From positions 1 to 52,099 of IMG/VR virus record IMGVR_UViG_3300047318_000360: a stretch of DNA of 52,099 nt. The stretch is one strand, 5' to 3'. Made by a program: the position numbers and the translations under genes. This stretch comes from a virus. Within the stretch, counting starts at the first letter, position 1, and each line of letters opens with the position of its first letter. The notes beneath the pieces were generated by a model. It made no database searches. It saw nothing but the letters and a program-made list of their open reading frames with translations, and was not told the DNA's origin. Positions 1 to 52,099 of the stretch are shown here, one piece after another.

Positions 1-42
1 GACGAAAGAAGATCCGAAGTAAGATAGGGTGGGAGGGGAGAA

Positions 43-52
43 CTGGTATAAA
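43..52 (+). promoter_or_regulatory. Promoter-like box inside a palindrome
   Basis: CTGGTATAAA resembles the TTGGTATAAG box used elsewhere on this strand. It sits inside a perfect palindrome, ACTGGT-ATAA-ACCAGT (42-57), which could be an operator or a transcript hairpin. It lies 45 bp upstream of the small ORF at 97. The fit to the box is imperfect. Confidence 0.4.
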
Positions 53-96
53 CCAGTCTTGGGTATTTTGAAACCTCACCTTTGAAGGAGTTACAA

Positions 97-180
97 ATGC
101 AAAACCTATTTGATTACTTATTTCTGTTCTTCGTATTCCTCTTTACAAAGCCTCAATTGGCATTCGGTCTAACGGCTTAA
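97..180 (+). CDS. Tiny hydrophobic peptide (27 aa)
   Basis: A 27-codon ORF starts at ATG 97 after a strong ribosome binding site (AAGGAG, 85-90, spacing 6) and ends at TAA 178-180. The peptide is almost wholly hydrophobic in its middle (YLFLFFVFLF), so it probably inserts in the inner membrane. It has its own promoter-like box upstream and its own terminator downstream, which argues that it is a real gene. No family is recognised; a small membrane-acting phage peptide is a guess. Confidence 0.55.
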   Translation: MQNLFDYLFLFFVFLFTKPQLAFGLTA

Positions 181-193
181 GAAATAAGTAATT

Positions 194-221
194 AAACCCA
201 GATAGTTTCCTGGGTTTTTTT
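194..221 (+). terminator. Intrinsic terminator after the 27-aa gene
   Basis: Stem AAACCCA / TGGGTTT with a 10-nt loop is followed by a T run and then TAG. Confidence 0.75.
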
Positions 222-252
222 AGATTAGTTTTTCAATAAATAGATATGGATT

Positions 253-262
253 TTGGTATAAG
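253..262 (+). promoter_or_regulatory. TTGGTATAAG promoter of the 0.3-0.7 kb RNA
   Basis: TTGGTATAAG followed by TATAGTA. It is an exact copy of the plus-strand box and the only promoter upstream of the structured, ORF-free stretch that follows. Confidence 0.7.
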
Positions 263-269
263 TATAGTA

Positions 270-687
270 CATAAGGATAACACTTTATGAAACCAATTCG
301 AAGTGGTTCGGATTGATACCGTAGTCCACATGATGGTTTATGGATTACTGACCTTGCACAGATAAATCTCAAGCACACGTCGAAAGGCGCGTAACCGTCG
401 AAGCCGGAGTTTCAAGATATCAAGCTATCACCCTCTCAAGGTGGTACCCGTAGAAGCCGGACACCCTCTCGACTGTAGTCTGTCGAGTTGAACCCGGTAT
501 TACCAACCCGGCAACCTAGGACGCTAGGTTGAAGCAAGAGCCTTAGGCGTGAGGATGGCGACCTCGAATGTAGCACACATAGATTTAAATACCCATATAG
601 CAACACCCGTGAACAAGAGGGACGAATGGTCGATCCACCCTTAGAAAAGGAAAGACTGGAAAGCCCTAGATCCTTAGGGCTTTTTTT
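270..687 (+). ncRNA. Candidate large structured non-coding RNA (~410 nt)
   Basis: The stretch between an exact promoter box (253-262) and a strong terminator (661-687) has no ORF longer than a few codons with a ribosome binding site. It is visibly more GC-rich than its surroundings and dense in potential stems: GTAGTCCA/TGGATTAC (8 bp with one G-U), CGTC-GAAA-GGCG, ATCACC/GGTGGT, CTCGAC/GTCGAG, CAACCTAG-GACG-CTAGGTTG (8 bp, perfect) and GAGG/CCTC. A segment of about 18 nt ending GAAGCCGGA occurs twice, near 391-408 and 444-461, with two mismatches. I found no hallmark of tmRNA, RNase P RNA, SRP RNA or a tRNA. Transcript ends are inferred; function unknown. Confidence 0.65.
661..687 (+). terminator. 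Intrinsic terminator of the large ncRNA
   Basis: Perfect 8-bp stem AAGCCCTA / TAGGGCTT followed by seven T and AG. It lies just before the stop of the convergent gene 691-1206. Confidence 0.85.
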
Positions 688-690
688 AGA

Positions 691-1206
691 TTACTTCTCG
701 CTGAGAACCATGTCCAGCTGTGGGAAAGGAATTGCAACTTGAGCAAAAGCTCCTGCCAGGGTCAACATACGAAGGTACATAATAACACTTTCTCCAGATA
801 CGTCTAATCCAATGATAGAGATTTCTTGCAGTTGACTTGCAGGATCACTGTTAACCATATTCAAAATGTACTTAGTCTGGCTTTCTGCATTCTTCACTTC
901 TCCCGCAAGTTCTGAAGCAAAGATAGTATCGTTCTGAGTAACGTTAGCATTGACAGTAAGCAGCGGAAACATTGTACCTTGGTTTGGCATTAGAACGTTG
1001 CTACCAACTGTGGTGAACAATATCTTCAAAAAGGTTTGAGCAACTTTTTGAATGCCTGTAATTTTCCTTGGAGTTTCCCCTAGATCAAACGTAATTTTCC
1101 CCTCTGGAAAACTATTAGGGAAATCTATCATTAACAAATCATAAGTTCCACCGTCAGGAAGATTAGTTGGTGTACCAAGTCTATTTTTAAAAATCTGTGA
1201 TGTCAT
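691..1206 (-). CDS. Putative baseplate wedge protein, gp25-like
   Basis: 171 aa. Residues about 45-85 (RKITGIQKVAQTFLKILFTT, then a P-N-Q-G stretch) resemble the gp25/W family, in which a conserved helix is followed by a loop with P and G; in contractile tails this subunit joins the baseplate wedge to the sheath. It is the last gene of the minus-strand baseplate operon and overlaps the upstream gene by 4 nt (ATGA), which suggests translational coupling. The stop abuts a terminator of the convergent ncRNA. The family call rests on motif resemblance and gene position and is moderate. Confidence 0.45.
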   Translation of the reverse strand: MTSQIFKNRLGTPTNLPDGGTYDLLMIDFPNSFPEGKITFDLGETPRKITGIQKVAQTFLKILFTTVGSNVLMPNQGTMFPLLTVNANVTQNDTIFASELAGEVKNAESQTKYILNMVNSDPASQLQEISIIGLDVSGESVIMYLRMLTLAGAFAQVAIPFPQLDMVLSEK

Positions 1207-1604
1207 GAAGTTTTACCCTCTTCGTGTAATCCTATAATCATACTAGTCCAGAAAGACTTCATCGTAGAATAGAAATTGCTTTCATTCATATAGTCAGAAG
1301 ATCCATCTGCGTAGTAATCAATCTTGGATTTGGACCTGAGATTGAATTCTCTTGTAATAGCCGCCATCATATGAATGTTTTCAATAGCAGCTCCATTTTC
1401 GAAGGATGACGAATCTGAAGCCCTGGTTGTTGCCATACGGTGCAGCTCAGAGAAATCCAATTTAGAAACTATCTCAGAGACATCAGGAGGAATTTCTGTT
1501 CCAGTAATATCTGAGACGAACTTATTCATATCAGCAAAATAACCTGCTAATAACTCATTTGCATTCTCTGCTTGTCCAACTGCTGAATTAGGATCTGAAG
1601 CCAT
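1203..1604 (-). CDS. Hypothetical protein in the baseplate operon (133 aa)
   Basis: I recognise no family. The protein is mostly helical in character and acidic at its N-terminus, with no signal peptide or membrane segment. Its ATG overlaps the TAA of the sigma factor gene by one base (TAATG) and its end overlaps the next gene by 4 nt, so it is translated as part of a tightly coupled string. Context suggests a baseplate or assembly role; this is inference only. Confidence 0.6.
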   Translation of the reverse strand: MASDPNSAVGQAENANELLAGYFADMNKFVSDITGTEIPPDVSEIVSKLDFSELHRMATTRASDSSSFENGAAIENIHMMAAITREFNLRSKSKIDYYADGSSDYMNESNFYSTMKSFWTSMIIGLHEEGKTS

Positions 1605-2335
1605 TAATACATCCCACTATCACGTTTAATTTTTTTGATCTTTTCCGCCAATTTAGATTTCAGGTAATTGAGTCTATTGATATTCACTCCTAACTGTTTT
1701 GCAAGATCTGTAGAAGTAATAACCTTAGCATTTTCTAATATGAATTTTTCCTGATAATCTAATTGACTCATCAAGTGTTCCATTAATAAAGCATTTTCAT
1801 TGAACTGAGTAAATTCACTTGCTCGTTCATTTCCAGACTCGATAAGGTCGGCGTACAAAGCATTTTTAAACTTCAGAGTTTGTGGCTTTGACCATCCCAG
1901 TTTAGATGCTAGTTCTTCGTTAGAAGGCTCTCTATTAAGTTCTTCCGTAAGCAGAGTAACAGCGTGGTTGTATTCATGGAACTTCAGATGTAAGTTCTCT
2001 GGAAGACGAACAGCGTTTTGAAACTTATAGTTCATACGACGAATCTTAGGCAAGTAATTCATAACATGGGTAGACAGTGCTACACCCTTGCTTGGATCGT
2101 AAGTTTGAATGGCTTTGAATGTCCATTTTTTAGCTTCACCAGCTAATGCGGTAGTTGGTAAGCTCCCACTAGCTCTACGTACTTCGGCACTGATAATACC
2201 ACCGAGATTATCAACAAGTTCACCTAAGTGTTTCTTACTGCCAGTCTCTTTCCATATGGTATACAACTCCAAGTCCCTCTCTTTACGGGTAGGGATCGGA
2301 ATGTCTGTTGTTTTAATTTCGTTTTCTGTGGTCAT
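1604..2335 (-). CDS. Phage RNA polymerase sigma factor (sigma70 family)
   Basis: 243 aa. Residues about 74-105 carry a region-2-like stretch: AIQTYDPSKGVALSTHV followed by a basic and aromatic segment, as in the sigma part that binds core polymerase and melts the -10 element. Residues 110-160 fit region 3 (VRLPENL, then EPSNEELASKLGWS), and 190-235 look like a reduced region 4 with a helix-turn-helix (STDLAKQLGVNINRLNYLKS). It should redirect host RNA polymerase to phage promoters, and two candidate promoter classes exist in this window. It lies inside the virion-gene operon, so it may act late. Start and stop overlap neighbouring genes by one base. Confidence 0.75.
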   Translation of the reverse strand: MTTENEIKTTDIPIPTRKERDLELYTIWKETGSKKHLGELVDNLGGIISAEVRRASGSLPTTALAGEAKKWTFKAIQTYDPSKGVALSTHVMNYLPKIRRMNYKFQNAVRLPENLHLKFHEYNHAVTLLTEELNREPSNEELASKLGWSKPQTLKFKNALYADLIESGNERASEFTQFNENALLMEHLMSQLDYQEKFILENAKVITSTDLAKQLGVNINRLNYLKSKLAEKIKKIKRDSGMY

Positions 2336-2544
2336 TATTTAAATACCGGGTAATTAGAGTATATCGAGTTTACGTATCCAACTAGGTATGCTTGCAACTT
2401 ATTGCTGAATTGTTGTCTTATAAAACAGTCAGAAGCTAAGCTCGTCTTAGATAGCAGATTTGCATTTACTATTCCAGAAGGTATATTAACCTTACGAGGT
2501 AATCCTGCTCCAGATCCCTCGGATTGTCCAAAAGTAGTTGCCAT
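2335..2544 (-). CDS. Hypothetical protein (69 aa)
   Basis: A small ORF between the large hub-like gene and the sigma factor, coupled to the sigma gene through a TAATG overlap. The protein opens with a glycine- and serine-rich stretch and ends with an aromatic-rich segment. No family is recognised. Its tight packing in the operon is the main support that it is real. Confidence 0.55.
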   Translation of the reverse strand: MATTFGQSEGSGAGLPRKVNIPSGIVNANLLSKTSLASDCFIRQQFSNKLQAYLVGYVNSIYSNYPVFK

Positions 2545-2547
2545 TGA

Positions 2548-5500
2548 TTATTCTTTCAAAGAAGTTTTAATGAAATCAGTGATTTCTTCATAATCTAAAA
2601 ATAAGCTTGCGCCAGGTTCTAATAGAGAATGGTTAGTTAAGACTTCATTAGTGTACGATGCTTGTGCACCGTTATAGTTGTTAGGAGTCATATCTATAAA
2701 TTTTAGACCGAATTTGTCTTCGATGCTATTTTTACTTTCGATTTGTCTTCTTATTAGCCTAAGGTTACCTACTCCAGTAAAGTTGTCATTCTGTTCCCCT
2801 CCATGTGGAGAAGGGGTATGATGTATAGAACCGGTCATCCACTTACCGTCGGATCTATCAAGAGCTTTAGCTGAACCTTCTTCGAAATCATACATCATAT
2901 TAGGGTATGCTGCACCGACACCTAAGACACCTCTATAGAATTGATCAGCTACTTTGGCTGCACGATCATTACCTATTAAGGTTTGGAATACATATTTAAC
3001 ATCACCCTTATTTGTATCGTAGGATTTATCCTCTGATAGGCCATAAGTGCTTCCTAAATCAGCTGCAGTATTTTTAGCTTGGTTAGCTAACTCGGCTGCA
3101 AACATTTTCTTATCTTTGGTAGTATCTGTTTTAACCCCTTCGTCTTTGACTTTATCAGGAGGATCATCTACGTCAGTCTCGTCTTCACTTACCGAACTAC
3201 CTTCAGTCTTTAACTCATCACGATTTACATTGACCATTTTAAGGGCTGTCTGTAGCCAAGGATGGGTCGGGACCAAGAAGTAATTACTCAATTCGGTATA
3301 GGTAACAGCAGCGACAAAGCTGACGCTAGTCCCAATACTTCTTGAAGTAATAGAATGGGTTACGCTCCCACATAATGCATGAAAGCTAGGGTTGTTGGGA
3401 CTTCTATCGATAATGTCCATAGGATATCCTGCTACAATGTAAGGGTTAAAAATACATTCGACACTCCCTGTCTTGCTCTTTACAACCTCTTTTGTAAAAT
3501 CGTAATCTACAGATGCAAACAACATGCGCTCGAAAGCCATGATCTTGCTCTTGCTACGTGAATACGGATTCATCGAATCTTTATACTTTGTACGTTCAGG
3601 AATAGGTTTGTCCTGCCCCTCAGTAGGCTTATCGGAATATCCGTATCTATCAATCCATGCTAAACGTAGATCAGATAAATTCTTATCCTCTACTGTATCT
3701 TTCGTAGGATAGACTTCATCATCACCAGACGATCGTTTAGCACTACTACTCGAACTAAAGTAGCTCAACCAAGTTGGCATCATAAGTTTCTTGTGGTGTA
3801 CTCCCTTACCTAACTCATACTTACCTGGAACGTTATAGGAGCTCGCTGTCGTGTCTAGAAGCGTTCCATATTCAGATCCATTACCACCGTTAAGCAATTG
3901 CTTACCGATGGCTACAGCCTCTCTAATGCTGTGTGGAGCACGGTAGTTAACGCCTAGACTTGTAGGGCTATTACTGGCAGCACTCAGCGCAGTATTCATA
4001 ACCGTAATTCTAGTCGGGATAGTGTTCTCGGCCTGGTTCACTTGAATAGTGTGGAACATATTCGGAAGAATAACGTTGCAGATAGGTGCATAGTAAAAAG
4101 GTAACTGAGGCTTAACGATAGTCTCTACAGCCATTCTCTTTTGTGAACGCCAATTATCATCATCATCTATATCTTCTAATGAAGCAGGATCAACTGGGAT
4201 CTCAGCAGGGCTTGCCAAGGTCAGCATATCGTACTCGATAGCATAGAAGAAATCTGTGAACAACTGATAGAAGTTCATCTGCTCGTTAGAGAATCCTAAC
4301 TGAGAATTTAAAGTGTTCAAAACAAGCTGAGTGTGTGCTGCACTCATAATATCCATTCTGAAAGCAGGTGGCAACAGAGTGTCGTACTTGCTCATCTCAG
4401 GACGGTCATTGTCATTACAGTGTTTCTGTCTACTGTTATGAATCTGATTTTCTAATAAGAAATGTCCGCTCATTCTATCGAAGAAAGCAATACCTTCTTC
4501 TACTAGTGGCAAGTACATCTTTGAAAAGATAATATTCAGCTTTTGATTTGCAAAAACCTCTCTCTTTACTTGGTTCCACAGGTTCATAATAGCAGAGGGC
4601 ATACCAATCATGCGCTTCTCGAAATCCTTGAATCGAGTATCTAGTTTTGTAGGATCTGCTTGAATAACATTCTTATTAGAAGGTGAAATAGTATCGGCCT
4701 CAGAAGTTCTCATCCCAGTAATACCTTGTAATGCAAGTGTCATACTCGCATAGGAATTAAAGTTGTGCATCTGAATAGTAGATTCCTGGGGATTACCATC
4801 AGTTTGGTTAGTCCCCTCAGTTGCATGACCAGCACCCCCACCACTCCATTCAAATGTAACTTGTTCCATTAAGGAATTTTTATGTTCACATTCAAATGCA
4901 ATGGTCGCATACCCCCCTTGCTTTGAATAAGCATAGTTAGAAGCTACTATATGTCCCCAGAACAAAAGTCTGTCTCCACCGGTATTGTTATCGGTGTAGA
5001 AGATATGAACTTTTGGCTCATAAAAACGGGCAATGTCCATGAGTCCAGCTTGTGGGGGAATCTGGACTGTAGCTCTAGGTAATTGGCCAAGGGACTGGCT
5101 AATACTCATACTTTCGTATGGGACCTGAACCCCTTCTATATACAGCTTACACTCTTGATAGATCAAGTCTGTAGAATTGCTAGAAGCATCTGCAGGCATT
5201 GGGATCTTACTAAATTCAGTAGATCCTACTTTCGAATTCGAAGATTCGTTTTCATCTTCAGCCTGTATCTCTGTTTCGTTATCGGATAATGAGTCTTTAG
5301 TTGAGATAGTACTACTTAAAGCACCTTTAGCAGTGGTAGTAACCTTGTCTGCTATAGCATTATTGATCTGGGATACTGTGCTGGAAATCTTATTTGAGGA
5401 TGCACTGAAAACCGAACTAGTAACACTATCCACAGCTCTACCAGCTGAGACTAACGAACTTGCACCTATGCTAGAGATATATGACCCTATACCTGGATTG

Positions 5501-5904
5501 AACGAGCTAATACTAGTGCTGAAAGAATCTACTCCACTGGCTAGAGATTCTCGTCCAACCTTTTGGATATCAAATAGACTGTTGCTTACTCCAGGCAGAT
5601 TCGATGTTACATAAGTATCTACCTTAGACATTGCTATAGTAGACATGTTAGTGTACATAGCAGTATTACTAGAGTCTCCTTGGATAGCAGCGTCCCTCAT
5701 ACTAAGAATAGGAGAGTACAAGGTGGAATCAGTAATGTTTGAACCTGTTGCAGCAGTATTTGCAGCAGAAGTCACTCCTGCCATAACAGTTTCTAGGCTT
5801 GTCCCCGCCTCTGCGTAAGTCGTACTTGTAAATCTAGATAAAGGTTTACTTGCCGATAGTGCAGAAGTTACTGATTTACTAATTAAGGTGTTAAGAAGAG
5901 ACAT
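2548..5904 (-). CDS. Large virion protein, possible baseplate hub (1118 aa)
   Basis: The first ~230 residues are rich in Ser, Thr and Ala and look low-complexity. From about residue 245 a folded part begins with LYIEGVQVPYESMSISQS, followed by P-x-V-x-I-F-type strands and LLFWGHIVASNY. This pattern recalls the tail-hub (gp27/late control D) fold, where a ring adapts the tube to the spike. A long middle and C-terminal part is not recognised. It begins the series of genes after the 285-aa protein and overlaps it by 14 nt. Hub is the best reading, but a large baseplate or tail-associated protein of another type is possible. Confidence 0.45.
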   Translation of the reverse strand: MSLLNTLISKSVTSALSASKPLSRFTSTTYAEAGTSLETVMAGVTSAANTAATGSNITDSTLYSPILSMRDAAIQGDSSNTAMYTNMSTIAMSKVDTYVTSNLPGVSNSLFDIQKVGRESLASGVDSFSTSISSFNPGIGSYISSIGASSLVSAGRAVDSVTSSVFSASSNKISSTVSQINNAIADKVTTTAKGALSSTISTKDSLSDNETEIQAEDENESSNSKVGSTEFSKIPMPADASSNSTDLIYQECKLYIEGVQVPYESMSISQSLGQLPRATVQIPPQAGLMDIARFYEPKVHIFYTDNNTGGDRLLFWGHIVASNYAYSKQGGYATIAFECEHKNSLMEQVTFEWSGGGAGHATEGTNQTDGNPQESTIQMHNFNSYASMTLALQGITGMRTSEADTISPSNKNVIQADPTKLDTRFKDFEKRMIGMPSAIMNLWNQVKREVFANQKLNIIFSKMYLPLVEEGIAFFDRMSGHFLLENQIHNSRQKHCNDNDRPEMSKYDTLLPPAFRMDIMSAAHTQLVLNTLNSQLGFSNEQMNFYQLFTDFFYAIEYDMLTLASPAEIPVDPASLEDIDDDDNWRSQKRMAVETIVKPQLPFYYAPICNVILPNMFHTIQVNQAENTIPTRITVMNTALSAASNSPTSLGVNYRAPHSIREAVAIGKQLLNGGNGSEYGTLLDTTASSYNVPGKYELGKGVHHKKLMMPTWLSYFSSSSSAKRSSGDDEVYPTKDTVEDKNLSDLRLAWIDRYGYSDKPTEGQDKPIPERTKYKDSMNPYSRSKSKIMAFERMLFASVDYDFTKEVVKSKTGSVECIFNPYIVAGYPMDIIDRSPNNPSFHALCGSVTHSITSRSIGTSVSFVAAVTYTELSNYFLVPTHPWLQTALKMVNVNRDELKTEGSSVSEDETDVDDPPDKVKDEGVKTDTTKDKKMFAAELANQAKNTAADLGSTYGLSEDKSYDTNKGDVKYVFQTLIGNDRAAKVADQFYRGVLGVGAAYPNMMYDFEEGSAKALDRSDGKWMTGSIHHTPSPHGGEQNDNFTGVGNLRLIRRQIESKNSIEDKFGLKFIDMTPNNYNGAQASYTNEVLTNHSLLEPGASLFLDYEEITDFIKTSLKE

Positions 5905-6748
5905 TGTAATAGATACTAAATATAGCCAACATGAAAAGAGCCTTTTCTAACGGATCTTTGATTGAGTCAATGTAATTCGTATATTCTGTAGGAATTTGTT
6001 TAAAACTCTTTATACGTTCACTGATCAATTGTAACCTATTTTCCAGTAATAAGGAAGATAAGAACAGGGGTCTCATAGGCAGCAGCTTATTAGGAATAGA
6101 TTTCATCCCAAGTAAAGATCCTGAATAACTAGAGGCTAACCATCCTAAATAAACAGAGTTATCCGTCTTCATAAATCTAACTACGATATTTTTATCATCG
6201 GCAACGGTGGTTATCATTGTTAGAGTATTTTCTAAAATTCTATAATCAACCTCTTTTACTAGGAATACCCCATTACAGAATACATCATAACTAGTATATG
6301 TGTTGAAATCAGTTTGCAAGAAATAAGTTCTTGATGTGCTGATTATGTTAAGTACCTCTGCATTAACTAAATTTTTAGGCGTAATATTAACCCTAGCTGA
6401 TATCGCAGGAACAGCCCTATTCGGGTAAGTTGCTTTATAACAGCGTCGGCACACCCCACCAGAACTAATACAAGTACTTGTACGTCGGGTTGCAATCGAA
6501 TAAACTCCTGCAGAAAGAAGAGCTGTAACTCTATCTCTAGATATCACAGTCTCTGTAGCTAATTCAGTTAACCCTTCTGCATCGTAGTTTACCGTTTCAA
6601 ATTTACCAAGTGTAGTATGGCAGTTATCTTCGACAACTAATACGTTAGGAGTAAAAACAGAAGTTGCAAAGTTAAAAATATCTTGTTCGGTTGTAGGAAC
6701 GTATGTAAAAATATCCTCTAATAAAAGAGTGCCTGCGAATGTTCTCAT
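5891..6748 (-). CDS. Virion-region protein of unknown function (285 aa)
   Basis: No family recognised. A short cysteine-rich stretch (CISSGGVCRRCY, about residues 93-104) may bind a metal or form disulfides. The C-terminal 60 residues look helical and hydrophobic. The gene lies in the baseplate operon, overlapping both neighbours (4 nt upstream, 14 nt downstream), so a baseplate component is likely by position. Confidence 0.55.
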   Translation of the reverse strand: MRTFAGTLLLEDIFTYVPTTEQDIFNFATSVFTPNVLVVEDNCHTTLGKFETVNYDAEGLTELATETVISRDRVTALLSAGVYSIATRRTSTCISSGGVCRRCYKATYPNRAVPAISARVNITPKNLVNAEVLNIISTSRTYFLQTDFNTYTSYDVFCNGVFLVKEVDYRILENTLTMITTVADDKNIVVRFMKTDNSVYLGWLASSYSGSLLGMKSIPNKLLPMRPLFLSSLLLENRLQLISERIKSFKQIPTEYTNYIDSIKDPLEKALFMLAIFSIYYNVSS

Positions 6749-8187
6749 AATCTAGCTCCTTTTTCTGGAGTATGTTTAGGTCCTGAATTCAATAGGAAAA
6801 TTTTAGAATTACGAGTTCCATTACTATTAAGAGTTACAGGTCCACTGTTTCGTAGATAAGCAGTTGATGCCGGTAATCTTCCCGAATTTAATAGATCTCT
6901 CATGTGGCTCGTAATAGTTTGTGGAGCACTTGATATAACTCCAGCTGTTTTCTTTAACGTAGAAAGAGTGGCTTTTAAATCAGAGTCTAATCCTCGTACT
7001 TGATTAGTAGCTGTATGTAAGGAGTTGTTAATAAGGTTAACCACACCAACAGCTTGGTTACTTATATTTCTTACATCCCTGAGAATATCTCTAACTGGAT
7101 TTGTAAATGAACCAATAACGTTATTAAGTAATCCCCCTGCTGATTTAATAAGTTTCGTCAGTGAACTTAACACCCCGTATACCGGAGAAAATAAACTAGC
7201 TCTCACTCCAGACAAGTTAGAAGTTACATTTGAGAATAAACTACTTACACCTACTGTTCCCCCTTTAGCTCCACCACCGGCCAAACTAGAGATAGCTGCA
7301 GTTCCTTTATCCAATAAACTAGATATGCCTGAACTGGTATCTTTACCCATAGACCCATCAATCATAGCCCCTGCATAATCTTTTAGAGTTGATGCAGGAT
7401 TTTTAATAGTGTTTATCAATTTAGCAGCAGCACTTCTTTGACTTACAATTTCAGCCATGGTTTTAAATCCCTCAGCTTTAACAGGATTTATAGATAATCC
7501 TAATTCAGAAGGTTTTCCAGGAACCATTACAGCATTAGGGATAATCTGTTTAACCATCATAGTAAACTGAAAAGGAATATCGGTATCTCTTGCACTATTC
7601 TGACTATACCCCATATTACTAATAGAGCCGATGAAGCTCATATTAGGAGTGATGACCTTTATTAGTTCATAGTTTCTAGCTAGTTCTGTTCCACGAAAAA
7701 CATTGGCGTACATTTCTACCCATTGGATAAACCAATTATTATCAGGTGAATCAATTAATAATCCTTGGAATTGGAAATGAATAGGCTGACGACCAAAATA
7801 ATAAACGATTTCTGCATCGCCCATAACTTCTGTTACTTGGAGTTTTTCATCTAAGGATCCTTGAATATCTGTAAGAAGAAATTCTCCGTATTTTCCACGT
7901 ATTGCATCTGCCAAAGGACCTTTAGTATCAGTGCCTAGACTGGTAGGCTTACTAAAACCTTCTCCCGTATGGGATGATACAATACCCTCTTTCTTACTAC
8001 TTAACAGTTGTATGAACGTGTGTTGTCCCCTATCTCCTCCACCGGTTTGATAGTTGACGTTACGTGATCTGATTGTAAACAATCTCTCTGTTTGCTCAAT
8101 AGTACTAGGAATCGCTTGAGGCTTTTCCCCTACTTTGGCTCTAACAGCTTGGGTTGCTTTTAATGGTAGTTCGTCTGGTAGAAACAT
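6745..8187 (-). CDS. Putative baseplate/tail structural protein (480 aa)
   Basis: The N-terminal half (about residues 100-240) has a beta-rich pattern with VYYFGRQPIHFQFQGLL, a W-x-x-x-Y helix and ISNMGYSQNSARDTDIPFQF. Similar arrangements occur in tail and baseplate proteins near the tape measure of large phages. The C-terminal half is low-complexity, rich in Ser, Gly and Ala, with coiled-coil-like parts. It follows the tape measure and the 75-aa gene and overlaps the next gene by 4 nt. A role at the tube-baseplate junction is inferred. Confidence 0.5.
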   Translation of the reverse strand: MFLPDELPLKATQAVRAKVGEKPQAIPSTIEQTERLFTIRSRNVNYQTGGGDRGQHTFIQLLSSKKEGIVSSHTGEGFSKPTSLGTDTKGPLADAIRGKYGEFLLTDIQGSLDEKLQVTEVMGDAEIVYYFGRQPIHFQFQGLLIDSPDNNWFIQWVEMYANVFRGTELARNYELIKVITPNMSFIGSISNMGYSQNSARDTDIPFQFTMMVKQIIPNAVMVPGKPSELGLSINPVKAEGFKTMAEIVSQRSAAAKLINTIKNPASTLKDYAGAMIDGSMGKDTSSGISSLLDKGTAAISSLAGGGAKGGTVGVSSLFSNVTSNLSGVRASLFSPVYGVLSSLTKLIKSAGGLLNNVIGSFTNPVRDILRDVRNISNQAVGVVNLINNSLHTATNQVRGLDSDLKATLSTLKKTAGVISSAPQTITSHMRDLLNSGRLPASTAYLRNSGPVTLNSNGTRNSKIFLLNSGPKHTPEKGARL

Positions 8188-8414
8188 TATTTAACTTCGA
8201 AATCTATAAGTTGTAATACTACGGATTCATTCATAACTTCACGTTGACCTTTTAATCCACCTAACTGCGGAGGAATATAGTCTATCCCTTGAGATTCATA
8301 TCTGACTTTATCAATGCATCCTCTGACTTGATTCAGGTATATCTGGTAAGGTGTCATAGCTACTAACTTGGGGATTAGCTTCTCACCTGTTTGTAGTTTA
8401 ATAATTCTAGCCAT
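8187..8414 (-). CDS. Small tail-region protein (75 aa)
   Basis: A short basic N-terminus is followed by a helix and a Pro/Gly turn. No family is recognised. It lies 13 nt after the tape measure gene, and its last base is shared with the start codon of the following gene (ATAATG arrangement). In many myoviruses a small tail protein of this size follows the tape measure, which is the only basis for a tail role. Confidence 0.55.
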   Translation of the reverse strand: MARIIKLQTGEKLIPKLVAMTPYQIYLNQVRGCIDKVRYESQGIDYIPPQLGGLKGQREVMNESVVLQLIDFEVK

Positions 8415-8427
8415 AATATATTATAAA

Positions 8428-11400
8428 TTAACCTTTCGTGGTAACTTTTTGGTTGGGTGATGTTAAAGCTTTGCCTAGTGTACTATTTCTAAATTTTTCA
8501 GACATACTAAGTTCAGGACCTGTAGAATTTTTACTATCTTTATTTACAGCACCTGCAAACTTATCAACAGCCTTTTGGAAATCTCTTACTGCCTTAGTGT
8601 TATCAATCTGAGTAACTGCTTGACGCATACTAGTGAAGTCTAATCTTCCTTCTTTATTCAGTTGGAAGAGTTGTTTCTTCATTAGAGAATCCTGGCGAAC
8701 TTCCGCCGACATTCCTAGGGCTTCTTCTGTAGAAATATCTTTGGCATGTTCCATTCCATTCTTATGCGCACCACCGTTGATTTCAAAAGCTTCTCTTAGA
8801 GCTGCATCACCGTTCTTGTAGTTTTTGACATTGAGACTATCCGCTACAGTAGCAAGACCATCTATACCAGTAGTTCTAGCTCTGATCGCAACTTTTTGAG
8901 CAGCTGCCAAAGCTTCTGCACCACCTTTGATTCCTCTACGGAAAGCGAATCGTTTCAAGGCATCGTTCTTCCCCATTAGTTCATCAGCGTTTCCTACATT
9001 CAAGTTCTTATCAGTAGCAAGCCCAATAGCGTTACCGATATCTTGTAAGGTTTCAAACTTGTCTGGTACTTGTAGTCCACTGGTTCCTTCTAGTTCTTTA
9101 CTAAAAAGGCCAGATCCTGAAGTGTCTATCTCTGTTTTAAAAGAGGACTTACTAACACTAGACAAGGATTTATCTAACTCTATAAACTTATCTGCGTCTT
9201 TGTAGTCTGAGGTATAGTCATTCTTAAAACCACTCTTTAGATGCCCAGAGTTAATCAGGTTATATAATTTTTTACGTCTCCCCGCAACAGAGCTATCTCC
9301 TAAGTAATCCAATGCCAGACCAGCTCCTTGACCCCCACCATCAACTAAGTTATTAATATCATTAGCCACGGTCTTATGAGTACCTGATAGCTTACCAGCC
9401 CTACTCATATCAAATTTAGAAGTGTTAGCAACTTTGTTAGTGCCCATTAAATCATCAATGGTTTCACTAGGGTTACTAATACTGGCTCCAAACCATGCCC
9501 AATCAGTTGCATTCTGAACAGAGTCTCCCATTCCACCGACCATGTTAGTCATAGGATCAACCAACATGCGCTTAGATCCATTGATGAATGACCTACCCAT
9601 CTTACGAGCGCCGTAGATAGCTCCACCTACTGCTCCCCCGTAGGTTCCAGTATCAGAAATGTATTGGCGAATACGTTCGCTGCTATTAGCATCCATACCT
9701 CTACGGTTAGCTGCATATACTTCGGAGTCAGTCTCAGACATACGTTGATTCATGAAAGCCTGAATCTGGTCTTCATTCATACCCATTTGAGACATGAATG
9801 GGACAGCTCTCTCTGCGCTAAGTTTACCGTTCTTGTCCAGCAACCATTTAGGTGCACGGCTCATGATCTGATCTTCAACAGCCAAACTTCCACGTTGCTC
9901 CATCTGTTTACCAGCCATTTGACGACCGTATAAAGTCATAGCACCATAGACCCCGAGAGGATCTTGAGCCATTGCCGATCCAAATCCTTGTACAACATCA
10001 ACAGCACTCTGGTTTTGACCATAACCAGCTCTTGTTCCACCTTTGCCACCAAGGAAACTATTGTACATAGCCATCTTGTTGTATAAGGTTTGACTAGAAT
10101 TAATTTGACCGGTCAGGGAAGCTTGGGTTGCACCATCGAGGCCACCCATTCTAGCCATCTGTTCTGTGCTGATGAGTCCCATGCGTTGAGCAGCCGAGAA
10201 CGAGCTATAAGAGGCTCCAGCAGCCAACTGACCGAGATATGGGGTCATACCATTAGCTTGGTATAAATATTGCCCCTGAGCCCCTGCGTTGTTCATCATA
10301 CGCTGTACTGAGGTACCTGCCATAGATGCGTAACGTCCGATGTTACCCATCGTAGCTGAAGCTGTGCTGAATGAGCCTCCTATAGTAGAAGCACCAGATA
10401 ACTGAAGCTTAGCAAGCTGCTCAATAGCATCCTTAATCTCTGGCATGTTAGCAATGCCCATGATAAGTTTTACTTGCTTCATGTTCTCTTTGATACGCTC
10501 ACTTATCTGAGATCCTTTTGCATTATCAAGCAATCCAGTTCTACTGATCATATCAGCACCCTGACGATACTCGTCAGTACCAAAGCTCATATCATGAATA
10601 CCTGCACTAGTGATGCTTTGAGCCATCCTAGTGCTTTCACCGAAGCCAAGTCCTTTACCAGTAACAGAGTTTCCTCCCATATCCCCAAAGGTAATTCCAC
10701 CGAAGTTATCTCTCAAACTTCTAGCTGATCCCATTGTGTTGATATAAGGATTGAACAAAGCTCTTTCAGCGCCTTCCATCACTGCTAAACCAGCGGCAAG
10801 AGGTAATGCAACACCAGCAGCTGCACCAAAGGCTCCAGCCATAACTCCCCTGGCAGCTAAGTTAAAGCCTCCACCTACCCCTATGCCCCGTACGGCGCTG
10901 AGTGCACCTTTGAATCCATTAGCAGCGTATGCTCCTTTTACTGCACCGTAAGTTCCTCGAATTCCCATAGAAGAATTAGCACCGAAAGCTCCGGCGAAAC
11001 CTCCACCAAGCCCAGAGCCGAATCTTGCTCCAGTTTTCCATCCTAACCCTGCTGCCTTTAATGCTTTATTAGCCATACCGAAAGCCATGATTGGAGCAGC
11101 AATACGTTGTGCTCCCCACATTGCAGCATCGAATGGACGTTGGCTAACATCGTTGATGGCTGGCTGTTGATGCATAATGGGATTACCCCAGTTCACATCA
11201 TCACTGAAGGGACTCAGTTTCCCTAATCCACCAAAGAATCCTGGATGACCAAAATTATTCGCTCCATTAGCTCCACCATACTGAGGTCTATACGGTGCCA
11301 TGTAACTTGGGCTAAGTAGGGACGGATCAATGCCCCAACCTGAACCTTGGTTGGCAGGATTCATTGGATTACCAAATGAATTACCGAACGTGTCTGCTTG

Positions 11401-11454
11401 AGACGAATAGATATCGTCTACAGGGTTATTTGAAATTAAAGGATTGCCGAACAT
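8428..11454 (-). CDS. Putative tape measure protein (1008 aa)
   Basis: The longest gene after the tail chaperones, and in the place where tape measure genes lie. It contains a Gly/Ala-rich hydrophobic block (about residues 125-225, with AAGVALPLAAGLAVMEGAE) able to cross a membrane, followed by long helical stretches, which fits a protein that sets tail length and is ejected during infection. At about 1.5 angstrom per residue this predicts a tail near 150 nm. A TAAAATA-like box at 11481-11486 lies upstream. A Gly/Asn/Pro-rich N-terminus is unusual. The call rests on position and composition. Confidence 0.6.
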   Translation of the reverse strand: MFGNPLISNNPVDDIYSSQADTFGNSFGNPMNPANQGSGWGIDPSLLSPSYMAPYRPQYGGANGANNFGHPGFFGGLGKLSPFSDDVNWGNPIMHQQPAINDVSQRPFDAAMWGAQRIAAPIMAFGMANKALKAAGLGWKTGARFGSGLGGGFAGAFGANSSMGIRGTYGAVKGAYAANGFKGALSAVRGIGVGGGFNLAARGVMAGAFGAAAGVALPLAAGLAVMEGAERALFNPYINTMGSARSLRDNFGGITFGDMGGNSVTGKGLGFGESTRMAQSITSAGIHDMSFGTDEYRQGADMISRTGLLDNAKGSQISERIKENMKQVKLIMGIANMPEIKDAIEQLAKLQLSGASTIGGSFSTASATMGNIGRYASMAGTSVQRMMNNAGAQGQYLYQANGMTPYLGQLAAGASYSSFSAAQRMGLISTEQMARMGGLDGATQASLTGQINSSQTLYNKMAMYNSFLGGKGGTRAGYGQNQSAVDVVQGFGSAMAQDPLGVYGAMTLYGRQMAGKQMEQRGSLAVEDQIMSRAPKWLLDKNGKLSAERAVPFMSQMGMNEDQIQAFMNQRMSETDSEVYAANRRGMDANSSERIRQYISDTGTYGGAVGGAIYGARKMGRSFINGSKRMLVDPMTNMVGGMGDSVQNATDWAWFGASISNPSETIDDLMGTNKVANTSKFDMSRAGKLSGTHKTVANDINNLVDGGGQGAGLALDYLGDSSVAGRRKKLYNLINSGHLKSGFKNDYTSDYKDADKFIELDKSLSSVSKSSFKTEIDTSGSGLFSKELEGTSGLQVPDKFETLQDIGNAIGLATDKNLNVGNADELMGKNDALKRFAFRRGIKGGAEALAAAQKVAIRARTTGIDGLATVADSLNVKNYKNGDAALREAFEINGGAHKNGMEHAKDISTEEALGMSAEVRQDSLMKKQLFQLNKEGRLDFTSMRQAVTQIDNTKAVRDFQKAVDKFAGAVNKDSKNSTGPELSMSEKFRNSTLGKALTSPNQKVTTKG

Positions 11455-11493
11455 GATTTGGTCTCTGGGTTAACTAGGAGTATTTTAGAGCAA

Positions 11494-11997
11494 CTATCGC
11501 CACATATCTGGCCAAGACCTATTACCTTTTTTGATGTTGTCTAGAAGAGGTAAAACTTGTAGATTTGTATGACAATGTAGACCACATACGGTTTTTCCAT
11601 TGAGAGGTACTATATGATCTACCGAGTGTTTTACACCAGTCACTTTTGTTAATTCATCTGCTTGTTCATAGAATGATCTTATTAAAGAATCAGATGTCCA
11701 AATAGGTAGTGCTCCTACTCGTACACGTCTTTTCTTATTTGAGATATTTTTATTAATTCGGTATCTATCCCTGTGAGATATATTCCAATTATGAGAATAT
11801 AGTACTTTATATTCTTTATTTCTTTGGTACCAACTCTTTTCTATCTCACTAACTTTTTCTGGATTTTCTTTTCTATATTTTGCATTTTTAATTTTCACGC
11901 AGGCTTTACAGAGTGGTCTAACCCCATCTCCTCTAGAGGGATCTTTACCAAAATCAACTAGAGGTTTTGTGTCTTTGCAGTTATAACATTTTTTCAT
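11494..11997 (-). CDS. HNH homing endonuclease (167 aa)
   Basis: Starting at ATG 11997 the protein opens with a zinc-ribbon (KKCYNCKDTKPL, then RPLCKACVKIKNA) and ends with an HNH core (VDHIVPLNGKTVCGLHCHTN). Such enzymes cut DNA and spread their own gene. A longer reading frame runs back to 12141 but crosses the upstream terminator and gene end, so the zinc-finger start is preferred, although no good ribosome binding site is visible. The gene sits between the terminator of the chaperone unit and the tape measure, a typical landing place for a mobile gene. Confidence 0.8.
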   Translation of the reverse strand: MKKCYNCKDTKPLVDFGKDPSRGDGVRPLCKACVKIKNAKYRKENPEKVSEIEKSWYQRNKEYKVLYSHNWNISHRDRYRINKNISNKKRRVRVGALPIWTSDSLIRSFYEQADELTKVTGVKHSVDHIVPLNGKTVCGLHCHTNLQVLPLLDNIKKGNRSWPDMWR

Positions 11998-12000
11998 AAT

Positions 12001-12024
12001 AAAAAAGGCTAGTTGCCTAGCCTT
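12001..12024 (-). terminator. Minus-strand terminator after the tail chaperone unit
   Basis: Perfect 8-bp stem AAGGCTAG-GCAA-CTAGCCTT with a GNRA-type loop, followed on the minus strand by a T run. The stop codon of gene 12017-12406 lies in the stem. Confidence 0.75.
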
Positions 12025-12406
12025 TCTTTTGCTTATTGTTTTCAATGCCCAGTAAGGAATCAAATCCTGTAACAACGAGACTACCTTTATCGTTGTATAG
12101 AGTTGGTTTAAGTTTCTGAACAACACCTTGATAATACTCAAGCATATTCAACTCTTTCTCTTTTTCTGGAGCCAGTTCTATACCGTATTCTAATGCTAGG
12201 TATCTATTCCAAAGATTCTTGATCTTCGATTCCCATGCATTGGCAGACTGTGTACTTCCGAAATCTACTGAGTTTGCTACAAGTAACGCAAGTAGTTGTG
12301 TCTTCTTAGTTTCCTTCTCACTCTCACGAGTCACGTACATTCTCATGACTCGATCTTGTAGTGACCCGTATTTAGGAAGCTTTACACCCGAAGTATGAAG
12401 CCTCAT
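12017..12406 (-). CDS. Tail assembly chaperone, frameshifted part (129 aa from ATG)
   Basis: Helical, charged protein directly after 12430-12921 and before the tape measure, where the second half of a G/GT-type chaperone pair normally lies. The ATG at 12406 has no clear ribosome binding site. The reading frame is open further back and joins the upstream gene in the -1 frame at the AAATTTC site (12433-12439) with no stop in between, adding LKRPAQLQR before the Met. The natural product is therefore probably a fusion of about 301 aa, made at low level and used to load the tape measure protein. The role is inferred from order and the frameshift site. Confidence 0.6.
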   Translation of the reverse strand: MRLHTSGVKLPKYGSLQDRVMRMYVTRESEKETKKTQLLALLVANSVDFGSTQSANAWESKIKNLWNRYLALEYGIELAPEKEKELNMLEYYQGVVQKLKPTLYNDKGSLVVTGFDSLLGIENNKQKKG

Positions 12407-12429
12407 TCTTTGTAATTGGGCTGGGCGTT

Positions 12430-12921
12430 TTAGAAATTTTCTTCGCCGTCTTTACACGCTGCATAAACTTTTCTATCAAACTTGCTCAAGGCATTGACAA
12501 TAGCACCGATGATCGGAGAGGGAAGTCGATTGATAAACTTTTCACGATCTTCACGTTTGCTAGTAGACATATCCTTGCCCTGGTATCCAGTCAAAGCATA
12601 GTATACGTTTAACAGTGCTCGTTTTTCATTGAGCGTTGAAATTAGATTTGCACCAGTAGAATCAAGTTTACGAGTAATTTCTTCGCTTTCTTCTGCGGTT
12701 CTCGTTTTTAGAGTTACGTGTAATTTACCTTTAATCGTTACCTGTTCTGAGTATTCTCCTGAGAAAATAATCTCATCAAAAATTTTTGCAAGCTCTGCTT
12801 CAGTGAACTGTGGCTTTTCTGGCTGATCATTTTCGGTATCTCCAGATTCAGATGTGGCCACATCTTTCTTAGGCATTCCCTTAGTTTCTACTTCGTTTGG
12901 TAATTCAAAATCGTTTGACAT
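12430..12921 (-). CDS. Tail assembly chaperone, main product (163 aa)
   Basis: Acidic, disordered N-terminus of about 40 residues, then a helical domain with FDEIIFSGEY, GKLHVTLKTRTAEE and NVYYALTGYQGKDMS. Size, acidity and position between the terminase and the tape measure fit a gpG-type tail chaperone. Its stop (TAA, 12430-12432) lies directly after the slippery heptamer. A ribosome binding site (AAGGAAA) precedes the ATG. I have not seen a named family signature; the assignment comes from order plus the frameshift. Confidence 0.6.
   Translation of the reverse strand: MSNDFELPNEVETKGMPKKDVATSESGDTENDQPEKPQFTEAELAKIFDEIIFSGEYSEQVTIKGKLHVTLKTRTAEESEEITRKLDSTGANLISTLNEKRALLNVYYALTGYQGKDMSTSKREDREKFINRLPSPIIGAIVNALSKFDRKVYAACKDGEENF
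12433..12439 (-). promoter_or_regulatory. -1 ribosomal frameshift site (A AAT TTC)
   Basis: On the minus strand the end of the chaperone gene reads GAA AAT TTC TAA. A-AAT-TTC is of the X-XXY-YYZ type, so both tRNAs can re-pair one base back. The -1 frame then runs without a stop into the ATG at 12406. No strong downstream RNA structure was identified by eye. Confidence 0.65.
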
Positions 12922-12951
12922 ACTTTTCCTTAATTAAGTTTGTATAGTGTA

Positions 12952-14577
12952 CTATTGATACATAGATAAGTCAAATGCTGCTTCTCTACTAGGAGTATCA
13001 TCTACAGTAGTAAATTCACCTCTTATAACCATTGCAGCAATATTACCAAATACTACTGAATGTAACCAATCGTCTGTTAAGTCTTCATCTTTACGATATA
13101 GACGTTTACCTGACAAGGATTCTTCTTCAAATACATTCAATGCATCACTCCAGTACGGTTCCATAAGATTCCAGCATGGAGTTTCAAATCTAGTAGGACC
13201 CATCTTTGCTTTAACAACGACGGTATCTATATTCATAGTTCTATCAGCTGCGTAGTAACCACCTATCTTGTCCCATCTTAATGCATTTTTGGCGGATACA
13301 TAGTTAACCATAGCAACTTTATCTTCGCCCAAGTGTTGCTTCATCATTTGACCTTGAAGTACACCAACACCTCTATCTGAGCCTACCATACTACATTTAT
13401 ATTTGAAGTATAGTTGTTCAACTCTGGCTACCTGTTCTAGAATATCAACCCCATCAATACGTTGTGTATACAATAAGTAGCATCTTCCGTTATAGTCATA
13501 CCCTAATACACTAATAACGGTATAACTCTTAGTAGATCCACTTACGCTCCAATCTACTCCAACGGTAGTCATACAAATCTTACGATCATCGTGCGGGAAC
13601 CCTTCATCGAATGACATCTTATTAGCATTACAACAAGCCATAACTTCTCTTAGAGATAGAATACGACCACCAACACCTGAAGGAACTCCAAAGACCTCAT
13701 TAGCAATTTTCTGTGCAGAGTATGTCTTTGATTTATCTACTAGTTCTTTCCACTTCTTCGGCTTATTACGAGCAGGGAAGATAACTTGTGGTAGATGGAA
13801 TGATAGATGATCTTTTTCGTTAGGTCGTGCAGCAATCCATTTACCAGTCTTCATATCTAAGAGTCCACCACAATAAACACACCCTGGGCCATCAGGATTA
13901 GAGTGCAAGATCTTAGAACATGTTTCAAAATCGATTGGGATAGTATGTTTACCACAGTGAGGACATTTAACTACCCACTCTAACATGTTCCCACGTTTGA
14001 ATAACACTGTAAGAGAATTGTTCTCAGTCTTAGCAGTTCCAGTATGACGAGAGAAAGCAAACTCAGATGCACCCATAGTTTCAGAAAGAATAGGTAGTGC
14101 TTCTAAGCTGATATCTTGTGCCTCGTCATATAAGTTCATATCAGATGCAACACCTCGAATACGGTCAGCATCTTGTTCTGTTTGAGCGTATCCAAGAATG
14201 ATACGTGAACCGTTATTCAGAGTCTTTTCAAATACGTTCTTCTTATCAGTAGGATCAACGTAATACTTTTTAATGATAGGTGATTCGAAGAATGTTCCTA
14301 GATACGCAGAACTGAATCGTGAAGTCTGTTGTGCTAAGGGGCTTATGAACAAACTAACGAAGTGAGGTCGTAATACTGAGTTAACAGTAAGCATTGCACT
14401 AAGCGAAACTGATTTACCAATCTGACGCCCTGCCATAAGCGTTAGCTTAGAGGGGTTAATGTCGTAGATCAGCTGAAACGGTTTATAGTCTTCCAAGTTG
14501 AGAGGTTTACCCTTCAACTGAAGAATCGCTGTTGCCAATTTACTTGGCAAGATCTTTACCATATTTTCTTTATCCAT
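12952..14577 (-). CDS. terL: Terminase large subunit (541 aa)
   Basis: DNA-packaging motor ATPase and nuclease. Walker A is MAGRQIGKS (48-56), Walker B is MNLYDEAQD (147-155) and HTGTAKTE (178-185) fits the coupling motif. A zinc-binding insert has CPHC (205-208) and CVYC (233-236), as in GpA-like terminases. The nuclease domain has GVDWSVSGS (340-348) with a catalytic-type Asp, MVGSDRGVG (397-405) and a late DDWLHS motif. Length fits the family. It starts the packaging-tail unit of the minus strand. No small terminase or portal lies next to it. Confidence 0.92.
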   Translation of the reverse strand: MDKENMVKILPSKLATAILQLKGKPLNLEDYKPFQLIYDINPSKLTLMAGRQIGKSVSLSAMLTVNSVLRPHFVSLFISPLAQQTSRFSSAYLGTFFESPIIKKYYVDPTDKKNVFEKTLNNGSRIILGYAQTEQDADRIRGVASDMNLYDEAQDISLEALPILSETMGASEFAFSRHTGTAKTENNSLTVLFKRGNMLEWVVKCPHCGKHTIPIDFETCSKILHSNPDGPGCVYCGGLLDMKTGKWIAARPNEKDHLSFHLPQVIFPARNKPKKWKELVDKSKTYSAQKIANEVFGVPSGVGGRILSLREVMACCNANKMSFDEGFPHDDRKICMTTVGVDWSVSGSTKSYTVISVLGYDYNGRCYLLYTQRIDGVDILEQVARVEQLYFKYKCSMVGSDRGVGVLQGQMMKQHLGEDKVAMVNYVSAKNALRWDKIGGYYAADRTMNIDTVVVKAKMGPTRFETPCWNLMEPYWSDALNVFEEESLSGKRLYRKDEDLTDDWLHSVVFGNIAAMVIRGEFTTVDDTPSREAAFDLSMYQ

Positions 14578-14600
14578 ACCGTAAGTTTAGCACGTTTCTT

Positions 14601-14610
14601 TTGGTATAAG
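14601..14610 (+). promoter_or_regulatory. TTGGTATAAG promoter
   Basis: Exact box followed by TATATTGTA, 29 bp before the ATG of the 76-aa membrane protein gene. Confidence 0.7.
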
Positions 14611-14639
14611 TATATTGTAATCAACTAAAGGAGATTATC

Positions 14640-14870
14640 ATGGAAAGTTCAGTAAAGGAAATTTCATGGTTTCAAATAATACTGTTATGTATTGGTGTTT
14701 GTCTCGTATGGATTTTCTTATGGCCATATCCTATTCTATCTAGTTTGAAACCTAAAGCTGAAAGGATAAGTGTATTTAAAGAGAGATTGTATAAAATTTT
14801 AATAATTATTTCTATGACATCAATGATATACTTTGTCATTGGTAAAACTGTCTGGAAATTAATTTATTAA
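14640..14870 (+). CDS. Small two-helix membrane protein (76 aa)
   Basis: ATG follows AAAGGAGATTATC, a strong ribosome binding site of the form that recurs in this genome. Two hydrophobic segments (about residues 9-30 and 50-72) flank a short basic loop, so it is probably an inner-membrane protein. Own promoter (14601-14610) and terminator (14881-14909) make it a single-gene unit. No family is recognised. Confidence 0.7.
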   Translation: MESSVKEISWFQIILLCIGVCLVWIFLWPYPILSSLKPKAERISVFKERLYKILIIISMTSMIYFVIGKTVWKLIY

Positions 14871-14880
14871 AGTGTTATTT

Positions 14881-14909
14881 AAAGCTCAAGTTTATTATGG
14901 GCTTTTTTA
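14881..14909 (+). terminator. Terminator after the 76-aa gene
   Basis: AAAGCTC...GGGCTTTTTTAG; a short stem with a G-U pair and a T run ending in AG. Confidence 0.6.
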
Positions 14910-14939
14910 GATTAATAAAATTCAATATTTTAAGTATCC

Positions 14940-14949
14940 TTGGTATAAT
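14940..14949 (+). promoter_or_regulatory. TTGGTATAAT promoter of the Ubl gene
   Basis: This copy of the plus-strand box ends in T, giving TG-G-TATAAT, which is also a perfect extended -10 for host sigma70. It leaves a leader of roughly 80 nt before the ATG at 15035. Confidence 0.7.
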
Positions 14950-15034
14950 AAATTTGTAAGGAAGTATTAATAGCCGAATATAACCCTACATTTTTAGTTA
15001 ACGTTAAATAAATATAAATAGAGAGCATTAGAAT

Positions 15035-15304
15035 ATGACTACCAATATCGTCCGCACTGAACTGATCGTAACCACCAACGACACTGACTACCAGATTCCA
15101 GGTGATTGGACTCCAGCACAACTGGTGACCAACTACTCGGCTTCGATCTCGGGTCTGGCTAACATGGTTCATGAGTCCCGTGTAGAATACCGTGAAGGTC
15201 TGGGCAACGTGCGCGTTGTTACCTTCAAGCCAAAGACTGGCACCAAGGGTTTTCGCCCTCTGAAAGGCGCTGGTGCTAAGAGCGTTACCCGTCGTCACAA
15301 GTAA
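15035..15304 (+). CDS. Ubiquitin-like protein, PRTRC protein C-like (89 aa)
   Basis: Small beta-rich protein whose region 58-72 (NVRVVTFKPKTGTKG) matches the ending I know from PRTRC system protein C, a ubiquitin-like modifier family. In that family the chain normally ends near GTKG; here 17 more residues follow (FRPLKGAGAKSVTRRHK), which may be a processed tail. It opens the operon that also encodes E2-like, JAB and E1-like proteins. Its codons are clearly richer in C-ending forms (CTG, ACC, AAC, CGT) than most neighbours, and it has its own strong promoter and terminator, suggesting high expression. The ribosome binding site is weak (AGAGAG). Fold not proven. Confidence 0.65.
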   Translation: MTTNIVRTELIVTTNDTDYQIPGDWTPAQLVTNYSASISGLANMVHESRVEYREGLGNVRVVTFKPKTGTKGFRPLKGAGAKSVTRRHK

Positions 15305-15335
15305 TTAATAAACTAAGCGTAATAGCTTAGAAAGA

Positions 15336-15374
15336 GGGCAGGTTAAACATTTGTTTAGCTTGCCCGTTTTTTTT
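15336..15374 (+). terminator. Strong terminator after the Ubl gene
   Basis: 13-bp stem GGGCAGGTTAAAC / GTTTAGCTTGCCC with an ATTT loop, then a T run and AG. A separate hairpin CTAAGC/GCTTAG (15313-15330) precedes it. It would keep Ubl expression higher than that of the downstream genes, which have no box of their own until 19012. Confidence 0.85.
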
Positions 15375-15394
15375 AGTTCTATCAAGGTGGTTTT

Positions 15395-16297
15395 ATGCAA
15401 TCAAATAGAATCGTCAATGCCAGTAAGATTGTTTCCTATGTTGTTCAGACATTGAAGACAAATGTTACGAAACGATTGTTGGATTTCTGCAAGAATCGGG
15501 TAATCGAAACTGGATTGACCACAAAAGGTCTTAGTACCGAATTCGTTATTAGTCAAGACCATAGAGAGACGGTAAAGACTATTAGCAAACTTAAAACTCT
15601 GATCTATAAATACCTTATTAAACGAATTCCGTATCTATCGTTTACTCAAGGTGAATTCTTACAGATAACTGATCGGGATAAGTTTACTGTAAATATCCAA
15701 AACTCTGAAATGACGAGTGACTTTGATTTCATAGATTGGGATTTAATCAATGGTAAGATAAAACCATCTAACTATGATCTCACTGGGATAGCAGAGAGGG
15801 TATTAAGATTGTGTGCTAAAGAGCATCCAATTAATAAACCTATTATACGATACGTTAGATATTTGAATTATATCTTTCGGAAGTATTGTATTCCAGTATG
15901 CGCTACTGCAAATTTTCAGATAAAGTTTAATGAAGATGTAGTATATAAACTACATAATAAAAAGGCTTCTGAAAAGAAGGTAGCAGTAATCCCTTTCAAG
16001 ATTCATGCAACCATTAACTTCCAGTTTGTAAAATGGGGATCACATGACGAATCACGTCATACTGATATCAGAAATGGAATTATGCAAGAATCTAATTTCT
16101 ATAGTAATGCAAGTGATTGGAATATCCACGCCTATGGGTATTCTACATCGAATGCTCAAGGTAGTAATCTGTATAGATATTCTATAGAGAAATTCTTTAT
16201 GCATATCGATAAGGCAATCACTATTGCTACAACCCTATCTCGAAAAGTTAATTATGAAGTTACAGCGTATCATTTCAGAAGTTCAGAAGATTCCTGA
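15395..16297 (+). CDS. Unknown protein in the Ubl operon (300 aa)
   Basis: ATG 15395 follows an AAGGTGG ribosome binding site. The protein has a basic helical N-terminal part and a beta-rich part from about residue 165 (CATANFQIKFNED, then HATINFQFVKWGSHDESRHTD). No membrane segment and no recognised family. It lies between the Ubl and E2-like genes and overlaps the next gene by 44 nt. Canonical PRTRC cassettes carry further proteins called E and F that I could not match here. A substrate adaptor or a diverged PRTRC member is a guess from position. Confidence 0.65.
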   Translation: MQSNRIVNASKIVSYVVQTLKTNVTKRLLDFCKNRVIETGLTTKGLSTEFVISQDHRETVKTISKLKTLIYKYLIKRIPYLSFTQGEFLQITDRDKFTVNIQNSEMTSDFDFIDWDLINGKIKPSNYDLTGIAERVLRLCAKEHPINKPIIRYVRYLNYIFRKYCIPVCATANFQIKFNEDVVYKLHNKKASEKKVAVIPFKIHATINFQFVKWGSHDESRHTDIRNGIMQESNFYSNASDWNIHAYGYSTSNAQGSNLYRYSIEKFFMHIDKAITIATTLSRKVNYEVTAYHFRSSEDS

Positions 16298-16514
16298 TCA
16301 ACTGAGAGATTTAAAAGAGCTATTTATCAAAACCGAAAAAATTAAAGTTGTCAAAACTCCTGAGGATATTGACGAACTTAATAAGATGTTGGAACAAGAT
16401 TTTCGTATTGCAACAAACCAACGGTTTGATAAAATTAGCTTAACTGGTGTTGAAGCTCGCTTCAGAGTTTCTCCTACTTTTTACGACTCCTCTTCTTCTG
16501 ATGATTTTATCTAA
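16254..16514 (+). CDS. Small protein of the Ubl operon (86 aa)
   Basis: ATG 16254 is preferred over an upstream TTG at 16224. Helical, charged N-terminal half (coiled-coil-like) and a Ser/Asp-rich acidic tail. It overlaps the previous gene by 44 nt, and its TAA shares a base with the ATG of the E2-like gene (TAATG), so the two are probably translated together in similar amounts, consistent with a partner of the E2-like protein. No family is recognised. Confidence 0.6.
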   Translation: MKLQRIISEVQKIPDQLRDLKELFIKTEKIKVVKTPEDIDELNKMLEQDFRIATNQRFDKISLTGVEARFRVSPTFYDSSSSDDFI

Positions 16515-17368
16515 TGGATATCTTATCTAATGCTGCTCATGTAGAGCATCCAAATTTACCACCTACATTAGGTGAAGCAATATCACAAGTCAATGTTGAA
16601 GATGAGTTCAAAGCATTGATGGACGGTGTTGAAAATAATCCTCTCTATATGAAGGAAAGTGTCTTTGTACCTGTAGTATTACGAGAAGACTTCGTAGAAG
16701 TTGACTTGGGTAACAACTTAAAGAAGAATATCTCTTATGCAGATTTCAGAAGCATCATTGGCAAGATTATCAATGATACTAGTGAAGTGGCTGTTAGTGG
16801 TATTCTGCCTCCTTCCAATCTCATCTTTTTTTCTCATAACAATAAACAAATCAAGCTTACTTGTTATTATCCTACGGCTATCCGTCCTCTGAAGTACTTG
16901 ACTTCTAAGTTTGAAATCGTAGCACCTAACATGATCATCAGCCATGTTCTCGAAAAAGATGGCAAAGATTGGTTAGTAAAAAGCACGAAGTTCTTCTGTA
17001 CGGATCAGCCTATTCGGAAACTGAAAACTACGTTCATTGACGCTGTTGATCATCATGCACGTATATTCTTGAGCCCATTTAGTAATACATATGCAGAAGG
17101 GCGTATGTGCTATGGTGGAAATCAGATGCCTGTCAGGTATAAAGATGATAACCTGAGAGGTTTGGATTACTACTATAAGTTCCTATGGGATAGCCCTTTC
17201 AACGATGACTTAGGGATTCCTGCACTTCGTAGGAATCAATACGATGGTGCCAGAGCTTGGTACGATCTACTTTCTAATAATCGTAAAGAGAAGAAGGCAT
17301 TTCCGTATGACAAGGTTAATGGGTGGACTGAACATCCAGATGGCATTGCTCCAGAAGTACCAATCTAA
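16514..17368 (+). CDS. E2-like protein, PRTRC protein B-like (284 aa)
   Basis: Residues 185-206 carry FLSPFSNTYAEGRMCYGG, which matches the active-site pattern of ubiquitin-conjugating enzymes (P-N-x-Y-x-x-G-x-x-C) and of PRTRC protein B; Cys199 would take the Ubl as a thioester. The following FLWDSPFNDD also resembles the conserved segment after the Cys in that family. The N-terminal 130 residues are not recognised. It is coupled to the gene before it by TAATG and followed after 75 nt by the JAB gene. The call depends on one clear motif plus the surrounding genes. Confidence 0.68.
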   Translation: MDILSNAAHVEHPNLPPTLGEAISQVNVEDEFKALMDGVENNPLYMKESVFVPVVLREDFVEVDLGNNLKKNISYADFRSIIGKIINDTSEVAVSGILPPSNLIFFSHNNKQIKLTCYYPTAIRPLKYLTSKFEIVAPNMIISHVLEKDGKDWLVKSTKFFCTDQPIRKLKTTFIDAVDHHARIFLSPFSNTYAEGRMCYGGNQMPVRYKDDNLRGLDYYYKFLWDSPFNDDLGIPALRRNQYDGARAWYDLLSNNRKEKKAFPYDKVNGWTEHPDGIAPEVPI

Positions 17369-17397
17369 TAACTCGGTAGTCTATTAGAGTACCATTC

Positions 17398-17424
17398 GGC
17401 AGTGAGACAACTGACTGCCTTTTA
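17398..17424 (+). terminator. Weak terminator or attenuator between the E2-like and JAB genes
   Basis: GGCAG / CTGCC stem followed by TTTTATTT. No promoter box lies between it and the next gene, so partial read-through is expected. Confidence 0.45.
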
Positions 17425-17443
17425 TTTCAATTGAAAGTTACAA

Positions 17444-19000
17444 ATGCAAATTACTGAACTCGCCCCGTTTATCAGCTGTGTATGTGGTCCTAACGAATTT
17501 CAAGAAGCTTTGAATAAGGGTTACAAAGAGATCTATATCGTTTCAAACAAGGGTACCATTTTGAAGCATCATCAACTGCGTGGCGAAAATCGTTTCGTTC
17601 GTGTTAAGGTTGATAAGATTCCAGGGTTTACTATCCCTCAAACTGAAGTGGAAATCAAAGAGAGTATGAACTTCCTGCCAGCAGGTAAGATTCCTTTCAG
17701 CCTCTACGAACAGATCGAAGCATTCTTCCGTAAGGTTATTCAAGTGCGTGGTACTGCATTGGAAGCAATGATCTTTATCTTGTGGAACAAGGATCAAGGC
17801 TACCACTTGTTCGTTCCTGAGCAGCGTGTTGGTGCAGCTTCTGTGAGTTTCGATCCCAGTACTATCCCAGGTGGTTCCACTGTGGTTGTGAACGTTCACT
17901 CACACGGTCACATGAATTCGTTCTTCTCCGGTACCGATGATAACAACGATAAAGATCTCGTTCAGTTCTCGGGCGTATTCGGTAACTTCCAGACTGCAGT
18001 TCCGACCACCATCTGGCGCTTCAACTACTACCTGACTAAGTTCAAGTGTGAAACAAAAGATATCTTTGAGACTCCAGTCAAGGAAGGGATCGAAGTTCCT
18101 CAAGAATGGATGGATCAAGTTACTCAACCTACCTTCAGCCAGAACAAGGGAGGTCACAGTAACCTGGGAAACGTGGGAAGAAACACGGCAGAGCACCTCA
18201 AACCCTGGCAGTTTCAAAAGGGGATGAATCGTCAGGGTCAGCAGATTCAAGCGGGTCAGCCCGTCCTGTTTCCAACCGTAAGCAGCGTAGAGAAGAGAAA
18301 CGCTCAAGAAGATCTTCTGGGCGGTAAAGATACTCCTTTCATTGGTTTTGAACCAGATGAATCTTCGTTCAGTGCTGACGTTAGCCCTTCTACTCCTCAT
18401 CCAAATTTCACCCCTCCTAAGATGCCTGGCATCGTTTGGAAATGGGATAATGAAAAGGGTCAGTATCGTAACGTAGCAGGTACTGAAGAAGAGAACGATC
18501 CTGAAGCAATTCACTTCGATGGTACTCCTTCCGTGGAAGATGAAATTAACGATGCAGCAACAGCAGCTTTCATGGCCGCTATCAACAGTAGCGATGAGGC
18601 ATTTGCGCATCTGAGAGAAGTTGATGCTGAGGAGGCTGACTCGGGTCAACTGGGAAAGCCTCACGGAATAACTCCGGAAGGAGTGGAGCTAAAGTCATTG
18701 AGCTTGCCCAACGAATCAGGGAACTTAGAAGCTCCAGGTGATCACATTGAAGGTTGGAGTGAGGATATTGCTATCCAGTATGAAGCAATCAATTCACGCT
18801 ATGGCGTAGACGTTGCTGATGCTTGGTGGGGTATTGATTCGGAAATGCACAACCTTCATGAGCATCCGTTGCTTCTTACGAGTCTCATGGGGGATATGTA
18901 CAATCTCCTCAGTGATGATGACAAGTTCAACTTCTTTACGGATATGATCTCTAATCTTCCTGAGAAGTATCTTCAGCAGATTCAAGCGAACGGTCTCTAA
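17444..19000 (+). CDS. JAB/JAMM metalloprotease, PRTRC protein A-like (518 aa)
   Basis: The N-terminal ~230 residues form a JAB/MPN-type domain: NVHSHGHMNSFFSGTDDNND (150-169) supplies His152, His154, Ser162 and Asp165 of the JAMM zinc site, and Glu107 in LEAMIFILW is the likely catalytic acid. The SHG-x-M-x-x-FFS-x-x-D form and the following GVFGNFQ and PTTIWRF segments are those of PRTRC protein A. Such enzymes trim Ubl precursors or remove Ubls from targets. A further ~290 residues are low-complexity, Pro/Gly/Gln-rich then acidic, ending in a helical domain, which is much longer than the JAB core needs. Confidence 0.82.
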   Translation: MQITELAPFISCVCGPNEFQEALNKGYKEIYIVSNKGTILKHHQLRGENRFVRVKVDKIPGFTIPQTEVEIKESMNFLPAGKIPFSLYEQIEAFFRKVIQVRGTALEAMIFILWNKDQGYHLFVPEQRVGAASVSFDPSTIPGGSTVVVNVHSHGHMNSFFSGTDDNNDKDLVQFSGVFGNFQTAVPTTIWRFNYYLTKFKCETKDIFETPVKEGIEVPQEWMDQVTQPTFSQNKGGHSNLGNVGRNTAEHLKPWQFQKGMNRQGQQIQAGQPVLFPTVSSVEKRNAQEDLLGGKDTPFIGFEPDESSFSADVSPSTPHPNFTPPKMPGIVWKWDNEKGQYRNVAGTEEENDPEAIHFDGTPSVEDEINDAATAAFMAAINSSDEAFAHLREVDAEEADSGQLGKPHGITPEGVELKSLSLPNESGNLEAPGDHIEGWSEDIAIQYEAINSRYGVDVADAWWGIDSEMHNLHEHPLLLTSLMGDMYNLLSDDDKFNFFTDMISNLPEKYLQQIQANGL

Positions 19001-19011
19001 TCTCGTAAATC

Positions 19012-19021
19012 GTGGTATAAG
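19012..19021 (+). promoter_or_regulatory. GTGGTATAAG promoter with hairpin leader
   Basis: Box variant followed at once by a 9-bp stem GGAGGGGTA-GCAA-TACCCTTCC (19021-19042) with a GNRA-type loop, which would sit at the 5' end of the transcript. It precedes the gene at 19061. Confidence 0.6.
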
Positions 19022-19060
19022 GAGGGGTAGCAATACCCTTCCTGTTTCAAGGAAATTGTT

Positions 19061-19297
19061 ATGTTTAATGCTATTGTTATCTGGTTCCTCAAGTCTGTTC
19101 TCAAAGAACGTGTAGTAATGGTTGTTTACGAGGGCGGATCCCAGAAGATTAGACCGGTTGTTTCAACAGAAGGCGGCAAAGTTTACGTTCGTAGTGAAGG
19201 TAACAAAGTCGGGTTTCTAGATCAACCAAAAAACAAGGCCGGTGAATTCCGCAAGGGCATCAGCGACGATAAACTTATTAGATGGTTCGATGTATGA
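19061..19297 (+). CDS. Unknown small protein (78 aa)
   Basis: ATG follows AAGGAAATTGTT. The first 12 residues are hydrophobic; the rest is a beta-rich basic stretch (VVMVVYEGG, GKVYVRSEGNK). No family is recognised. It lies between the JAB and E1-like genes, with a 4-nt overlap (ATGA) to the next ORF, so it belongs to the same operon segment. Confidence 0.6.
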   Translation: MFNAIVIWFLKSVLKERVVMVVYEGGSQKIRPVVSTEGGKVYVRSEGNKVGFLDQPKNKAGEFRKGISDDKLIRWFDV

Positions 19298-19566
19298 GCG
19301 ATAAGCTATTTTTAAAAGATATACCTCCAGGTACTGTCATAAAAAGGGCAGATAGTGCAAATCATGCTATTTACTATATGTGTGTTGCTCCTCATGTATC
19401 TTTCCTAAAGAATACTGATGAAGACACAATGCATAGACCTATGAGATTAGATACCTTCGAAGTCTTAGGGTCTAAGGCATGGTTGCAGGTACCTTTCGAA
19501 AAAGTGGATGCGAAGATAACCATCATCGACCCAACCCATAAACCTCCAAAGTTATATAATGTTTAG
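19294..19566 (+). CDS. Unknown small protein (90 aa)
   Basis: ATG 19294 overlaps the previous stop (ATGA). The sequence is beta-rich with PPGTVIKR and HAIYYMCVAPH, reminiscent of a small barrel, but no family is recognised. It overlaps the E1-like gene by 8 nt, so translation of the two is probably coupled. A role in the Ubl system is suggested only by that packing. Confidence 0.6.
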   Translation: MSDKLFLKDIPPGTVIKRADSANHAIYYMCVAPHVSFLKNTDEDTMHRPMRLDTFEVLGSKAWLQVPFEKVDAKITIIDPTHKPPKLYNV

Positions 19567-20989
19567 ATATACACCTCAAACTATTCCCACCAATATCTTT
19601 GTGATTGGTGGAGGCGGTACTGGCTCCCGACTGATGCCAATGCTGGTTCAGTTCATTCGCTCTATCACTCGTGGTAAGAGTCCTATGGGCTGGCTGGAAA
19701 ATCCAACCATCTGGGTAGTGGATGATGACACTGTTGAATTGAAGAATTTGCTTCGTCAGAACTTCATCGACAAAGATGTTAATAAGCCAAAAGCTCAAGT
19801 GCTGGCTGAAAGGTATGGCCGTGCATACGACGTAGATGTGGTCCCTATCATCAAGCGCGTTGAAAGTTCGAATAGTGATTTTCGTACAGCTGTTCAGGAA
19901 GTTCTTTCAGCAAGACAACTGGCAGGACAGCAAGCGCCTAATCTTGCAGCAGTATTGAACAGTTCCATTGTTATCAGCTGTGTAGATTCCGCTGCAGCTC
20001 GTCGTAACATTCTGAATAACTTCATCGTGACCTCAATTAGTCATACTAATCAAGGATGTTTCTTTATCGATGCTGGTAACGAAGACTCTTTCGGTCAGGT
20101 TAACTTCTTTACACCGACAGTTGTTTCTGAAGGGGACGTTTATAATGGTCTTCCTGAGAACCAAAAAGTCCCAAAGATGGTCGGATCTATTTGTGATATT
20201 AACTTCCTCCCAATGGACGTTAAATATTATCGAGATCTGGTAGACACTGTTAGTACTGCGTCATGTGCTGATCTAAATCAGACCCTGGCTATTAATGCTA
20301 TTATGGCTACTACCATTATGGGTATTGTTCAGAACTACTACTACCGTAAGCCTTTTCAGTATAACTGTGTACGTTTCAGTCTTGATGGTGCTAATGCGAC
20401 AGAGTACTGCACCTTTAATAGCCTTAAACGTAATGCACTTGAATACAATGCTGTTACCAGTTTTATGTATGGCTCGGTGAAGGTAAAAGAGAAGAATAAC
20501 TTAAACACTACCTTGACATTCGGTAGACAGCTTCAGTATGTAGATCTTTATGCTGGGGTAGCTGTTAAGTTACTTCAGAAGATTGGATCAGATAAAGTTG
20601 AAGCTGAACGCTTGGCTAAGGAAGAAGAAGATCGTCTTAAAGCTGAGGAAGCCCTAACTAAGAAAGCAATGGCATCCGAGGCCAGTATTGCGAGGCTTAA
20701 GTCTAAGCGTAAGGATATGAACCGTAGTACTGAGTTGAAGGTACTGGTAGAGGAGGAAGGTGTACCAGTCGGTACTACTGTGGAGGTGATGACAGCTAAC
20801 CCTGTGCCACTGCCACCATCAGTAGAGGCATCAACTGCAGCTTCACGTAACTCACGTAGGCGCAATCCAAATGTCACTACAGGTCTTCCTCCAGTGGAAG
20901 TTCCACAAACTTGGATTCAACCAGTAGATGTAGACTCCGAAGCTATGAATCGAGCAATCGAATCTGTAACAGCTTTGCGTAATCGTTAA
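19559..20989 (+). CDS. E1-like adenylating enzyme, ThiF/PRTRC ThiF-like (476 aa)
   Basis: ThiF/E1 domain: nucleotide-binding loop VIGGGGTGSR (15-24), acidic pocket VVDDDTVELKNLLRQNF (53-69) with the Arg and Gln that grip ATP, DVNKPKAQ, and SCVDSAAARR (140-149). It adenylates the C-terminus of a Ubl or ThiS-like protein. TASCADLNQTLAINA (233-247) matches the region I associate with the catalytic Cys of PRTRC ThiF proteins, so Cys236 is the likely thioester site. The last ~130 residues are a charged helix and a Pro/Ser-rich tail beyond the usual domain. It ends the operon and is followed by a terminator. Confidence 0.85.
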   Translation: MFRYTPQTIPTNIFVIGGGGTGSRLMPMLVQFIRSITRGKSPMGWLENPTIWVVDDDTVELKNLLRQNFIDKDVNKPKAQVLAERYGRAYDVDVVPIIKRVESSNSDFRTAVQEVLSARQLAGQQAPNLAAVLNSSIVISCVDSAAARRNILNNFIVTSISHTNQGCFFIDAGNEDSFGQVNFFTPTVVSEGDVYNGLPENQKVPKMVGSICDINFLPMDVKYYRDLVDTVSTASCADLNQTLAINAIMATTIMGIVQNYYYRKPFQYNCVRFSLDGANATEYCTFNSLKRNALEYNAVTSFMYGSVKVKEKNNLNTTLTFGRQLQYVDLYAGVAVKLLQKIGSDKVEAERLAKEEEDRLKAEEALTKKAMASEASIARLKSKRKDMNRSTELKVLVEEEGVPVGTTVEVMTANPVPLPPSVEASTAASRNSRRRNPNVTTGLPPVEVPQTWIQPVDVDSEAMNRAIESVTALRNR

Positions 20990-20995
20990 AAAGAA

Positions 20996-21022
20996 AAGCC
21001 GGAAAACATCCCGGCTTTTTTT
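20996..21022 (+). terminator. Terminator after the E1-like gene
   Basis: AAGCCGG / CCGGCTT stem, T run, then AG. It also separates this operon from the convergent minus-strand genes. Confidence 0.8.
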
Positions 21023-21029
21023 AGATTAA

Positions 21030-21440
21030 TCAACTTGATCGTTCTCGTGAGGCTAGTTCTAACGTTTCAGTAACATTGAAGGTTGCCATAATAGTACCGT
21101 CTTGTCGAGTCATTACTAAGGTATTTGCATTCTTATCCCATACCCAACTACCTAAAGCTTCATCTTCGAGGTTCTTAAGAATAGACTGGGTAGTTCTTTG
21201 TACTGCTTCTACTCTAGCAACAATTTTGTTATCTAGGAAGATTCCATAGTTACCTGATGCTGAAGGTGTAAAGGTTAATACATAGTATCCGGGAGATACT
21301 TCCAATAAAGTTAAGGATGGGGAGAGAACTGTAACGTTCCCATTCATAACTACTGCAGAAGCTGCGTTAGCGATACCGACAGTACCTGCAAAATATAATT
21401 TAGTGGCAGTTCCTACTGCCGTTTCGATGTTCATTGTCAT
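21030..21440 (-). CDS. Putative virion protein (136 aa)
   Basis: Beta-rich N-terminal domain (Ig-like or carbohydrate-binding-like in composition: SPGYYVLTFTPSASGNYGIF) and a C-terminal segment WVWDKNANTLVMTRQDGTIM followed by ASRERSS. I have the impression that this last segment recurs in phage tail or neck proteins, but I cannot name the family. Last gene of the minus-strand unit that begins near 23.5 kb. An ATG two codons further in is also possible. Confidence 0.5.
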   Translation of the reverse strand: MTMNIETAVGTATKLYFAGTVGIANAASAVVMNGNVTVLSPSLTLLEVSPGYYVLTFTPSASGNYGIFLDNKIVARVEAVQRTTQSILKNLEDEALGSWVWDKNANTLVMTRQDGTIMATFNVTETLELASRERSS

Positions 21441-21970
21441 AGGTTATCCATTGCTTGAATATATGTTTCGATAGCTTTCTTTTTAGCCATAGTATCTGCT
21501 TCAGTCTGACCTTTTTCTAAACACGTTTTAGGTACAAATCCAAAAGGCTCTACTGGCTCTGAATATCCTTCTTCTTTTAACAGGTATCCAATAACATCAG
21601 AAACCATGCTATCAGGAGCAGGTGAATGATATCTATCCCCCAGTAATTTTTTAACTTCAGCAAGAGCATAAGCAAGTTCCAAACTAGTAGGCATAGGAAG
21701 CCTGTCGAAGTCAGCTATCTGATTGTTCATAACCACAACTGCATGCAAGAAGAATGTAGCATTGGTGAAGAACAGTTCAGGGTCTTTCTCAATGAGCTGC
21801 AAAATATGAATCTTATCTCTCGTCAGCTCATCGAAGGACATTTTTAGCTCATCAGAAATAGTCTCTAGTTCCCAGCCATGCCATGTACCTTTCGTAAAAA
21901 TACGATCAAGACTATTTCTAATATGAGTTAGGGAAGCTAACCCTAGAGATGATTCATTTGGTTTAGACAT
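21437..21970 (-). CDS. Hypothetical virion-operon protein (177 aa)
   Basis: Helical, acidic, with no membrane segment and no recognised family. It overlaps the genes on both sides by 4 and 8 nt. Its place in a unit of likely structural genes suggests a virion or assembly role. Confidence 0.55.
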   Translation of the reverse strand: MSKPNESSLGLASLTHIRNSLDRIFTKGTWHGWELETISDELKMSFDELTRDKIHILQLIEKDPELFFTNATFFLHAVVVMNNQIADFDRLPMPTSLELAYALAEVKKLLGDRYHSPAPDSMVSDVIGYLLKEEGYSEPVEPFGFVPKTCLEKGQTEADTMAKKKAIETYIQAMDNL

Positions 21971-22856
21971 TTTTAGTTAACGAAACAAGCACATGTTGTA
22001 AATCTAAGGGTAAGGTCTCTGCTACAACTTTAAAGTTCTCTGGTCCACCGTTCATCTCATCTGCCACATCCTTACCGATGTACTGGGCAATTCGAGTATG
22101 ACCAACACGTTCGATATTCTCATAAGGAATGTCTTTGCCTGCCAGTTTCACCATCAGCATGCTTTTGAATGCAGCTTCTTTAGTGATGAATACTTCCTTA
22201 TAGAAGTCAAAGCCTTTGAGTTGAAGTTTATTATTCTTATCAAAAGTGTCAACAAGATTAGCCACCTTCACAAGATTCTCTGCTTCTCTCAGTCTAGTAT
22301 CATTTTGACTATCTACAAGAACCTTTGCCACTTTAACAAAGTTAATGTCTTTAGTTGCATCGTAACGAACAGTTAGAGCTTTCAGTGCTGCTTCTTTGTT
22401 TAGGTATCCATTGCCTGAATAACAAATTACATCATCACTTGGAGTAAGACCTAAGTCTTTAGCTTCTTTGTAGAGTTGAGTTGCAACTTCTACACGAGGT
22501 TTGACTTCAGTACAGTCTTGAAGAAACGAGGCTTGCTTGGCAAGGTATCCATCCATCTTATTGATAGAAGATTCTACAGTGGCTGCATGTGCAGCTTTAA
22601 CCATTTTGTTAGATAGGTTTTTGACATCTTCGTCAAGACCATAGATGTGAACTGCTTTAGCAATCTTTTCTAAAGTAGTGAACTCAACTGGATGATACGC
22701 AATCTTCTCAAAGTACTTTACTTGAAGGGCTGTAGCTAAGGTAGAGTCTTTAGAGTCCAAAGGAAACTCTTGGTCTACGTTTGCTTGTTTAATCATAGGA
22801 ACTACTTCAGGCACTAGTTCAATGATGTTTTTTAAGGTATAGGCTAGGATGGTCAT
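21963..22856 (-). CDS. Helical repeat protein with many x-K-x-A motifs (297 aa)
   Basis: No known family. The chain repeats a short pattern of an aromatic or aliphatic residue, K near the middle and a final A: YFEKIA, LEKIA, VKAA, YLAKQA, YKEA, YLNKEA, FVKVA, LVKVA, ITKEA and VKLA. The same pattern forms the N-termini of several other proteins in this window. Such spacing suggests helices that present a common face, or repeated processing or targeting sites. It starts at ATG 22856 in the unit driven from about 23.57 kb. Confidence 0.55.
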   Translation of the reverse strand: MTILAYTLKNIIELVPEVVPMIKQANVDQEFPLDSKDSTLATALQVKYFEKIAYHPVEFTTLEKIAKAVHIYGLDEDVKNLSNKMVKAAHAATVESSINKMDGYLAKQASFLQDCTEVKPRVEVATQLYKEAKDLGLTPSDDVICYSGNGYLNKEAALKALTVRYDATKDINFVKVAKVLVDSQNDTRLREAENLVKVANLVDTFDKNNKLQLKGFDFYKEVFITKEAAFKSMLMVKLAGKDIPYENIERVGHTRIAQYIGKDVADEMNGGPENFKVVAETLPLDLQHVLVSLTKNV

Positions 22857-22865
22857 GGGTTATTA

Positions 22866-23537
22866 TTAGTTAGCTTTGTTATACTTATCATATAATTTTT
22901 TGTAATGTTCTTTTACATCTAAGTTCTCTTGAGGAACATTAGCTCCTGCAGCTTCAAATGAGTTATGTGCAGAGTTATAAGGAGCAGTTACAACAGTGTC
23001 TATCTCACGTTTAGAAACGTAGTCGTGAGCTTTTTCTAAAAGATTTAATCTAGTTATTGGTTTAGGTCTCATTGTATTCAAAGAGATCATACGAATAGCA
23101 TTTTCGTCAGTAGGATTTTTTGCTAACTTAAGAGCTTCTGCGTGTAAGTCTCGTCTAGACTTTAAACCACTGGCAGTACGAAGAGCGGAACCAACTGCAC
23201 CTAGTCCTGCACCAAGTAGTGCAATTTTTCCAGCTGGTTTAAAAATAGTTCCTAAAGAGGTATTAGGTAGATATCTTACCACTGAGCCTGAGCCCATAAA
23301 CGCACCAAAACCACCTACACCAGCTCCGATAGCAGCATCCTTTAATACGTTCTTAATGTCATGTTTTGTGATATTAACATTAGCGTCTCTTGCAAGTTCG
23401 TCAGCATACTTCTTTATCATTTCAATTCGTGCTGGCAAAGGTAGACTTGCGAATACTGGGTCGCCAACGACTGCAGTAACGTCAATACCTTGCTCACGGT
23501 AAAGTCCTATAAGACTTTTGATAACTTGTTCTTCCAC
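22866..23537 (-). CDS. Virion-region protein with Gly-rich hydrophobic segment (223 aa)
   Basis: GTG start 23537, preceded by AGGA and by the TAAAATAAGG box 26 bp upstream. Residues about 65-115 contain two Gly-rich hydrophobic stretches (AAIGAGVGGFGAFMG and IALLGAGLGAVGSAL) that could form a membrane hairpin, as in proteins ejected with phage DNA. The C-terminal half is helical and charged. No family is recognised. Confidence 0.55.
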   Translation of the reverse strand: MEEQVIKSLIGLYREQGIDVTAVVGDPVFASLPLPARIEMIKKYADELARDANVNITKHDIKNVLKDAAIGAGVGGFGAFMGSGSVVRYLPNTSLGTIFKPAGKIALLGAGLGAVGSALRTASGLKSRRDLHAEALKLAKNPTDENAIRMISLNTMRPKPITRLNLLEKAHDYVSKREIDTVVTAPYNSAHNSFEAAGANVPQENLDVKEHYKKLYDKYNKAN

Positions 23538-23563
23538 TTTAATTCCTAATTAAACAACAATAC

Positions 23564-23573
23564 CCTTATTTTA
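23564..23573 (-). promoter_or_regulatory. TAAAATAAGG late-type promoter box
   Basis: Minus-strand box closely matching those before the capsid, sheath and tube genes. It lies in the gap between genes 23585-24208 and 22866-23537. Confidence 0.55.
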
Positions 23574-23584
23574 ACCATAGTAAA

Positions 23585-24208
23585 TTATTGGTCAGAAATT
23601 ATAGAATTCATAATAGAAACTATATCTTCAGTTACCAAAGGGGTAGTAGCTGGGTTGATCGTAAAATGCGTTTTTATGAGTCCTGGTAATTTTGAGCTAT
23701 GTTCTGGAAGGTACTTGTTCTCCATGAAGAGAAATTCCCATTTGCCAGATACTGCGTAACAACTTATCGCAAGTATGTCAAACTCACCTTTAACGAGTGC
23801 CGTACCAGTAACACTACCAACACCATCCACTTCAATGGTCCTTTTATCCGTCGCTTTGACTTGAACCTTACCCTGCCAGGTATCATTAAGTATATCTTCT
23901 CTTATGCTATTTGTTGCTATGCTTTTTACTTCTATTGTTAGTGTCTTGCCGTTGTATACAACTCTGAAATCACCCTTCTCTTTACACTGATCAGGAATCT
24001 TTACAACACTAGTTACTCCAGGTATTTGTAGGAGCTGCTTCTTCAGTGCGACCTCTGCTAAGTAGCCTTGGAGGTATCCACGGAGGCTTGAGTTCTCAGA
24101 GATTACTTGTTCGAGTTCTTCTTGGGTAAAGTCGGAAAGGATTGACATCTGATGTGGAGTTGTTTTTATTATTGCATTTAGCATATCAGATGTCTTGACT
24201 ATGGTCAA
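23585..24208 (-). CDS. PD-(D/E)XK family nuclease-like protein (207 aa)
   Basis: Restriction-endonuclease-like core: a helix with Glu52 (GYLAEVALKKQLL), then KGDFRVVYNGKTLTIEVKS, giving Asp80 and Glu93-Val-Lys95, the classic D-x(n)-E-x-K metal site. It should be a DNA nuclease, or a DNA-binding relative. The gene is embedded among virion-type genes and overlaps the upstream gene by 4 nt, so it might be packaged or act on DNA during head maturation. No particular restriction enzyme family can be named. Confidence 0.65.
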   Translation of the reverse strand: MTIVKTSDMLNAIIKTTPHQMSILSDFTQEELEQVISENSSLRGYLQGYLAEVALKKQLLQIPGVTSVVKIPDQCKEKGDFRVVYNGKTLTIEVKSIATNSIREDILNDTWQGKVQVKATDKRTIEVDGVGSVTGTALVKGEFDILAISCYAVSGKWEFLFMENKYLPEHSSKLPGLIKTHFTINPATTPLVTEDIVSIMNSIISDQ

Positions 24209-24996
24209 CCTTTAGCCTTACGAGGAGTGTGGTCGAAGTAAACGCTACGAACTCCAGACCCTCTGAATTTATTAGCTGAAACAACTCTATGATCAGGGGA
24301 TACTATACGTTCCATAAACTTGTTATTACCTTCTAAATGATGACGAAACATAGCATTTGTATCAGCCTTCAAAAAGCTCTTAGGGTTATAAACTGCCATA
24401 TCGTATGTTTTAGAAATCGTATCTTGAGCTTTATTATACTTTTCAGTTAGTTCTGGTGTAGGCGAGTTAGATTTTAAGTATTTACTTTCATCTAGTCTAG
24501 CATTCTGATGGCGTTTGACAACAACTGGAATACGTTTTATTACAGCTTGATTAGGATACTTCTGTAAAAGATTCTTACCAGAAGGTTCTACTACCCTGTT
24601 TGGAGGATTAGATCCTGAAGTACCTGGATGGGTATGTAAATTATCATTAACTGAAGATCCTGCTCTACGTAGTTTATGTTCTTGACCTTTAATAACATTG
24701 GACTCTATTCTGCCAGAATCATTTACTCTAGTACTAAATTCAAAACCTTTAGATCCTCCATGTTTATCGCTTATACTCTTTAACTTGTTTATAGTATTAT
24801 GATTTACATCTCCTAACTTAGCTCGACCTTCTTGAAGAGCTTTACCAGTTAACGCATCCCCTCTTCCAGACCGAAGATTACGCACAGCGTATTTCCATGT
24901 ACTCGTGTGGTCAGGTATAACTCCTACGGCCTTAGCCATCTGTCTGGCCTTAAGCGCGTTGAGGGCTACTTTTTCTAAGTATTTGTTGTCGTTCAT
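24205..24996 (-). CDS. Protein with LEKVA N-terminus and degenerate JAB-like motif (263 aa)
   Basis: Opens with MNDNKYLEKVALNAL, the tag shared with other virion-region proteins. In the middle, a strand pair (GFEFSTRV...) is followed by NLHTHPGTSG (119-128) and PSGKNL (138-143), which resembles the JAMM site H-x-H-P...PS-x-x-D but with Asn142 where the third metal ligand Asp should be. It may be an inactive or altered JAB domain. The C-terminal part is basic. It overlaps both neighbouring genes by 4 nt. Confidence 0.5.
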   Translation of the reverse strand: MNDNKYLEKVALNALKARQMAKAVGVIPDHTSTWKYAVRNLRSGRGDALTGKALQEGRAKLGDVNHNTINKLKSISDKHGGSKGFEFSTRVNDSGRIESNVIKGQEHKLRRAGSSVNDNLHTHPGTSGSNPPNRVVEPSGKNLLQKYPNQAVIKRIPVVVKRHQNARLDESKYLKSNSPTPELTEKYNKAQDTISKTYDMAVYNPKSFLKADTNAMFRHHLEGNNKFMERIVSPDHRVVSANKFRGSGVRSVYFDHTPRKAKG

Positions 24997-25877
24997 AATT
25001 TACTCTTGTCAATTCCTGGAGCTATACCCCAGTTCAGTAGTGCTTGTCTGCGTCTAGGTTGTACACTCAAGTCTGATAGTGTAGGATCAGCTTTAGTTAA
25101 CTGTGCCAAATGTCGTGCTTTGAAGCTAATCCAACGTTTGATCTGACGCTCATCATCTGGAGTTCTTTTTCCAGCAGAGTATCCTTGGTACCAATCAAAC
25201 CACCCCATAGGAGCTGTTTTAGGATCTATCCATTTCTTTGGCCATTCACTCATACTAGCGTCCACATGGAAGTAGTTAGCTTCTCCAGGGTCTTTATGAA
25301 AGTATTGCTTGGCTAATACTCCTAGCTGTCGCATCTCTGAAGGTGATAGGTCTGGCTGGAAACGGTCTTCCAACTCACTGGCAACTTTGTCTAAGAATCG
25401 ATTAGAGCCCTTCAGAGACGTTAGAACCTTCTCACGCTGGGTAGCTATGGACCTAGCTGATTTAACGTCCTGTAGGGCCTCTGAGAGGCTTCTCCATCGA
25501 TACTTACGGCTGTCCCCATCATCACCAAGCTTAGATTTATCCATTTGGTCATAATCAGCCACATACCATCTAGTCTCACTACCACGAAACTTCAGGTGAC
25601 GGTCATCCTTCTTACCGAGCCCACCTTGTTCTTTGAAGGTGATATTTGTCTTCTTCAGGTTCTTTACCTTGATGCCTACTTCTTCGAGACACTCGTTCTC
25701 AGCAGCTTCTGACTCGGTCTGATCATCTACGCCACCTCCAGGGAAGGCGTACCACTGATCACCAGTGTCAGGATTCTTACACTTCATGATTAGAACCTTG
25801 TCGTCTTTTCTAATGACAACTTCGACTCTAGCACGGTAGGGAAGCTTTTCAGCAATCTTTGTTAGGTATGTGTTCAT
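24993..25877 (-). CDS. Nudix hydrolase with C-terminal conserved domain (294 aa)
   Basis: Residues 14-140 form a Nudix domain, box at 47-69: PGGGVDDQTESE then ENECLEEVGI. Relative to G-x5-E-x7-R-E-x-x-E-E the box is one residue shorter and has Gln and Asn at the first Glu and Arg, but the metal-binding ECLEE core is kept. It may cleave nucleotide or ADP-ribose-type diphosphates. From about 150 a separate domain with GWFDWYQGYSAGKR and DDERQIKRW resembles an uncharacterised family in large viruses. The chain begins with NTYLTKIAE, the shared N-terminal tag. A paralogue lies at 29458-29958. Confidence 0.75.
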   Translation of the reverse strand: MNTYLTKIAEKLPYRARVEVVIRKDDKVLIMKCKNPDTGDQWYAFPGGGVDDQTESEAAENECLEEVGIKVKNLKKTNITFKEQGGLGKKDDRHLKFRGSETRWYVADYDQMDKSKLGDDGDSRKYRWRSLSEALQDVKSARSIATQREKVLTSLKGSNRFLDKVASELEDRFQPDLSPSEMRQLGVLAKQYFHKDPGEANYFHVDASMSEWPKKWIDPKTAPMGWFDWYQGYSAGKRTPDDERQIKRWISFKARHLAQLTKADPTLSDLSVQPRRRQALLNWGIAPGIDKSKL

Positions 25878-26068
25878 AAAGAGTATTTTACCATGGAGAA
25901 GTGTCCAGAAAAAAACTGGACATCAAACGGACATTTCGGGGTTTGTCCAGTTTCTGTTTTAGGTATATTTATTGACGATGTAGAAATCAGTGTCCAAAAG
26001 CTAAAAAAACTGGACACCAAATTGGACGCACTTTTCTCCTGTGTCTATTGGGTGTTAGGTACCAAAAC

Positions 26069-26118
26069 TGTCCAAATGTCCAGAAATATTTCCCAATAGG
26101 GTACCCCACGAGAAAAAA
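26069..26118 (+). repeat. Perfect inverted repeat, left arm (50 bp)
   Basis: Exact reverse complement of 26271-26320. It contains two TGTCCA boxes, a CCCAATAGGG-like stretch and GGTACCCC. Confidence 0.95.
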
Positions 26119-26270
26119 TAAAAAATTTTCAAAGAAAACTTCTACGTCTCAAAAACCTGGGCAATTACCCTATATTATATATTTATAACTAATAACTATT
26201 AATATTATATAGAGGGGATTTCGGCAAACTGACATTTTGAAGGTATATATTTTTCCAAAAAGTTTTTTAC

Positions 26271-26320
26271 TTTTTTCTCGTGGGGTACCCTATTGGGAAA
26301 TATTTCTGGACATTTGGACA
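26271..26320 (-). repeat. Perfect inverted repeat, right arm (50 bp)
   Basis: Exact reverse complement of 26069-26118. Imperfect complementarity goes on inward through A/T runs on both sides. Confidence 0.95.
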
Positions 26321-26503
26321 CTTTAACCATTCCTTCAGTAATACCTATTGGGTAAAAATGCGTCCAATTTGATGTCCAGTTTTTTCCAATTTTGGACAGT
26401 GATTTCTAAACTATTAATAAACACAGCTAAAACAAGAATTGGACAATGGTCCAAATGTCCGGTCAGTGTCCAGTTTTTCTAGATAATTTAATTACTTTAA
26501 TAG

Positions 26504-26533
26504 TTGACAGATATTATATAACCGAGATATAAT
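26504..26533 (+). promoter_or_regulatory. Perfect-consensus sigma70 promoter
   Basis: TTGACA (26504-26509), 18-nt spacer, TATAAT (26528-26533). Both hexamers match the host consensus fully. It lies 26 bp right of the palindrome and points toward the HNH gene at 26564, and would be active straight after infection. Confidence 0.75.
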
Positions 26534-26563
26534 TTATATATTACATACTAACTAGGAAGACTT

Positions 26564-27088
26564 ATGGAAATTTTAGAAAAAAAACGTGGTAGAAAAAAAG
26601 AACTTCTGGAAAATAAGTTCAATAGACTTATAGAAAAAACTGATACCTGTTGGATATGGATGGGTGCTGTTAATAGTAAGGGGTATGGCCTAGTACTAGA
26701 TGATGCTGGTAAATTACAACTTGTACATAGACTTTTACATGAACGAGTAAATGGGAAAATTCCACCTAATGCTTCTGTTCTACATAGTTGTGATAATCCA
26801 TCCTGTTGTAACCCAGTGCATCTAAGAGTAGGTTCTTCAAAAGAAAACATGGATGAAAAAATCTCTAAAAATAGGGATCATTCTAATAGGGGTACTAACC
26901 ACTGGAATAATAGATTTACTGATGACCAGATACTTGCAATAAGAAATGATACTAGAACTCAAATTGAAATTGCAAAAGAGTATGGTATATCTCAACCTCA
27001 CGTATCTATTATAAAAAATTCCAAAACTAGAAAAATTTTAGGTATCAAGCAAGAGCCTCGTCAGCTTGAGCTTCAATTTAGCTTCTGA
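26564..27088 (+). CDS. HNH homing endonuclease (174 aa)
   Basis: ATG follows AGGAAGACTT. The HNH core covers residues 29-95: CWIWMGAVNSKGYG, His55-Arg56, then HSCDNPSCCNPVHLRVG with His74, Asn83 and His86. After it, ENMDE and a helix-turn-helix (QIEIAKEYGISQPHVSII) probably bind the target site. It is a free-standing nuclease gene that copies itself into sites lacking it. The N-terminus is Lys-rich. It stands beside the palindrome under a host-type promoter. Confidence 0.88.
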   Translation: MEILEKKRGRKKELLENKFNRLIEKTDTCWIWMGAVNSKGYGLVLDDAGKLQLVHRLLHERVNGKIPPNASVLHSCDNPSCCNPVHLRVGSSKENMDEKISKNRDHSNRGTNHWNNRFTDDQILAIRNDTRTQIEIAKEYGISQPHVSIIKNSKTRKILGIKQEPRQLELQFSF

Positions 27089-27090
27089 CT

Positions 27091-27100
27091 TTGGTATAAG
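27091..27100 (+). promoter_or_regulatory. TTGGTATAAG promoter of the reverse transcriptase region
   Basis: Exact box right after the HNH stop. It leads a unit with a 44-aa ORF, a 185-aa ORF and the reverse transcriptase. Confidence 0.65.
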
Positions 27101-27170
27101 GTTTATGTAGCACAGATCGTCACTGCGTTTACATATCAAGTTAGCAAATTACAAATATAACAAGAAGAAA

Positions 27171-27305
27171 ATGGCGAAAATTCTTAGCATCATCAAACTG
27201 TGTCTTGACCTTGGTGCAATTGCACTCGACATGCTTAAGGCAGCAATTCGACTGTACCATCAGTACATGACTAGTAAAAACCAAGCCCTAGGTTTGGATT
27301 ATTAA
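27171..27305 (+). CDS. Small amphipathic protein (44 aa)
   Basis: An ORF of 44 codons, MAKILSIIKLCLDLGAI..., preceded by the weak AAGAAG. The first half is hydrophobic and helical, so it could be membrane-associated. It is the first ORF after the promoter upstream of the reverse transcriptase. It might instead be part of an untranslated RNA. Confidence 0.45.
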   Translation: MAKILSIIKLCLDLGAIALDMLKAAIRLYHQYMTSKNQALGLDY

Positions 27306-27306
27306 C

Positions 27307-27327
27307 GACAGCTAGTAACTGGCTGTC
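27307..27327 (+). other. Hairpin before the 185-aa ORF
   Basis: Perfect stem GACAGC/GCTGTC with a 9-nt loop, 11 nt before the GTG at 27339. It could control translation of that ORF, or belong to a retron-type RNA. Confidence 0.45.
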
Positions 27328-27338
27328 ATAGGATAGCC

Positions 27339-27896
27339 GTGAACATAAATGAAATTCTACTCAGTCAGATCATCGAAACTGACAGTCCATTGACTATCCC
27401 GAAGTTAATCTCGGAAACTTTCAAAGTGAAAAACAACTACTATGTTGTAACAGATGGGAACGTATTCAACTACTATCCGATAAAGGTAGAAGTAACACCT
27501 GAAGACAAACCATTTTTTCGCTTAGAGAAATCAGCTCCAGTGCTACTGGAAGGTGTGGCAATTATAGACAAGAAAGTCTATGCCGTACCATTATCCGATC
27601 TCATGCGAAGACTTGTACGAAAATCCCGAGAAATTAACTTAGAGGTAGTAAATGGAAGCTTTAACACTAGTAGCGATGCCACAGCAGCAGATTCAACCCT
27701 CCCCCCTTCCCCTGACGTTGCTGGCACAAAAGCCATTCAACCTATTGTCAAACGAAGATCTAACCGAGAAATTGAAGTGGAAATCGGTGAAGCTGCTGAC
27801 ATTGCTTGGCAAGACCAAGTCAGAGCACTACTCAGTGTTGTATCTGAGGAAGAAGGGTTCGGCGGGGAGGAGTGGGAAATTACGGACGCTGCATAA
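27339..27896 (+). CDS. Unknown protein overlapping the reverse transcriptase (185 aa)
   Basis: GTG start with weak upstream GGAT. The N-terminal ~105 residues look like a folded beta-rich domain (NNYYVVTDGNVFNYYPIKVE). From about residue 105 it becomes Ser/Pro-rich then acidic, exactly where the reverse transcriptase reading frame begins on the same DNA (27652-27896, +1 frame). No family is recognised. Either both frames are used or the two are joined by a frameshift. Confidence 0.5.
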   Translation: MNINEILLSQIIETDSPLTIPKLISETFKVKNNYYVVTDGNVFNYYPIKVEVTPEDKPFFRLEKSAPVLLEGVAIIDKKVYAVPLSDLMRRLVRKSREINLEVVNGSFNTSSDATAADSTLPPSPDVAGTKAIQPIVKRRSNREIEVEIGEAADIAWQDQVRALLSVVSEEEGFGGEEWEITDAA

Positions 27897-28800
27897 TCCG
27901 GATGGTTTGATGAGGGTTGTTCAATTCAAAATCTTGAAACAACTCTTGGAAAAAATCGAAGTACCGGAATATATCCACGCGTTCGAGAAAGAAAGGAGCA
28001 TCCCAGCAATGGCTGCTCTTCACGTAGGTAAACAAGTTGTCGTAAGTCTTGATCTTAAAGACTTCTTCACTTCGATTAAACAGTATCATGTTGACCAGAT
28101 CTTCCAGCATCTAGGCATTGCAGAAAAACCTGCAAGGACTCTATCTGAGCTCTGCACCTACAAGAGTTTTGTTCCACAAGGAGCTTTGACTAGTCCAAAG
28201 CTTAGTAATATCGTAACAGCATTAACATTCGGCCCTCACATTAAAAACTATTGTGATACCAAAGAGTATACCTTATCCATATATGCGGACGATATCACAA
28301 TCTCGTGTGATCAAAAATTAGATGGTCAAGAAGGACGTGATACTGTCACCCAACTAATTACCTTTGTTACCGAACAAGTTCAGCGATTTGGTTTCAAGAT
28401 CAATCGTGACAAAATTAAGGTAATGAAAACCTACCAACGACAATACGTATGTGGAGCCGTTGTGAACCAAAAAGTCAATATGCAAAAACGGGAGCGTCAC
28501 AAACTCCGAGCCATTGTCTATAACTGTGAAAAGAATGGTATCAAAGCAGAGGCAGAGAAGAATAGCCTTTCACCAGATCAGTTCGCATCAAAGATAATGG
28601 GGCGACTTAATTGGTTCGCTCAGCTTAATCCTGAAGCTGGGGAACGTGGAAAAGAAAAGTTTAAACAAGTCTGTGCGGATCAAATAACGTGCCCCACAGC
28701 CGAGACTGAAAGCGTAAAAGAAATAGGGCCGCTAGACAGTCTACCTCAACTCCCACCAACATTGGCAGAAGCAGTAGCAGCCGATACACCGTGGAATTGA
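27652..28800 (+). CDS. Retron-like reverse transcriptase (382 aa)
   Basis: All core reverse-transcriptase motifs are present: SLDLKDFFTSI (132-142) with the first Asp, VPQGALTSPKLSN (174-186), the YADD active site (211-214), FGFKINRDK (247-254) and a thumb-like basic region. PQG-x-x-TSP-x-LSN is the retron/group-II form and not the diversity-generating form. The retron hallmarks are altered: MAALH (120-124) where N-A-x-x-H is usual and VCG (266-268) where VTG is usual. The start at 27652 has a good AGAGGT site. The last 50 residues are Pro- and acid-rich. Likely a retron or stand-alone phage reverse transcriptase. Confidence 0.82.
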   Translation: MEALTLVAMPQQQIQPSPLPLTLLAQKPFNLLSNEDLTEKLKWKSVKLLTLLGKTKSEHYSVLYLRKKGSAGRSGKLRTLHNPDGLMRVVQFKILKQLLEKIEVPEYIHAFEKERSIPAMAALHVGKQVVVSLDLKDFFTSIKQYHVDQIFQHLGIAEKPARTLSELCTYKSFVPQGALTSPKLSNIVTALTFGPHIKNYCDTKEYTLSIYADDITISCDQKLDGQEGRDTVTQLITFVTEQVQRFGFKINRDKIKVMKTYQRQYVCGAVVNQKVNMQKRERHKLRAIVYNCEKNGIKAEAEKNSLSPDQFASKIMGRLNWFAQLNPEAGERGKEKFKQVCADQITCPTAETESVKEIGPLDSLPQLPPTLAEAVAADTPWN

Positions 28801-28911
28801 AGTAAAACGGAAATGCAGTGACGATTAGTAAACAGCAAAGTTTGACTTGAGCTTTGCTGGTTCCGGAGAAATAGATTTGACAAAGCCTACGTCAATCTGT
28901 TTCTCTTTTTT
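28801..28911 (+). ncRNA. Structured RNA stretch after the reverse transcriptase (candidate retron RNA or 3' UTR)
   Basis: Two strong hairpins: CAGCAAAG/CTTTGCTG (28833-28859) and GAGAAATAGATTTGAC / GTCAATCTGTTTCTC (28866-28905), the second followed by a T run and AG and thus also a terminator. Both carry TTTGAC, and AGCTTTG and CAAAGCC could pair with each other as an alternative fold. Retron RNAs normally lie before the enzyme gene, so this is only a candidate. Confidence 0.4.
28866..28911 (+). terminator. Terminator after the reverse transcriptase
   Basis: About 15-bp stem with one bulge, then TTTTTTAG. Confidence 0.8.
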
Positions 28912-28922
28912 AGCCTACAAAT

Positions 28923-28932
28923 GTGGTATAAG
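28923..28932 (+). promoter_or_regulatory. GTGGTATAAG promoter
   Basis: Box variant 21 bp before the ATG at 28954, directly after the terminator. Confidence 0.6.
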
Positions 28933-28953
28933 AGATGTAGAAAGGATTTACAT

Positions 28954-29094
28954 ATGGCGAAAAAACATTACTCACCTGTAGGTGCTCAAGGATTTATAGT
29001 ATGTCTATGGGTCATCTTTGTAGGAATTCCACTTTTAGTTCTTGCTATAACAGGAGTTTGGGCGATGACTGACTGGATCAATAGTCTTCATTAA
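28954..29094 (+). CDS. Small membrane peptide (46 aa)
   Basis: ATG 28954 follows AAAGGA. The peptide has a basic start (MAKKHYSPVG) and one long hydrophobic helix (about residues 13-38), with N-in topology expected. Single-gene unit with its own promoter. Function unknown. Confidence 0.6.
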   Translation: MAKKHYSPVGAQGFIVCLWVIFVGIPLLVLAITGVWAMTDWINSLH

Positions 29095-29127
29095 CGAAAT
29101 AGGAGACTCGCTAATATAGGAGCCTTT

Positions 29128-29137
29128 TTGGTATAAG
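29128..29137 (+). promoter_or_regulatory. TTGGTATAAG promoter
   Basis: Exact box followed by TATAATGTA. It overlaps the T run of a weak upstream stem-loop whose loop reads GCTAATATAG. Serves the gene at 29171. Confidence 0.7.
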
Positions 29138-29170
29138 TATAATGTAGTAATAACCTTAGGAGATAACGTT

Positions 29171-29383
29171 ATGAATACCATCGCAACTATTACTCATACA
29201 AATACTGAAGTAAAAGATAAGCCTGATTACCAGATGACACTATCACACCCTAACTATTGTAAGTTGCAATCAATGTTAATTTTGTGCAACAACACTGCAT
29301 CAGGATTGACTCAAGAAGATAAGGTTTTTCTGCGCCAGCTCGATAATGAAATGCTTAACTATCGTGGTGAAATTGGAACTTGA
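29171..29383 (+). CDS. Hypothetical protein (70 aa)
   Basis: ATG follows TTAGGAGATAACGTT, the recurring ribosome binding leader. Small soluble protein with a helical C-terminal half; no family recognised. It has its own promoter and terminator, typical of the short plus-strand units here. Confidence 0.65.
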   Translation: MNTIATITHTNTEVKDKPDYQMTLSHPNYCKLQSMLILCNNTASGLTQEDKVFLRQLDNEMLNYRGEIGT

Positions 29384-29387
29384 GAAC

Positions 29388-29417
29388 AAAGACCTGCTAA
29401 CATAGAGGTCTTTTTTT
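29388..29417 (+). terminator. Terminator merging into the next promoter
   Basis: AAAGACCT / AGGTCTTT stem with the loop GCTAACATAG. Its T run overlaps the next TTGGTATAAG box by two bases. Confidence 0.8.
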
Positions 29418-29425
29418 GGTATAAG
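29416..29425 (+). promoter_or_regulatory. TTGGTATAAG promoter of the Nudix gene
   Basis: Exact box followed by TATAGTGCA, 33 bp before ATG 29458. Confidence 0.7.
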
Positions 29426-29457
29426 TATAGTGCAGTAAAACTCTTTAGGAGATAATC

Positions 29458-29958
29458 ATGCAAGAAGTAATAAATATACCAACAGAACTTCTTCCAATGC
29501 GCAAACGGGTAGAAGTCATAATCAAGCGGATAACTAATAAGTACCTTTTGATATTTGCTGCGTATCCAAAAGAAACCCCAGATTGGCGGGGGTTCCCAGG
29601 TGGTGGTAATGATGGCAAAACCGATGAAGAAACTTGCATCGAAGAAGTTCTCGAAGAGATCGGTATGAAAATCAAATGCGTCCAAAGCCTTGGCATCGCT
29701 ATGGATGAGCCCCACGTTTCCGCAAAAGGAAATCATCGGGCCGAATTTAGTGGATCAACCACTAAATGGTACTCGGCTATGTATGAAGGCATGGACGATT
29801 CAAAGCTCGGAGCCGATGGTGATATCCGGAAGTATGAATGGCTCTCATATGAAGAAGCTGTTGAAGCTTTGCGTAAGAGCAATGGTCCAAGGGTTGCATA
29901 TCAGCTTATGGCTCTGACCAATCTGAAAAATAAACCCCCAAGAATGCCTCAGTTCTAA
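29458..29958 (+). CDS. Nudix hydrolase, stand-alone (166 aa)
   Basis: ATG follows AGGAGATAATC. The Nudix box is at residues 48-70: PGGGNDGKTDEE then IEEVLEEIGM, with the same one-residue shortening seen in the fusion protein at 24993-25877; the E-E-V-L-E-E metal site is kept. Further shared stretches are WYSAMYEGMDDSKLG versus WYVADYDQMDKSKLG, and DGDIRKYEW versus DGDSRKYRW. So the two are paralogues, and this one lacks the second domain and the N-terminal tag. Substrate unknown; ADP-ribose or another nucleotide diphosphate derivative is typical of the superfamily. Confidence 0.82.
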   Translation: MQEVINIPTELLPMRKRVEVIIKRITNKYLLIFAAYPKETPDWRGFPGGGNDGKTDEETCIEEVLEEIGMKIKCVQSLGIAMDEPHVSAKGNHRAEFSGSTTKWYSAMYEGMDDSKLGADGDIRKYEWLSYEEAVEALRKSNGPRVAYQLMALTNLKNKPPRMPQF

Positions 29959-29961
29959 AGC

Positions 29962-29993
29962 AAAGACCCTCTAACACAGGGGGGTCTTTTTTT
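29962..29993 (+). terminator. Terminator after the Nudix gene
   Basis: AAAGACCC / GGGGTCTTT stem with the loop TCTAACACAG, then a T run and AG. It also precedes the stop of the convergent spike-like gene. Confidence 0.8.
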
Positions 29994-31191
29994 AGCCTAA
30001 TGCAACTCCACCAGAAGTAACCTTCATGAAGTGACCACTGTAGGTACACTCAACTCCAGTGCTCTTAACATCGACAATAGCTCCACTAAAGGTACTCTTC
30101 ACACCAGCACTGGTAAGGTTCACATCAGCTCCCCCATTGAAGTTCATATTGATCTGACTAGTATTAATCTTCACAACGTTCTGATCTTTGAATGTAACCT
30201 TAGCTTCGTCTTTGGTAAGGAAAGTCTTAGTAAACGTCCCAGCATTATCACTAGCCATAATAGTCACATCAGACTTAGTGAATAAAGCTTTAGTAAACAA
30301 TGCCCCATCTCCGCTGGTAGCAGTAACTAGAACATCATTGTTCCTACTCTTTATCTGAGTAATCAGAGTACCATCTTGACTGATTACTTTTAAGTCATGC
30401 ATTCCATCCAAACGAATTTCTCTGTACATCAATTGTTTATCGGTAGCACTCACACCTGTTACAATCTCTTCTTTGTATATGCGATTATCTGAGGCTGGAG
30501 TCAACTCTGAGTGCAAGTCTGTTTTGGCTTTCTCTGCTAAGGAAACATCCCCATAATACTCATTGTATAGGTAATTCTCTGTCTTAGCATCCTTCTGAGT
30601 CTGAGCATATCCAGTGAATCTGTATACTCTACCTCTGAGATTTCTGATAAAGTCTGAGCTTAAGTCTGTGTAATGTTCATAGTTACGAGACACAATACGA
30701 ACAACGTCATCCCACTTACTAATAAATATTTCAGCAAGTCTGGAACTACGTAAAAGCAATGACCCACCTCTGAGTATTGCAAGAATACCACCGCCAGTAC
30801 TCGTAAAAATCCTATCTCCAAGTGCCTTATCTTTAGATGAATTCTGGGAAAAAGACACAGAATCAGACGCGCTTGAGAAACTACCAGTATCAACTAGAAC
30901 TTCGTCTTCATCAATATTTATCGGAAAAGCGTTCTCCATAGACTGAAGCTTCGGCAAGTATCCGATGATTAATGGGTAGCCGAGTCCAGAATTAATAACT
31001 GCTCGATCACCAAGTCCAGGCGTATAGAAGTCATCGCTCCTACTTGAGCCACCTCTGGATTGAAGCCAATGAACTTCAGATAAGTTTTGACCTGATAGAG
31101 TTTTGATCTTACAGAGTTTACGTAAGGTATCTACCTCAGTAACAACTCCTTCATCAAGGGAGTAATCTATTTTCGAAGAGTGATTAAACAT
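29992..31191 (-). CDS. Putative baseplate spike protein (399 aa)
   Basis: Starting at ATG 31191 the N-terminal ~100 residues (GVVTEVDTLRKLCKIKTL, then SEVHWLQSRGGSS and GDRAVINS) fit the OB-fold of gp5/gpV-type spike proteins. The C-terminal ~130 residues are regular short strands (VTIMASDNAG, KVTFKDQNVVKINTS, VDVKSTGVECTYSG) typical of a trimeric beta-helix needle. The spike sits at the tip of a contractile tail. The longer frame back to 31305 has no support. No good ribosome binding site or promoter box is seen. The gene stands alone between plus-strand units. Confidence 0.6.
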   Translation of the reverse strand: MFNHSSKIDYSLDEGVVTEVDTLRKLCKIKTLSGQNLSEVHWLQSRGGSSRSDDFYTPGLGDRAVINSGLGYPLIIGYLPKLQSMENAFPINIDEDEVLVDTGSFSSASDSVSFSQNSSKDKALGDRIFTSTGGGILAILRGGSLLLRSSRLAEIFISKWDDVVRIVSRNYEHYTDLSSDFIRNLRGRVYRFTGYAQTQKDAKTENYLYNEYYGDVSLAEKAKTDLHSELTPASDNRIYKEEIVTGVSATDKQLMYREIRLDGMHDLKVISQDGTLITQIKSRNNDVLVTATSGDGALFTKALFTKSDVTIMASDNAGTFTKTFLTKDEAKVTFKDQNVVKINTSQINMNFNGGADVNLTSAGVKSTFSGAIVDVKSTGVECTYSGHFMKVTSGGVALG

Positions 31192-31202
31192 GGGCGTGTA
31201 AT

Positions 31203-31212
31203 TTGGTATAAG
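31203..31212 (+). promoter_or_regulatory. TTGGTATAAG promoter
   Basis: Exact box followed by TAATATAGGA. It lies between the divergent spike-like gene and the phosphoesterase gene at 31258. Confidence 0.7.
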
Positions 31213-31257
31213 TAATATAGGATAGTATAACCCATTCTTTTTAACTATGAAATTTTT

Positions 31258-32022
31258 ATGAAAATTCAGATCAAGTCCGATACCCACAACGAGTACTACT
31301 ACCATAAAACTAGGGTAATAGACGCTGAAAAGAAAACTATGTATGATATCAGCCCAGATGCTGATGTTATTGTTTTAGCTGGAGATATTTCTGAGTCAAG
31401 CTGTGGCTATTCTATTCTTGATCAGTATGGTGATTGTAAAAAGCCAGTTATTTACGTTGCTGGTAATCATGAGTATTGGGGTACTACTATTGAAGAAGCC
31501 AAGACAAAGCGAAAAGAACTCTTCAAAGACTCCAACATCATTGAACTTGACAATGACTTCAAGATAATTGATAACATTGTCTTTATTGGTGCAACATTGT
31601 GGACTTATTTAGCCAATCCAATTCTAGGGTTGATGGCATCTAGAACAAAAGACTTTATCAAGATTAAAGATTTAACTCCAGAGATCTGGAATGGTATGCA
31701 TTTAGATTCTTTGAAGTTTATCGAAGACGCTATTAAACTTCCAAACTTCAAGGATATGAAAAAGGTAGTTGTCACACATTACCTACCAAGTAAGAAATCT
31801 ATTTCACCTAGGTTTAAAGATGAACCTTTGAATTGCATTTTTTCATCTAACTGTGATTATCTGATGCATCAAGACCCGGCCCCAGATATTTGGATTCACG
31901 GTCATACTCATGATAGCTTTGACTACATGAATGGCAAGACAAGAACTATCTGTAATCCTTACGGATATTGGGGGCATATAACAAATCGGAAGTACAACCC
32001 TGAACTTTTAATTGAGGTGTAA
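31258..32022 (+). CDS. Calcineurin-like metallophosphoesterase (254 aa)
   Basis: Complete two-metal site: SDTHNE (7-12), AGDIS (41-45), GNHEYW (69-74), VTHYLPS in the middle third, HGHTHDS near the C-terminal end, then a closing NPYGY. These enzymes cleave phosphomono- or diesters, including nucleotides and nucleic acid ends. No membrane segment. The ATG has no clear ribosome binding site; the leader is AT-rich. The next gene starts two bases after its stop. A role in nucleotide or cyclic-nucleotide signal removal is possible but unproven. Confidence 0.85.
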   Translation: MKIQIKSDTHNEYYYHKTRVIDAEKKTMYDISPDADVIVLAGDISESSCGYSILDQYGDCKKPVIYVAGNHEYWGTTIEEAKTKRKELFKDSNIIELDNDFKIIDNIVFIGATLWTYLANPILGLMASRTKDFIKIKDLTPEIWNGMHLDSLKFIEDAIKLPNFKDMKKVVVTHYLPSKKSISPRFKDEPLNCIFSSNCDYLMHQDPAPDIWIHGHTHDSFDYMNGKTRTICNPYGYWGHITNRKYNPELLIEV

Positions 32023-32023
32023 C

Positions 32024-32476
32024 ATGACTAAAATGCTTAGAGACTTTAATGTAATGATGTTAGTGTTGTCTTTGTTAGTACTTTCTTTAGTTGCGTGTTC
32101 TAGTAGGGAACAAAGTGCTGAAGAGTTAAAGCATGCAATTGCCGAAAAAGCACAAGAACTACAAATGAAATCTCAAGCCAGAGCTAGTTTCGAGGAGCAG
32201 GCGACTTGGGAAAATTGCAAAGTAGGAGCTATGAGTTGGTATCGGCCAGATGGATACACTGAAAGAGCAAATGCTATTCTTTGCAAAGGTGAAGATTCTT
32301 CTACTATAACCCGTAGAGTTAGGAATGGTAAATCTACTCGTGAAGTAAGCGATATGCGAGTTGTGGAATCAGCCCTTACTGAAGAAGAGATCAGAGCTGA
32401 AGAAGAAGCTTCAAAGAAACAAGAAGCATTGAAGAAGCTCAGTGAGGAAGAGAAGAAATTGTTAGGCTTGAAATAA
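32024..32476 (+). CDS. Putative lipoprotein (150 aa)
   Basis: ATG 32024 has a GAGGTG site and is preferred to a TTG at 32012. Signal peptide: basic start, hydrophobic core and lipobox LVAC with Cys25. The mature part begins with a helical segment, has one central beta-rich part and ends in a long Glu/Lys coiled coil. It would be anchored in the bacterial envelope; lysis control or superinfection exclusion are known roles of phage lipoproteins, but nothing here decides between them. Confidence 0.7.
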   Translation: MTKMLRDFNVMMLVLSLLVLSLVACSSREQSAEELKHAIAEKAQELQMKSQARASFEEQATWENCKVGAMSWYRPDGYTERANAILCKGEDSSTITRRVRNGKSTREVSDMRVVESALTEEEIRAEEEASKKQEALKKLSEEEKKLLGLK

Positions 32477-32480
32477 AAAA

Positions 32481-32496
32481 CCCAGCCTAAGCTGGG
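32481..32496 (-). terminator. Hairpin oriented as a minus-strand terminator
   Basis: CCCAGC-CTAA-GCTGGG is preceded by an A run, so the T tract follows it only on the minus strand. It stands at the end of a plus-strand gene, where a terminator in the other direction would be expected. Confidence 0.4.
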
Positions 32497-32564
32497 CCGC
32501 CTGAACCTAACAATAGAGTAGCGTTCACAGGACTTCACAAGTAGTTTAACACGGAATTTATAGT

Positions 32565-32786
32565 ATGAGTGAAAACGGTAATAAAATTGCAGAAAGAATA
32601 CAGAAGTTTCTGGAGATACTATCGAAGTATGACATTGCTTACGTGTATGCTCACTACGAAGATTTGGTAGTAGAATTAAAGCATACTCAGAAAGTTCGTA
32701 GCATAGCTGAAGAAGACAAAAAGGCATTGAATGAACTTAATGCCTTCAACGATTTAAACCCACTAATCTGGCGTATTTTTCACTAG
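32565..32786 (+). CDS. Hypothetical helical protein (73 aa)
   Basis: Charged helical protein with no family recognised. The ribosome binding site is weak. It is followed by a degraded stem-loop (32793-32818) of the GCTAACAYAG loop family. The next promoter comes after it. Confidence 0.5.
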   Translation: MSENGNKIAERIQKFLEILSKYDIAYVYAHYEDLVVELKHTQKVRSIAEEDKKALNELNAFNDLNPLIWRIFH

Positions 32787-32792
32787 CAAAAC

Positions 32793-32818
32793 AAAGCCCG
32801 CTAACACAGGGGATTTTT
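32793..32818 (+). terminator. Weak terminator, GCTAACACAG loop family
   Basis: AAAGCCC / GGGGATTTTT, a shortened stem with the recurring loop. Confidence 0.5.
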
Positions 32819-32836
32819 ACATTAGTCATATCTAAA

Positions 32837-32846
32837 TTGGTATAAG
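32837..32846 (+). promoter_or_regulatory. TTGGTATAAG promoter
   Basis: Exact box 51 bp before the ATG at 32897. Confidence 0.7.
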
Positions 32847-32896
32847 CTATATGGAAAAAACCTATAATCCTCTTATTATCTCGGAGACATCCTGAT

Positions 32897-33106
32897 ATGC
32901 TGACTTGGACTTTGTTTTGGAAAAATGGTAAACGTGAAGTTATTCATGGTACTGATTTAGATGATGCCCTTACTAATAATGGGCACACCATGGAATCAGT
33001 AAAGAATACTCAGTTCTATACTCAAGGCCGTTGCAAGAGTTACGAATACGATGAAGAAACCAAAGAATGGATTCATAAATCGGAAGTAGCTGCAGCTTGT
33101 CTGTAG
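32897..33106 (+). CDS. Small protein, paralogue of 34474-34755 (69 aa)
   Basis: The pattern TLFWKNGKREVIHGTD...YEYDEETKEW aligns with TLYWKDGKRQVIEAND...YEFNREFKRW of the other copy, so the two form a small family with a beta-hairpin start and a conserved W near the end. Single-gene unit with its own promoter and terminator. No known function. Confidence 0.65.
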   Translation: MLTWTLFWKNGKREVIHGTDLDDALTNNGHTMESVKNTQFYTQGRCKSYEYDEETKEWIHKSEVAAACL

Positions 33107-33112
33107 CAAAAC

Positions 33113-33141
33113 AAAGACCCGGTTGTATAGGGTCTTTTTTT
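33113..33141 (+). terminator. Terminator
   Basis: AAAGACCC / GGGTCTTT stem with a T run. The loop is changed (GGTTGTATA), but the stem is that of the other cassette terminators. Confidence 0.75.
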
Positions 33142-33159
33142 ACATTTGTGCCATCCATT

Positions 33160-33169
33160 TTGGTATAAG
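33160..33169 (+). promoter_or_regulatory. TTGGTATAAG promoter
   Basis: Exact box 62 bp before the ATG at 33231. Confidence 0.7.
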
Positions 33170-33230
33170 AAATATAGATAAGGACATAGATTCTTATTCA
33201 TTTTCTATAATATTCACGAGGGTAAAGTCA

Positions 33231-34370
33231 ATGCGTATTCGTAATGCTAAGATGGATGAATCCGGTAAAGAAGTTCGTGTAATGTGGAAAGAGCCTGAAT
33301 GGAGAAAGGCTGCTGGTTATTTTCTCCTCGATATACCTTTACTCTGCGAATATGAAGAGTTGAAGGGTATCACCCAAAGCGATATGCTCCGCATGCAAAT
33401 CGCCGTACTACCCCCTGAAATGCATCGCACCAAGGGCGGCTTCAATGACATGATCGGCAACCGTAAAAAGTTGAGGACATTCATTGATCAAATCAAAGCC
33501 GAAGCAATCACCGTTGTACAAGTTGTGCAAGAGATCCCTCTCGAAAGCGCAGCTGAAGTACGGGAACTGCCACCACAAGCGGACATCCCTGAAGTTAAGG
33601 CGGCAATTGCCGAAGTGCTGGAAGAGCATGACGAAGGCGAAAGCCAACTGATGTTCTTCGGAGCAGTAGGGAACAGGGCCGAGATTGTTCAGAAACCAGC
33701 TGTGGAAAAGGTCTGCGTGACCTTACCAGGGCCCACCATAATCGGTGCAGGTGTACTGAACCAGATCTTCTCAAAGCCTCTGACCCCACGTGCAGCAATG
33801 CAGGCAGTCAGTGAAATGAGCTTGGATGCAATTTTGGATCTGTTGTCGGATCGGGTTGCTGACAAGGTTGCGGACAGGGTTGCTGCCAAGATGTCTGAAC
33901 GTATGGCAGCGATCATGCAAGTTAATCCAGTACATGCACCTGTGAAGGCAGTAGCTTCGGTAGTTTCTAAACCAGTAGTGACTGAGCCGAGCCATACGCT
34001 GAAGGCACAGTTGGCTGTAGCAGTAAAAAGCATGCCGAAACCAAAGAAACCGAAGATCATAATCATCGGCATGCAGGGTGCTCAAGCTAACGAAATTGAG
34101 AAAGAGTTTCCTAAGTTTGAGATCGTGCATTTACTCCACGGCAATGACAAGATCAAGGATAAGATCAAGTCAGCCCAGAAGGTATTGGGTATCGAGCAAA
34201 AGCTGGGCAGTTCAGCCAAGATGATCAAAGAGATGCATGGCTCCAACTTTGTGATGCTGAAGTTCGGCATGACGAATATCCGCCATCAACTCGGCATCTG
34301 GGAAACCTGCTACCTCCAGGATCCGACGTACTTCAACATGAGCGAAGCTGAGCGTGTTAATTACTCGTAA
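33231..34370 (+). CDS. Unknown multi-domain protein (379 aa)
   Basis: ATG 33231 after GAGGGTAAAGTCA; the longer frame back to 33123 lies over the promoter and is rejected. The middle is Pro/Ala-rich with an amphipathic repeat (DRVADKVADRVAAKM) likely to oligomerise. The C-terminal ~100 residues look like a Rossmann-type half (KIIIIGMQGAQANEIEKEF, then IVHLLHGND). Codon use is richer in GC-ending codons than its neighbours, as in the Ubl gene, hinting at high expression or different ancestry. No family is recognised. Confidence 0.65.
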   Translation: MRIRNAKMDESGKEVRVMWKEPEWRKAAGYFLLDIPLLCEYEELKGITQSDMLRMQIAVLPPEMHRTKGGFNDMIGNRKKLRTFIDQIKAEAITVVQVVQEIPLESAAEVRELPPQADIPEVKAAIAEVLEEHDEGESQLMFFGAVGNRAEIVQKPAVEKVCVTLPGPTIIGAGVLNQIFSKPLTPRAAMQAVSEMSLDAILDLLSDRVADKVADRVAAKMSERMAAIMQVNPVHAPVKAVASVVSKPVVTEPSHTLKAQLAVAVKSMPKPKKPKIIIIGMQGAQANEIEKEFPKFEIVHLLHGNDKIKDKIKSAQKVLGIEQKLGSSAKMIKEMHGSNFVMLKFGMTNIRHQLGIWETCYLQDPTYFNMSEAERVNYS

Positions 34371-34382
34371 TCCGTAGTACAA

Positions 34383-34410
34383 GAGAGCCCATAACATCGG
34401 GCTCTTTTTT
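34383..34410 (+). terminator. Terminator
   Basis: GAGAGCCC / GGGCTCTTTTTT with loop ATAACATC, then AG. Confidence 0.85.
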
Positions 34411-34427
34411 AGTTTTACCATTCCTTT

Positions 34428-34437
34428 TTGGTATAAG
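34428..34437 (+). promoter_or_regulatory. TTGGTATAAG promoter
   Basis: Exact box followed by AATAGTACA, 37 bp before ATG 34474. Confidence 0.7.
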
Positions 34438-34473
34438 AATAGTACAATAACTAATCCTATCGAAGGCCCTGAA

Positions 34474-34755
34474 ATGAAAAACTTCACACTGTATTGGAAA
34501 GATGGTAAACGTCAAGTTATCGAAGCTAACGATGACGAAAGCTTTACCCAAGCCTTTTCTCGTGTTCTGCCAGAAGCTTCTATTGGAAGTTTGTATTTCC
34601 ATTCAGAAGGAAACACTGATAAGTATGAATTCAACCGTGAGTTTAAACGTTGGGATAAAAAGAAGTTCCAACGTTTTAAACAAGAATCCTCACCGGTAAT
34701 TGATAAGGGAAATTGCCAGTCTTGTGGTGGTCCTAAAGGTGAATGTATCTATTAA
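34474..34755 (+). CDS. Small protein with C-terminal Cys cluster (93 aa)
   Basis: Paralogue of 32897-33106 over its first ~60 residues. The extra C-terminal part carries CQSCGGPKGEC, a possible metal-binding knuckle absent from the shorter copy. Own promoter and terminator. No known function. Confidence 0.65.
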   Translation: MKNFTLYWKDGKRQVIEANDDESFTQAFSRVLPEASIGSLYFHSEGNTDKYEFNREFKRWDKKKFQRFKQESSPVIDKGNCQSCGGPKGECIY

Positions 34756-34769
34756 GCACCAAAAGAAAA

Positions 34770-34797
34770 AAGCCCCGCATTTGCAGGGCTTTTTTTT
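34770..34797 (+). terminator. Terminator, likely acting in both directions
   Basis: AGCCCCGC-ATTT-GCAGGGCT with a T run and AG. The minus strand also ends in a U-rich stretch here. Confidence 0.8.
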
Positions 34798-34811
34798 AGG
34801 TTTATAACCTA

Positions 34812-35474
34812 TTATCCAAAACTAACAGGTACAGTACGATCATACTGAATCTGCACGTTCTCAGCAATCACAGGCTGTTGGCTTGTAATTTGTAAAGATA
34901 GACCCTCAATCATACAGTATTCTAGGTACACTGCGCTAAGAGGTTTACCGTAGCCATCACTATTACCACCACGAGTCTTCATAACTAACAACAGCCCACA
35001 AGGAACAGCAAAGTATTCAGAATCCAAGTTGTGCATAATATCGTTACCTTCAGCACCTGGGGCACGAACGCCATCAGTTGCCATCTTTGGACGATACGCA
35101 GATTGAGTCAACGCAGCAAGAATGTTCTTCTGATCTGCAAGCATTTTGCTAAGGCTAATAACTGGTGCGCTCTTACCACGGGTGAAGAACGAACGGTTAG
35201 AACCAATTTCGAATAAACGCATCAGTTGTGCGTTTTGTTGTAGGGCGATATTGTCCACTAAACCAATAGGAACAAGATCCGCACCCGCACTCAAACCTGT
35301 GTAACGAGCCGGACCAGCAAATAGCAGTGTGCTATCTGGTGATGCAGAAAACTGGGAGAAACGCTCATAGCCTTCTTCCTTTAATGAATCTACGTATGAA
35401 CCTTTCCAGTCCCACTGACTTGAAAAACCATTTTGTGCTGTAGTACCTAAACGATCATTAAGAGCGTCAGCCAT
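34812..35474 (-). CDS. Putative tail tube protein (220 aa)
   Basis: Beta-rich protein with PIGLVDNIALQQNAQLMRLFE, a segment RSFFTRGKSAP and a closing EGLSLQITSQQP...NVQIQYDRTVPVSF, the layout expected of a contractile-tail tube subunit. Size and the nearness of the sheath gene agree with this. It has a TAAAATAAGT box 77 bp upstream and a leader with two hairpins, as do the sheath and capsid genes, suggesting abundant late expression. Possible alternative: another tube-like structural protein. Confidence 0.6.
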   Translation of the reverse strand: MADALNDRLGTTAQNGFSSQWDWKGSYVDSLKEEGYERFSQFSASPDSTLLFAGPARYTGLSAGADLVPIGLVDNIALQQNAQLMRLFEIGSNRSFFTRGKSAPVISLSKMLADQKNILAALTQSAYRPKMATDGVRAPGAEGNDIMHNLDSEYFAVPCGLLLVMKTRGGNSDGYGKPLSAVYLEYCMIEGLSLQITSQQPVIAENVQIQYDRTVPVSFG

Positions 35475-35502
35475 TTTATTAATCCTTTTAATATTATAAG
35501 AA

Positions 35503-35521
35503 GGGCCTGTCTCTCAGACCC
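35503..35521 (-). promoter_or_regulatory. Leader hairpin of the tube gene
   Basis: GGGTCTG-AGAGA-CAGGCCC on the minus strand; a second one, GAGGT-TTT-ACCTC, is at 35535-35547. Both lie between promoter box and ribosome binding site and may protect the mRNA 5' end. Confidence 0.55.
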
Positions 35522-35551
35522 GTTGAAATTTGTTGAGGTAAAACCTCTAGC

Positions 35552-35561
35552 ACTTATTTTA
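35552..35561 (-). promoter_or_regulatory. TAAAATAAGT late-type promoter box (tube)
   Basis: Identical ten bases precede the sheath and capsid-decoration genes. Confidence 0.65.
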
Positions 35562-35591
35562 ATCAAAGATTTCAAATATGGCTGATGCTAT

Positions 35592-35601
35592 TTGGTATAA
35601 G
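35592..35601 (+). promoter_or_regulatory. TTGGTATAAG promoter
   Basis: Exact box followed by AATAATAACG, 32 bp before ATG 35633. Confidence 0.7.
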
Positions 35602-35632
35602 AATAATAACGTAAACTCCTTAGGAGATTGGC

Positions 35633-36082
35633 ATGGCTAAACTCTCTGACCCATATGTGGCCTTTATCACGGAAGGTGACATGATACATGGGTATTTCAT
35701 GTCTCGATCGAAATCCAAAATAGATCATGCTCTAATGGAAATTACAGCATGTCTTAGAAAAACCACAGCAGTTAGTAAAAGAATATCACTTACAAGCCCT
35801 TGTATTGTGGATTCGAAAGACATTAAGAATGTGGACCATACATTACTTAATGTCGGTAAGGTTTTAAAAGGACTCGATTTAATATACATGCCCACTAATG
35901 TTATCTCGGAAGGAATGTTATTTAGAGCCATTAACTACACTGGTAAAAAACGTAGTAATGCCGCTGAAGAACTCAAACAGAAGTACGATACCTACGAGTA
36001 TAACCTTCTTCTCAAATCAGCGTTAATCTGTGATCTGAGTCTGATCGTTTCGGTATTAGTCAAAGGCATACCCCAAGGTTGA
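35633..36082 (+). CDS. Hypothetical protein (149 aa)
   Basis: ATG follows TTAGGAGATTGGC. Mixed alpha/beta, soluble, no motif recognised. It ends in a hydrophobic helix of about 20 residues (ALICDLSLIVSVLVKG), possibly a tail anchor. Single-gene unit with promoter and terminator. Confidence 0.65.
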   Translation: MAKLSDPYVAFITEGDMIHGYFMSRSKSKIDHALMEITACLRKTTAVSKRISLTSPCIVDSKDIKNVDHTLLNVGKVLKGLDLIYMPTNVISEGMLFRAINYTGKKRSNAAEELKQKYDTYEYNLLLKSALICDLSLIVSVLVKGIPQG

Positions 36083-36092
36083 CAACCTCTTT

Positions 36093-36122
36093 AAAAGCCC
36101 CTTGATTTAACGGGGCTTTTTT
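36093..36122 (+). terminator. Terminator
   Basis: AAAAGCCCC / GGGGCTTTTTT stem-loop. Confidence 0.8.
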
Positions 36123-36144
36123 AATTTTAATAAAAAGGAAAATA

Positions 36145-36768
36145 ATGAACGAATCACAAGTACGCGCAATTTTTCTGCTGGCTGGTATAGAAATCCACGG
36201 TCTTGAAAAAATCCCTAACAAATACTGGCCAGAAGCTTATGTAGAGGCTCGTCAGGAAAGCCCATGGTGGAAAGTAAAAACCGAACGGGGCATCATCCAG
36301 ATTGGTTGGCGTAAACGGGTCATCAGCATCGAATGGTGCAACCTCGGTATCGTTTATCCAATGTCTTCAACTCCACAGGGTAAGGAATACAGCCAACACA
36401 AGCATGTGTCAACAGATGATGTTACAAAATGGCCAACAGGCATTCATGCTTGGAGCTTAGGTAAAGCAGTAGACTATCTCGTATCATTAAGAAGGGGTTT
36501 CGAGGTTTACGATTACGTCGAAAAGTGCTGGGCCGAGGCTGAGATAAAACCGGAAGACTTGCATGAATTTGTCGTATGTTTTTACGATGAAAATAGTCAA
36601 GCAGTATACGCGGCAGTAAAGGCTCCTAACGAACGCCGTGCAATGACCCAAGTATGCAAACTTGAAGGTGGTTGTAAAGTAGATCGGGTGATGTTGAAAA
36701 CTGAGCACGAAGCAATGTGCAAGCAATACACTATCCCTATTGTGTACAAAGAATATACGAAGGAGTAG
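36145..36768 (+). CDS. Hypothetical protein (207 aa)
   Basis: ATG follows AAAAGGAAAATA. The N-terminal ~130 residues include several Trp (WWKVKTERGIIQIGWRKR) and look like a small alpha/beta domain. The C-terminal ~70 residues (EDLHEFVVCFYDEN, then AAVKAPNERRAMTQ) resemble a ferredoxin-like fold. No family is recognised. No separate promoter lies between it and the gene before, so the two may be co-transcribed through leaky termination. Confidence 0.6.
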   Translation: MNESQVRAIFLLAGIEIHGLEKIPNKYWPEAYVEARQESPWWKVKTERGIIQIGWRKRVISIEWCNLGIVYPMSSTPQGKEYSQHKHVSTDDVTKWPTGIHAWSLGKAVDYLVSLRRGFEVYDYVEKCWAEAEIKPEDLHEFVVCFYDENSQAVYAAVKAPNERRAMTQVCKLEGGCKVDRVMLKTEHEAMCKQYTIPIVYKEYTKE

Positions 36769-36775
36769 CAAAAGA

Positions 36776-36804
36776 AAAAGCCCCGCAAATGCAGGGCTTT
36801 TTTT
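36776..36804 (+). terminator. Terminator between convergent genes
   Basis: AAAAGCCCCGC-AAAT-GCAGGGCTTTTTTT then AG. It also works for the sheath gene on the minus strand. Confidence 0.85.
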
Positions 36805-36819
36805 AGTTCCATCAGGTTA

Positions 36820-39462
36820 TTATATAACCAGATAAACGTCAGCGTAGTTAAGAACTTTCGGCTGGGTAGTTTTCAATCTAACAGTGAGGCGGTCTTTGTT
36901 GACAGCGTTCTGTTCGATCTTATCAATCACATACCCGGTCAGAGGAGCACCAATACGTGGCAGTTTCTTACTCATCAGTAACTCACTAGCAGCAACCACA
37001 GTTTGACGAACAACTCCGATAGTCTCTGGAGTGATGTTCCACTTACCGATAAATGGAGTAAGTTTTTCACGGTAATAGTAGCTCAGGAAGTCCCAGTTCT
37101 TGACAGCTTGCAGTTCACGATATTCATAAACGCTCATGTCGGTAGTCAGTTCATGACGAACGTAGGGCAGACCACCGCCTGTTTCTTGAACAAACAAGAA
37201 CGTACCTGCTTCAGCCATTGTGTTCAGTTGAGCACGAGTGAAGTAGAAGTTCGAGTTCTTCAGATCACTGACACCAGCAATACCAATATTAGTGAAACCT
37301 TGTTGACTTGGGAATCCAGCAACCAGACCAGCCACAGCACAAGCCAAGTAGTAGCCAGGCAGAACTACGTCACGACCGTTCACATTGATTACAACCGTAT
37401 CTGGCTGGATGTGAATGAAACGGTTAGAACTAAAGCTCTTTGACATTGCAGCAATCGCAGTAGCCTTCTGAGTCTTAGTCAGAGTACGCTTAACGTAGTA
37501 ACTAACAGCAGTAGCAGTACCAGAAGCCTGGACTTGAACTTGCTGATTCGAAATAACGTTAAGAACCTGCATAGTACCAATTGGGCTTGGAGCACCACTA
37601 CCAGCCGTAACATTAACAATATCACCTGGCACAACCCCATCAGAGATAAAGGTAGCGTTAGACGCAGTAAGAATGTAATTACCAGCAGTCAGAGTGATAG
37701 TGTTATTACCACTGTTTGCGTTAACCAGAGTACTATCGAAAGGACCAATACTTGAAGTAGTTGGAATCGCAGTATTACCAATAGTCACACGCCAAGCAGC
37801 TTGTTCTGGTTTACTCATATTCTCCGAATGCAATGCGAAAGCTTGGAGAATAGCAGGGCTTTGGCTCAGAGGAACCAAGCTGTATACTCGCTCGCCTTCA
37901 GCAAGATCAAGGGCTGCAAAATAGCCAGCATTGTCATTGCTCGAAATAGCAATTGCACGGGTACGAGTTCCACCGCTGTTAGCCATAGCCAACTGACAAC
38001 CTAACGCCAGAGGATTCAGTTCACTAACAACACCGAACAGACCTAGATTTTCATCATCACTCTCAATGCTTAGAACCGATCCACTTAGATCAGTACGCAG
38101 AGCACGGTATGCTAAGTGAACGTTAGCCGAGATAACTTTACCGTAGATGATTTCCGAACCAGCATTGATTGTTAGAGTACCTGCAGCAGCAGTGTTCGAA
38201 GTATCTAAGTTAGCTCCTCCACTGATCGGCTTAGTAACTGGCATCAATTGGTTATTAAACAGCTTACGGGTACGGAACTGGAATAACGAACGTTTCTGAA
38301 TAACAGAACCAGAAGGAACAGTAGTGGTCGTAGCTGGAACTAGGCCAGAAACAACAGCACCAGTTAAGGTACCAATAACAGCTTCAAGATCAGCACCGTT
38401 AGCACCTGCACCTTTGATGAGGATAGTATCCCCAGTTGCAAATCCTACTGCACTCGTCAGAGTGAAACCATTGGCACCAGCAGTGATGATTGCAGTGGAG
38501 GTAGTAGCTGCTTGTACGTTTGCAGGCAGAACATCAGCTAGAGAAATATTTGTAACATTACCGGTAGCTGAGCTGATAGCAGTAACAGTCGAGCTGAATG
38601 TTCTTGGTGTTGCAGTAATATCAGTATATGCAACTGAAACTTCATCACCACTTTCAATCATCAGTGTTGAGGTTGTTGCATTTACATTGTTCAGTGCAAT
38701 CTTGGTCATTACAGCATTGGTAACGGTAGTTCCTACTGCTCTATCGATAGTAAACACAGCACCTGCAATTACAGTAATCTTTGCAGTAAGAAGTGCTCCA
38801 CCTGCACCTGCACCAACTAAGGTGAAGGTATCCCCAACAACATAATTAGTAGGATTGGTAACACCAGTAACAGTGGTTGCAGCCGCAGTAGCAGTACCAG
38901 TACCACTAGCAGCCGAGTAATAGATTGCGCTAGAACCCCCATAACCATTAAAACCAGTAGATACAGTTTCTACTTTTGCTTGGTTCACAAATACCTGAAT
39001 CGAAGCAGTGTCAATTACTTGACCCGGAATCTGACTTGGCAAAGTAAAAGTTGTATTTACAAGTGGGTTAGACAGGACAGCTTTTTTAGTAACAGCAGCA
39101 CTAGTTACACTGGTACCTGCAGCGGTATCCAGAGTTAAAACTGATCCTAATGCAGCAGTAACGGTAGCAGAAAGCAATGCACCGCTGCTACCTGCACCTG
39201 TGACAAACACGTTATCACCAACCACGAAAGGTGGGATAGAGTCGAAGGTTAAGGTATAGCTACCAACAACGATTGTTGCCGTTGCTGTAGATGCAGAAAT
39301 TGCTGCAGTTTTTACCAAAGCTGCCGTGCTGCCTGCAACGTAAGAAATTACGTTATAAGCTGGTCCTACGATGCAAGATTCCAGATCAGGCGTGACATCG
39401 GCTACACCACTAGCATTCTCTAGCTCCTGGTATACTTGGACGCTTGGGACGACATATGACAT
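36820..39462 (-). CDS. Tail sheath protein (880 aa)
   Basis: The N-terminal start (SYVVPSVQVYQELEN) and C-terminal domain (KNWDFLSYYYREKLTPFIGKW, VVAASELLMSKKLPRIG, PLTGYVIDKIEQ) fit contractile tail sheath proteins, whose ends link neighbours in the helical sheath. At 880 aa it is much longer than a typical 500-700 aa sheath. The extra length includes three related ~50-residue segments (about 80-130, 208-257, 341-392) sharing VGD, G-A-G-x-x-G-A-x-L and G-T-x-V. Late box 90 bp upstream; strong AGGAG site. Confidence 0.85.
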   Translation of the reverse strand: MSYVVPSVQVYQELENASGVADVTPDLESCIVGPAYNVISYVAGSTAALVKTAAISASTATATIVVGSYTLTFDSIPPFVVGDNVFVTGAGSSGALLSATVTAALGSVLTLDTAAGTSVTSAAVTKKAVLSNPLVNTTFTLPSQIPGQVIDTASIQVFVNQAKVETVSTGFNGYGGSSAIYYSAASGTGTATAAATTVTGVTNPTNYVVGDTFTLVGAGAGGALLTAKITVIAGAVFTIDRAVGTTVTNAVMTKIALNNVNATTSTLMIESGDEVSVAYTDITATPRTFSSTVTAISSATGNVTNISLADVLPANVQAATTSTAIITAGANGFTLTSAVGFATGDTILIKGAGANGADLEAVIGTLTGAVVSGLVPATTTTVPSGSVIQKRSLFQFRTRKLFNNQLMPVTKPISGGANLDTSNTAAAGTLTINAGSEIIYGKVISANVHLAYRALRTDLSGSVLSIESDDENLGLFGVVSELNPLALGCQLAMANSGGTRTRAIAISSNDNAGYFAALDLAEGERVYSLVPLSQSPAILQAFALHSENMSKPEQAAWRVTIGNTAIPTTSSIGPFDSTLVNANSGNNTITLTAGNYILTASNATFISDGVVPGDIVNVTAGSGAPSPIGTMQVLNVISNQQVQVQASGTATAVSYYVKRTLTKTQKATAIAAMSKSFSSNRFIHIQPDTVVINVNGRDVVLPGYYLACAVAGLVAGFPSQQGFTNIGIAGVSDLKNSNFYFTRAQLNTMAEAGTFLFVQETGGGLPYVRHELTTDMSVYEYRELQAVKNWDFLSYYYREKLTPFIGKWNITPETIGVVRQTVVAASELLMSKKLPRIGAPLTGYVIDKIEQNAVNKDRLTVRLKTTQPKVLNYADVYLVI

Positions 39463-39531
39463 TATTAAAACTCCTATTTTATTAATCGATTAGTATCCAT
39501 CGCATTCTGTGCGCTAGACGAAATTTGAACT

Positions 39532-39549
39532 TGTTAGACAAACCTAACA
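39532..39549 (-). promoter_or_regulatory. Leader hairpin of the sheath gene
   Basis: TGTTAG-GTTTGT-CTAACA on the minus strand, perfect 6 bp, directly after the promoter box. Confidence 0.55.
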
Positions 39550-39552
39550 TAA

Positions 39553-39562
39553 ACTTATTTTA
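39553..39562 (-). promoter_or_regulatory. TAAAATAAGT late-type promoter box (sheath)
   Basis: Identical to the boxes before the tube and capsid-decoration genes. Confidence 0.65.
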
Positions 39563-39608
39563 GCAGGCAGAATAGCCATTACCGAATTTTTAATATCTTA
39601 CCTAAATA

Positions 39609-39618
39609 TTGGTATAAG
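39609..39618 (+). promoter_or_regulatory. TTGGTATAAG promoter
   Basis: Exact box followed by AAATATACA, 73 bp before ATG 39691. Confidence 0.7.
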
Positions 39619-39690
39619 AAATATACAATGGAGAACTAAACTTCATGTAAATAATATTTATCCTGAGACCCTATTAAGAGGAATTGAACA

Positions 39691-40095
39691 ATGTTTGGAT
39701 TTATCTGCAATGTTGTGCTGGCTGTCTTGATCGTTTATCCGTTTGTGAAAACCCGTAAATCCGGTTTCAGCAAAATGATGCTATCTCCACCATGGAGTAT
39801 CTTCCAAAATTCATTTATGCGTATGTTTGACATTGAATGCCAGACTTCTGCAAAAGATCTTTTGGAAAAGGGAGAACTTAAGATCATGAGTTTTAGTAGT
39901 ATGGTAACAACGGTTGTATGGAGCGTAATATTGAGCAAGTTCGTGGTTGTATATATCTCTACTTACTTCTGCAGTCCATGGCTGATAGTAGTGTACATTG
40001 TCACTACCCTGGTTCGTATGCCGGTCTTCTACGTAGGTTATTTGCGTGTTAACAAATACATTAATAACCCAAAGTTAATCAAACGTATAGCTTAG
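39691..40095 (+). CDS. Membrane protein (134 aa)
   Basis: ATG follows AGAGGAATTGAAC. Three hydrophobic segments are visible: about residues 3-18, 68-88 and 92-115. Between the first two lies a soluble charged loop. Probably an inner-membrane protein; no family recognised. The next unit also encodes a membrane protein of similar size. Confidence 0.65.
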   Translation: MFGFICNVVLAVLIVYPFVKTRKSGFSKMMLSPPWSIFQNSFMRMFDIECQTSAKDLLEKGELKIMSFSSMVTTVVWSVILSKFVVVYISTYFCSPWLIVVYIVTTLVRMPVFYVGYLRVNKYINNPKLIKRIA

Positions 40096-40107
40096 CGTAA
40101 GCTAAGA

Positions 40108-40136
40108 AGAAAGCCTGTATCCTATGGCTTTCTTTT
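40108..40136 (+). terminator. Terminator with preceding GTAA hairpin
   Basis: AGAAAGCC / GGCTTTCT stem and T run. Just upstream CTTAGC-GTAA-GCTAAG (40091-40106) overlaps the stop codon. Confidence 0.75.
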
Positions 40137-40155
40137 ACATTAATCCTGTTTAAAT

Positions 40156-40165
40156 TTGGTATAAG
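40156..40165 (+). promoter_or_regulatory. TTGGTATAAG promoter
   Basis: Exact box, 42 bp before ATG 40207. Confidence 0.7.
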
Positions 40166-40206
40166 AATAAGGTAATACCCCTATAACTATAACGAAGGAA
40201 ACCATC

Positions 40207-40581
40207 ATGAGCATGACTTCTGCACTCTATGTATTAAACACTTTCAGTGTATTATGGCTTCTGGTATATAATCATGAAATGTACTTAGGCTTTTTCAACA
40301 GAACTAACAAAAAGTTCTGGGATCGTAGATGGAAGAAGCTCACAGCTTCTCTGGCGAATTTTACCAAGTTGAATTTTCCTACCACCAATTTGGTAAGAGT
40401 CATCTGCATCTCGACTGAAGTTGTTAATATTGCATTTTTAATATTGACTGCAAAGTATTGCCATTGGGTATTCACATTAACAATAACACTGCTACACATT
40501 CTGACATTACCGGTATTGTTCGAGTCCTACAAATTTTCAGTTCAATATTCCAAGGTAATTGATAAGCGATTTCATCATTAG
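40207..40581 (+). CDS. Membrane protein (124 aa)
   Basis: ATG follows GAAGGAAACCATC. Hydrophobic segments at about residues 6-20, 60-80 and 84-100, with a basic loop after the first. Similar layout to the 134-aa protein upstream, though no clear sequence match is seen. Function unknown. Confidence 0.65.
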   Translation: MSMTSALYVLNTFSVLWLLVYNHEMYLGFFNRTNKKFWDRRWKKLTASLANFTKLNFPTTNLVRVICISTEVVNIAFLILTAKYCHWVFTLTITLLHILTLPVLFESYKFSVQYSKVIDKRFHH

Positions 40582-40590
40582 AAGTAATTA

Positions 40591-40619
40591 AAAGCCCTGC
40601 AATCGCAGGGCTTTTTTTT
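40591..40619 (+). terminator. Terminator between convergent genes
   Basis: AAAGCCCTGC-AATC-GCAGGGCTTT with T run and AG; overlaps the stop of 40618-41199. Confidence 0.85.
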
Positions 40620-41199
40620 AGAGTTCTGCCATTTCTACAAAGAAATCTTTTATCTTCAGTGCATCCTGATTTACTCTCCAGTCTTCTTCCATTATAAATG
40701 GTAAGTTTATTACTACTTTAAACTTTTCAGAACTATCTTTATCAGGAGTACATTCCCCTACTTGCATAGGAATACCTAGTTCATTAAACCCCTGGGTATC
40801 ACATAGTAGAGGCCTAGACCAAATGATGAAGTGAGAAACCATATCTGTGATAAGTTCACATGTACCTTCTTCTCTTGCCTCTATAATGATTTGTATACTA
40901 CCCTGTATAAACACCATGTTGGTACGATCAGACTTACCCTTTAGTTGTTCAATACTCTTACTCTCAACTAAGTTATCGGTCAGACCTGTCTTGTTAATTT
41001 GATAGGTGGATCTTCCTACAAGTACTCTAGGAGCAGCCTCTAGTTTGACGTTATGAAAATCATTAATAGTAGCTACCTCTATTGTTCTTTTCTTCTCATT
41101 TTCATCCCAAATCAAATTAGCTTGTTTAGCATAGTGTGTAAAGAAATAACGTAAAGGTTTAACTATAAGATCAGTTACTAGTAATGGTGAAAATCTCAT
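40618..41199 (-). CDS. Putative neck/tail completion protein (193 aa)
   Basis: Alpha/beta protein with SIQIIIEAREEGTCELITDMV and a following IIWSRPLL. Proteins of this size at the end of a connector gene set often cap the tail or close the neck, but no family is recognised. It is the last gene of the 43.7-40.6 kb unit and overlaps the small gene before it by 4 nt. Confidence 0.5.
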   Translation of the reverse strand: MRFSPLLVTDLIVKPLRYFFTHYAKQANLIWDENEKKRTIEVATINDFHNVKLEAAPRVLVGRSTYQINKTGLTDNLVESKSIEQLKGKSDRTNMVFIQGSIQIIIEAREEGTCELITDMVSHFIIWSRPLLCDTQGFNELGIPMQVGECTPDKDSSEKFKVVINLPFIMEEDWRVNQDALKIKDFFVEMAEL

Positions 41200-41360
41200 T
41201 TCTTTTTACGCTTTTTATCTTGTTTAAATTGTGAGTGAATAGAACTCATATCATCCATTCTACCTTTGAGATCCAGAGCGGTATCCACTAGGCCATGTTT
41301 ACGATTTGACTTACCACCTAACCTGATTGTTCTAGCTATTTTTTCTAGGTATATGTTCAT
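41196..41360 (-). CDS. Small protein with YLEKIA tag (54 aa)
   Basis: ATG 41360 follows an AAGGATTACAC site. The chain begins MNIYLEKIARTIRLGG and ends in a Lys/Arg-rich run. The first five or six residues match the N-terminal tag of proteins at 49602, 24205 and 24993. It overlaps both neighbours by 4 nt, which supports real translation. Possibly the tag marks proteins for packaging or processing. Confidence 0.65.
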   Translation of the reverse strand: MNIYLEKIARTIRLGGKSNRKHGLVDTALDLKGRMDDMSSIHSQFKQDKKRKKK

Positions 41361-42259
41361 GTGTAATCCTTTGGGAATTCTGGCAAGTCTCGTGTTACAA
41401 GTTCATTCTCAACTTCACTCTTAGGTACTTGCACAAGTTTGAGTATCTGTCTGACAGTGTTGCTTTGCAAGCTTGTACTACTAATATCATCTACCTTGAA
41501 TACTACCCAATCACCTGTTCTAACTAATAGATCGTCATTTCTTATTTCAGGTAAACTGATGGTCCATGCACTAGCTTCACTAGGTTCAAACTTACCAAAA
41601 TAGGTCTTAGCCAAAGTACTTGGAATAGAATCATACTGTACGTAACATGGGGCTGGTTCGAAGTAACCTCCTCGGAAACTAGTTCCTACACAAGTTGGGC
41701 AGTTATCTCTAATAACCTTTTCAAGGGTTTTACTCCAACAGTCGGGACATTTAGCACCATAAGTTTTACGTCTAAAAAGATACGTTTTAGACCCATTGAA
41801 GTTCCTGAGCAGAATCTGTTCTCTACGTTGAATTTCATTGCTACGCAGGTTTACCCAACCGTGCTGACTAGTACTCCAACTAATAGTAGCAGATCTAATA
41901 GTAGCATGTCCTTTGTCTAAAAGAATAGCCTCAACAACATAGAATCCTCTATTAAACTTTCTATATTCTTGGGTCCCTGAATCCATTAAGTAAGTTCCAT
42001 CAATAGGAGTAGGATTTAATTTTTCAAATTCAGAATCCTCAACCTCAGAGAAATATACATTGAACTTACAGTTACCCCAATCTGCTGGAATAGCCCATTG
42101 GACAGCAATATGCTTGTACCATCTAGGGTATACCTGAACAGAAATGTTAGGAGATATGTTTGTGGAATTTAAAGCAGAACTAGGCCTCAAACTATTGTCA
42201 TGTCTATACACGGCAGTTTGTGCCAAGAATCCGAAGTTGATTGAAGTATTAAAGCTCAT
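41357..42259 (-). CDS. Virion protein with zinc-ribbon-like insert (300 aa)
   Basis: Beta-rich N-terminal half with Ig/fibronectin-like features (VYPRWYKHIAVQWAIP, then NVYFSEVED). From about residue 170 come CPDC and CPTC, a likely zinc ribbon. The C-terminal part is again beta-rich (TGDWVVFKVDD). Position among connector genes suggests a neck or head-tail joining protein; the family is not named. A TAAAATAAAG stretch lies directly before the ATG, leaving no room for a ribosome binding site. Confidence 0.5.
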   Translation of the reverse strand: MSFNTSINFGFLAQTAVYRHDNSLRPSSALNSTNISPNISVQVYPRWYKHIAVQWAIPADWGNCKFNVYFSEVEDSEFEKLNPTPIDGTYLMDSGTQEYRKFNRGFYVVEAILLDKGHATIRSATISWSTSQHGWVNLRSNEIQRREQILLRNFNGSKTYLFRRKTYGAKCPDCWSKTLEKVIRDNCPTCVGTSFRGGYFEPAPCYVQYDSIPSTLAKTYFGKFEPSEASAWTISLPEIRNDDLLVRTGDWVVFKVDDISSTSLQSNTVRQILKLVQVPKSEVENELVTRDLPEFPKDYT

Positions 42260-42299
42260 ACTTTATTTTAGATAGTTAATTAAAGAATGATACTTAGTT

Positions 42300-42309
42300 T
42301 TGGTATAAG
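42300..42309 (+). promoter_or_regulatory. TTGGTATAAG promoter of a small RNA
   Basis: Exact box followed by AAAAGTATGG. No protein gene with a ribosome binding site follows before the terminator at 42462-42501. Confidence 0.7.
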
Positions 42310-42315
42310 AAAAGT

Positions 42316-42501
42316 ATGGACAACTATTAAGTCCATCCAGGCAAACCCTAATTCTTTAATTAGTAACAGTTTTCGGAGCTAGGCTTCCGACCTTCGCTGG
42401 GAGTATGATGCAGCTATCATTGAGACAAACCATTGTTTCTGATAATCATATTCACAGCTTTGCCAAGGGTCGAGCTTACACTCTTCCTTTGGCTTTTTTT
42501 T
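42316..42501 (+). ncRNA. Candidate small structured RNA (~185 nt)
   Basis: Between an exact promoter box and a terminator lies a chain of hairpins: ATGGAC/GTCCAT, CTAATT-CTTT-AATTAG, TCGGA/TTCCGA, ATGAT/ATCAT, GAGACAA-ACCA-TTGTTTC, and the closing GCCAAGG/CCTTTGGC with eight T. No ORF with a ribosome binding site is present. It lies between two minus-strand connector genes and is antisense to neither coding part. Role unknown; host-regulating sRNA and phage RNA decoy are options. Confidence 0.65.
42462..42501 (+). terminator. Terminator of the small RNA
   Basis: GCCAAGG / CCTTTGGC stem with a T8 run, ending just before the stop of the minus-strand gene 42505-42939. Confidence 0.75.
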
Positions 42502-42504
42502 CGT

Positions 42505-42939
42505 TTACCAAATTGGAAAGTATGCGCTGTCACCAGAAAGTCCGCCCCAACCGGAATCCATATTCTGTTGAATCTTAAGGGCTCTGGCGGCGCTATCAAA
42601 GTTTTGATGGAATCCTGCAGATAAGTTTTTATAAAGCTCACTACGCTCTTCTATAGGGATCTGTAGACCCCCATCAGAATAGTTCATAGTGTTACGGGCT
42701 AGCAGTACAGACTTACCTTCGAACATATGCCATAAAGTACCCCATAACATAATGGATTTAGATGGAAAATTATTTTGATTCCAGCTACTCACAGGAGTCA
42801 TTGTATTAAAAGAGTCTATAGCAAGGCTAATGCACATAGACACATAGGTGTTCGAAAACTCCTCACCTTCGATGAGATAGTTATTCGGAGCGTAGTCCGA
42901 AGCAAATTCACGAACTTCATCGAGAGTGAGGACTGACAT
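42505..42939 (-). CDS. Putative head-tail connector protein (144 aa)
   Basis: N-terminus LTLDEVREFASDYAPNN, a central helix pair with AIDSFNTMTP, then FPSKSIMLWGTLWHMFEGKS and YSDGGLQIPIEERSELY. The small helical fold with a conserved Trp/Gly end recalls phage head-tail adaptors, which bind the portal ring. Position next to other neck-type genes agrees. The family call is by resemblance only. Confidence 0.5.
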   Translation of the reverse strand: MSVLTLDEVREFASDYAPNNYLIEGEEFSNTYVSMCISLAIDSFNTMTPVSSWNQNNFPSKSIMLWGTLWHMFEGKSVLLARNTMNYSDGGLQIPIEERSELYKNLSAGFHQNFDSAARALKIQQNMDSGWGGLSGDSAYFPIW

Positions 42940-42941
42940 AC

Positions 42942-43319
42942 TTATTTAACCTTTGCGGTTTTGGGTTTCTTTACATCGTGTTCAGCGGTAGTGGTTTCTG
43001 CGACTAGCTCTTGGCCAAGAAGAGTGCCGGTTGCTGCCTCAGCTGAAGCGCCTTCATTTTTAGATGCTAACAACTCTTCTTGGGTCATTCCAGTGTAAGG
43101 CTGAGTCACTGTAAAAGTAACACCTTCTTTTTTAACAGGTTCTGCAGGTCGGGTTAGACTAACCTCAACAAGACCCATATTTAACATATGAGTAATATCA
43201 TCACTGTTAAGTTGACCTTTATTAATTTCTAGGTATCCACCCCCAACAATCTCCATGTACCCACCATTAAGTAAAACAGTATGGTCAAGTTTGTTTACTA
43301 AAAAAATTTTGTCGCTCAT
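42942..43319 (-). CDS. Hypothetical virion-region protein (125 aa)
   Basis: Beta-rich first half (HTVLLNGGYMEIVGGGYLEI) followed by a linker rich in Thr, Glu and Ala and a Lys-rich tail (VKKPKTAKVK). No family recognised. Three bases separate it from the connector gene. Confidence 0.55.
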   Translation of the reverse strand: MSDKIFLVNKLDHTVLLNGGYMEIVGGGYLEINKGQLNSDDITHMLNMGLVEVSLTRPAEPVKKEGVTFTVTQPYTGMTQEELLASKNEGASAEAATGTLLGQELVAETTTAEHDVKKPKTAKVK

Positions 43320-43362
43320 TAAGTTCTTTCAAAAAGTTATTGTTACAAATAGTAGACTAAGT

Positions 43363-43692
43363 TTAATCTGTTCTACCCATCTTGTCAATGCGTTCTAGAA
43401 TTTTATTGTCTTTGTGCTGATGATACTTATGCAATCCTAAGAATCCAGCACCGCCAACTGCAGCTACCCCAAGTCCTGTTTTCACACGGGTTCTTAAGAC
43501 TGCTTTACTTTCTTTTCGTGCCAAGTTTTTAGCAATATGGATAGACCTCGGTCTGATGCCTGGAATGCCTAAATGAGATGCATTGTCCAATACATGAACT
43601 GCATTGTTTAATTTGCTTTTTGTACTTCCAGACAAGCGGTCACCGTATTTGATGACTTTATCTAGTATTTGATCAGAGTTAAATTTTGGCAT
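43363..43692 (-). CDS. Small protein with Gly-rich hydrophobic helix (109 aa)
   Basis: Basic helical N-terminal part, then a Gly/Ala-rich hydrophobic stretch (VKTGLGVAAVGGAGFLGLHKY, about residues 70-90) and a charged end. The same style (basic part plus Gly-rich helix) is seen in proteins at 49602, 50770 and 22866, possibly proteins ejected into the cell. First gene of this unit; a TTAAAATAG-like box lies at 43713-43721. Confidence 0.55.
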   Translation of the reverse strand: MPKFNSDQILDKVIKYGDRLSGSTKSKLNNAVHVLDNASHLGIPGIRPRSIHIAKNLARKESKAVLRTRVKTGLGVAAVGGAGFLGLHKYHQHKDNKILERIDKMGRTD

Positions 43693-43734
43693 AGTAGTAA
43701 GAGTATATCATCTATTTTAACAAACAAAGAAAAG

Positions 43735-43744
43735 CTGGTATAAG
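43735..43744 (+). promoter_or_regulatory. CTGGTATAAG promoter
   Basis: Box variant 32 bp before the GTG start at 43777. Confidence 0.65.
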
Positions 43745-43776
43745 GTTATTACAACAACCTATTAAAGGATTTTATC

Positions 43777-44061
43777 GTGACAGCAGAAACTTCAGAAGTG
43801 GGATTCCGAACAGATGTTTCTTTATCTCGTGTACAGATTAGTGTCCCAATAGGTAATACTATTCAGAATATTATCGGGTACATGAAAACTGGGGGTGTTA
43901 GTTTTTTAGAAATCTATACTTGGCAAAGGGGACTTAATGGTTTGACTCTCAGAGTTAGGAACTCCAAGTTCGATCCTGACCGTATTATGGTCCCAGCTAA
44001 TATGGGTCCTAAATCTCTTATTTGGTATGACGAAGGAATCAAAAATGATAAACCAGCATGA
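43777..44061 (+). CDS. Hypothetical protein (94 aa)
   Basis: GTG start after AAAGGATTTTATC. Beta-rich soluble protein; no family recognised. Its last 17 bases overlap the macro-domain gene, so the two are translated from one mRNA. Confidence 0.6.
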   Translation: MTAETSEVGFRTDVSLSRVQISVPIGNTIQNIIGYMKTGGVSFLEIYTWQRGLNGLTLRVRNSKFDPDRIMVPANMGPKSLIWYDEGIKNDKPA

Positions 44062-44566
44062 AGGTAATTTGTTAGATTTAAAAGAGGGCATCCTGGTTCA
44101 CGGATGTAATTGCCTTGGGGTTATGGGTTCGGGTATTGCAAAGCAGATTAAAGATAAATGGCCAGTTGTCTATAACTCGTACAAATATGAGAGTCGAACT
44201 TCTGGATTATTTTTAGGTAATATGTCTGTAATCCTTGGGCCTGGCTTTAGTAAGATCGAGCAATTAGACCTTGTTAAACACACTCATGTTTACTTTGATT
44301 CAACTCTGCCAGATCGAGTAATCGTGGTAAATGCGTTAACTCAGTTTGACACTGCTTCTAGTGAAAATGAAGTCGTAGTTGATTACGATGCCATTAGCGT
44401 AGCTTTTGCAAAGATCAAAATGATCGCCCGTGATACCAAACTTCCAGTGCACTTTCCTTTGATCGGATGTGGACTTGCAAATGGTAAGTGGGAAGAAGTT
44501 GGACCTCGTATCGAAGCTGCTCTAGGTGAAGACGTAGAGAAGCACCTGTGGATCTATAAGCCTTAA
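44045..44566 (+). CDS. Macro-domain protein (173 aa)
   Basis: ATG 44045 has an AAGGA site; an upstream in-frame ATG at 44027 is less likely. The ADP-ribose-binding macro fold shows as EGNLLD (6-11), ILVHGCNCLGVMGSGIAKQI (16-35), a middle strand VIVVNALTQFD and HFPLIGCGLANGKWEEV. Such proteins bind ADP-ribose or remove it from targets, or hydrolyse related phosphates. In phages they may undo ADP-ribose-based host defences; that is inference here. Confidence 0.88.
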   Translation: MINQHEGNLLDLKEGILVHGCNCLGVMGSGIAKQIKDKWPVVYNSYKYESRTSGLFLGNMSVILGPGFSKIEQLDLVKHTHVYFDSTLPDRVIVVNALTQFDTASSENEVVVDYDAISVAFAKIKMIARDTKLPVHFPLIGCGLANGKWEEVGPRIEAALGEDVEKHLWIYKP

Positions 44567-44587
44567 CTAATTTTTTTGGAATACTAA

Positions 44588-45097
44588 ATGATGAATCAGA
44601 ATCAAACGAATGCCTACGTTCGTAAACATGGTGTAAAACTTCCTAATGGTCAATACATGTTGACCAGTCCTTTATACGCATTTAAAAAAGTATACGGTGA
44701 AAGTCATCGAGAGTCTATTGCAAATCTAGTTATTCCTATTGGGGCAATTGTTAACTTAGCTCAAACCGAGGATTGTAAACTTCGTGCAAGTCAAGCTTAC
44801 TGCCATAGTATTGCACTTCAATACGGTGGCCAGAGTATCCGTTCTGCATGCTCTGGACACAGACAAGCCTTCAAGTATACATCCGGTACTTCTAAAGGAC
44901 TTACCACTAAAGATTTCCAAGGTATTGTTCTTGATCATGAAAATTACGTACAGGGTCCTAGGTATGTATCCACTCTTCCTATCGTAAATAAATTAAAAGC
45001 TTGTAAAGTAGTTCCAGATTCATTCGACACCTACACTAGTGAATGCTCTAACGGAATTCATTTCTTCGTAGAACTACAACGTGCTAAAAACTGGTAA
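44588..45097 (+). CDS. Hypothetical protein with Cys/His-rich features (169 aa)
   Basis: Short GGAA site; two consecutive ATG codons at the start. ASQAYCHSIALQYGG, then a repeated GTSKG-type turn, and the end ECSNGIHFFVELQRAKNW. The C-terminal C-x-x-G-I-H-F-F segment recalls an uncharacterised domain I have seen in viral and bacterial proteins, but I cannot name it with confidence. It follows the macro-domain gene in the same unit. Confidence 0.6.
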   Translation: MMNQNQTNAYVRKHGVKLPNGQYMLTSPLYAFKKVYGESHRESIANLVIPIGAIVNLAQTEDCKLRASQAYCHSIALQYGGQSIRSACSGHRQAFKYTSGTSKGLTTKDFQGIVLDHENYVQGPRYVSTLPIVNKLKACKVVPDSFDTYTSECSNGIHFFVELQRAKNW

Positions 45098-45106
45098 TAA
45101 ATAAAT

Positions 45107-45412
45107 ATGAATAATCAAACTGAAATCGAAGAAGTAAAAGAACATATAAGTGTGCTTGAAGCACTGATGGTTAACGCTAAAAGAAATCTTGAAATCGTAA
45201 TGTCTCGCTACGTTGGAAAGAAACTTCATAATACCCAGTTCTGGTATGAGTCTTACAAAACTCGTATGGAACGAGATATTGTATCATTAGATCATTCTTT
45301 GACAGAACGTAAGAGATATCTCGAACGAATCACTCCAAAGATTCCACCGCTTCTGCAAGTACTTAAACGTAGTAATAATGTAACTCGAACTGAAGTACGA
45401 ATTCAGGGTTAA
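45107..45412 (+). CDS. Coiled-coil protein (101 aa)
   Basis: Almost wholly helical and charged with heptad-like spacing (EVKEHISVLEALMVNAKRNLE) and a basic C-terminal tail. Ten bases after the previous gene, same unit. No terminator is obvious after it. No family. Confidence 0.6.
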   Translation: MNNQTEIEEVKEHISVLEALMVNAKRNLEIVMSRYVGKKLHNTQFWYESYKTRMERDIVSLDHSLTERKRYLERITPKIPPLLQVLKRSNNVTRTEVRIQG

Positions 45413-45428
45413 ACATCACTGCTCACTT

Positions 45429-45438
45429 TTGGTATAAG
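45429..45438 (+). promoter_or_regulatory. TTGGTATAAG promoter of the AAA+ gene
   Basis: Exact box with a long leader (~100 nt) before ATG 45546. The leader has no ORF and no clear ribosome binding site. Confidence 0.7.
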
Positions 45439-45545
45439 ATAAGTGTACCCTACAATATCTATGGAACCCTCGTATCTATTGTATAACCCTATTTGAAGAT
45501 AACCTTTTTTAGGTATTTTTAAATCTAATAATTGGACATGTATCT

Positions 45546-46679
45546 ATGAGTAGTTCTACCCCGTTGAAAGATCGTCTTGATGAATTAATGGATTCGGCAA
45601 AAAGTGATAAAGACTTCGATGAAATTGAACAAATCGTAAATACCCAGGATAAGAAAAGAATGGCACCTCAAGTCACAGCATCAAATTCAAAACTGGTCTA
45701 CGGGCCTCATAATCTGGAATACTTTCTTCTTGAGAATTTTCTCCTTAGTAAGTATGACAAGGATCAATCTACTCATAAGTTTGTAGAGAAGAAGATCTGG
45801 ATTCGTAAGACTGGCGTGCATGACTTCGTTAAAGCCTTCTGTGAACAGTTCAAGTTTACTTCGGTAAACCGGGAGGATATCGTTTTCCGTAACGACGATA
45901 GCTTTGTAAAGATCGGCATCACAAACAAAGATCTGGACAAGCTTGAGATCCATTCGGTAAACAACGAGTACGCAAAAGAGATCGAGAAGTTCGTAGAGCA
46001 GTATGAGTGTTCAGATCGTAAGATCAGCATTCGTTGGCTCTATACTCCGGACGGTCGTAGTATGGATCTTATCGAAACCTTTGAGGAAAAAGTTCATAAA
46101 GAACATTATCCATTCATTTCGGATTTCGATACGTTTGGTGAACGGTTCAAGGAATCTAAGAGCAATATTCTTTTGCTCATTGGTGAACCTGGCACCGGCA
46201 AGACAACGTTTATCAAGAATCTTTTAGCTCACATGGATACCATCAGCTATCTGACTTACGATGAGAAGATCCTCAACAACGACTACACCTTTGCTTCCTA
46301 TATGGAAGATGAAGACTCGAACGCGTTCATCATTGAAGATGCGGATCTGTTCCTGCGTTCACGCGCAGATGGTAACAACATGGTTTCTCGTTTCCTGAAT
46401 GTAGGAGACGGCATCGTGAAGATTCCTAATAAGAAGATCATCTTCTCGACAAACCTTCCGAATATCAAGGACATCGATGCTGCACTGGTTCGCCCAGGCC
46501 GTTGCTTCGATATTCTTCATTTCCGTAAACTGACTCGCGTAGAATCGCAAGCCGTTGCGGATATTCACAATATTGTTCTGCCAGGGCCAGACGATAAGCA
46601 AGATTACACCCTTGCTGAGATTTTTAATAACCCTGTTCAAAAACCAAAAATCGTAGCTCGTTCGATGGGCTTCTACTAA
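45546..46679 (+). CDS. AAA+ ATPase (377 aa)
   Basis: A classic AAA+ module in the second half: Walker A GEPGTGKT (213-220), Walker B AFIIEDAD (260-267), sensor-1 IIFSTNLPN (298-306) and the arginine-finger box ALVRPGRC (313-320). The order and the VRPGR box are like those of AAA proteins that remodel other proteins (FtsH/BCS1/ClpX-like ATPases). The first ~190 residues are a separate domain with no recognised fold. No protease domain is present. It could unfold or disassemble host or phage complexes. Confidence 0.85.
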   Translation: MSSSTPLKDRLDELMDSAKSDKDFDEIEQIVNTQDKKRMAPQVTASNSKLVYGPHNLEYFLLENFLLSKYDKDQSTHKFVEKKIWIRKTGVHDFVKAFCEQFKFTSVNREDIVFRNDDSFVKIGITNKDLDKLEIHSVNNEYAKEIEKFVEQYECSDRKISIRWLYTPDGRSMDLIETFEEKVHKEHYPFISDFDTFGERFKESKSNILLLIGEPGTGKTTFIKNLLAHMDTISYLTYDEKILNNDYTFASYMEDEDSNAFIIEDADLFLRSRADGNNMVSRFLNVGDGIVKIPNKKIIFSTNLPNIKDIDAALVRPGRCFDILHFRKLTRVESQAVADIHNIVLPGPDDKQDYTLAEIFNNPVQKPKIVARSMGFY

Positions 46680-46704
46680 TTAACAACCACCGAAAAGATA
46701 AGAC

Positions 46705-47076
46705 ATGAAACGTGCATTTATCGTAGCAGCAGCAGTACTCCTCTTCCTGTCGGCAACAACCGCAAGTGCGGGATGTTACTCGGAAGGTGTCCGTAAGGGC
46801 GAGATCCAAAAGTTCTCGGCCAAAGGGCTCGTGAACGTAAGCTGGGAAGGGGAGATGGTTCAGGAAGGAATGCGTGTACGAGCCAAAGGCAACGGTGCAG
46901 GTGTTACCAACATCTGGAAATTCTCTGTGACTGATCCAGTTGTTGCGAAGAAGATCGAAAATGCAATGTTCACTAGCAGCGGCTCCGTAGCTGTCCGCTA
47001 CTGCCAATCGGCGTTCAACACCGGTCTATTCCAAGGCACTTCCTACACCGTGACTGATGTCATGGTACAGAAGTGA
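46705..47076 (+). CDS. Secreted periplasmic-type protein (123 aa)
   Basis: Signal peptide MKRAFIVAAAVLLFLSATTASA with a likely cut after Ala22. The mature part has two cysteines, CYSEG and YCQSAF, and a beta-rich core. It should be exported to the periplasm. Codons are more GC-rich than the genes around it. It follows the AAA+ gene by 25 nt, and its TGA overlaps the GTG start of the next gene. I recall bacterial plasmid-borne proteins of similar build, which suggests recruitment from a bacterial source. Confidence 0.7.
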   Translation: MKRAFIVAAAVLLFLSATTASAGCYSEGVRKGEIQKFSAKGLVNVSWEGEMVQEGMRVRAKGNGAGVTNIWKFSVTDPVVAKKIENAMFTSSGSVAVRYCQSAFNTGLFQGTSYTVTDVMVQK

Positions 47077-47342
47077 ATCGGCGTATCTTGTCCTTCGGGG
47101 CTTTGATAGTCTTATTGACCTCCATGTTGCTAAGTGGTTGCTTCGGTAATGAAGACAAGACTGTGACTGTGGAAGTATCCACTGGCAAAGCAATTGAGGC
47201 GGTTGAATGGGCTAAAGAGATCTGTTATAAAGGAGTTGTGTACGTTGAATTCTATGGTAACTCAAATTCCAAATTACCTTGGGGTGGGGTAAAGTACAAT
47301 ACCAATGGCACTGTTTCGACTTGCAAAATAATTCCGAAGTAA
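47073..47342 (+). CDS. Small lipoprotein (89 aa)
   Basis: GTG start (GTGA overlap with the gene before). Signal peptide with lipobox LLSGC and Cys23 as the acylated residue. Mature part of ~65 residues with one further Cys pair (EICYKG and STCKII). With the secreted protein upstream it forms an exported pair, possibly a receptor-shielding or envelope-modifying couple. Confidence 0.7.
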   Translation: MNRRILSFGALIVLLTSMLLSGCFGNEDKTVTVEVSTGKAIEAVEWAKEICYKGVVYVEFYGNSNSKLPWGGVKYNTNGTVSTCKIIPK

Positions 47343-47348
47343 ACAAAA

Positions 47349-47379
47349 GAGACCTGGCATTTGCTGGGTTTCTTTTTTA
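47349..47379 (+). terminator. Terminator after the lipoprotein gene
   Basis: GAGACC / GGGTTTC stem (with a G-U pair) around TGGCATTTGCT, T run and AG. Confidence 0.65.
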
Positions 47380-47400
47380 GTATAAGAATGTGGTATAAGA
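47378..47400 (+). promoter_or_regulatory. Tandem promoter boxes
   Basis: TTAGTATAAG (47378-47387) and GTGGTATAAG (47391-47400) lie in a row, both variants, 46 bp before the GIY-YIG gene. Confidence 0.6.
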
Positions 47401-47445
47401 TTATGGTAGAATGGAGTAGGTTCTACTATAACAATAATAGGTAAT

Positions 47446-48093
47446 ATGGAAAACAGCGGTATTTATAAAATTACAAATAAAGTTAATGGGAAGATCTATA
47501 TTGGATCAGCTGTTAATTTAGATAGGCGTTGGACTGAGCATAAGAGATGTCTTAAAACTAGAACTCATCCTAATAACAAGCTTCTTAATGCTTGGCATAA
47601 GTATGGTGCTGAGAATTTTGAGTTTATAGTTTTGATCTATTGTGAACCTAAAGACTTACTGATGTACGAACAGAGATGTATAGATTCTTTTGAAGTAATT
47701 ACAAAGGGTTATAATCTTTGTCCTACCGCTGGTAGTGTGTTGGGTATTAAGAGAAGTGATGAGACTAGAAAAAGAATGTCAGAGTCTCAGAAAGGAAAAG
47801 GGCCTAGTGCAGAAGCTATTGCTAAAATGGTTGCCACGAAACTAGGTCAAAAAAGAGCACCACATTCTGAAGAAACTAAGAAGAAGATGAGGGAAGCACA
47901 TGCAGGTAGAAAACTTGGTCCTCAATCTGAGGAAACTAAAGCTAAAAGATCTGCTGCATTAAAAGGTAAAAAAAGGTCAAAATTTTCTGAAGAGACTAGA
48001 AAGAAAATGTCTGAAGCTCAAAAAGGTAAAATTCCAAGTGAAGAAACTAAAAAGAAAATTTCAGAATCTCTAAAACGAGTTTTAAACTCATAA
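47446..48093 (+). CDS. GIY-YIG homing endonuclease (215 aa)
   Basis: GIY-YIG nuclease domain at the start: GIYKI (5-9), YIGS (18-21) and a conserved Arg in DRRW. The second half is a set of NUMOD3-type DNA-binding repeats, each near SEETKKKMSEAQKGK, spaced by 20-30 residues. Free-standing homing endonuclease placed right after a plus-strand unit and next to the major capsid gene. It would cut a related phage lacking it. Confidence 0.9.
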   Translation: MENSGIYKITNKVNGKIYIGSAVNLDRRWTEHKRCLKTRTHPNNKLLNAWHKYGAENFEFIVLIYCEPKDLLMYEQRCIDSFEVITKGYNLCPTAGSVLGIKRSDETRKRMSESQKGKGPSAEAIAKMVATKLGQKRAPHSEETKKKMREAHAGRKLGPQSEETKAKRSAALKGKKRSKFSEETRKKMSEAQKGKIPSEETKKKISESLKRVLNS

Positions 48094-48098
48094 TAAAA

Positions 48099-48125
48099 AA
48101 GCCCGGAATTAACCGGGCTTTTTTT
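48099..48125 (+). terminator. Terminator between convergent genes
   Basis: AAGCCCGG / CCGGGCTT stem with a T run and AG, just before the stop of the capsid gene. Confidence 0.85.
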
Positions 48126-48141
48126 AGCTTAATTCAGCTGA

Positions 48142-49035
48142 TTAGGTGAAGTTCACCACAATTGCACCATCTACGTTACCAATACCAGAACCTACTGATT
48201 CGTACGTAGTGAACTCGATCATGTCCGCTTCAGTCTTCAGGAAGACAGTAGCATCTTGCAGCGAGTAGAACTGACCCAAGTATTCTTGCGGAGCAAAAAT
48301 AATTGCTTGGTTGTTAGGTAAGATATTGCTCTTGTTCGTAGTGATAATCTTGTAACCGAAGAAGTTATCCAGCGAAGCCTGACCACGGAACAGCTCAGAA
48401 GCAGCTGGGGAACCGATATCAGTTGCAGCGAAGGTCAACAGGTCAGCATACATACTCTGAGTCATCAGAATACAACCGACAGGCAGACGCTTAGCTAACA
48501 GCTTCTTAACACCAGCCATCAGGTTCACTTTCGAAAAAGTACCAGCACTGAAAACGTTAGAGTTTGCAGTAGCGATGCTGATGATGTTGTTGTAGAAGTT
48601 TACGTCTTCTTGCTCTTGCAGATCCTTTACTGAGTTCTCTTGCAGAATGGTACGAATGTCGGTACGGTAAGTAGCGAGTTCGAACTTCGACTTAGTGAAC
48701 TTAGATGTCGAGATCTTCTGGAAGGTCACAGGGTAACGGGATCCTTTGAAATAACGAATCTCTGCACGGCTCAGGAATGGCAGGTTAGCTGCAACGCTAT
48801 CTGGTTCCTTTTCAACGATCACAGTTGGCTCTTCAGTCAGCTGACGATCGAGTTCCGAAGCAGTGATTTGAACTGGATTCAGAACCTTACGGGTAAATCC
48901 ATCTTCACGCAGTTTCTGACGCACGAATGCGCTCATTGCTGCACCAGCTTCTTTTGTCATTCCCTGGTCGATTTTGTCCAGGAACGACTGGTTCATAAAT
49001 TGAACATTAATAGTTTCAGTAGTATATCCGCTCAT
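48142..49035 (-). CDS. Major capsid protein, HK97-like (297 aa)
   Basis: Long helical N-arm (residues ~1-60, FMNQSFLDKIDQGMT then AFVRQKLREDG), E-loop-like region with Ser/Lys-rich strands, and a P/A-domain end with VGCILMTQSMYADLLTFAATD, GYKIITTNKSNILPNN and VFLKTEADMIEFTTYE. The layout and the GYKI-type segment fit HK97-fold capsid proteins. It is on the same minus-strand unit as the decoration-like gene upstream and ends at a terminator. The strong codon bias fits an abundant protein. Confidence 0.8.
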   Translation of the reverse strand: MSGYTTETINVQFMNQSFLDKIDQGMTKEAGAAMSAFVRQKLREDGFTRKVLNPVQITASELDRQLTEEPTVIVEKEPDSVAANLPFLSRAEIRYFKGSRYPVTFQKISTSKFTKSKFELATYRTDIRTILQENSVKDLQEQEDVNFYNNIISIATANSNVFSAGTFSKVNLMAGVKKLLAKRLPVGCILMTQSMYADLLTFAATDIGSPAASELFRGQASLDNFFGYKIITTNKSNILPNNQAIIFAPQEYLGQFYSLQDATVFLKTEADMIEFTTYESVGSGIGNVDGAIVVNFT

Positions 49036-49045
49036 CTTTTTCTCC

Positions 49046-49474
49046 TTATTTCACCAGAATCGACAGGCGAGCAGTTTCAGTTGCGCTTGCAGCCACAACG
49101 TCCAACACATAACCAACTACTGGATCAGTAGTTACAACCAGAGTTACTTTACCAGATTGGCAAGTAACAGGATTACCCGGAGCATAAGTCGGGGCAACAT
49201 CGTAGTTCGAGATATCTACGATAAATCCACTCCACAGGACAGTAGCCTTGTTGGTATTTGCAGCAGAAGCCGCATCACCATTACCAGCAATTACCAGACC
49301 ACATAGAATGTTATTAGCTTTAGTAGCACTTGCTTTGTCAATGGTACCATCCGCTTGACGAGTGACCCAATCACCATTTACCAGAGTAACTCCGGTCTTA
49401 ATGGTTTCAGCACGCTCTAGCGCACCTTCATTAGGCCAGCCACGGCGTACCATTGCTGTATATTCCATCTTCAT
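49046..49474 (-). CDS. Capsid decoration-like protein (142 aa)
   Basis: Beta-rich with WVTRQADGTIDKASATKAN, VLWSGFIVDISNYD and PGNPVTCQSGKVTLV, like the small barrel proteins that stud capsid surfaces. It lies 10 bp before the capsid gene and is driven from a late box 82 bp upstream through a structured leader. A strong AAAGGAAA site precedes the start. Alternative: capsid fibre or vertex protein. Confidence 0.65.
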   Translation of the reverse strand: MKMEYTAMVRRGWPNEGALERAETIKTGVTLVNGDWVTRQADGTIDKASATKANNILCGLVIAGNGDAASAANTNKATVLWSGFIVDISNYDVAPTYAPGNPVTCQSGKVTLVVTTDPVVGYVLDVVAASATETARLSILVK

Positions 49475-49508
49475 TTTGAAATTTCCTTTTATTAGTTTCT
49501 TACTTCTA

Positions 49509-49552
49509 CCCCAGCTTTCGCTAGGGTTAATATCTTGCGTTACTTACGTAAC
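49509..49552 (-). promoter_or_regulatory. Two GNRA hairpins in the capsid leader
   Basis: On the minus strand: GTTAC-GTAA-GTAAC (49539-49552) then CCCTAGC-GAAA-GCTGGGG (49509-49526). Both loops are GNRA type. They lie between promoter box and start codon. Confidence 0.65.
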
Positions 49553-49556
49553 TAGA

Positions 49557-49566
49557 ACTTATTTTA
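49557..49566 (-). promoter_or_regulatory. TAAAATAAGT late-type promoter box (capsid)
   Basis: Identical to the boxes before the sheath and tube genes. Confidence 0.65.
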
Positions 49567-49601
49567 ATGCCTATTTTATTTCTTGTCGAAATTCCGTAGA
49601 A

Positions 49602-50168
49602 TTACTGATAATATCCTTGAGGCATTTCATCTTGCTTTTTACCAGATAGAGCTTTAGCACCAAGTAATCCCGCTCCAATTCCTCCAGCAATAGCAGTCTT
49701 AGGATTTTTACGAGCGAGTCCTACTGCTTTACCAAGAATGCCTTTAACACCCGTTGCTTCTGCTTTAGCTGGACCAGCCTTTAAAGCAGCCATTTCACTC
49801 TTCACCTTTGCAGCATGGCGATTTCCTGCCAATCTATCATGGATAGAATTTGCAGCCAATACATCCCCAGTCTGTTTCATCTGTTTAGCATCTACAGTTA
49901 CTTTAGTAGATTTTTGGCCTAAGCCCATGAAGGTTTTGTTATTAACCGACATTTGATTTTTAGAACCCGTATTAAACGAATGCATTTTACTAGAAGATCC
50001 TAGACCAGCCAGAATATTCGCATTAGTAGGAGCACCTAGCTTTCTACCAGCAACTCCCTTCGCATCAATATGAGTACGTACTGACAAAGCTTTATTACCG
50101 CCTCCAGCTTTAGTTTCGTTCAGTTTTTGGGCAAATCCTGCAATTTTTTCTAAGTAAATATTGTTCAT
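49602..50168 (-). CDS. Virion-region protein with YLEKIA tag and Gly-rich C-terminus (188 aa)
   Basis: Begins MNNIYLEKIAGFAQKL. The middle is low-complexity and basic. Near the C-terminus a Gly/Ala hydrophobic stretch (TAIAGGIGAGLLGAKALSG) could cross a membrane. Three bases after the previous gene. It shares design with 43363 and 50770. Possible capsid-internal or ejected protein; no known family. Confidence 0.6.
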   Translation of the reverse strand: MNNIYLEKIAGFAQKLNETKAGGGNKALSVRTHIDAKGVAGRKLGAPTNANILAGLGSSSKMHSFNTGSKNQMSVNNKTFMGLGQKSTKVTVDAKQMKQTGDVLAANSIHDRLAGNRHAAKVKSEMAALKAGPAKAEATGVKGILGKAVGLARKNPKTAIAGGIGAGLLGAKALSGKKQDEMPQGYYQ

Positions 50169-50170
50169 AT

Positions 50171-50767
50171 TTACGCCAGGATAAATTCAAGTAGGGGGTC
50201 TGTCTTAGGGCGTGCATAGCCTGAACCACGGCCCATTTCCCAAGGCTCATCCATAGCTGAAGCTACTTTAATAAGTACTTCTTGATCCATAGATTTCAGA
50301 GCAGCCAGATCTTCGTTAGTAAAACTACCACTGCTGGCAAGTTTCTCGATTGCATCTGGAAGTTTAATTTCGTCCATTTTTGACTGTACGATTTCACTAG
50401 CAGCTTTTTCTAGTTCTTCTTTTTTAGCTTCAAGTTCACTCTCAAGTGAATCGATGTATTGAGCAGCTTTTTCTAACAGATCAATAGTAGGATCAACTTC
50501 AGTAACCGAGACATCGAAATTAGAAAGATCACGTACATTTACATTTGCGGCTTTAACCAATGTTACAGCTTGCTCAATGTCCACCCCTGCCGAAGCAACG
50601 AGATAGTTAGCAGCTTCTTTTTCCATAAGATGTTGAGCCACTTCATAACGGGCGTCTTGTTCAGACAAACCAGCTACCTTAATTAATTGCTGAACTGCGA
50701 TTTCAGTAGGATCTGAAATACGAAGCTCTTCTGTTCGTTCACGTAGTAATTGTGAAATTTGAGTCAT
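50171..50767 (-). CDS. Virion-region helical protein with shared repeat (198 aa)
   Basis: The N-terminal half contains LVASAGVDIEQAVTLVKAAN, a single copy of the repeat that occurs three times in the protein at 51145-52098. The rest is a long acidic coiled coil (LESELEAKKEELEKAASEI). It could be a scaffold or core protein of the procapsid, which are often helical and acidic. The final ~35 residues (GRGSGYARPKTDPLLEFILA) are distinct. Confidence 0.6.
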   Translation of the reverse strand: MTQISQLLRERTEELRISDPTEIAVQQLIKVAGLSEQDARYEVAQHLMEKEAANYLVASAGVDIEQAVTLVKAANVNVRDLSNFDVSVTEVDPTIDLLEKAAQYIDSLESELEAKKEELEKAASEIVQSKMDEIKLPDAIEKLASSGSFTNEDLAALKSMDQEVLIKVASAMDEPWEMGRGSGYARPKTDPLLEFILA

Positions 50768-50769
50768 GT

Positions 50770-51096
50770 TTAACCTTTGTGTTTGTAAGAGATTTTTTCT
50801 AAATAAGGATTCGCTTGGAAAGCCTGTTTAGTATGATGATTATCTAGAAAATGATTATTAAGCTTTACTGCAGCGTAATCACCAACTAGACCGCCGACTC
50901 CAACAGCAGCCGCTATTCTTTTATCACTTTTTAAAACCTTAGGATATTTTCTTGCTAGTTTAAGGGCAGCAGTACCCGTAGCATATCCCAGACCTCCGAT
51001 AGTGGCTACACTAGCAACATCTTTAATTGTGGAGGAATTGTTTTCTGAAGCTTTCTTAGAAATACTAGCAACTTTAATAATAAATTTATTTTTCAT
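50770..51096 (-). CDS. Small basic protein with YLEKIS near its C-terminus (108 aa)
   Basis: Basic helical start (MKNKFIIKVASISKKAS), a Gly-rich stretch (VATIGGLGYATGTAALKLA) and an end with NPYLEKISYKHKG, which is the tag found at the N-terminus of other proteins. Two bases separate it from the next gene. It follows a strong terminator, so it is made from its own promoter or by read-through. Confidence 0.55.
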   Translation of the reverse strand: MKNKFIIKVASISKKASENNSSTIKDVASVATIGGLGYATGTAALKLARKYPKVLKSDKRIAAAVGVGGLVGDYAAVKLNNHFLDNHHTKQAFQANPYLEKISYKHKG

Positions 51097-51106
51097 AATA
51101 TGTCTA

Positions 51107-51135
51107 AGAAAAAGGACTGGCCCGAAGACCAGTCC
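51107..51135 (-). terminator. Minus-strand terminator inside the capsid gene set
   Basis: GGACTGG / CCAGTCC stem around a TCTTCGGG loop, followed by a T run on the minus strand. It would lower expression of the downstream genes relative to 51145-52098. Confidence 0.8.
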
Positions 51136-51144
51136 AATTAACGA

Positions 51145-52098
51145 TTAATAACCGTACAGTTCGTCAGCTTTAGCGTTGACCAGATTAACAGCAGTGTCGA
51201 AATCCACACCAGCTTCAATCAGACCATCCACAGCAGCTTTCTTTTCACGACCCAGTGCGTAAGCGCCTGTACCAACAACAGCAGTACCTGCAGCAGCTCT
51301 AACAGCCGTGTTGCGACCTAGTGCAGAAGAAGCCATACGAGGAGCGGTACCTAGACCACGAACCTGCGATGGAATTTCTTTAGCATCAGCCATCAGACGT
51401 TTGCCTGCACCGCCAACTGCTTGACCAGCACGTCCACCAGCAACAGTTGCTCTACGACCCAAACGGGTAGCCAAGGCACCTGCACCAGCTTCTTTAACCA
51501 TGCTTACAGCATAATCAAAGTCAACGCCAGAATCAATCAGCTCGTTCAGAGCAGCTTGCTTAATGTGTTGATCATGCTCGAAATCCAGCTCATCGGATGC
51601 AGCTTTTACCAGATTAACGGATTCTTCAAAGTCGTAACCCGATTCCACCAGTGCGCTAACAGCAGCGGCTTTCTCTTGGTCTTCTCCACCAATAGCAGCA
51701 GGGCCATTAACTTGAACCTGAGCAGGAGCTTGACGAGCAATTGCGCCTTCTGCGTGTGCAGTATTACCAGTTTCTTGTTCGTCTTTTGCGTTGGTAGCGC
51801 CCATTGCATCGGCTACGATTGCATCGAAGATTTGGTTAATGGTACCACCATTACCAGCACCGTCAGTGCCAGGAGTTGCTTGGAACGAATTATCGTGTTC
51901 CGCTCTTTGTTGAGCTAAGTCAACTTGAGTTTTGTTAGGAACCACTCCAGCCGGGATACCGTTCGAAGTGCTCTCATCACCTACGCCTGCCATTTTCAGC
52001 AGAGCTTGAGCCAGTGCTTTACCAGCGTCTGAAGCTTGTTTATTCATTTCTTCACCTTTGTTAGATTGTGCGGTTTGTTTGGAAGCTACTTTTTCCAT
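51145..52098 (-). CDS. Repeat-containing virion-region protein (317 aa, may be cut at the window edge)
   Basis: The frame is open up to the last base of the window, so the true start may lie outside; the visible ATG is at 52098. Three related ~25-residue units occur: ESGYDFEESVNLVKAA, DSGVDFDYAVSMVKEA and EAGVDFDTAVNLVNA, each helical with a conserved G-x-D-F. Between them is a Gly/Arg-rich basic linker. Short x-K-x-A motifs (MEKVA, LLKMAG) open the chain. Likely an abundant capsid-inside or scaffold-type protein. Confidence 0.6.
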   Translation of the reverse strand: MEKVASKQTAQSNKGEEMNKQASDAGKALAQALLKMAGVGDESTSNGIPAGVVPNKTQVDLAQQRAEHDNSFQATPGTDGAGNGGTINQIFDAIVADAMGATNAKDEQETGNTAHAEGAIARQAPAQVQVNGPAAIGGEDQEKAAAVSALVESGYDFEESVNLVKAASDELDFEHDQHIKQAALNELIDSGVDFDYAVSMVKEAGAGALATRLGRRATVAGGRAGQAVGGAGKRLMADAKEIPSQVRGLGTAPRMASSALGRNTAVRAAAGTAVVGTGAYALGREKKAAVDGLIEAGVDFDTAVNLVNAKADELYGY

Positions 52099-52099
52099 T

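Follow-up and report, generated by a model that had tools for sequence, protein, structure and literature searches.

We identified a ubiquitin-like cassette on the forward strand (15035–20989) of the window analysed here, a linear 52 kb IMG/VR virus record that is probably a fragment. The cassette encodes a ubiquitin-like modifier (Ubl), an E2, a JAB/JAMM protease and an E1, together with the linked genes X and Y. It is a core module of the Arash-like clade of large tailed phages and most likely constitutes a self-contained, phage-owned Ubl conjugation pathway with a core function in the phage life cycle.

Composition of the cassette

All eight open reading frames reported in the initial annotation of this DNA were present (Table 1). 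As reported there, they are flanked by the terminase on one side and by other virion genes on the other, an arrangement that relatives keep.

Table 1. Features of the cassette and its flanks, in window coordinates.
Feature	Position	Strand	Basis
Terminase large subunit, conserved divergent neighbour	12952..14577	-	Kept beside cassette in relatives
Ubl (ubiquitin-like modifier, PRTRC_C relative)	15035..15304	+	hhalign, invariant residues, beta-grasp model, GC3
Intrinsic terminator directly 3' of Ubl gene	15336..15374	+	13-pair stem, then T run
X, fast-evolving partner protein at conserved position, 300 aa	15395..16297	+	No known fold; Arash peptides
Y, small protein	16254..16514	+	ORF and L003 counterpart
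E2-like conjugating enzyme, Prok-E2_D/PRTRC_B relative, Cys199	16514..17368	+	Pfam, NCBIfam, conserved residues
JAB/JAMM metalloprotease, PRTRC_A relative, long C-terminal extension	17444..19000	+	Pfam, NCBIfam, conserved residues
Small lineage-specific ORF	19061..19297	+	Only window's own copies matched
Small lineage-specific ORF	19282..19566	+	Only window's own copies matched
E1-like activating enzyme, PRTRC_ThiF relative, Cys236	19559..20989	+	Pfam, NCBIfam, tree, conserved residues
Two conserved convergent neighbours, 136 aa and 177 aa	21030..21970	-	Kept in relatives

Direct Pfam and NCBIfam scans of the Ubl gave no match, and its identity was reached only through family profiles rather than single-sequence scans, with profile-profile comparison (hhalign) to PRTRC_C giving 93–96%. 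Structure prediction, which had been proposed as a check for a beta-grasp fold, returned such a fold (beta-beta-alpha-beta-beta, core pLDDT mostly 92–96). A fold search with the model yielded weak matches, none with E < 0.001, many of which were beta-grasp proteins, including one bacterial Ubl. The core of the protein (residues 1–72, with the Gly72 codon at 15248–15250) ends in TGTKG, the GTKG ending being shared with PRTRC_C. G69, K71 and G72 are invariant among 30 viral Ubls, defining a G-x-K-G motif that, with the predicted model, indicates a beta-grasp Ubl with an exposed or exposable C-terminal glycine. Prok_Ub matched 11 of these 30 proteins. The initial annotation had taken TFKPKTGTKG to be the C-terminus, but the protein has 89 residues, and FRPLKGAGAKSVTRRHK follows the motif, whose last residue is 72. 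Because this 17-residue tail (residues 73–89) extends past GTKG, the window Ubl would need trimming, and the tail is expected to be removed; the Ubls of L003, Arash and others end exactly at the motif. The Arash Ubl gene (L005 15514–15714, minus strand) is unannotated. The GC3 of the Ubl gene is 0.56, compared to 0.28–0.46 in the other genes measured.

The E2 matched Prok-E2_D at 34.4 bits (Pfam cut-off 25), the match spanning only the catalytic half of the protein (residues 179–267). It carries the motif NTYAEGRMC, in which N191 and C199 are invariant in 25 of 25 Arash-like phages, consistent with an E2 of the UBC type having an active-site cysteine. The JAB and E1 proteins scored above the Pfam cut-offs for Prok-JAB and ThiF, respectively. 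Residues E107, H152, H154, S162 and D165 of the JAB are all present and are conserved in 24–25 of 25 Arash-like phages, the gap being an interrupted gene. The E1 contains the loop GGGGTG and a cysteine, Cys236, that is kept in 24 of 24 phages and, based on this conservation, would be the catalytic residue. The active-site assignments made earlier from the letters alone (E2 Cys199, a full JAMM site, and an E1 nucleotide loop with a likely Cys236) were thus upheld. The catalytic-site counts derive from HMM alignments, which misaligned the E1 cysteine of plasmids; by MAFFT alignment the plasmid cysteine is invariant too. In the E1 tree, the phage proteins group as a single clade (SH-aLRT 99).

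Direct family scans with X and Y gave no significant match, nor did a fold search with X give a credible one. X evolves rapidly in sequence while its position is conserved. Y probably starts at the ATG at 16254 rather than the TTG at 16224; from this ATG it would overlap X by 44 nt, as does its L003 counterpart. When relatives were searched for the two small ORFs preceding the E1 gene, only the window's own copies were matched.

Homologues of PRTRC C, B, A and ThiF lie side by side in the order C..B-A-ThiF, which bears out the earlier reading of a PRTRC-type set carried by a phage. The best NCBIfam matches of the E2, JAB and E1 were PRTRC B, A and ThiF; none, however, reached its curated cut-off (23.5 against 131.5 bits for B, 59.9 against 101.8 for A, and 83.8 against 144.8 for ThiF), and C was without a match. 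The PRTRC_C model matched none of the Arash-like records tested and, among phage genomes, KLEB27-3 only.

Of 23 phages, 18 have a terminator behind the Ubl gene and none has one behind the E2 gene; among random stretches the count was 3 of 276. The Ubl is therefore probably produced in excess. A promoter scan gave no signal above that of shuffled sequences.

Conservation in the Arash-like clade

The cassette is carried by Salmonella phage Arash, Vibrio phage D69 and about 20 IMG/VR lineages. Wherever this could be tested, in 15 contigs out of 15, it adjoins the terminase; testable contigs were those whose terminase is at least 48% identical and whose upstream sequence is long enough. Purifying selection was found on every gene compared, X included. 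A genome-collection scan with a phage-only E1 alignment recovered bacterial relatives, none of them accompanied by X, Y or the terminase. Arash is a cultured Salmonella phage, and the Vibrio phages D69, D148 and D181 have been isolated.

The window Ubl is single, but relatives contain 14 genes that encode Ubl precursors with 2–6 tandem repeats (poly-Ubl), beside the same enzymes; the precursor of L082 has six. Each repeat has its own processing end, nearly all being G[T/V]KG, with the repeats of L076 ending in GSKA. Within 9 of the 14 genes the repeats are at least 91% alike, indicating that they are often homogenised within a phage. Separating such repeats would call for a protease, for which the adjacent JAB is a candidate.

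Peptides of E1, E2, JAB and X (2–5 unique peptides each) are listed for purified Arash particles (PMC10585845 Table 2). These four had gone unrecognised in that list and were matched here by resolving the protein numbering. The list also includes DNA ligase, primase and helicases, and the cassette peptides are few, so it demonstrates expression and co-purification, not virion location.

Proposed pathway and alternatives

From the homology, catalytic residues, gene order, core conservation and protein expression in Arash, we infer the biochemistry and direction of the following steps. Many transcripts would stop at the terminator behind the Ubl gene, resulting in a surplus of Ubl. The JAB would trim the Ubl C-terminal tail, or in relatives split poly-Ubl between its repeats, to expose ...TGTKG. 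The terminal glycine would be adenylated by the E1 and the Ubl loaded on Cys236, then passed to Cys199 of the E2 and onto lysines of target proteins. X, and perhaps Y, may act as a fast-evolving adaptor that chooses the target, or X/Y may be the target itself. The JAB could subsequently take the tag off again. A point against this scheme is that the Ubl core ends in TGTKG rather than GG. With such an end, trypsin would cut after the lysine and leave on a target lysine a single glycine (+57.02 Da), which diGly enrichment would miss and which has the mass of iodoacetamide carbamidomethylation. As to the role of the pathway, virion assembly or maturation is our best guess, and more likely than optional counter-defence. 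We put forward only tentatively a fuller proposal, in which particle assembly or infection depends on modification of the virion proteins by the phage's own pathway, the particle itself carries the conjugating enzymes, and polyubiquitin-type precursors have evolved in phages.

Alternatively, the pathway could act on host rather than phage proteins, tagging and disabling defence or housekeeping proteins in counter-defence or take-over. X and E2 diverge far faster than the terminase, as expected of host-facing parts (for example, 52% and 75% identity between L036 and L038, compared to 97%), and bacterial Ubl systems take part in anti-phage defence (PMC10097602). Counter-defence genes, however, are usually patchy, whereas the cassette is found in every clade member with enough sequence, amid virion-module genes, and X is still under purifying selection; we consider a host target possible but on the unlikely side.

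In a sulfur-carrier or metabolite pathway like that of ThiS or CysO, the E1 would adenylate the Ubl, a thiocarboxylate would form and the JAB would release it, with no protein being tagged. Such pathways also combine a ThiF-type E1, a JAB and a small beta-grasp protein (PMC1779556), and one viral Ubl weakly matched ThiS. Against this stand the invariant E2 cysteine, the conserved E1 cysteine and the poly-Ubl precursors of relatives, and no sulfur or biosynthetic gene was recognised in or beside the cassette, making this pathway very unlikely. Least probable of all is a PRTRC plasmid-maintenance system residing on a phage or phage-plasmid for replication or partition, even though four proteins are homologous and the gene order, C-(F position)-B-A-ThiF, is that of PRTRC plasmids. 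Models for PRTRC ParB, D, E and F matched control plasmids but gave no hit in KLEB27-3, in the complete genomes of Arash and D69 or in the window, in agreement with the earlier remark that no ParB-like gene is visible. Because relatives with complete genomes lack these components, the cassette is not a PRTRC system proper. X likewise showed no homology to PRTRC_F by hhalign, the two having only gene position in common.

Relationship to known systems

Work on bacterial ubiquitin-like proteins has so far centred on host defence and plasmids. New here are the core status of the cassette in a phage clade, the poly-Ubl genes of relatives, the terminator after the Ubl gene and the previously unrecognised Arash peptides. 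We found no description of this phage system in the open-access literature, although earlier notice in subscription journals is possible; a jumbo-phage survey (PMC7824862) makes no mention of Ubl, JAB or ThiF. Since a complete system is fixed in a tailed-phage clade with a cultured member, Arash, two questions become directly testable: what prokaryotic PRTRC-type Ubl pathways attach their modifier to, and whether ubiquitin-like modification encoded by a virus plays a part in the viral cycle itself.

Like the cassette, PRTRC plasmid systems contain, in this order, a Ubl ending in GTKG, a Prok-E2_D E2, a JAB and a ThiF E1, and in both a further gene separates the Ubl from the E2. The cassette differs in being without ParB, D, E and F, in scoring below the curated cut-offs, in the separate clade of its E1, and in its divergent orientation to the terminase. 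Bil (BilABCD) and CBASS Cap2/Cap3 share its Ubl-E1-E2-JAB logic in prokaryotes, but these are host-owned, whereas the cassette is phage-owned and its ThiF-type E1 and E2 are separate. The likeness to Bil-type defence suggested by the initial annotation did not extend beyond weak E1 similarity, the PADLOC models for Bil/CBASS-type defence giving only weak E1-E2 model matches (best E 6.6e-4). The tail proteins I (Ub-like) and K (JAB plus NlpC) of Lambda and T1 place a Ub-like/JAB pair in a virion cluster (PMC1779556), but this set lacks E1 and E2, and both partners are fusions, the JAB with NlpC and the Ub-like domain with a different domain. Bacterial poly-Ubl operons resemble the phage relatives in combining tandem Ub-like repeats with E1 and JAB (PMC1779556, PMC11354881); they have 2–3 repeats and an inactive E2-like protein, whereas the phage genes have up to 6 repeats, nearly all ending in G[T/V]KG, and an E2 that retains its cysteine. 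The poly-Ubl genes are also an apparent parallel to eukaryotic polyubiquitin, whose head-to-tail repeats are cut by deubiquitinases and homogenised within a genome, although the locus is unrelated, a JAMM protease is expected to carry out the processing, and the repeats end in GTKG rather than GG.

Composition of the cassette

The cassette comprises eight open reading frames on the plus strand, from 15035 to 20989, within a virion-gene region otherwise encoded on the minus strand. The enzyme identities proposed in the initial annotation were borne out, with E2, JAB, and E1 matching Pfam Prok-E2_D, Prok-JAB, and ThiF above the cut-offs. The proposed kinship with PRTRC, a plasmid system with proteins C (Ubl), B (E2), A (JAB), and ThiF (E1), stood in part: PRTRC B, A, and ThiF were the best NCBIfam matches of the three enzymes, all below curated cut-offs, and the Ubl had no direct family match, its link to protein C coming from profile comparison. 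In that comparison the phage Ubl family scored 93% against PRTRC C (E 3e-7), the maximum for 50 column-shuffled controls being 1.3%, and 30 viral Ubls scored 96.5% against protein C from an Aromatoleum plasmid, the alignment running through the final GTKG. Prok_Ub matched 11 of these 30. The AlphaFold model of the window Ubl supports the predicted beta-grasp fold (beta-beta-alpha-beta-beta, core pLDDT mostly 92–96, tail loose); many of its weak fold-search matches were beta-grasp proteins, one a bacterial Ubl. The protein does not end in TGTKG as first read, since 17 further residues follow the motif.

Catalytic residues were conserved among Arash-like phages: the ATP-loop glycines, D55, R66, K78, D143, and C236 of E1 in 24/24, N191 and C199 of E2 in 25/25, and E107, H152, and H154 of JAB in 25/25, with S162 and D165 in 24/25. 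Where an insertion splits the JAB gene, as it does in L032, a gap of the latter kind results. In Acinetobacter phage ME3 an insertion containing a group I intron (Rfam RF00028) splits the gene at the JAMM codons, and the genes of L032 and L185 are broken at the same place.

A strong intrinsic terminator, its stem followed by a T run, lies 3' of the window Ubl gene. Terminators follow Ubl in 18 of 23 Arash-like phages, compared with 0/23 after E2, 0/13 after X, and 6/23 after JAB (background, 3 of 276 random stretches). GC at third codon positions is 0.56 in Ubl, the highest among the genes measured. Both features would be consistent with the Ubl being produced in larger amounts than the enzymes that act on it.

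Features of the window and of related phage loci
Feature	Locus	Position	Strand	Remark
Ubl	window	15035-15304	+	
Terminator stem	window	15336-15365		
X	window	15395-16297	+	
Y	window	16254-16514 (probable start)	+	
E2	window	starts 16514	+	
JAB	window	starts 17444	+	
E1	window	starts 19559	+	
Retron-type reverse transcriptase	window	27652-28800	+	RVT_1 8.6e-22; PADLOC RT_III-A 228 bits, Ec107-like 208 bits
Retron-type reverse transcriptase	L003	17252-18388	+	
Proteins with N-terminal tag	window	24205-24996, 24993-25877, 49602-50168	-	
Proteins with N-terminal tag	L003	12135-13134	-	
Candidate HK97-fold major capsid protein	window	48142-49035	-	NF042927 1.4e-13, below cut-off
AAA-family ATPase	window	45546-46679	+	PF00004 7e-9
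JAB interruption	L009	7170-9190		JAMM codons (VVxDIH/SH)
JAB interruption	L032	11211-12329		JAMM codons (VVxDIH/SH)
JAB interruption	L185	4007-4341		JAMM codons (VVxDIH/SH)
Ubl	L005 (Arash)	15514-15714	-	
E1	L007 (D69)	9284-9505	-	no ATG/GTG/TTG start near N-terminus

Distribution and role of the cassette

IMG/VR scans for relatives returned 21 loci with E2 and 52 with JAB. Isolated phages with the cassette are Salmonella Arash, Vibrio D69, D148, and D181 (terminase identity 42–51%), and, more distantly, Bacillus KLEB27-3 and ME3. In the Arash-like group the genes run Ubl, X, Y, E2, JAB, E1, with the terminase divergent and two conserved genes convergent; in the Vibrio phages and L041 some kilobases separate cassette and terminase. 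E1s of the Arash-like group form one clade (SH-aLRT 99). Translation of D69 E1 may begin at a rare ATT codon that follows GGAG, and its CDS seems to have been annotated too short. To determine if the cassette is optional, contigs from a separate search by terminase were scored for it. All 15 contigs with a terminase at least 48% identical and sufficient upstream sequence held the cassette, and none with a terminase below 40% identity had it in view. Within this clade the cassette is core.

We judge it probable, and much more so than any other reading, that the cassette encodes a functional pathway for attaching and removing the Ubl. Every gene compared is under purifying selection, X usually being the fastest. 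The rapid evolution of X and E2 would suit a host-facing role, which we consider rather unlikely given that the cassette is core and lies in the virion module. For these same reasons counter-defence seems to us less likely than a role in the phage cycle, for example in assembly or maturation.

The retron-type reverse transcriptase lies amid virion genes in the window and in its relative L003. An N-terminal tag, M-N/T-x-YL-x-K-[I/V/A]-A/S, is common to several unrelated proteins (three in each of these genomes) and was found in 0/80 bacterial loci; it may serve as a signal for packaging or targeting.

Cassette proteins in Arash particles

Sucrose-purified Arash particles yielded a list of 116 proteins (PMC10585845). 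For the right genome end, gene numbers in Table 2 of that paper are off by one relative to GenBank OQ632216; the reported coverages match GenBank lengths exactly only when shifted: Gp247 (77.17%, 267/346) is then E1, Gp248 (61.41%, 253/412) JAB, and Gp251 (76.25%, 244/320) X, Gp244 (80.50%, 128/159) also fits, and Gp249 (100%) becomes E2. Arash E1, E2, JAB, and X are thus produced and co-purify with particles. Because the list also includes DNA ligase, primase, and helicases, and the cassette proteins have few unique peptides (2–5) that are inconsistent with their high coverages, the data indicate co-purification, short of a place in the virion. The Ubl could not be in a database built on the GenBank annotation because its gene is unannotated there, gp251c being called over the same DNA in a different frame.

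Comparison with known systems

A search of the open-access literature yielded no published account of this phage cassette, and earlier notice is possible. The suggested likeness to anti-phage defence was not supported, defence-system models matching the cassette only by weak E1 similarity. The reported lack of a ParB-like gene was confirmed: PRTRC ParB, D, E, and F were not found in the window or in any of three complete genomes (Arash, D69, KLEB27-3), whereas two control plasmids carried all four (D below its cut-off in one). X had no detectable relation to PRTRC_F.

An iterative search seeded with the window Ubl found at least one Ubl adjoining nearly every cassette. Fourteen genes contain 2–6 Ubl repeats (two in 8 genes, four in 3, and three, five, or six in the others), ending in GTKG, in GVKG in KLEB27-3, or in GSKA in L076. 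Such precursors would require a processing protease, and the JAB gene sits in the same cassette. In five bacterial relatives (L094, L100, L116, L119, L144) the JAB protein carries, fused at its N-terminus, a Ubl-like domain whose match is weak; the two parts join at HKKG or HRKG. Tandem Ubls as such are not new, since bacterial operons with 2–3 repeats were reported in 2006, and such operons have also been described with an inactive E2 (PMC1779556, PMC11354881). In 9 of the 14 genes the repeats share at least 91% identity with one another, against 40–66% in most cases with the closest Ubl from a different phage, the same pattern as in eukaryotic polyubiquitin.

What the first reader, a model, noticed from the sequence alone, without database searches (positions are those of the whole stretch)
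25911..26478. 568-bp gap-free palindrome with a perfect 50-bp inner repeat and TGTCCA boxes
Arms 25911-26118 and 26271-26478 share one centre at 26194.5 over their whole length. The inner 50 bp are identical and the outer part diverged by substitutions without net gaps. About 18 TGTCCA-type boxes lie in the arms in both directions, 13 of them exact. The loop is AT-rich, and transcription diverges to both sides. Iterated boxes plus an AT-rich unwinding region plus divergent genes is an origin-like layout. Alternatives are a partition site, a recombination hot spot, or a long hairpin RNA.
Basis: seen in the sequence. Interest (0 to 1): 0.85.

Follow-up and report, generated by a model that had tools for sequence, protein, structure and literature searches.

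The report
One of several evenly spaced phage origins
The palindrome is real and is one of three to five matching, roughly evenly spaced sites in the ~180-kb genomes of a group of tailed phages, each a set of mirror-image protein-binding boxes around the most easily melted DNA in the genome, which is best explained as repeated DNA replication origins in a bacterial virus.

Summary
Observation confirmed: centre 26194.5, 159/208 arm pairs match, a perfect 50-bp inner run, 13 exact TGTCCA boxes. The element is not unique. IMG/VR relatives carry the same palindrome at up to four places per genome, and those places are orthologous between phages with only ~50% protein identity, so it is not mobile. 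The window copy is "site B". Boxes are mirror-symmetric with near base-pair-rigid spacing and are conserved (5/252 positions changed versus 299/2149 outside), whereas base pairing between the arms is not conserved, so it is not a hairpin RNA. In every genome tested the site centres are among the weakest 60-bp duplexes, usually the weakest. Cultured Salmonella phage Arash has five near-identical counterparts every 34-40 kb with a different box (GGTTACA). One lies at the orthologous site B, one between DNA polymerase and primase. Vibrio phage D69 has three. Best explanation: multiple replication origins, each an inverted box array around an unwinding element. The likely initiator is the phage's primase-helicase, whose low-confidence model best matches Cch/SaPI Rep. 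GC skew does not turn at the sites, and divergent transcription is not a general feature. Origin activity is inferred, not shown. Arash makes it directly testable.

The parts
25902..26478 (.). Whole site ('site B'): inverted box arrays around an AT-rich core, proposed replication origin
25911..26118 (+). Left arm (159/208 complementary to right arm; inner 50 bp perfect)
26271..26478 (-). Right arm
26162..26221 (.). Weakest-duplex core, proposed unwinding element (rank 2 of the window's 60-bp stretches; rank 1 is the adjacent promoter-like stretch near 26512)
25902..25907 (+). TGTCCA box
25917..25922 (-). TGTCCA box
25944..25949 (+). TGTCCA box
25991..25996 (+). TGTCCA box
26011..26016 (-). TGTCCA box
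26069..26074 (+). TGTCCA box (inner tandem pair)
26077..26082 (+). TGTCCA box (inner tandem pair)
26307..26312 (-). TGTCCA box (inner tandem pair)
26315..26320 (-). TGTCCA box (inner tandem pair)
26373..26378 (+). TGTCCA box
26393..26398 (-). TGTCCA box
26440..26445 (-). TGTCCA box
26467..26472 (+). TGTCCA box
26504..26533 (+). Sigma70-like promoter (TTGACA, 18 bp, TATAAT) just outside the right arm; neighbour, not part of the conserved site
   Evidence: sequence
24993..25877 (-). Nudix hydrolase gene (left neighbour; no homologue at this place in relatives)
26564..27088 (+). HNH endonuclease gene (right neighbour)
27652..28800 (+). Retron-type reverse transcriptase, synteny marker of site B

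Best explanation
The palindrome is one of several replication origins of a ~180-kb lytic-type tailed phage. A phage initiator binds the TGTCCA boxes as two mirror-image assemblies, one on each arm, and melts the AT core between them, the least stable DNA of the genome. It loads two helicases facing outwards, so two forks leave the site. The same element at 3 to 5 roughly evenly spaced places divides the genome into 35-75-kb stretches copied at once. The likeliest initiator is the phage primase-helicase (zinc finger, TOPRIM primase, AAA+ helicase, C-terminal DNA-binding domain), encoded beside site D. Shown here: anatomy, recurrence, orthologous positions, box conservation and geometry, weak core, absence of pairing conservation, spacing. 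Inferred: origin activity, box binding by the primase-helicase, bidirectional firing.
For: Four copies in the 184,920-b contig G004 at 40004.5, 76669.5, 131532.5 and 183156; orthologous copies in G007/G011 (81% aa) and in G010, G014, G015, G016, G018, G020 (45-48% aa). Window copy = G004 76669 = Arash 173339 by flanking genes. Boxes: 5/252 positions changed versus 299/2149 outside, Fisher P 3.6e-10; TGGACA intact 78/82 versus 52% for all hexamers. Box positions mirror-symmetric and rigid to 1-2 bp within clades: 122/164-166/188/196-198 in G014/15/18, 152/195/219/227 in G004/7/11. Core is the weakest 60-bp stretch: ranks 1-4 of G004, 1-3 of G014 and G015, 1-5 of Arash. Arash has five sites 84-97% alike, spacing CV 0.067, P 7e-5; D69 three, P 0.007; G004 four, P 0.006; G015 three, P 0.05. 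Site D lies between DNA polymerase and primase genes in G004, G014, G015, Arash and D69. The primase's C-terminal half has a P-loop, and its model matches Cch (Z 12.4) and SaPIBov1 Rep (Z 9.7) best.
Against: No GC-skew turn at the sites in G004, and a strand-corrected test gave no fork-direction signal. No read-depth or replication data. G005/G006 (61% terminase identity) lack site B at the orthologous place. Site number varies (3, 4, 5). The primase model is poor (pLDDT 57) and box binding is untested. Arash sites are not long palindromes, only inverted boxes around a core. The spacing tests on G004 and G015 are not independent (shared sites B, C, D).
Confidence: 0.72

Rival explanations
1. 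Dispersed partition, segregation or genome-organising sites (parS-like or nucleoid-anchor sites) bound by a phage DNA-binding protein; AT core and regular spacing serve DNA bending or condensation.
For: Several regularly spaced identical sites with conserved boxes would also suit an organiser. No skew signal for replication.
Against: The centres being the weakest duplexes of the genome and a copy in the polymerase-primase cluster of every lineage favour unwinding and replication. No partition gene was identified, but none was searched for systematically.
Confidence: 0.14
2. Regulatory sites: arrays of operators for a phage repressor or activator that controls several operons.
For: Sites lie between genes; a strong sigma70-like promoter adjoins the window copy.
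Against: Flanks are divergent only at site B and tandem at A, C and D, yet the symmetry is the same everywhere. Several sites stand hundreds of bases from the next start codon. A regulator does not predict the weakest duplex of the genome at the centre.
Confidence: 0.08
3. Mobile foldback element (MITE-like) or recombination hot spot spread in the genome.
For: Several 62-76% identical copies per genome, and near-identical copies in Arash.
Against: Copies sit at orthologous positions over ~50% protein divergence; orthologues (84-89%) are closer than paralogues (62-76%). No transposase is known to be linked.
Confidence: 0.03
4. Long hairpin RNA or cruciform whose pairing is the function.
For: The long gap-free symmetry itself.
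Against: Compensatory double changes 7 observed versus 7.2 expected; one-sided losses 114 versus gains 44; G-U mismatches (176) no commoner than A-C (184). No Rfam match.
Confidence: 0.03

Closest known systems
SaPI / SCCmec (Rep, Cch, Cch2) replication origins of staphylococcal islands
   Same: Short repeated boxes (iterons) recognised by a self-loading initiator helicase through its C-terminal domain (PMC7581432); the phage primase's C-terminal half resembles Cch and SaPIBov1 Rep in fold.
   Different: Those elements have one origin beside the rep gene; here 3-5 far-apart copies in a ~180-kb phage, mirror-symmetric, with boxes of unrelated sequence.
Herpes simplex virus OriS and OriL
   Same: Inverted initiator boxes on both sides of an AT-rich spacer, in redundant copies (one OriL, two OriS) on one viral genome (PMC12543377).
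   Different: A different virus realm; initiator UL9 is an SF2 helicase; two of the three origins are copies simply because they lie in the large repeats; here copies are separate and regularly spaced.
Phage P4 ori/crr with alpha protein
   Same: One protein with primase, helicase and origin recognition (PMC9611036 citing Ziegelin 1993); short boxes in both orientations (from memory).
   Different: Primase type differs (TOPRIM here); P4 is small with two elements.
Phage T4 multiple origins
   Same: At least five origins active in one ~170-kb phage (PMC3016281).
   Different: T4 origins share no common motif and start from transcript R-loops; here all sites share one design.
Phage ICP1 and its satellite PLE
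   Same: ICP1 shows early bidirectional replication by read depth; PLE uses RepA and iterons (PMC7145576).
   Different: A single early origin in ICP1; no repeated palindromic sites reported there.

Membership tests
Iteron/unwinding-element replication origin | Cluster of conserved initiator-like boxes | tested here: met
   13 boxes in 577 bp versus 17 in the other 51.5 kb; box conservation; geometry
Iteron/unwinding-element replication origin | Adjacent easily melted AT-rich region | tested here: met
   Centres are the weakest 60-bp duplexes in every TGTCCA genome examined and in Arash; window rank 2; D69 ranks 4-6
Iteron/unwinding-element replication origin | Cognate initiator encoded by the replicon | tested here: inconclusive
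   Primase-helicase with Cch/Rep-like C-terminal half beside site D, low-confidence model; its gene is not in the window; binding untested
Iteron/unwinding-element replication origin | Replication starts there in vivo | not testable with these tools
   No infection read-depth data
HSV OriS/OriL-type origin | Inverted boxes around an AT spacer, several copies per genome | tested here: met
   description in PMC12543377
HSV OriS/OriL-type origin | UL9-type SF2 origin-binding protein | not tested
   Only selected genes were annotated; works like, no claim of membership
SaPI/SCC Rep-type origin | Origin directly beside the initiator gene | tested here: inconclusive
   Site D lies a few kb from the primase gene in G004, G014, G015 and Arash, under 1 kb in D69; sites A, B and C are far away
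Mobile MITE-like element | Insertion at variable positions | tested here: not met
   Orthologous positions throughout
Structured RNA | Compensatory changes in the stem | tested here: not met
   7 observed, 7.2 expected
Structured RNA | Match to a known family | tested here: not met
   No Rfam gathering match in the window
Skew-marked bidirectional origin | GC-skew turn at the site | tested here: not met
   G004 cumulative skew and four-fold-site test
parS-type centromere | Linked partition proteins | not tested
   No systematic search for partition genes

The most novel reading that the evidence does not exclude
A lineage of ~180-kb myophages copies its genome from 3-5 regularly spaced origins of identical design, all fired by one phage primase-helicase. 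Origin positions are inherited while their sequences, boxes included, turn over in concert (TGTCCA in one branch, GGTTACA in Arash).
Probability: 0.55. Interest if true: 0.82.

Novelty: new variant of a known kind. Interest (0 to 1): 0.74.

Why it matters
Phage replication is usually described from one early origin, or, in T4, from several unlike origins without a shared motif. A phage group with several matching, evenly spaced origins would be a bacterial counterpart of multi-origin replication. It would let origin number, spacing, timing and initiator co-evolution be studied in a small, cultured system (phage Arash).

Tried and rejected
Hairpin RNA or cruciform: no covariation, no excess of G-U, no Rfam match. 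Mobile element: positions are orthologous. Skew support for origins: none. DNA similarity of the window site in INPHARED: none; of a G004 site: none. Box-module pattern in bacterial genomes: 13 hits, none with a palindrome and only one with as many as five boxes in 600 bp, taken as chance. Short viral contigs G008, G012, G013 that matched the pattern had no site. A first look at Arash for long palindromes or TGTCCA missed its sites; they appeared only through duplex stability. G006 cluster ACATTGAT near 39490 has no AT core and was dropped. The fold of the primase C-terminal half is of low confidence, so the Cch/Rep match is a lead only. Pfam found no helicase domain there. Literature searches found no description of these sites; the Arash genome paper does not mention such repeats or origins.

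Full report
Check of the observation. A symmetry scan over every centre of the window gives 187 of 284 matching pairs at 26194.5. The next independent centre gives 110 (mean 73.7, sd 8.0). The arms match at 159/208 and contain a perfect run of exactly 50 bp. Thirteen of the window's 30 exact TGTCCA/TGGACA hexamers lie between 25902 and 26472; one of them is just outside the stated left end.

What the window is. It is a whole 52,099-base virus record. Its terminase is 50.6% identical to Salmonella phage Arash (180,819 b) and about 42% to Vibrio phages D69, D148 and D181 (~187 kb). Terminase relatives in IMG/VR gave a 184,920-base contig (G004) and others. The palindrome lies between a Nudix gene (left, -) and an HNH endonuclease gene (right, +). 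A retron-type reverse transcriptase follows and is conserved in most relatives as a synteny marker.

The element recurs. G004 has four such palindromes, at 40004.5 (A), 76669.5 (B), 131532.5 (C) and 183156 (D). A pattern built from the shared module, and searches with the DNA primase, brought in G007+G011 (same sample, 81% aa to G004), G009 (~100%), and a second clade at 45-48% aa: G010, G014, G015, G016, G018, G020. By flanking genes, all copies fall at the same places. Site B beside the reverse transcriptase/77213 gene is the window copy. Site C is beside a DHH-family gene. Site D is between the split DNA polymerase and the primase. Site A is found in the G004 and G007/G011 branch. Orthologous copies are 84-89% identical and paralogous ones 62-76%. 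The sites are therefore old residents, not a mobile element. Contigs G010 and G020 begin and end inside sites, as expected when an assembler stops at repeats.

Selection is on boxes, not on pairing. Between orthologous sites, 5 of 252 box positions changed versus 299 of 2149 outside (Fisher P 3.6e-10). TGGACA stayed intact in 78 of 82 cases against 52% for all hexamers. Compensatory double changes between the arms number 7 against 7.2 expected, and G-U mismatches are no commoner than A-C. This points to DNA-binding sites and away from a hairpin RNA or a cruciform.

Geometry. Box positions are mirror-symmetric about the centre and almost rigid. In G014/G015/G018 they are at about 122, 165, 188 and 197 from the centre; in G004/G007/G011 at 152, 195, 219 and 227, which is the same 0/43/66/75 module with a longer core. 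The window has 115, 123, 181 and 201. Left arms carry 98 forward and 35 reverse boxes; right arms 34 and 102.

The core. Nearest-neighbour stability puts the centres of the sites at ranks 1-4 of all 60-bp stretches in G004, 1-3 in G014 and G015, and 1-2 in G007, G011 and G018. The window copy is rank 2, behind the promoter-like stretch immediately to its right. A centre that is the weakest duplex of the genome is what an unwinding element should be.

The wider group. In Arash the five weakest stretches are five copies of one sequence, at 26715, 66462, 100218, 138565 and 173339. They are 84-97% alike over about 205 bp, with GGTTACA boxes inverted around the core. They are 33.8-39.7 kb apart, CV 0.067, P 7e-5 for random placement. 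D69 has three related palindromic sites (67519, 125226, 185421; duplex-weakness ranks 4-6; spacing P 0.007). G004 gives P 0.006 and G015 P 0.05; these last two share sites and are not independent. Arash 173339 is orthologous to site B, 138565 to site A and 100218 to site D; D69 125226 is also site D. So positions are kept while sequences changed together, as expected if one trans-acting protein reads all copies.

Proposed mechanism. A phage initiator assembles on both arms, melts the core and loads two outward helicases. The phage primase is the best candidate. It has a zinc finger and TOPRIM domain, a P-loop in its C-terminal half, and a C-terminal region whose model, although of low confidence (pLDDT 57), matches the helicases Cch and SaPIBov1 Rep best. 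Those proteins, or their relatives, recognise origin iterons with their C-terminal domain (PMC7581432). The steps of binding, melting and firing are inferred.

Against. GC skew does not turn at the sites and a strand-corrected test shows no fork direction. Divergent flanking genes occur only at site B. G005/G006 lack site B. There are no replication data. Partition or genome-organising sites remain the main rival.

Known relatives of the idea. HSV has redundant origins with inverted boxes around an AT spacer (PMC12543377). T4 has at least five origins but no shared motif (PMC3016281). SaPI/SCC elements have single iteron origins. No description of the repeated sites was found, including in the Arash genome paper. 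The library is limited, so this is not proof of novelty. Verdict: a new variant of a known kind, with origin function likely but untested.

Noticed in passing
window 27652-28800: Phage-encoded retron-type reverse transcriptase (PADLOC RT_III-A, E 5e-68), conserved beside site B in most relatives; its start overlaps another open frame (27339-27896), and the stretch before it could hold the retron RNA.
   Followed up: partly
window 17444-19000 and 19559-20989: Prok-JAB protein next to a gene whose G004 orthologue (80412-81770) is a ThiF/E1-like protein, a possible ubiquitin-like processing pair conserved through G004, G015 and Arash.
   Followed up: no
window 24993-25877 and 29458-29958: Two Nudix hydrolase genes flank site B; the first has a C-terminal part with relatives in several large phages and no counterpart at this place in the relatives.
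   Followed up: no
L157:5535-7193 (G014) and neighbours of site C in G015, G018: TROVE/Ro60 RNA-binding protein beside site C in the second clade; a tRNA-His guanylyltransferase lies beside site D in G014.
   Followed up: no
G010 and G020 contig ends: Contigs start and stop inside the sites, suggesting that the repeated sites break assemblies of this phage group.
   Followed up: partly
window 26504-26533: Near-consensus sigma70 promoter (TTGACA-18-TATAAT) at the right edge of the site, upstream of the HNH gene; it lies in the weakest 60-bp region of the window.
   Followed up: no
G004 178560-182749; Arash 87636-89463; D69 114611-116733: The family A DNA polymerase is split over separate genes (exonuclease/uracil-glycosylase-like part and polymerase part), and in Arash and D69 the polymerase part appears split again.
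   Followed up: no
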